Shown here: positions 1 through 17,299 of the stretch, in pieces
How the letters are laid out: each line of letters opens with the position of its first letter
Numbering within the stretch: position 1 is the first letter of the stretch
Origin: Acutalibacter sp.
GTDB taxonomy: Bacteria > Bacillota > Clostridia > Oscillospirales > Acutalibacteraceae
Length of the DNA: 17,299 nt
Direction of reading: 5' to 3'
Assembly (NCBI GenBank): GCA_022801475.1
Contig: JAAWSH010000006.1
Coordinates: forward strand, 1 to 17,299
Translations under genes and position numbers: made by a program
The notes under the pieces: generated by a model
Told to the model about the DNA's origin: nothing
The model's database searches: none
The model's input: only the letters and a program-made list of their open reading frames with translations

Positions 1-390
1 GTTTGTGTTACCGGAATTTTGCCCGCCACCCATCCGCTGGCAGAAAAAGAACTGCTGGATAAGGACGATCTCCGAACACAACGGCTGCTCCTGCTGGACC
101 CTCAGAAGTGCCCGGACAGTTTGAACGCGATTCAGCATGAGTTGACCACGGGGAGGGCTGTTTCTGATTTGTTCATGTGCAGTTCCGCCGATGCCTGTAT
201 CACACTGGCCAAGGCCGGTTTTGGGATCGCTGTTCAGCCTGATTTCCCGCCCTTGCGGGACCCTGCCTTGGCCTATATCCCAATCAAAGGGGTGGACCTG
301 TTGTCTTATGGCGCATACTACAAAACTGCGGCAGGGAAACCTTTGCTGAAGCTCTTTCTCCAGATAAGCAAAGAGTTTTTTCTTCCATAG
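1..390 (+). CDS. LysR-family transcriptional regulator, C-terminal part (5' partial)
   Basis: The frame is open from base 1 to a TAG at 388-390, giving 129 residues with no N-terminal helix-turn-helix, so the gene begins upstream of the window. The residues resemble the second half of a LysR substrate-binding domain (type 2 periplasmic-binding fold): a segment around CSSADACITLAKAGFGIAVQ fits the usual 'gaGiallP' region where the effector-binding lobe ends, followed by a short polar tail. LysR proteins bind a small co-inducer and control a neighbouring, often divergent, gene; the target here lies outside the window. The TTG at 19-21 is internal, not a start. A hairpin follows at 402-441. The family call is by sequence feel from a fragment; effector and target are unknown. 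Confidence 0.7.
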   Translation, partial: VCVTGILPATHPLAEKELLDKDDLRTQRLLLLDPQKCPDSLNAIQHELTTGRAVSDLFMCSSADACITLAKAGFGIAVQPDFPPLRDPALAYIPIKGVDLLSYGAYYKTAAGKPLLKLFLQISKEFFLP

Positions 391-401
391 AATAAGTAAA
401 C

Positions 402-441
402 GGCAGAAAGGGACGTTGCGTGTTCAGCGTCCCTTTCTGCC
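402..441 (+). terminator. Hairpin downstream of the LysR-type gene
   Basis: A perfect 14-bp inverted repeat (GGCAGAAAGGGACG at 402-415 and its complement at 428-441) with a 12-nt loop begins 11 nt after the stop codon. The T-run after it is poor (TGATTGATAAATTT), so it may stop transcription weakly or protect the mRNA 3' end. It separates the LysR-type gene from the hsp20 promoter. Confidence 0.55.
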
Positions 442-489
442 TGATTGATAAATTTCCTTTATAGGTTATTAAAATGTGTGAACAGTAAA

Positions 490-516
490 TTAGCACTCTC
501 GCGTTGACAGTGCTAA
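490..516. promoter_or_regulatory. CIRCE operator (HrcA binding site)
   Basis: TTAGCACTC (490-498), nine spacer bases, CAGTGCTAA (508-516). The CIRCE consensus is TTAGCACTC-N9-GAGTGCTAA, so 17 of 18 arm bases match; the only change is C for G at 508. CIRCE is bound by the HrcA repressor, which is released on heat shock. Here the right arm overlaps the last bases of the -35 box of the hsp20 promoter, so repressor binding would block RNA polymerase. hrcA itself is not in the window. Confidence 0.93.
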
Positions 517-532
517 GTGACATGGCTATACT
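504..532 (+). promoter_or_regulatory. Sigma-A promoter of hsp20
   Basis: -35 TTGACA (504-509), 17-bp spacer, -10 TATACT (527-532). The -35 box starts in the CIRCE spacer and ends in its right arm. The start of transcription is expected near 539, giving a 5' untranslated region of about 55 nt. Confidence 0.9.
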
Positions 533-552
533 ATAAGCATAAGCACAAACCA

Positions 553-569
553 AGCACAACAATTGTGCT
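553..569 (+). other. Hairpin in the hsp20 5' untranslated region
   Basis: AGCACAA (553-559) pairs with TTGTGCT (563-569) across a 3-nt gap, 10 nt upstream of the Shine-Dalgarno sequence (GAAAGGAG, 578-585). It is a small perfect dyad that would form in the transcript. It could stabilise the mRNA or be a secondary protein site. It does not itself hide the Shine-Dalgarno sequence, so calling it an RNA thermometer is not supported. Confidence 0.45.
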
Positions 570-593
570 GCAGTCTTGAAAGGAGCAATTTTT

Positions 594-1019
594 ATGTCTA
601 TGTTGACCCCCTATCTTATGGCAAAAAATATGTTCGATGAACTGGCCGAGTCCACTTTCAGCGCCAACACCCTGCGTGGCATGATGAACACGGACATCAA
701 GGAGAGCGATCAGGGCTACGAGCTGGACATCGACCTACCCGGCGTCCACAAAGATCGCCTCTCCGCCGAGTTGAAGGACGGCTATCTCTGCATCAGTGCG
801 GCGGTGGAGCAGACGCACAACGACAGCGTTCAGAATGAGAGGTATCTGCGCCGGGAACGCTTCATCGGTTCCTGCCGCCGCAGCTTCTATGTGGGTGAAA
901 ATGTGAAGCAGGAGGACATCCTCGCCAAATTCGAGGACGGCATCCTGCGTCTGTTTGTCCCCAAGGTAAGCCCGGTGATACAGGTGGAGCAAAAGAACCT
1001 GATTGCCATTGAGGGTTAA
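594..1019 (+). CDS. hsp20: Hsp20/alpha-crystallin small heat-shock protein
   Basis: ATP-independent holdase that binds unfolding cytoplasmic proteins and keeps them soluble for refolding by DnaK/ClpB. The ATG at 594 is chosen because AAAGGAG lies 8-9 nt upstream; the earlier in-frame TTG at 576 would place the Shine-Dalgarno sequence inside the gene. The product is 141 residues, usual for clostridial Hsp18/Hsp20. The alpha-crystallin domain spans roughly residues 34-130, with the opening strand YELDIDLPGV and the closing GILRLFVPK, matching the family's G-x-L-x-x-x-x-PK signature. A C-terminal I-x-I type motif (IAI) close to the end is the usual oligomer-docking site. Transcribed alone, from a CIRCE-controlled promoter, into a strong terminator at 1025. 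Nothing appears broken. Confidence 0.95.
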   Translation: MSMLTPYLMAKNMFDELAESTFSANTLRGMMNTDIKESDQGYELDIDLPGVHKDRLSAELKDGYLCISAAVEQTHNDSVQNERYLRRERFIGSCRRSFYVGENVKQEDILAKFEDGILRLFVPKVSPVIQVEQKNLIAIEG

Positions 1020-1024
1020 AAAAG

Positions 1025-1064
1025 ACCTGGTCATGCTACAAAAAACAGCATGACCAGGTTCTTT
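1025..1064 (+). terminator. Intrinsic terminator of hsp20
   Basis: Perfect 13-bp stem ACCTGGTCATGCT (1025-1037) / AGCATGACCAGGT (1047-1059), 9-nt loop, then TCTTTT. It starts 5 nt after the stop codon. An A-run before the stem means it could also act on the minus strand. Confidence 0.88.
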
Positions 1065-1142
1065 TCCCCAAAATTGTTGTTTAACGATATCCTCCATAAA
1101 TCCACGATAGACCACCCCTGACTTTCCCCTAAAAGCAAAAAA

Positions 1143-1190
1143 GAGTCATCACAATCCCGGATATTTCTCCGGTCGGTGATGGCTCTTTTT
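1143..1190. terminator. Orphan, probably bidirectional, terminator hairpin
   Basis: GAGTCATCAC (1143-1152) pairs with GTGATGGCTC (1176-1185) with one G.T pair, and an inner CCGG/CCGG pairing shortens the loop. On plus it is followed by TTTTT (1186-1190); on minus by TTTTTT (complement of the A-run 1137-1142). It lies between the hsp20 terminator and the tRNA-Leu terminator with no gene attached, so it either backs up one of them or terminates a small unannotated RNA. Confidence 0.75.
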
Positions 1191-1232
1191 GTGAAAGTGT
1201 TAGTAATTTCGCTATTTTCAGCGTTTTTAGGC

Positions 1233-1282
1233 AAAAAGCAAGGACGATTGCCTCGATACCCATTGTATCAAAGTAATCGTCC
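1233..1282 (-). terminator. Terminator of tRNA-Leu(UAG)
   Basis: On the minus strand GGACGATT (complement of 1275-1282) pairs with AATCGTCC (complement of 1242-1249), and the intervening bases hold a second short stem. A T-run (complement of 1233-1237) follows four bases beyond the stem. It begins 5 nt past the CCA end of the tRNA. Confidence 0.8.
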
Positions 1283-1287
1283 CTACA

Positions 1288-1370
1288 TGGTGCGGGCGAC
1301 AGGACTTGAACCTGCACAGTCTCCTACCAGAACCTAAATCTGGCGCGTCTGCCAATTCCGCCACGCCCGC
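1288..1370 (-). tRNA. tRNA-Leu (anticodon UAG)
   Basis: Read on minus from 1370: acceptor GCGGGCG, a D arm with GGCAGAC, anticodon stem CCAGA/TCTGG around loop TTTAGGT (anticodon TAG), a long class II variable arm, the T arm around GTTCAAGTC, acceptor 3' strand CGCCCGC, discriminator A and an encoded CCA (1288-1290). The long variable arm and anticodon together give leucine. It has its own promoter and terminator. Confidence 0.96.
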
Positions 1371-1381
1371 TTGTTTTCTCT

Positions 1382-1410
1382 ATTATACTCCATTTCACCC
1401 AAAAGTGCAA
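1382..1410 (-). promoter_or_regulatory. Promoter of tRNA-Leu(UAG)
   Basis: On minus: -35 TTGCAC (complement of 1405-1410), 17-bp spacer, -10 TATAAT (complement of 1382-1387). The -10 box is 11 nt from the mature 5' end of the tRNA. Confidence 0.88.
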
Positions 1411-1429
1411 GGTTTTTCTTTTACGGCTC

Positions 1430-1458
1430 TTGCTTTTTTTCGCGTTTTGGCGTATCCT
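1430..1458 (+). promoter_or_regulatory. Possible weak promoter of the queT leader
   Basis: TTGCTT (1430-1435), 17-bp spacer, TATCCT (1453-1458). This is the best sigma-A-like pair I can find upstream of the queT leader, but both boxes are off consensus. If used, the leader would be about 200 nt long. Confidence 0.3.
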
Positions 1459-1470
1459 TAATACTGGCAA

Positions 1471-1574
1471 ATGCCTGGAGATGCCCTTTCAGGCATAGGC
1501 GGGGCTGCCCGTCTCCGCTGTTCCGGCCCCCTTTCTGGGCGCAGCCGGGCCTTTTGGAAGCCCTCTTGGCTTCC
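1471..1574 (+). other. Structured leader upstream of the preQ1 aptamer
   Basis: Four consecutive hairpins can be drawn with almost no bases between them: ATGCCTG/CAGGCAT (1471-1477, 1490-1496); GCGGGG/CTCCGC (1499-1504, 1513-1518, one G.T); CCGGC/GCCGG (1523-1527, 1544-1548), alternatively GGCCC/GGGCC followed by TTTT at 1552-1555; and GGAAGCC/GGCTTCC (1556-1562, 1568-1574). The last hairpin abuts the aptamer stem. I see no convincing gene here. I do not recognise it as a named RNA family. Confidence 0.5.
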
Positions 1575-1612
1575 GGTCAGTCGAAAAATCCTGACCTTAA
1601 ACAAAACTAAGG
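1575..1612 (+). ncRNA. preQ1-I-like riboswitch aptamer
   Basis: Stem P1 GGTCAG (1575-1580) / CTGACC (1591-1596) closes a 10-nt loop TCGAAAAATC (1581-1590) whose last base is C. The stem is followed by the A-rich tail TTAAACAAAACTAAGG (1597-1612). The class I preQ1 aptamer has this plan: short P1, a loop ending in the cytosine that pairs with the ligand, and a tail that docks in the P1 groove and forms a pseudoknot with the loop. From memory, the Thermoanaerobacter tengcongensis aptamer has a 10-nt loop starting UCG and a tail UUAACAAAACAAGG, very close to this one. The gene downstream is queT, an expected target. It is a strong match by eye but not a covariance-model hit. Confidence 0.72.
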
Positions 1613-1657
1613 CTGCCCTGGGTCTACAGGCCTGGGTGACAGCCTCTCATTAGGAGG
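1610..1657 (+). promoter_or_regulatory. Expression platform of the preQ1 riboswitch (translational OFF)
   Basis: AGGCTG (1610-1615) can pair with CAGCCT (1640-1645); it includes the GG (1611-1612) that ends the aptamer tail. CCTC (1643-1646) can instead pair with GAGG (1654-1657) of the Shine-Dalgarno sequence AGGAGG (1652-1657). The two pairings share bases and exclude each other. Ligand binding would lock the tail, free CCTC and hide the ribosome site; without ligand the 1610/1645 stem keeps it open. This is inference from pairings. Confidence 0.55.
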
Positions 1658-1665
1658 AAAAAATT

Positions 1666-2235
1666 ATGCAAAACCGTCAAAATTTCCGCTCTGCCATTGT
1701 CTATCTGGCCCTGGGCGCGGTCGTTGCCGCCCTGTACGTAATCCTCACCTATGTGTCCGCTGCCTTGAACCTGGCCTATGGGCCAGTGCAGTTCCGGATC
1801 TCCGAGGCCCTTACCGTACTGCCCGTCTTTACGCCCGCCGCTGTGCCCGGCCTGGCCCTGGGATGCTTTATCTCCAACTTGGCCAGCCCTCTGGGGATAG
1901 TAGACTGGGTTTTTGGCACAGCCGCCACCCTGCTGGCTGCTTTGGGCACAGCGGCGCTGGGGCATATTCGCTATAAGGGCCTGCCCCTGCTGGCCCCCCT
2001 GCCTCCGGTTTTGGTCAACGCCCTGGTGGTGGGCCTTGAGCTGGCCTGCCTTTCCAGCGCGGGGTCCTTTGCCTGGGGAAACTTCTCTCTGGCTGCCTTT
2101 GGGGCTGGGGCCCTGTCGGTGGGCTTAGGCGAGCTAGTTGTGTGCTATGCCCTGGGCTTGCCCCTGATGATTGCCCTACAGCGCGCAGGCTTGGCGAATC
2201 TTCTGGCCCAGGCCGGGGGCCGGGAGAGTTTTTAA
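1666..2235 (+). CDS. queT: QueT-family ECF transporter substrate-binding (S) component
   Basis: Integral membrane S component of an energy-coupling factor transporter, believed to import queuosine precursors (preQ0/preQ1 or queuine-type compounds) for tRNA modification. It has 189 residues with about six hydrophobic helices. The block YGPVQFRISEALTVLPVFTP (about residues 39-58), followed by a GC-IS-NL segment and DWVFGTAATLLAALGTAALG, is typical of the QueT/DUF988 family. The ATG at 1666 is preceded by AGGAGG at 8-nt spacing. It needs the shared ECF module (EcfA1A2T), not encoded here. A preQ1-I-like aptamer directly upstream supports both the family and the substrate. 57 nt separate it from ktrB with no terminator, so the two may be cotranscribed. 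Confidence 0.92.
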   Translation: MQNRQNFRSAIVYLALGAVVAALYVILTYVSAALNLAYGPVQFRISEALTVLPVFTPAAVPGLALGCFISNLASPLGIVDWVFGTAATLLAALGTAALGHIRYKGLPLLAPLPPVLVNALVVGLELACLSSAGSFAWGNFSLAAFGAGALSVGLGELVVCYALGLPLMIALQRAGLANLLAQAGGRESF

Positions 2236-2292
2236 AGGAACCGCTGCCCCTGATCTCTACCCAAGCTTTTTCTTTCGAGGTGATTTCCCCCC

Positions 2293-3663
2293 ATGTCTCG
2301 TTTTATCCATAAACCCCGCCGCACTACCGCGCCTGTGCGCCTTATTGTAGTCAGTTTTGTGCTGCTCATCGCCCTGGGGGCCCTGCTGCTTAGCTTGCCG
2401 GTCTCCTCGGCCACGGGCAATTTTACCAACCCCGTCTCCGCCCTGTTCACCGCCACCTCTGCCACCTGTGTTACGGGCCTGGCGGTGGAGGACACCACAG
2501 CCCACTGGTCGGTGTTTGGCCAGGTGGTGCTTCTTCTGCTCATCCAGCTGGGGGGCCTGGGGCTTTCCACCTTTGCCACGGGTTTTTCGCTTTTGGTGCA
2601 CCGGCGGCTGGGCATCCGGCAGATGGTGCTTACCGGAGAGGCCTCGGGGGGAGACATGCCCGGGGCGGCCGGGCTTTTGCGGCTGATGCTGGGTTTTACC
2701 TTTACCTGTGAGCTCCTGGGGGCCGGGCTTTTGGCTCTGCGGTTTGTACCCAGCTACGGGGCCCGGGGGGCCTGGGCCGCTGTGTTTGTGGCGGTTTCCG
2801 CCTACTGCAACGCCGGGTTTGACATCTTGGGCTTTGTGCCGGGGAACTCCAGCCTTACAGCCTTTTCAGGCGACCCTCTGGTTTGCCTGACCATCTCGGG
2901 GCTCATCATCACCGGGGGCCTGGGGTTTGTGGTGGTGCGGGATATTTTTCAGTGTAAGCTGCTTTTGCCCCTGCGCCATCAGGGGGCCAAGCAGCTGAAC
3001 TTTCACTCGCAGGTCTGTCTGCGGGCCACCCTAGCCCTGCTGGCTACCGGAACCCTGGGGTTTCTTTTGCTGGAGAGCAACCAGACCCTAAAGGGCATGG
3101 GCTTTGGCCAGCGGCTGAACACCGCCTTTTTTCAGTCTGTAAATACCCGCACCGCAGGGTTTGCCTCTGTAGATATTCAGGCCCAGGGGGGCTTTACCAA
3201 GCTGCTCTCTGTGGCCCTCATGTTTATTGGCGGCTGCCCGGGCTCCACAGCGGGCGGGGTAAAGACCACCACCCTGGTGGTGCTTATCATGACAGTGGCT
3301 TCCACCCTGCGGGGCAGGGACCAGGCTTCGGCTCTTGGCCACCGGTTTACCCCAGGAGTAGTATACAAGTCTCTCACTGTAGTGCTTTTGGGTCTAGGGG
3401 TGGTGTTTGCCGGGACCTGCGCCCTCATTCTGCTAAATCCCCGGCTGGCCCCCATCGACCTGTTGTACGAGGCTGCCTCTGCTTTTGGCACAGCGGGGCT
3501 TAGCGCCAGCGTAACCCCCCAGCTGGGGGTGGCCTCCCGGCTGCTCTTGTGCCTCATAATGTTCATTGGCAGGGTAGGCCCCGTATCCTTTGGGCTATCC
3601 ATCCTTATGCACGCCAAGGCCTCCCCAGCCATCCTCCCCGAAGGCCGCATGCTCATCGGCTAA
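2293..3663 (+). CDS. ktrB: Trk/Ktr potassium uptake channel, membrane subunit (KtrB/TrkH type)
   Basis: Potassium-translocating subunit of the Trk/Ktr/HKT superfamily, 456 residues with four repeated M1-P-M2 units. The four pore signatures are visible: TSATCVTGL (about residues 55-63), YCNAGFDILG, NTRTAGFASV and SAFGTAGLSA, each with the glycine of the selectivity filter. The family's usual C-terminal end (PEGRMLIG) is intact. Length fits KtrB rather than the longer TrkH of Proteobacteria. The start is the ATG at 2293, with GAGGTGAT upstream at a rather long spacing. Such channels need a cytoplasmic RCK subunit (KtrA/TrkA), often the next gene, but here the stop codon is followed directly by the first base of a palindromic repeat module (3664). 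The partner must be elsewhere. Confidence 0.93.
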   Translation: MSRFIHKPRRTTAPVRLIVVSFVLLIALGALLLSLPVSSATGNFTNPVSALFTATSATCVTGLAVEDTTAHWSVFGQVVLLLLIQLGGLGLSTFATGFSLLVHRRLGIRQMVLTGEASGGDMPGAAGLLRLMLGFTFTCELLGAGLLALRFVPSYGARGAWAAVFVAVSAYCNAGFDILGFVPGNSSLTAFSGDPLVCLTISGLIITGGLGFVVVRDIFQCKLLLPLRHQGAKQLNFHSQVCLRATLALLATGTLGFLLLESNQTLKGMGFGQRLNTAFFQSVNTRTAGFASVDIQAQGGFTKLLSVALMFIGGCPGSTAGGVKTTTLVVLIMTVASTLRGRDQASALGHRFTPGVVYKSLTVVLLGLGVVFAGTCALILLNPRLAPIDLLYEAASAFGTAGLSASVTPQLGVASRLLLCLIMFIGRVGPVSFGLSILMHAKASPAILPEGRMLIG

Positions 3664-3938
3664 GCAACGCAAGCGTTGCATCTTTAGTCGCGGGGGCGTT
3701 CGCTCCGGCTCACTTGCCGGTGTTAGCTTCTAGCCGAGCCAGCACGTTTCTCTGGATGCTTCCGGCGGTGTGTGGCCTCTGTCCGCGTTGGCTAAGCTGG
3801 CGGTTTACACTGGCGAGGGCGCACAGGGCCAAAAGAAGGATGCCCGTATTGGCTAAAGAGAAACATAAAGAAGAGACAGGGGCCGTATTTAGCTAAAGCA
3901 AAAAAGGAGCCGGGTAACGCCGGAAGCGCCCAGAAGAA

Positions 3939-4022
3939 CGCGCTGGCTCGGCTAACCGTTACCACCCAGGGAGCGCGTAGCTTTGCGCGCCTCCGCGACT
4001 AACGGTGCAGCGCTTGTGCTGC
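3939..4022 (-). repeat. 84-bp tandem module, distal copy
   Basis: Directly adjoins the next 84-bp unit in the same orientation. Contains a hairpin GCGCG (3973-3977) / CGCGC (3986-3990) around TAGCTTTG, with outer GGAG/CTCC pairing possible, and a slightly decayed palindrome (gcttgtgc) at its right end. Confidence 0.85.
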
Positions 4023-4106
4023 CGCGCTGGCTCGGCTAACCGTTACCGCCCGGGGAGGGCGTGGCTTTGCCCGATTCCGCGACTAACGGTGCAGCGCTTG
4101 CGCTGC
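4023..4106 (-). repeat. 84-bp tandem module, gene-proximal copy
   Basis: Same length and layout as 3939-4022, but the hairpin arms have changed together: GGGC (4057-4060) pairs with GCCC (4069-4072) around the conserved loop core GGCTTT. It holds the last 23 codons and the stop of the methyltransferase gene. Confidence 0.85.
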
Positions 4107-5118
4107 TTAGTAGTACGAATAGGCCGCATTTTTTGCCGGAGACCAACAGGTGGTGCTCCTCCTTTAGTTCCAGCTGTGGGCAGCCTGCCAGGGCTTCGGC
4201 CAGCTCTCTTTTTCCCGCGGTAAGCACCACCACCCGTCCCCCGGGCTTCAGCACCTGGCAAAACGCCCCCAGCATGGCCGCGTAAAAGGCCTCCAGGGGC
4301 TGCGCTGTGTCCTTGTACAGCCCCCAGGGCGGGTCTGTGATAATGGCGTCCACGCTTCCTTGCGGCAGAGAATCCCCCAGGCACAGCGCGTCCCCTTGGG
4401 CAAAAACCAGGCCGGGCCGTTGGCCTAGCTTTTCCTGGGCCAGGGCAAGAGGCACTGGGTCCTGGTCAAAGGCCAACATTTTGGCATAGGGGAAGCGTTT
4501 GCATCGCTGGGCCGGGATGGCCCCATAGCCGCAAAAAGGGTCTAGCACCCAGTCTGTGGGCTGGGGAGCGGAGAGCCAGCACAGCATATAGGCCAACTCT
4601 GGGTGGAGCTCCCCAGGGTGCAGAAGCTTGTCATATGCCCGGTGCCGGGAGAGGCGCTTTAAAAAGTAGCCCCTTCCCTCTCGGCGGGTGAGAACCCAAA
4701 ACTCGCTATCCGGCAGGCTGCGGTCCACCCGCAGGCCCGTGGCTCCGGCCAGGCGCTTTTCCAGGGCGCTCTTGGCGCCAGCGCTTAGGGCGGTCAGCTG
4801 GTTTTGGCAGCTGGTCACCAACCGAAAGCTCCGGCAGCGGGCCGGATGCTCCCCGGCGGCTTTCCAGTCAACGGGCGCGGCAGGCAGCCCCCGGGCAAAC
4901 TTTTCCAGCCCGGCTTTCTCGGCTCTGGCCGGGGCGCTGTACAGCACCTGAAACAGGTTGTTAAAACAAAACAGGTTTAGGCCGCTGTAGGCCAGGGCGG
5001 TCTCAAACTCTACCGCGCCGCTTTGCAGGTCCACCAGCCGCAGGTCCTTTAGCCGCTGGGCCAAAATGCCAGCCACAATATCCTCCGCGCCGGGAATAAA
5101 TGTGCCAAAATACCGCAT
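4036..5118 (-). CDS. THUMP/UPF0020-type RNA methyltransferase, C-terminus supplied by a repeat
   Basis: Predicted S-adenosylmethionine-dependent RNA N-methyltransferase of the UPF0020 type (relatives include RlmL and Trm14/TrmN, which make N2-methylguanosine in rRNA or tRNA). An N-terminal part (about residues 1-160) fits a ferredoxin-like plus THUMP RNA-binding region. The Rossmann domain follows, with motif I DPFCGYGAIP (193-202), an acidic residue ending strand 2 (FDQD, 218-221) and catalytic motif IV DPPW (262-265), typical of amino-methyltransferases. The start ATG (5118) follows AAAGG. Residues about 338-360 and the stop are encoded by the 84-bp repeat module at 4023-4106, so the native end was probably replaced by insertion; all catalytic motifs are kept. 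Divergent from the DtxR-like gene. Exact RNA substrate unknown. Confidence 0.85.
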   Translation of the reverse strand: MRYFGTFIPGAEDIVAGILAQRLKDLRLVDLQSGAVEFETALAYSGLNLFCFNNLFQVLYSAPARAEKAGLEKFARGLPAAPVDWKAAGEHPARCRSFRLVTSCQNQLTALSAGAKSALEKRLAGATGLRVDRSLPDSEFWVLTRREGRGYFLKRLSRHRAYDKLLHPGELHPELAYMLCWLSAPQPTDWVLDPFCGYGAIPAQRCKRFPYAKMLAFDQDPVPLALAQEKLGQRPGLVFAQGDALCLGDSLPQGSVDAIITDPPWGLYKDTAQPLEAFYAAMLGAFCQVLKPGGRVVVLTAGKRELAEALAGCPQLELKEEHHLLVSGKKCGLFVLLSSASAAPLVAESGKATPSPGGNG

Positions 5119-5134
5119 GGCTATCCCTTTCCTC

Positions 5135-5163
5135 TTGAATTTTTTTATTACAAGCGATATAAT
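5135..5163 (+). promoter_or_regulatory. Promoter of the DtxR-family gene
   Basis: -35 TTGAAT (5135-5140), 17-bp spacer, -10 TATAAT (5158-5163). The start of transcription is expected near 5170, leaving about 70 nt of 5' untranslated region. I could not identify a matching minus-strand promoter for the methyltransferase in this 123-bp intergenic region, nor a clear metal-regulator operator. Confidence 0.82.
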
Positions 5164-5241
5164 ATAAACAGAAAAGCCCGGGCGTATCCAGGTATAAAGT
5201 AGGCAATTTAGCCCACAAACATTAAAGGACGTGACAGCGAC

Positions 5242-5643
5242 ATGAAAAAAATACAGGAATCCGCCGAGAACTATCTGGAGACCATCCTTATTTTGCAGCA
5301 GCGAAACGGTGCAGTGCGGTCCATTGACATTGCCGCCGAGCTGGAGTTCAGCAAGCCCAGCGTTAGTGTGGCCATGAAAAACCTGCGGGAAAAAGGATGC
5401 GTCATAGTGGATGGAGACGGGTTCATCACCCTAACCGGGGAGGGGCGGCGTATTGCCGAAGGGGTGTACGAGCGGCATCTGCTATTCACCCGGTGGCTCA
5501 CCTCCCTGGGGGTACCGCCAGAACTGGCTGCCGAGGACGCCTGCCGCATGGAGCACGTGGTCAGCGAAGAGACCTTTCGGGCCATTCAGCGGCACGTAGA
5601 CAACACCCAGGACGCAGCGGCAGCGCAAGCGCTGCACCGTTAG
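5242..5643 (+). CDS. DtxR/MntR-family metal-dependent transcriptional regulator
   Basis: Metal-responsive DNA-binding repressor, 133 residues, in the short form without the SH3-like domain. The winged helix covers about residues 8-70 (IDIAAELEFSKPSVSVAMKN is the helix-turn-helix) and the dimerisation helices follow. Metal-site residues by alignment to DtxR/MntR from memory: Asn10 and Glu13 in ENYLE, His79 in YERH, and Cys101, Glu104, His105 in ACRMEH. Asn10 stands where MntR has Asp8 and DtxR/IdeR has Met10. The Cys-x-x-Glu-His set is DtxR-like. The ATG at 5242 follows AAAGGACGTG. The last five or so codons before the stop (ending LHR) lie in the repeat module that begins at 5620, and the TAG is the module's own CGTTAG. 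No iron or manganese transporter sits beside it, so its targets are elsewhere. Confidence 0.9.
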   Translation: MKKIQESAENYLETILILQQRNGAVRSIDIAAELEFSKPSVSVAMKNLREKGCVIVDGDGFITLTGEGRRIAEGVYERHLLFTRWLTSLGVPPELAAEDACRMEHVVSEETFRAIQRHVDNTQDAAAAQALHR

Positions 5644-5941
5644 TCGCAGAGGTCTCGTCTGCCGACTCGGTCGGGTCAGAACGGTCGCCACTGGCGACCT
5701 TCCCCGCGCAAAGCCGCGCGCTGCCTGGGTGGTAATGGTTAGCATAGCCAACGCGTTCCTCTGGGCGCTTCCGGCGTGACCCGACTCCTCTTTTTTGCTT
5801 TAGCTAATATACGAGCCCCACCCTTTCAGCCCCGCCCGTCCCCTGTCCGCGCTGGCTGGGCTGGCGGTTTACACCGGCAAGTGAGCCGGAGCGAACGCCC
5901 CCGTGACATTGGATGCAACGTCACGTTGCCGCTTGCGTTGC
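5620..5941. repeat. Composite palindromic repeat, copy B, between the DtxR-like gene and glpK
   Basis: A 322-bp relative of the block at 3664-4106, in inverted orientation. On the left a plus-oriented module starts with GCAGCGCAAGCGCTGC (5620-5635) and CGTTAGTCGC, is interrupted by about 50 extra bases holding the hairpin at 5683-5699, and continues through CCTGGGTGGTAATGGTTAGC to CTTCCGGCGTGACCCGACTC and a T6 run (5791-5796). On the right a minus-oriented module from glpK starts with a rearranged GCAACGCAAGCG palindrome (complement of 5930-5941). Both outer palindromes overlap coding sequence: the DtxR-like gene to 5643 and glpK from 5921. Confidence 0.83.
5683..5699. other. Perfect 7-bp hairpin in the copy B insertion
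   Basis: GGTCGCC (5683-5689), loop ACT, GGCGACC (5693-5699). It lies in the stretch present in copy B but absent from both 84-bp modules of copy A. Confidence 0.6.
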
Positions 5942-7411
5942 CCGCACTGCTTTATGCCAGCGGTCCAGGTCCTGCTGGCGGCGGGCGGGATCGTAGTGGG
6001 GAGAAAAGGCGGCGTCCTCCCGCCAAAGGGCCTGCAACTCCTCTTGGCTGTCCCACACGCCTACGGTCAGCCCCGCCATCATAGCCGAGCCCAGGGCGGT
6101 GGTCTCCAGGCACTGGGGACGCAGCACCCGGCTGCCGAGAATGTCCGCCTGGTACTGCATCAAAAACTTGCTTCGAGAGGCTCCGCCGTCTACCCGCAGC
6201 TCCCTTAGGCACACGCCGCTCTCTTCCTCCATAGCTTTTACCAGGTCCCAGCTCTCCAGGGCAATGCTCTCTAGCACGGCCCGGCACAGGTGGGCACGGG
6301 TCGCGCCCCTGGTCACCCCCAGCAGGGCCCCCCGGGCATACATGTCCCAGTAGGGCGCGCCCAGACCTGTAAAGGCGGGTACAAAGCTAAGGCCCCCGGC
6401 GTCTTCTACGGTTTCGGCCAGTTGGTCGGCCTCCTGGGGCGTTTTGATAATTTCCAGCTCGTCCCGCAGCCACTGTATGGCCGAGCCCGCGTTAAAGGCG
6501 CTACCCTCTAGGGCGTAGACGGTTTTGCCCCCCAGCTTCCAGGCAATGGTGGTTAGCAGGTCCTGGGCGGCCACCGGCGTTTCCCCTGTGTTCATGAGAA
6601 CAAAGCAGCCGGTGCCGTAGGTGTTCTTGGCCATACCTTTTTCAAAGCAGCACTGGCCAAACAGGGCCGCGTGCTGGTCGCCCGCCATACCGGCAATGGG
6701 AATCTCTCGCCCCAGCACGTCCGCGCCGCACATTCCCACCACCTGGCCGCACTCCACCACCTGGGGCAGGGCGGTTTCCGGAATGCCCAGCTCTTTGAGC
6801 AGGGTGGGGTCCCAGCACTGGTGGTGGATGTCAAAGAGCATGGTACGGGAGGCGTTGGACACGTCGGTGACAAAAGACCGCCCCTCGGTGAGGGAATAGG
6901 CCAGCCAGCAGTCAATGGTGCCAAAGCGCAGCCGGCCTTTTGCGGCCAGGTCCCGGGCGGCGGGGACGTTGTCCAAAATCCACTTCATTTTGGTGCCGGA
7001 AAAATAGGGGTCAATCAGCAGCCCGGTCACGTCCTTTATGTAGCCGCCCAGCCCAGCCTCACGCAGCTGTTCACACTGGCGGGCGGTGCGGCGGCACTGC
7101 CAGACAATGGCGTTGCATATAGGGATGCCGGTGGCGCTGTCCCAGGCCACAGTGGTCTCCCGCTGGTTTGTAATGCTAATGGCGGCCACGTCGCCGGGGT
7201 TTGTGCCCGCGCTGGCCATGGCCTGGCGCATGGCATAGAGGGTGGTCTGCAAAATTTGCACCGCGTCGTGCTCCACATATCCTGGTTGGGGGTAGATTTG
7301 CCGGAACTCCCGCTGGCCCATGCCAGCCACGCCCCCAAAGGCGTCGAATAAAACAGCCCGAGAGCTGGTGGTGCCCTGGTCGATGGAGAGAATATATTTT
7401 CCCACAGTCAT
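5921..7411 (-). CDS. glpK: Glycerol kinase
   Basis: FGGY-family kinase that phosphorylates glycerol with ATP to sn-glycerol 3-phosphate in the cytoplasm. It has 496 residues, full length for the family. The start is the ATG at 7411 (MTVGKYILSIDQGTT), with AAAGGAG upstream; the frame stays open further 5' but runs through the promoter and the tRNA. Visible signatures: phosphate-binding DQGTTSSR (11-18), TNQRET (81-86), the glycerol-site segment IDPYFSGTK, GDQHAALFGQ (244-253) and the FGGY-type block RAVLESIALES with VDGGASRS. In Enterococcus a histidine in an HFFG motif is phosphorylated by the PTS; the equivalent place here reads DVLG (about 231-234), so that control is probably missing. The last seven codons (ATQAAT and stop) are repeat-derived. 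Neither glpF nor glpD is adjacent. Confidence 0.96.
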   Translation of the reverse strand: MTVGKYILSIDQGTTSSRAVLFDAFGGVAGMGQREFRQIYPQPGYVEHDAVQILQTTLYAMRQAMASAGTNPGDVAAISITNQRETTVAWDSATGIPICNAIVWQCRRTARQCEQLREAGLGGYIKDVTGLLIDPYFSGTKMKWILDNVPAARDLAAKGRLRFGTIDCWLAYSLTEGRSFVTDVSNASRTMLFDIHHQCWDPTLLKELGIPETALPQVVECGQVVGMCGADVLGREIPIAGMAGDQHAALFGQCCFEKGMAKNTYGTGCFVLMNTGETPVAAQDLLTTIAWKLGGKTVYALEGSAFNAGSAIQWLRDELEIIKTPQEADQLAETVEDAGGLSFVPAFTGLGAPYWDMYARGALLGVTRGATRAHLCRAVLESIALESWDLVKAMEEESGVCLRELRVDGGASRSKFLMQYQADILGSRVLRPQCLETTALGSAMMAGLTVGVWDSQEELQALWREDAAFSPHYDPARRQQDLDRWHKAVRATQAAT

Positions 7412-7442
7412 GGTAAGTACTCCTTTACGAGGGTTTGCCCAT

Positions 7443-7471
7443 AGTATATCAGATTTTCTCTGGGACTTCAA
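7443..7471 (-). promoter_or_regulatory. Promoter of glpK
   Basis: On minus: -35 TTGAAG (complement of 7466-7471), 17-bp spacer, -10 TATACT (complement of 7443-7448). The -10 box lies 31 nt upstream of the start codon, giving a short leader. I see no convincing catabolite-control (cre) site. Confidence 0.85.
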
Positions 7472-7589
7472 TGTTTTTATGGGTTTCGCCAAAATAATCT
7501 CCAAAGGGGAGAAGGCCCGCAGCATGGAAAACCCTGTGGGGGGAGAGGACGCTTTTTTGAAACAAGGGAAATCTTCCCCGAAGTTCTTG

Positions 7590-7618
7590 TTGACAAACAG
7601 GCTGCCGGGTGATATAAT
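7590..7618 (+). promoter_or_regulatory. Promoter of tRNA-Leu(GAG)
   Basis: Consensus TTGACA (7590-7595), 17-bp spacer, TATAAT (7613-7618). The tRNA begins 14 nt after the -10 box. The stretch 7472-7589 between this and the glpK promoter holds no feature I can support. Confidence 0.93.
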
Positions 7619-7632
7619 AACAACGTTGATTT

Positions 7633-7716
7633 GCGCGAGTGCTGGAACTGGCAGACAGGCACGTTTGAGGTGCGTGTGCTTATGGCGTACGGGTTCAAGT
7701 CCCGTCTCGCGCACCA
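7633..7716 (+). tRNA. tRNA-Leu (anticodon GAG)
   Basis: Acceptor GCGCGAG pairs with CTCGCGC. The anticodon arm CACGT/GCGTG surrounds loop TTGAGGT (anticodon GAG, with one G.T closing pair). A class II variable arm, a T arm ACGGG/CCCGT around TTCAAGT, discriminator A and an encoded CCA (7714-7716) follow. Confidence 0.95.
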
Positions 7717-7723
7717 TACACAG

Positions 7724-7752
7724 AAAGACCCCTGGAATTCCGGGGGTCTTTT
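7724..7752 (+). terminator. Terminator of tRNA-Leu(GAG)
   Basis: AAAGACCCC (7724-7732) pairs with GGGGTCTTT (7743-7751) across TGGAATTCCG; the 3' arm ends in TTTT. Seven nt separate it from the CCA. The symmetrical arms allow function on either strand. Confidence 0.9.
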
Positions 7753-7784
7753 GTAATGTGGTGGGGTGGTTGCTTCAGGAAGGT

Positions 7785-7813
7785 TTCACCTTTTTTCCGG
7801 ACAGGCATATACT
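7785..7813 (+). promoter_or_regulatory. Promoter of the collagen-like gene (sigma-A or sporulation sigma)
   Basis: Sigma-A reading: TTCACC (7785-7790), 17-bp spacer, TATACT (7808-7813). The same bases also fit a mother-cell sporulation promoter: CACC (7787-7790) as the sigma-K mACm -35 motif and CATATACT (7806-7813) as a CATA-type -10, 15 bp apart. Homologous exosporium genes use such promoters, but the sequence alone cannot decide. Confidence 0.55.
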
Positions 7814-7818
7814 GAAGA

Positions 7819-7850
7819 TAGGCCCTGGTTTATGCAAAGAGCCGGGGCTA
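7819..7850 (+). other. Hairpin in the collagen-like gene 5' untranslated region
   Basis: TAGGCCCTGG (7819-7828) pairs with CCGGGGCTA (7842-7850), nine pairs with one bulged G and one G.T, loop of 13 nt. TTTTT follows six bases later (7856-7860), just before the Shine-Dalgarno GGAGG (7861-7865). It could be an mRNA-stabilising stem or a weak attenuator. Confidence 0.45.
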
Positions 7851-7875
7851 TACCATTTTTGGAGGTTATCCCAAC

Positions 7876-9276
7876 ATGGAAATGAAAATTTACTCGGGTT
7901 CCTCTGCTTCTGGAGACCGGTGCGGTTGTGGGGAGCTTCCGCCCTGTCCGCCTCCTTGTTGCCCACCTCCCTGTTGTCCACCGCCATGCCCTCCTTGTGG
8001 AGGTCCCACCGGGCCTACTGGTCCTACGGGTGCTACCGGCCCCACAGGTGCTACTGGGGCCACGGGCGCTACCGGAGCCACAGGCCGTATTGGCCCCACA
8101 GGTCCTACTGGCGCCAATGGAAACACAGGCCCCACGGGAGCCATGGGCCCTACCGGAGCCAATGGTCTGGCTGGTCCAACCGGTCCTAGAGGGGATACCG
8201 GTCCCACCGGAACGCCTGGCGTCAACGGAGCGACCGGACCCACTGGCCCTGCCGGAGCTGTGGGAGCTACAGGCCCCACCGGAGCCACAGGCGCAACGGG
8301 AGCAGACGGTGTGACGGGTCCCACTGGTCCTACAGGCGCGGCAGGAGCCACCGGTGCAGACGGAGCCACAGGTCCTACAGGTGCCACGGGCGCAACGGGA
8401 GCGGACGGCGTGACGGGCCCCACAGGCCCTACAGGCGCGGCAGGAGCCACCGGTGCGGACGGAGCCACAGGCCCCACCGGGGCCACGGGCGCAACGGGAG
8501 CGGACGGCGTGACGGGCCCCACAGGCCCTACAGGCGCGGCAGGAGCCACCGGTGCAGACGGAGCCACAGGTCCCACCGGGGCCACGGGCGCAACGGGAGC
8601 GGACGGCGTGACGGGTCCCACTGGTCCTACAGGCGCGGCGGGAGCCACCGGTGCGGACGGAGCCACAGGTCCCACCGGGGCCACGGGCGCAACGGGAGCA
8701 GACGGCGTGACGGGCCCCACTGGTCCTACAGGCGCGGCAGGAGCCACCGGAGCGGACGGAGCCACAGGTCCCACCGGTGCCACGGGCGCAACGGGAGCCG
8801 CAGGAGCGGACGGAGCAGTTGGTCCCACTGGAGCCACAGGCGCTACAGGCCCCACTGGTCCTACAGGAACTTCCGTTACGGCAACCTCTATGAGCGCTTC
8901 CAATACCACTGGGCAGAGCCTCTTAGTCATACTGGGCGGCACAGATGTGCCCCTGCCAAATGCCCAAAGCCTAGACGGTTTTACCGCCAATGGGACGAAT
9001 ACGGTCTTTACTGTACCAACAACCGGAACCTATTTGATCACCTATCGGATCAATGCCACGGCAGCGGTGGCCATGTCCTCACAGGTGCTTCGCAATGGCA
9101 CGGCGATCCCCGGTTCGGTATTCGCGCCAACTATTGGCGTGACGGGGTATAATGCCACGGTGGTTGCCCCGTTGACGGCGGGGGACACCTTGTCGCTTCA
9201 GGTGTCCGGAGTTGCGGCCACTGTGGTGCTGCAAGGCGGCTCCGGCGCGTCTCTAACCGTGGTGCGGCTGGCCTAA
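7876..9276 (+). CDS. Collagen-like surface protein (BclA-type)
   Basis: 466-residue structural protein, probably at the spore or cell surface. Residues 1-42 form a short N-terminal region rich in Cys and Pro (CPPPCC repeats) that could cross-link or anchor it; there is no classical signal peptide or LPXTG motif. Residues 43-331 are about 96 Gly-X-Y triplets, nearly all [12 protein letters not shown] or GVT, so threonine fills most Y positions; these would fold as a triple helix and offer many O-glycosylation sites. Residues about 332-466 are a beta-rich C-terminal domain ([18 protein letters not shown]...) like the TNF/C1q-fold trimerisation domain of BclA. The ATG at 7876 follows GGAGG at 10 nt. 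A glycosyltransferase gene lies 101 bp downstream. Spore location is inference from homologues. Confidence 0.92.
8305..8799 (+). repeat. Five 99-bp tandem repeats inside the collagen region
   Basis: The GACGG of the GADGV codons recurs at 8305, 8404, 8503, 8602 and 8701, exactly 99 bases apart. Each unit encodes 33 residues (11 triplets) with the order [33 protein letters not shown]. Differences between units are mostly silent third-position changes (GGT/GGC, GCA/GCG, CCC/CCT), except that the fifth unit drifts at its end into GAA. Confidence 0.95.
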
Positions 9277-9297
9277 ATCAACAGATTCTTGTTTCCA

Positions 9298-9330
9298 GGA
9301 AAGCCTCTTGCTCTGTAATAGAGGCTTTCC
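9298..9330 (+). terminator. Hairpin after the collagen-like gene
   Basis: GGAAAGCCTC (9298-9307) pairs perfectly with GAGGCTTTCC (9321-9330), 13-nt loop. The following TCCCCTTTATTTTTA is T-rich but interrupted, so termination may be incomplete and allow some read-through into the glycosyltransferase gene. Confidence 0.72.
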
Positions 9331-9377
9331 TCCCCTTTATTTTTATATTATGTAATAGAAGAAAAGAGGAGGGGCCT

Positions 9378-10454
9378 ATGAGCACCATCAGCCTTTGCAT
9401 GATTGTCCGGGACGAGGAAGAGGTATTGGGCCGCTGCCTGGAATCCGCGGCAGGCCTGGTGGATGAAATAATCTTAGTGGACACTGGCTCAAAAGACCAT
9501 ACCCGGGAGATTGCCCGGCGCTTTACGGACGCTGTCTATGATTTTGCCTGGATCGACGACTTTGCGGCAGCCAGAAATTTCGCTTTTTCCCACGCTTCCT
9601 GCGAATACTGCATGTGGCTGGACGCGGACGATGTGATAGCGCCCCGGGACAGGGAAAAGTTTCTTTCTCTAAAAGAAAGCCTGGGTCCTGGCGTGGACGT
9701 GGTGATGATGCCCTATTACACAGGGTTCGATGCCCAGGGCCGGGTGACGTTCTCCTATTACCGGGAGCGAATTATACGAAACCATGCCGGAATGGTCTGG
9801 AAGGGCGCGGTGCATGAGGCGATTGAGACAAAAGGGAATGTGCGCTATGAGGACTGCGGAATTACACACCAAAAACTGCGCCCCGCTGACCCGGAGCGGA
9901 ATCTGCGGATTTTTGAAAAGCAGCTGAAGCAGGGGAAAAAACTGGACCCACGCCAGCAGTATTATTATGGGCGGGAGCTGTACTACCATAAACGGTACCA
10001 AGAGGCTTTAAAAGTGCTGGCCAGCTTTTTAGAGGAGGGGCGCGGCTGGCTGGAAAATAACATAGAGGCCTGCCGCCAATGCGCCTACTGCTGGTATGCC
10101 CTGGGCCAGGAGGACAGAGCCCTGAAGGCGCTGTTTTCCAGCTTTGTCTATGATACGCCCCGGGCGGAGACCTGCTGCGACATTGGCCGGCACTTTTTTG
10201 ACCGGGAGCTTTGGGCCCGGGCGGCATATTGGTATACCCGGGCTTTGGAGTGTGAGCGCCAGGACCGCCGGGGCGGCTTTGTGCTGCCAGAGGCCTACGG
10301 CTTTCTCCCGTGTATTCAGCTGTGCGTGTGCTGCAGCAGGCTGGGGCGGCAGGAGGAGGCCCGGCTCTATAACGAGCGCGCCGCGGGTTTTCAGCCAGAC
10401 TCTCCCGCCGTGGCCTACAACCGGGCCTATTTTGCCAGCTTAGGGCTTGGGTAA
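9378..10454 (+). CDS. Family 2 glycosyltransferase with TPR-like C-terminal part
   Basis: Predicted to transfer a sugar from a nucleotide-sugar donor to protein; the natural candidate acceptor is the threonine-rich collagen protein encoded just upstream. It has 358 residues. The GT-A domain (about 1-175) starts with ISLCMIVRDEEEVLGRCLES, has VDTGSKDHT (34-42) and the metal-binding DAD of WLDADD (82-84). The remainder is helical, with TPR-like repeats (YYYGRELYYHKRYQEALKVL and the segment ending in a YWYTRALE element). This two-part layout matches SunS-like and TPR-containing GT2 proteins. There is no transmembrane segment, so it acts in the cytoplasm. Unusually many Cys residues lie in the C-terminal part. 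The ATG at 9378 follows GAGGAGGGG. From established knowledge, Clostridioides difficile has a glycosyltransferase gene (sgtA) next to bclA3. Confidence 0.88.
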   Translation: MSTISLCMIVRDEEEVLGRCLESAAGLVDEIILVDTGSKDHTREIARRFTDAVYDFAWIDDFAAARNFAFSHASCEYCMWLDADDVIAPRDREKFLSLKESLGPGVDVVMMPYYTGFDAQGRVTFSYYRERIIRNHAGMVWKGAVHEAIETKGNVRYEDCGITHQKLRPADPERNLRIFEKQLKQGKKLDPRQQYYYGRELYYHKRYQEALKVLASFLEEGRGWLENNIEACRQCAYCWYALGQEDRALKALFSSFVYDTPRAETCCDIGRHFFDRELWARAAYWYTRALECERQDRRGGFVLPEAYGFLPCIQLCVCCSRLGRQEEARLYNERAAGFQPDSPAVAYNRAYFASLGLG

Positions 10455-10485
10455 CCATCAAAAACACGGTTTTTTTGGAAAAGTT

Positions 10486-10521
10486 CGCGGGATGGCCTGG
10501 CGCTTTCCCGCGGGCTTTTTT
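10486..10521 (+). terminator. Terminator of the glycosyltransferase gene
   Basis: CGCGGGA (10486-10492) pairs with TCCCGCG (10506-10512), 13-nt loop, then GGC and a T6 run (10516-10521). It begins 31 nt after the stop codon. Confidence 0.85.
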
Positions 10522-10549
10522 GCGTAAAAGAATTTTTTTATTTCCCATC

Positions 10550-10578
10550 TTGACATTTATCCTCCTTTATAGTATAAT
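10550..10578 (+). promoter_or_regulatory. Promoter of tRNA-Gly(GCC)
   Basis: Consensus TTGACA (10550-10555), 17-bp spacer, TATAAT (10573-10578); the tRNA begins 13 nt downstream. Confidence 0.93.
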
Positions 10579-10591
10579 AATAACATCTTAT

Positions 10592-10667
10592 GCGGGCGTA
10601 GCTCATCTGGTAGAGCGCCACCTTGCCAAGGTGGAGGTAGCGAGTTCGAGCCTCGTCGTCCGCTCCA
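10592..10667 (+). tRNA. tRNA-Gly (anticodon GCC)
   Basis: 76 nt with an encoded CCA. Acceptor GCGGGCG / CGTCCGC has one G.T pair. The D arm holds CTGGTAGAG, the anticodon stem CCACC/GGTGG surrounds TTGCCAA (anticodon GCC), and the T arm GCGAG/CTCGT surrounds TTCGAGC. Discriminator is T. Confidence 0.96.
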
Positions 10668-10670
10668 AGT

Positions 10671-10699
10671 TTTCCAAAACAGCTTTTTCATACTATACA
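10671..10699 (+). promoter_or_regulatory. Possible promoter of the moxR operon
   Basis: TTTCCA (10671-10676), 17-bp spacer, TATACA (10694-10699). Both boxes are imperfect. If used, the transcript would run at once into the hairpin at 10706-10739. Confidence 0.35.
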
Positions 10700-10705
10700 C
10701 CTCCG

Positions 10706-10739
10706 CCAAAACAGAGAAGTGAGAGCTTCCCTGTTTTGG
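10706..10739 (+). terminator. Terminator-like hairpin between tRNA-Gly and moxR
   Basis: CCAAAACAG (10706-10714) pairs with CTGTTTTGG (10731-10739), with GAAG/CTTC continuing the stem inside and TTTATCT after it. It most simply ends the tRNA-Gly transcript, 38 nt after the CCA. Confidence 0.6.
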
Positions 10740-10776
10740 TTTATCTAGAGGATGTTTTAAGGAAGTGGTGCTGGTT

Positions 10777-11712
10777 ATGACGCAGCCCAAGGCGCTGGGC
10801 ATTATCAATGAGGTGCGCAAGGCCATTGTGGGCAAGGACACCGTGGTCTGCAAAGTGCTGATGGCCATTTTGGCCGGGGGCCACGTGCTGCTGGAGGACA
10901 ACCCCGGCGTGGGCAAGACCACCCTGGCCCTGGCTTTTTCCCGGGCCATGAGCATGAGCTTTACCCGCATGCAGTTTACCCCCGAGACCATGCCTGCCGA
11001 CGTGGTGGGCTATACCATGTATAACCAGGAGTTCGGCCGCATGGAGTACCGCCCCGGCGCGGTGATGAACAACCTGTTTTTGGCCGACGAAATCAACCGT
11101 ACCAGCGCCAAGACCCAAAGCGCCCTTTTGGAAGTAATGGAAGAGGGCCAGGTTACAGTGGACGGGGTCAGTTACCGGCTACCCACGCCCTTTGCGGTCA
11201 TCGCCACCCAAAACCCCCTGGGCACTGCCGGCACCCAGCCCCTGCCCGAGTCCCAGCTGGACCGGTTTATGCTGCGGCTTAGCATTGGCTACCCGGCCGA
11301 GGACCAGGAGGTAAAAATTTTAAAGCAGACCGAAGGGGCGCGCCCGCTGGAGGGCGTGCTGCCTGCCGCCACCCTGGAAGAGGTGGAGCGGATGATTGCC
11401 GAGGCCGCCACGGTGTATATGGCGGACGACCTGTACCGCTATGTGGCCGCACTGTGCGCTGTTACCCGGGAGGACCCGGCTCTGCGGCTGGGGGCCAGCC
11501 CCCGGGCGGGAGTGGCCCTGGTGCGGGCCTGCCGGGCCTCGGCCTGGATGGGCGGGAGGGACTATGTGGTACCTGCTGACATCAACCTGCTGTTTTACGA
11601 CGTAATGGGCCACCGGGTGGTGCTGGAGCCTCAGGCAAAAATGAGCGGCCAGTCAGCCCGGTCCGTATTGGAAAAAGTAGTGGGCCAGGTGCCCGCGCCC
11701 AAGCTGATATAA
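10777..11712 (+). CDS. MoxR-family AAA+ ATPase
   Basis: Cytoplasmic AAA+ chaperone-like ATPase of the MoxR/RavA group, thought to help assemble or activate partner proteins, typically those with DUF58 or VWA folds. From the ATG at 10777 it has 311 residues. Walker A is NPGVGKTT (K47), Walker B is FLADEINR (101-108), sensor 1 is IATQNP, and the arginine-finger region SQLDRFMLRL and sensor 2 GASPRAGVAL are present. The start is uncertain: AAGGA (10759-10763) is 13 nt from this ATG, while an in-frame GTG at 10768 has a 4-nt spacing. First gene of a three-gene set with DUF58 and transglutaminase-like genes, a conserved association. A strong hairpin follows at 11724. Confidence 0.93.
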   Translation: MTQPKALGIINEVRKAIVGKDTVVCKVLMAILAGGHVLLEDNPGVGKTTLALAFSRAMSMSFTRMQFTPETMPADVVGYTMYNQEFGRMEYRPGAVMNNLFLADEINRTSAKTQSALLEVMEEGQVTVDGVSYRLPTPFAVIATQNPLGTAGTQPLPESQLDRFMLRLSIGYPAEDQEVKILKQTEGARPLEGVLPAATLEEVERMIAEAATVYMADDLYRYVAALCAVTREDPALRLGASPRAGVALVRACRASAWMGGRDYVVPADINLLFYDVMGHRVVLEPQAKMSGQSARSVLEKVVGQVPAPKLI

Positions 11713-11723
11713 GGAAGGAAATA

Positions 11724-11761
11724 GGTTATCCGTTGGCCGGCGCCAACCGGTAGCCTTTTTT
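11724..11761 (+). terminator. Intrinsic-terminator-like hairpin inside the moxR operon
   Basis: GGTTATCCGTTGGC (11724-11737) pairs with GCCAACCGGTAGCC (11742-11755): 13 of 14 positions pair (two G.T), with a CGGC loop, then a T6 run (11756-11761). It meets every rule for an intrinsic terminator but lies between two genes normally cotranscribed, 12 nt after the moxR stop. I see no promoter between it and the DUF58 start at 11805, so it is likely a partial terminator or a regulated attenuator. Confidence 0.8.
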
Positions 11762-11804
11762 GTTGGGCAAGACGTCTTTTTAGAAATGGGAGAGGGGGAT
11801 TTTT

Positions 11805-12956
11805 ATGCTGAAAAACTGGCTGTGGTACCTGTTCCTTCTGCTGTGCACAGGGGCGTTTTTTGTGTGCTTTAATGGCTACCTGTCCATGTATGTGTTCCTT
11901 CTCTCCCTGCTTCTGCCCCCGGTTTCTCTGCTGGTTTCTCTGCCTGGTATGTTAAGGCTTCGGCTGGTCCTGGAAATTCCCGGAGAGGCGGGCCGTGCCC
12001 GTATGGCCAAAAGCATGTCTGTTTCGCTGCGCCTGCACGCGGCCACCCGCTGTGTGCTGCCCACGGGACGGGTGCGGGTGACGCTTTTTGTGGAGAACCG
12101 CTTTACCGGCGAGACCCGGCGGGAACGCCTGGAGTTTTCCTCTGGGCGGCAGGCGCTTACCCTGGCCCACTCGCTAAGCTCCAACACCTGCGGGCTGGTG
12201 ACCTGCCAGCTGAAAAGGGCCTGGGCCTATGACTTGCTGGGGCTTTTTTTCCTGCCGGTACGGCTGGGGGAAGAGGCCCAGTGTCAAGCGACCGTGCTGC
12301 CCACCGTGCACGATGCCCAGCTAACCCTGGAGACCGGGGCCGCTCCCCAGGCCGAGGGGGAACGGTATTCCCTTTATAAACCGGGCGGGGACCCTTCGGA
12401 GCTGTTCGGCCTGCGGGAGTACCGCCCCGGCGACCGGCTAAGCCGCATTGACTGGAAGCTCTCTCAAAAATCCCGGGGCCTGCTGGTGCGCCAGGCCAGC
12501 CTGCCCATTACCGACCAGGTGGTGCTGCTTACGGACCTTTCCGGCGGCGGGGCAGAGGCCGACGGGGCCATGGATGTGCTGGCCACTCTGTCGGACTACC
12601 TTGCCTACCAAGAGGTGGGGCATGTGCTGGCCTTTTCCAGCGGAGAGGGCTTGGCCTGCACCCAGGCTCAGACCCCAGAGGAAGCCCGTCCGGCCATTGA
12701 GGCCATGTTGGGTTTGGTTAGCCGGAACCCCTTGCCGGATCTTTCGGTGGCAGCGCTGCCCGAGGGCGTTGCCCACCTGATCTATATTTGTTCCCAGCCG
12801 GACCCGGCCCGGCTGGGTCAGCTGCGGGAGCGGTATCCCCACGCCAGACTCACAGTGCTGCATTTTCTGCGGGCCGAAGGGGGGCTTCAGGGCGCGCAGC
12901 TGGTGCGGGTGCGCCTGGGACATATTGCGGAGGACCTGAACGGCCTGGCGCTGTAG
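11805..12956 (+). CDS. DUF58-domain membrane-anchored protein
   Basis: 383-residue protein of unknown function, family standard in MoxR clusters. Two hydrophobic stretches at the N-terminus (about residues 5-22 and 28-48) form a hairpin anchor; the rest should be cytoplasmic. The DUF58 signature is at about residues 197-230 (DPSELFGLREYRPGDRLSRI, then DWK and a LLVRQ end). A VWA-like segment follows, where DQVVLLTDLSGG resembles a degenerate metal-binding start (DLSGG rather than DxSxS). The ATG at 11805 follows GGGAGAGGGGG. The hairpin at 11724 separates it from moxR. The gap to the next gene is 61 nt without a terminator, so those two are surely cotranscribed. Confidence 0.9.
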   Translation: MLKNWLWYLFLLLCTGAFFVCFNGYLSMYVFLLSLLLPPVSLLVSLPGMLRLRLVLEIPGEAGRARMAKSMSVSLRLHAATRCVLPTGRVRVTLFVENRFTGETRRERLEFSSGRQALTLAHSLSSNTCGLVTCQLKRAWAYDLLGLFFLPVRLGEEAQCQATVLPTVHDAQLTLETGAAPQAEGERYSLYKPGGDPSELFGLREYRPGDRLSRIDWKLSQKSRGLLVRQASLPITDQVVLLTDLSGGGAEADGAMDVLATLSDYLAYQEVGHVLAFSSGEGLACTQAQTPEEARPAIEAMLGLVSRNPLPDLSVAALPEGVAHLIYICSQPDPARLGQLRERYPHARLTVLHFLRAEGGLQGAQLVRVRLGHIAEDLNGLAL

Positions 12957-13017
12957 CGCCTTAAGGCCCCAAGAAACGCCCCCTGCCCCCATCTTTCCGC
13001 CAGAAAGGAGCTCTTCC

Positions 13018-15708
13018 ATGGACCATCCTCAAAACATCCTTTTGGACCGCCCGAAGCTTCTGCTGCCCAGCAGGCCCCAGATAGGGCGGCTGGCCTACTA
13101 CTGTGTGGTGCTGCTTCTGGGCGGCTTTACCCCGTGGATCTGTTTTCTCACTGCCTTTCAGATTCAGGTGCATGGGTTCTCCCTGGCAGTGGCCGGGCTG
13201 GCAGGCTGTGGGTTTTCCATCTGGCGCAGGGCAGATTCCCGCAAGCGCTGGTGGTCCGCTACTCTGCTGGGCTGGGGGCTGTGGCTGCTGGCCGGACTGC
13301 TCCTGTTCGACCGCCTGGCCCACGGGGGTGTGCGGGTGCTGAACATCATGCTTAGCGCCTATGGCGCCAAGCTCAACTACCAGCTGCCTGCCCTAGCCCT
13401 TAGCTATACCGCTGCCGGGGCCCACCCTGACCCCGCAGCAGAGTGCACGGCCCTGATGAACCAAATTCTCTTTCCCTTCTTTTGGATCATGGGCCGGGGA
13501 ATCTACAAATACAAAAGCCCCCTTAGCGCCTTTTTGCTCTCTGCGGTGGTGCTGGTTCTGCCCATGGGCTTTTCCATTTTGCCGGCGGGCTGGGCACTGG
13601 GGGCGCTGCTGCTTTTCTGGTGCCTTTTGCTGTTGACAGGGCGCGTGCTGCGGGGGCGGCAGGGACTGTTTGGCCGGGGACGCAAAGACCGTTGCGCTGT
13701 GCCCGGCGAGGCCTGCGCGGGGCCCGGGGCCTTGCTGCTGGTACCCATTTTGGCAGTGTGCATGGTGGGGCTGTATTTAGCCTACCCCCCAGAAGGCTAC
13801 AGCCGCCCTGCCCTGGTGAACGAAATGCGTTCTGGCGTTGAGCACGGCTTTGGGCTTTCGGCCCACCTGCGGGGGGGCCAGGGCAATGGGAACAGCCAGG
13901 TGAACCTAAACACCATGGGGGGCCGCAGCTACACAAGCGAAACCGTGCTGCGGGTGAAGTTTGACTGGGAGGCAGAGGACCGTGTGCTTTCAGAGGGGAA
14001 AAAAGAGGTGGAAGCCCTTCTGGACCAATGGGGCGTGCCCCACAAGGAGTATCTGAAGAGCTTTGTGGGCAGCGTGTACACAGGACACAGCTGGGAGAGC
14101 TTGGACCCAGAGGCCCAGCGGGAACTAAAGGACCTGGGGCTGAATGTGCAGACCCTGCCCGCTGGCTACAAACGGCTGCTGAACCTGGCGGAATTCGGCG
14201 TGGACCTTCCCCTAAGCTTCCAGCTTTCAGTGGAAAACGTGGGCGCCAACCCCCGCTGCGTGTACATCCCCTACACGCTGGATACCCCCGACGCCCGGCT
14301 GGGGCAGTTGGGCATTCAGCGGGTGGACGATGGTTTTGCCAAGTCGGGTTCTCTGCTGGCCGGCACCCGAGAGTACCAGGTGGAGGGCTTTCCCAGTTTG
14401 GGGGGCGTCGGCTATTATACCCGGGTGGTGGAAAAGCTCTCCTCTATGAACTTGAACAGTAGCCAGACGGTCCAGGTGGTTGTCCCAGATGGGGAAGGGA
14501 ACCTGGTGCGCAATTCTATAAGCAACTATGACTTGGTGTATGAGCTGGAGAGCAGCTTTAACGCCCAGCTGGACGCCGGGGGCCCCCAGTGGGATGAGGA
14601 TCAGTGGAAGTTGGAAGAGGACCTCTCCGGCGTACTGGGGGATGAAGCCGCCGCCCTGCTGGGTCAGGTAGAGGACTACACGGAATTTGTCTATCAGCAC
14701 TATGCCCAGCTGCCGGAGGAGCTGAGCCAATACTTGACCGGCTACCGGGAGGCCATGGGCCTGGAGGGCGTCCATACTTTCGATGATGGCTATACGGCCC
14801 GCGTCCCGGTGGACCAGTTGATCACCCAGATCCAGGACCTTTTCAGCCAATACTATACCTACTCCCTCAACCCGCCCCAGCCCCCGGAGGGAGAGGACTT
14901 TGTCCGCTTCTTTTTGGAAGATTCCCGCCAGGGCTACTGCGTGCACTTTGCCACAGCGGCTGTGGCGCTGCTGCGGTCTGCCGGGTACCCGGCCCGCTAC
15001 GCCGAGGGGTATGTGGCGCCCTCTACCCAAGAGGGCTGGGTGGAGGTGCCAGACTATAACGCCCACGCCTGGGTAGAGGTGTATGCCGGAGGCAGGGGCT
15101 GGGTGCCAGTGGAGGTGACCCCAGCCTCGCCAGACGCCCCGGCGGTATATGCCGACGCCACCGTGCCGGAAGAGGACAGCGCCGGAGCCCTGGCCACCCC
15201 CCGGCCCATTGAGGCAGTACCCACCCTGCCGCCCCAGGACGTTGAGCCCCAGCGTCCCCAGGACTGGGAGCCCAGCTTCCAGCCCAACACAGTGGCCACC
15301 CCCCGGCCCACCCAGAACCCCGGGGCGGCGTCCTCCACAGAAGGGGCTGTGACCATAGCTTTGGCCGGGATTTTACTGGTTTTGCTGATAGTGGGCGCGC
15401 TGGGGGGCAGGGTGCTGCGGCGGCGCCTGCGGAACCGAGCTTTTGCCCAGCCGGACCGGGACCAGGCAGCGCTGCGGGCCTATGCCTGGCTGCAAAAACT
15501 CTACCGCTGGGAGGCGCTTTGCGGCCAGCGGGAGCCCGAGCCCGCCTTTTGGAAGGAACTGGCGGAAAAGGCCCGGTTTGGCCGGGAGATGCTGGGGGAA
15601 AAGGAACTGGCCCAGCTGACGGAAGAGGTGGCCCGGCTGGAGGGCAGGCTGCGGCGGCAGCTGCCCAAAGGGCAAAAGCTGCGCTGCTGGCTGGCCGGTC
15701 TGCTGTAA
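13018..15708 (+). CDS. Transglutaminase-like membrane protein (TgpA type)
   Basis: 896-residue membrane protein, third gene of the MoxR-DUF58 set. About six hydrophobic helices lie in residues 20-260. A large outer domain follows (about 260-775). Within it the transglutaminase/papain-like core has Cys641 in GYCVHFA and His683 in NAHAW. The third position, in VEVTP, is Glu699, where many family members have Asp. A Pro/Thr-rich stretch follows, then one more transmembrane helix (about 778-800) and a basic, helical cytoplasmic tail of about 90 residues. The ATG at 13018 follows AAAGGAG. The reaction is unknown; relatives are proposed to act as proteases or cross-linking enzymes at the envelope. 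No terminator is obvious before the tRNA promoter at 15743. Confidence 0.9.
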   Translation: MDHPQNILLDRPKLLLPSRPQIGRLAYYCVVLLLGGFTPWICFLTAFQIQVHGFSLAVAGLAGCGFSIWRRADSRKRWWSATLLGWGLWLLAGLLLFDRLAHGGVRVLNIMLSAYGAKLNYQLPALALSYTAAGAHPDPAAECTALMNQILFPFFWIMGRGIYKYKSPLSAFLLSAVVLVLPMGFSILPAGWALGALLLFWCLLLLTGRVLRGRQGLFGRGRKDRCAVPGEACAGPGALLLVPILAVCMVGLYLAYPPEGYSRPALVNEMRSGVEHGFGLSAHLRGGQGNGNSQVNLNTMGGRSYTSETVLRVKFDWEAEDRVLSEGKKEVEALLDQWGVPHKEYLKSFVGSVYTGHSWESLDPEAQRELKDLGLNVQTLPAGYKRLLNLAEFGVDLPLSFQLSVENVGANPRCVYIPYTLDTPDARLGQLGIQRVDDGFAKSGSLLAGTREYQVEGFPSLGGVGYYTRVVEKLSSMNLNSSQTVQVVVPDGEGNLVRNSISNYDLVYELESSFNAQLDAGGPQWDEDQWKLEEDLSGVLGDEAAALLGQVEDYTEFVYQHYAQLPEELSQYLTGYREAMGLEGVHTFDDGYTARVPVDQLITQIQDLFSQYYTYSLNPPQPPEGEDFVRFFLEDSRQGYCVHFATAAVALLRSAGYPARYAEGYVAPSTQEGWVEVPDYNAHAWVEVYAGGRGWVPVEVTPASPDAPAVYADATVPEEDSAGALATPRPIEAVPTLPPQDVEPQRPQDWEPSFQPNTVATPRPTQNPGAASSTEGAVTIALAGILLVLLIVGALGGRVLRRRLRNRAFAQPDRDQAALRAYAWLQKLYRWEALCGQREPEPAFWKELAEKARFGREMLGEKELAQLTEEVARLEGRLRRQLPKGQKLRCWLAGLL

Positions 15709-15742
15709 GAGGGCGTTCGCAAAAAATCTCTAAAAAAACCTA

Positions 15743-15771
15743 TTGACAATTTCTGCGGGGAGTGCTATAAT
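15743..15771 (+). promoter_or_regulatory. Promoter of tRNA-Leu(CAG)
   Basis: Consensus TTGACA (15743-15748), 17-bp spacer, TATAAT (15766-15771). The mature tRNA begins 35 nt after the -10 box, so a 5' leader of about 28 nt must be removed by RNase P. Confidence 0.93.
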
Positions 15772-15806
15772 AATCCTCGTTGAGGCGATAGCCCAGCAAA
15801 TGGTAC

Positions 15807-15893
15807 GCAGGTATGGCGGAATTGGCAGACGCGTATGGTTCAGGTCCATATGAGCGCAAGTTCATGCAGGTTCAAGTCCTGTTACCTGCACCA
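15807..15893 (+). tRNA. tRNA-Leu (anticodon CAG)
   Basis: Acceptor GCAGGTA pairs with TACCTGC. The D arm holds GGCAGAC. The anticodon stem TATGG/CCATA surrounds TTCAGGT (anticodon CAG). A long class II variable arm and a T arm around GTTCAAGTC are followed by discriminator A and an encoded CCA (15891-15893). Confidence 0.96.
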
Positions 15894-15899
15894 AGTAAG

Positions 15900-15947
15900 G
15901 ATGATTGTTTTGACGCATTTTGTGTTAAGACAGTCATCTTTATTTTT
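15900..15947 (+). terminator. Terminator of tRNA-Leu(CAG)
   Basis: GATGATTGTTTT (15900-15911) pairs with AAGACAGTCATC (15927-15938) with two G.T pairs, and GACGCA/TGTGTT extends the stem inward. TTTATTTTT follows. Confidence 0.85.
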
Positions 15948-16043
15948 GTCCAAAAGTTTAATGATGTCCCTGGGTAGGTTTTGCCAGGGCTGGCATACTA
16001 TGCTTGTGCAGCGCCTTTGCGTGGATGAAAGGAGCAGTCCCCC

Positions 16044-16946
16044 ATGAAGCTGGACCGGATGATTGGAATTCTGTCTATTTTATTGCAGCAGAAAAAGGTG
16101 ACCGCCCCGTATCTGGCCCAGGTGTTCGAGGTGTCTCGCCGCACGATTAACCGGGATATAGAGGCCCTTAGCATGGCGGGTATTCCCCTGGTAACAGAAG
16201 TGGGTCCAAAGGGGGGAATCTCCATTATGGAGGGGTACAAAATAGACCGGGCCCTGCTAAGCCAGGCCGACATGCAGGCCATTTTGGCTGGGCTGCGGAG
16301 CCTAGACAGTGTCAGCGGAACCAACCGCTACGCCCAGCTGATGGAAAAGCTTTCGGCGGGCTCGGCCCAAATGCTCTCCACGCATATCCTCATTGACCTC
16401 TCCTCTTGGTACAAGGCGGACCTGGCCCCAAAAATTGAGCTGCTTCATCAGGCCATCCAGGCCGGGCGCATGGTCTCCTTTACTTACTTTGCCCCCAAGG
16501 GCCAGTCCCAGCGGCGGGTGGAGCCCTATGACCTGGTGTTTCAGTGGGCCAGCTGGTATCTGTGGAGCTGGTGCCAGGACCGGGAGGACTTTCGGCTTTT
16601 CAAGCTGGCCAGAATGACCGGCCTGGGCCTGGAAGAGCCTTTTGAAAAGCGGCGGGTTCCGCTGCCGGACCTTTCGGACCAGAGGGTGTTTCCAGAGACC
16701 TACCAGGTTAAGGCCCGGATCGCCCCGGAATACCGGTGGCGGCTGGTGGAGGAATTCGGCCCCGCCAGCTTTGTGGAGGAGCCGGAGGGGACCCTGTTGT
16801 TCTCGGCCGGGTTCACCAATCGGATGAACCTGGTGGAGTGGATCGCCTCCTTTGGCCCCGGCGCGGAGCTTTTAGAGCCAGCGGCGCTGCGGGGGGATAT
16901 GCTGGCCTTTGCGGAGGGAATACGAGAAAAATATCTGGATTCATGA
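16044..16946 (+). CDS. WYL-domain helix-turn-helix transcriptional regulator (YafY type)
   Basis: 300-residue DNA-binding regulator. An N-terminal HTH_11/DeoR-like winged helix (about residues 1-60) has the recognition segment FEVSRRTINRDIEAL. A WYL domain follows (about 130-200), with the motif itself at residues 171-173 in SWYLWSW, downstream of the typical R-V-E-P-Y segment (RRVEPYDLVF). A WYL C-terminal extension ends the protein. WYL domains are Sm-like folds thought to sense nucleic acid or nucleotide ligands. The ATG at 16044 follows GAAAGGAG. I could not find a good promoter between the tRNA terminator and the start. The next gene is an MmcQ/YjbR protein, a plausible target. A 10-bp inverted repeat overlaps the stop codon. 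Confidence 0.93.
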   Translation: MKLDRMIGILSILLQQKKVTAPYLAQVFEVSRRTINRDIEALSMAGIPLVTEVGPKGGISIMEGYKIDRALLSQADMQAILAGLRSLDSVSGTNRYAQLMEKLSAGSAQMLSTHILIDLSSWYKADLAPKIELLHQAIQAGRMVSFTYFAPKGQSQRRVEPYDLVFQWASWYLWSWCQDREDFRLFKLARMTGLGLEEPFEKRRVPLPDLSDQRVFPETYQVKARIAPEYRWRLVEEFGPASFVEEPEGTLLFSAGFTNRMNLVEWIASFGPGAELLEPAALRGDMLAFAEGIREKYLDS

Positions 16947-16964
16947 CATACTGCTGTCGTGAAT
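16939..16964. promoter_or_regulatory. Candidate operator: 10-bp inverted repeat at the WYL gene stop
   Basis: ATTCATGACA (16939-16948), six-base spacer, TGTCGTGAAT (16955-16964); nine of ten positions are complementary, the tenth being a G.T pair. It overlaps the TGA at 16944-16946 and lies 90 bp upstream of the next gene. There is no T-run, so it is not an ordinary terminator. Its size suits a dimeric regulator; binding by the WYL protein is a guess. Confidence 0.45.
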
Positions 16965-16995
16965 AGGGTGGTAGAATATAGGGAAAGGATTATAA

Positions 16996-17010
16996 GCCGC
17001 AGAACGCGGC
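16996..17010 (+). other. Short hairpin upstream of the MmcQ/YjbR gene
   Basis: GCCGC (16996-17000), loop AGAAC, GCGGC (17006-17010), located 31 nt before the Shine-Dalgarno region. It is a small 5' leader stem of unknown importance. Confidence 0.3.
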
Positions 17011-17054
17011 AGGGGTCTGGGGGAAACTTGTACCCCAAAGAGAGGAGAATTACC

Positions 17055-17299
17055 ATGCGCTATACCTGGCTGGACCAATACCTGCTGGCAAAACGGGGCG
17101 TCACCAAAGACCTGCAAGAGAGCTGGAACTGGGTTCGCTACCATGTGGGCGGCAAAATGTTCGCCGCTGTCTGTCTGGATGAAAACGACGTGCCCTACTA
17201 CATCAACCTGAAGCTGGAGCCTATGGAGGGGGAATTCTACCGAAAGGAATATGAGGACGTGGTGCCCGGATACTATTCGAATAAGCAGCACTGGAATTC
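17055..17299 (+). CDS. MmcQ/YjbR-family protein (3' partial)
   Basis: The first 81 codons of a gene that runs off the window. The family (formerly DUF419) has a CyaY-like double-wing fold and about 120 residues; its role is poorly defined and DNA binding has been suggested. Visible landmarks are WVRYHVGGKMFA (about residues 26-37), the strand YYINLKLEP, and PGYYSNKQHW near the end, which match the family's RY-VGGK-FA and PGY-NK-HW conserved blocks. The ATG at 17055 follows GAGAGGAG. It lies 108 bp downstream of the WYL regulator, with the inverted repeat at 16939-16964 between them, so regulation by that protein is plausible. Confidence 0.88.
   Translation, partial: MRYTWLDQYLLAKRGVTKDLQESWNWVRYHVGGKMFAAVCLDENDVPYYINLKLEPMEGEFYRKEYEDVVPGYYSNKQHWN

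Follow-up and report, generated by a model that had tools for sequence, protein, structure and literature searches.

The window (the whole stretch of DNA analysed, 17,299 nt) contains two arrays of palindrome-headed repeats lying between protein genes. Reading from the left, a ktrB-like gene of the TrkH family (2293–3663, plus strand; PF02386, E 1.6e-48) is followed by array 1 (3664–4106), an RNA methyltransferase-like gene (UPF0020; 4036–5118, minus strand; PF01170, E 4.9e-22), a gene for a DtxR-family metal-dependent regulator (5242–5643, plus strand; PF02742 and PF01325), array 2 (5620–5941) and finally a glpK-like FGGY kinase gene (5921–7399, minus strand; PF00370 and PF02782), the start of which is inferred within an ORF that is open to 7717. 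As the genes are called, the window has two gaps flanked by convergent protein genes, and the arrays fill both. The first-pass annotation had described both convergent gaps as made of such modules; this stands for the protein genes, but a third convergent gap, between the end of a plus-strand gene at 1019 and a minus-strand tRNA-Leu (1288–1370), has no unit. The rest of the window gave no further match to the covariance model of the repeat (built on 30 units, cut-off E ≤ 0.01).

The unit is a compound of ~80 nt. It begins with a palindrome of 15–16 nt, continues as a line (often NTTAGTCGCGG), then forms a second hairpin and ends with a GAGCCAGC tail. The palindrome is a near-perfect dyad, complementary right up to its innermost pair around a one- or two-base centre, and its foot is mostly AYC, followed by NTTAGTCGCGG, NAATGTCGCGG or TTCTTCGCGG. 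Single units with GTAG or CGTC exist, but neither tetranucleotide is constant at the palindrome end. The second hairpin has no one consensus across the unit types. The palindrome stem is kept across variants, with 98.6% of 210 cells paired. On three of five measures (covariation score, paired cells and cells changed on both sides) it exceeds all of 500 shuffles, while on the other two (the counts of pairs changed on both sides and of further pair types) it does not. Stems kept this well could also reflect a selected function of the RNA or DNA.

Modules were found by the model at the ends of all four genes, where they had been placed earlier, with E values from 1e-22 to 2.4e-4. In array 1 one unit enters from the left (3664–3743, plus strand, E 1e-22; palindrome 3664–3679), beginning right behind the ktrB TAA (3661–3663). 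Two tandem units enter from the right on the minus strand, at 4026–4106 (E 2.3e-21; palindrome 4091–4106) and 3942–4022 (E 5e-20), with a period of 84 bp and 90% identity to each other, so that the original description of one module per gene end falls short on the methyltransferase side. The connector in the middle contains inverted copies of tail and hairpin, and as RNA the whole array folds as one long imperfect hairpin (z −7.35). Array 2 resembles array 1 when the latter is inverted, being 88% identical over 90 nt and 84% over 73 nt; its folding z is −3.91. At the dtxR-like end there is a partial unit of palindrome plus line (5620–5652, plus strand, E 7e-6) and then a weak second unit (5685–5752, plus strand, E 2.4e-4). 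The unit at the glpK end (5851–5929, minus strand, E 7e-17) lies next to a truncated outer palindrome (5930–5941); a second palindrome, GCAACGTGACGTTGC, occupies 5915–5929 on the minus strand, and the line is ATCCAATGTCAC instead of TTAGTCGC. Of the motifs that had been read at all four ends, neither is thus intact at glpK.

The stop of ktrB is directly ahead of its unit, and the other three genes terminate inside theirs. Since the arrays extend to the stop codon, the stop and last codons of several genes are set by arrays, in the window those of the methyltransferase, dtxR and glpK. In the methyltransferase ORF the repeat encodes a C-terminal tail of about 22 residues and the stop (4036–4110, minus strand). 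The sister species has a similar tail, which is absent from 13 of 13 other same-genus homologues listed. In the DtxR-like protein the repeat-encoded tail and stop span 5614–5643 (plus strand, first codons approximate), the TAG being supplied by the TTAG of the array unit; the proteins with an array are 133 and 131 aa long, against 121–124 aa in five array-less relatives. In glpK, too, the repeat encodes the last codons and the stop, a TGA (5921–5941, minus strand). Of 32 distinct genes flanking arrays 30 were examined with Pfam, giving matches in 28 and a transposase or recombinase in none.

As the first-pass annotation anticipated, there are many further copies. The host draft genome (G000) and that of one sister species (G005) together hold 133 model matches (E ≤ 0.01) in 64 stretches; by blastn there are 77 pieces of the family in the host, spread over 15 contigs, and 110 in the sister. 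The exact palindrome pattern has 15 matches in the 1.78-Mb host draft and its reversed control none. The family is carried by 2 of 29 same-genus genomes, the host included, and two more have one diverged piece each. A family-wide DNA search of 398 genomes returned only one, the window's own genome; it scored at most two candidates per genome and did not report the sister species, and is thus a weak negative. At gathering scores Rfam found only tRNAs in the window and in 20 loci, and its covariance models gave no match to the arrays (window 3600–6000) up to E 1. There was no match in phage, plasmid and viral collections, the viral scan being for one strict 27-letter pattern. We found no description in the literature of a REP- or BOX-like family of this kind in this gut clostridial lineage.

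The arrays reach ~1.35 kb and are mostly fold-back structures, the outermost units pointing inward at 66 of 74 edges (arrays of a single unit and edges truncated by the end of a contig are in this count). A terminal inverted repeat check showed that the ends are not fixed, though the outermost units face inward. The orientation away from the gene, originally said to be invariable, is rather a property of the array edge, since it is also seen beside gene 5′ ends. Positions were counted from covariance-model matches, and the counts cover 37 arrays in which orthologues are counted twice and one weak single unit is included (L116, E 0.009). In these, 29 of 37 flanking 3′ ends lie ≤20 nt from the array against 2 of 31 5′ ends, as the proposed association with 3′ ends requires, and in tandem gaps 15 of 17 arrays are nearer to the 3′ end. 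The bias may in part come from a need to keep promoters at 5′ ends free. Where both flanks are known, tandem gaps contain 17 arrays, convergent gaps 9 and divergent gaps 5; after manual merging into 22 distinct gaps these numbers become 12, 6 and 4. The divergent-gap arrays serve no gene end there. Genes were called with a hexamer-scored ORF caller and tRNA genes were left out, so that the two species differ in the class of one site (L051/L080), convergent in one and tandem in the other. The convergent share is greater than the share of such gaps (p 0.009 raw, 0.04 for distinct gaps), but not above their share of intergenic length (p 0.30). The expectation that copies lie mostly at convergent 3′ ends fails on these counts, and with 9 of 31 two-flank arrays convergent we reject the idea that a preference for convergent ends is the main rule. 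Several junctions have CTAG or CTAA ahead of the palindrome, so CTAR behind the stop was considered as an insertion target; this was also rejected because other junctions differ.

Host and sister species have 13 of 16 host array sites in common, which argues that present mobility is low. At two sites the host has an array and the sister none; the sister has other, shorter sequence there, and no clean insertion or target-site duplication was found, so the empty sites predicted for sister strains have been seen as array-less but not as clean sites. The arrays themselves differ between the two species, and the family is a fast-changing one. At the orthologous locus the ktrB side has 1 unit in the host and 3 in the sister, and the methyltransferase side 2 and 8, while another shared site (L088 and L056) has one extra copy of ~32 bp, palindrome plus line, in the sister. 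Among 122 tallied palindromes (one counted twice, being seen on both strands), 50 follow one of four recurring positions within the unit, 42 are at edges or have short context, and 30 are elsewhere. Array limits for the site comparison come from blastn with query pieces containing some A+T-rich repeat.

The segment carrying the methyltransferase and dtxR genes (4107–5619) is inverted in the sister species, with breakpoints at arrays 1 and 2, and by eye the type of the proximal unit is preserved across the inversion at three of four gene ends. Both genomes are drafts and each array is an inverted repeat of the other, so the inverted order could be an assembly error in one of them. We consider this improbable, because exact inverted matches between the arrays reach at most 33 nt in the host and 23 nt in the sister, short compared with usual read lengths.

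A hairpin plus U-tract was found within the first 120 nt at none of 30 array-abutting gene ends in a crude scan; among control ends it was found at 34 of 116 convergent and 36 of 258 tandem ones. The 30 ends represent about 18 distinct loci, with limits from blastn with partly A+T-rich queries, and include one doubtful 50-aa ORF and one end abutting an A+T-rich repeat, not a unit. This result, the tight fit of arrays against stop codons, the 13 of 16 conserved sites, the high stem pairing and the unit type kept at three of four ends across the inversion are what would be expected if the arrays were a domesticated 3′-end device, RNase-blocking hairpins that replaced intrinsic terminators as transcript ends, possibly together with Rho or polymerase collision, and that are retained for this role. 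We regard this as unlikely. Beyond 120 nt, 5 of the 30 ends have a weak terminator candidate, 5 of 31 two-flank arrays sit in divergent gaps, and 13 same-genus genomes have methyltransferase homologues with no array at that end; a 744-kb contig with 633 called genes, taken whole, has units in only seven gaps, including one where the match is weak.

According to an excerpt of the published account of REP families (PMC3733652), these lie mainly between unidirectional and convergent ORFs near 3′ ends, under 20 bp away in the convergent case, and in GTAG REPs the TAG stop is often supplied by the repeat. The present repeats share with the GTAG and CGTC superfamilies described there a palindromic head, varied stems, intergenic location very near 3′ ends and the supply of stop codons and protein residues; some REP families are also clustered, and CGTC-type REPs likewise have no dedicated transposase (PMC3733652, same excerpt). 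That placement and the supplied TAG would fit true REP elements, in which single palindromes are moved by a REP-associated tyrosine transposase (RAYT) encoded now or formerly in the genome, but the ~80-nt compound unit with its second hairpin and tail, the fold-back arrays and the lack of a constant GTAG or CGTC tag set the family apart from REPs as that excerpt describes them (PMC3733652). Moreover no Y1 transposase (Y1_Tnp, PF01797) was matched in the host or sister genomes (64% and 99% complete), the control being found in 5 of 14 genomes, and this identity is very unlikely. The BOX elements of Streptococcus pneumoniae, as part of their description has them (PMC3049150), are likewise built of modules, one of which varies in number, and have stem-loops; they are confined to a species group, thought parasitic and now insert slowly. 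No boxA-boxB-boxC layout is seen here, where it is the palindrome-headed unit that recurs as the module and the arms face inward, a distinction made on array plan, not alignment (PMC3049150). Enterobacterial RU-1/2/3, which are MITE-like, are about 80–170 nt, thought mobile, and can be read through to add residues to proteins, going by a partial account (PMC2759123); unlike these, the present units are arrayed, and we found them to have no constant terminal inverted repeat accompanied by target duplication (PMC2759123). Rickettsia palindromic elements also become parts of proteins, but inside ORFs rather than at C-terminal ends and between genes, a comparison by the brief description in the same REP excerpt (PMC3733652).

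With its one-or-two-base centre the palindrome looks more like a double-strand dyad than an RNA loop, and it might mark chromosome-organisation sites bound by a nucleoid protein or gyrase at gene ends, where supercoils collect. With just 37 arrays, orthologues counted twice, and only two pieces in the other 27 genomes of the genus, we think this very improbable indeed. We know of no protein that binds the palindrome dyad.

We favour, with some reserve, the view that the arrays are a non-autonomous repeat of the REP, BOX or MITE sort that grew in place, is tolerated behind stop codons and serves as a substrate for rearrangement; the family looks like a new, lineage-specific variety within the known class of small bacterial repeats. 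The suggestion of a non-autonomous mobile element made at the outset is supported by the copy number and the two array-less sister sites, while the failure to find a target duplication or a Y1 transposase counts against it; a mobile origin is likely. Palindrome-headed repeats would have become established in non-coding DNA, for the most part just behind stop codons. The arrays would then have grown by duplication of pieces each starting at a palindrome, probably through hairpin slippage or unequal recombination; the repeated pieces themselves are seen, and two inward-facing arms give most arrays their fold-back structure. The RNA hairpins may make transcript ends. Recombination between arrays would account for the methyltransferase–dtxR flip, and a divergent pair can flip harmlessly because every gene end still meets an array. 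The pattern can be explained without selection for a 3′-end function.

A bolder interpretation, which we think rather unlikely, is that the arrays are exchangeable gene-end cassettes that displaced terminators and give stop, tail, transcript end and, as most fold back, reversible flips of divergent pairs between convergent partners. If true, the chromosome could be shuffled at gene ends with the genes left unbroken. The family is young enough for array-by-array comparison of two sister gut species, and is a case of repeats that set protein ends and lie at both ends of an inversion. With it one can readily ask why repeats gather behind stop codons, whether by tolerance or for function.

Both gaps between convergent protein genes in the window, at 3664–4106 (ktrB and the methyltransferase gene; array 1) and 5620–5941 (the dtxR-like gene and glpK; array 2), are made of copies of one compound repeat, as the first-pass annotation had perceived. 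Thirty full units, taken from the draft genomes of the host (G000) and a sister species (G005), were aligned to derive the plan of the unit. It opens with a palindrome and continues with a line (AYC followed by NTTAGTCGCGG or one of its variants); next come a second hairpin, of which GTTCGCTCCGGCTCACTTGCC and GGGCAAAGCTGCGCCC are the two main types, a stretch resembling GGTAAC..TTAGCC, and the tail GAGCCAGC. Among 122 palindromes tallied are the types CCAGCGCAAGCGCTGG (36), GCAGCGCAAGCGCTGC (24), GCAACGTGACGTTGC (18), GCAACGCAAGCGTTGC (16) and GCAGCGTGACGCTGC (13). The palindrome has seven pairs, with pairing kept in 98.6% of 210 cells, and three of the pairs change on both sides. None of 500 shuffles reaches its covariation score, its number of cells paired or its number of cells changed on both sides; the numbers of both-side-changed pairs and of further types of pair are not above the shuffles. 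Covariation score and cells paired are also higher than in all slid controls. No single consensus fits the second hairpin across units, and variants such as GGGC..GCCC and GCGC..GCGC appear by eye to be compensated.

Across 64 sources (938,141 bases), a covariance model built from these units has 133 matches at E ≤ 0.01, including 27 in seven gaps of a 744-kb G005 contig searched whole; the 133 group into 37 arrays. The leftmost unit points right in 31/37 and the rightmost points left in 35/37, so that the outer edges are palindromes and most arrays fold back. The predicted RNA fold of array 1 is a single long hairpin, imperfectly paired (−234.4 kcal/mol, z = −7.35); that of array 2 is weaker (z = −3.91). 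Within arrays there are four positions of the unit after which palindromes occur repeatedly (tail 18, line 12, connector 11 and mid-hairpin 9 of the 122); another 30 lie elsewhere, and 42 are at an edge or have short context. This pattern looks as if pieces of various lengths, each starting at a palindrome, had been duplicated. A second palindromic repeat, A+T-rich, ~118 bp, MITE-like by eye and with the core CTACCTATAGTTATAACAATATACA, lies beside or inside arrays (L046:2562–2679, L050:2765–2882, L044:3691–3790 and L089 near 12940–13028); none was seen in the window. At L089 it adjoins one of the largest G005 arrays, and a phage/plasmid-type primase gene (D5_N, DUF5906; 13034–14458) ends against it.

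For the first-pass annotation, support would come from numerous copies, the majority at convergent 3′ ends. There are many copies: G000 (1.78 Mb, 64% complete) has 77 blastn pieces on 15 contigs, plus two diverged single units, L157 and L169, that the model detects on contigs C8 and C64, and G005 (99% complete) has 110 pieces. They are associated with 3′ ends: the first unit overlaps the gene 3′ flank or is no more than 20 nt away from it in 29/37, compared with 2/31 for 5′ flanks (Fisher p = 9e-10), and in tandem gaps the array is closer to the 3′ end in 15/17 (p = 0.002). The need to keep promoters and ribosome sites free may partly explain this asymmetry. Copies are not mainly at convergent ends: of the arrays with both flanks known, 9 are in convergent gaps, 17 in tandem and 5 in divergent ones (6, 12 and 4 distinct gaps when collapsed by hand). 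The convergent share exceeds that of gaps on a comparison contig (486 tandem, 73 convergent, 73 divergent; p = 0.009 raw, 0.04 distinct), and is not significantly higher than expected from intergenic length (p = 0.30). Flanking genes have varied, ordinary functions; 28 of 30 examined have a Pfam match, none of them to a transposase or recombinase, and one resembles a phage/plasmid primase (D5_N). Elsewhere in the window, at 7876–9276, is a collagen-like ORF with long Gly-X-Y repeats; on the opposite strand the repeat DNA is open as well, in another frame.

Among 29 genomes of the genus (the host included) the family is confined to G000 and G005, with one piece each in G027 and G026 (model E = 1.4e-11 and 8.6e-7) and a weak match at one G020 locus (E = 0.0023). 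The G026 piece has the same plan with a different palindrome, and lies directly 3′ of the stop codon that closes a 393-codon open frame. A strict pattern is present in 2/60 relatives, G000 counted among them, and a second-hairpin pattern in 7/29 genus genomes (three matches for the reversed control); some of these matches sit in apparently coding or unrelated sequence. None of the open-licence papers listed by literature searches, one of which showed 10 of 3,481, describes such repeats in this genus. Gene-end repeats may have a parallel within the genus: in G004, another kind of repetitive, G+C-rich DNA (L158, near 1450–1700) begins immediately after the TAA that closes a 482-codon open frame.

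Thirteen of 16 blastn-defined array sites in G000 have an array in the orthologous G005 gap; two do not (L046 and L047:2309–2618), and one (L050) gave no clear assignment. The first-pass annotation also named empty sites in sister strains as support. At the two unshared sites, G005 shows no unit even at E ≤ 1 and has other sequence in place of the array, which makes them replacements, not clean insertions. Opposite a divergent-gap array of G000, G005 has ~107 bp of other, G+C-rich sequence (L079:6369–6477) that contains no unit and matches no Rfam family at E values up to 1. The methyltransferase–dtxR segment is inverted in G005 with arrays at both breakpoints, placing ktrB opposite dtxR and glpK opposite the methyltransferase gene. 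By eye, the proximal unit type is kept in both arrangements at the ktrB, methyltransferase and glpK ends and differs at the dtxR end; unit numbers in G000 and G005 are 1 and 3 on the ktrB side and 2 and 8 on the methyltransferase side. The two arrays share no exact inverted match longer than 33 nt, which makes an assembly mis-join possible but not likely. Repeats that give rise to rearrangements have also been described elsewhere (PMC10888264). Neither ktrB nor glpK was found beside the methyltransferase–dtxR pair in the outgroup loci examined. The window matches G005 contig C16 at 1287–7473 and contig C2 (L086) at its right end (15719–17299); the switch, near tRNA-Leu (15807–15893), is either a rearrangement or an assembly join.

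The repeats extend into coding sequence. Repeat-coded residues form the C-terminus of the window DtxR (133 aa) and of a relative of 131 aa that ends as the sister's does; among the relatives read that have no array, five end at 121–124 aa, and the tail of a sixth (130 aa) is unrelated. The methyltransferase has ~22 repeat-coded residues, a tail absent from 13/13 other genus homologues compared, whose loci have no model match at E ≤ 0.01. The best named relatives of both proteins are from Acutalibacter, so the genus is probably this one or a near neighbour. For glpK, the stop codon is within the repeat. A scan for hairpin plus U-tract terminators in the first 120 nt was positive at 0/30 array-abutting ends, compared with 34/116 convergent and 36/258 tandem control ends; 5/30 have a weak candidate further out.

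According to passages of PMC3733652, published REP families lie between unidirectional and convergent ORFs near 3′ ends, and their termini supply stop codons. The 3′ position matches that of the present repeats, which differ in having no constant REP tag; no REP-type (Y1) transposase was found in G000 or G005. The nearest modular analogue is the pneumococcal BOX element, judged parasitic by its authors in the section of PMC3049150 concerned. A selfish or neutral repeat, tolerated at sites where it does no damage, is the favoured reading, given how few genomes carry the family, its modular growth in place and its occurrence in divergent gaps. In Escherichia coli, REPs located 15 nt or less from a stop codon reportedly lower translation (PMC12306157), so an effect of the arrays on the upstream gene is plausible.
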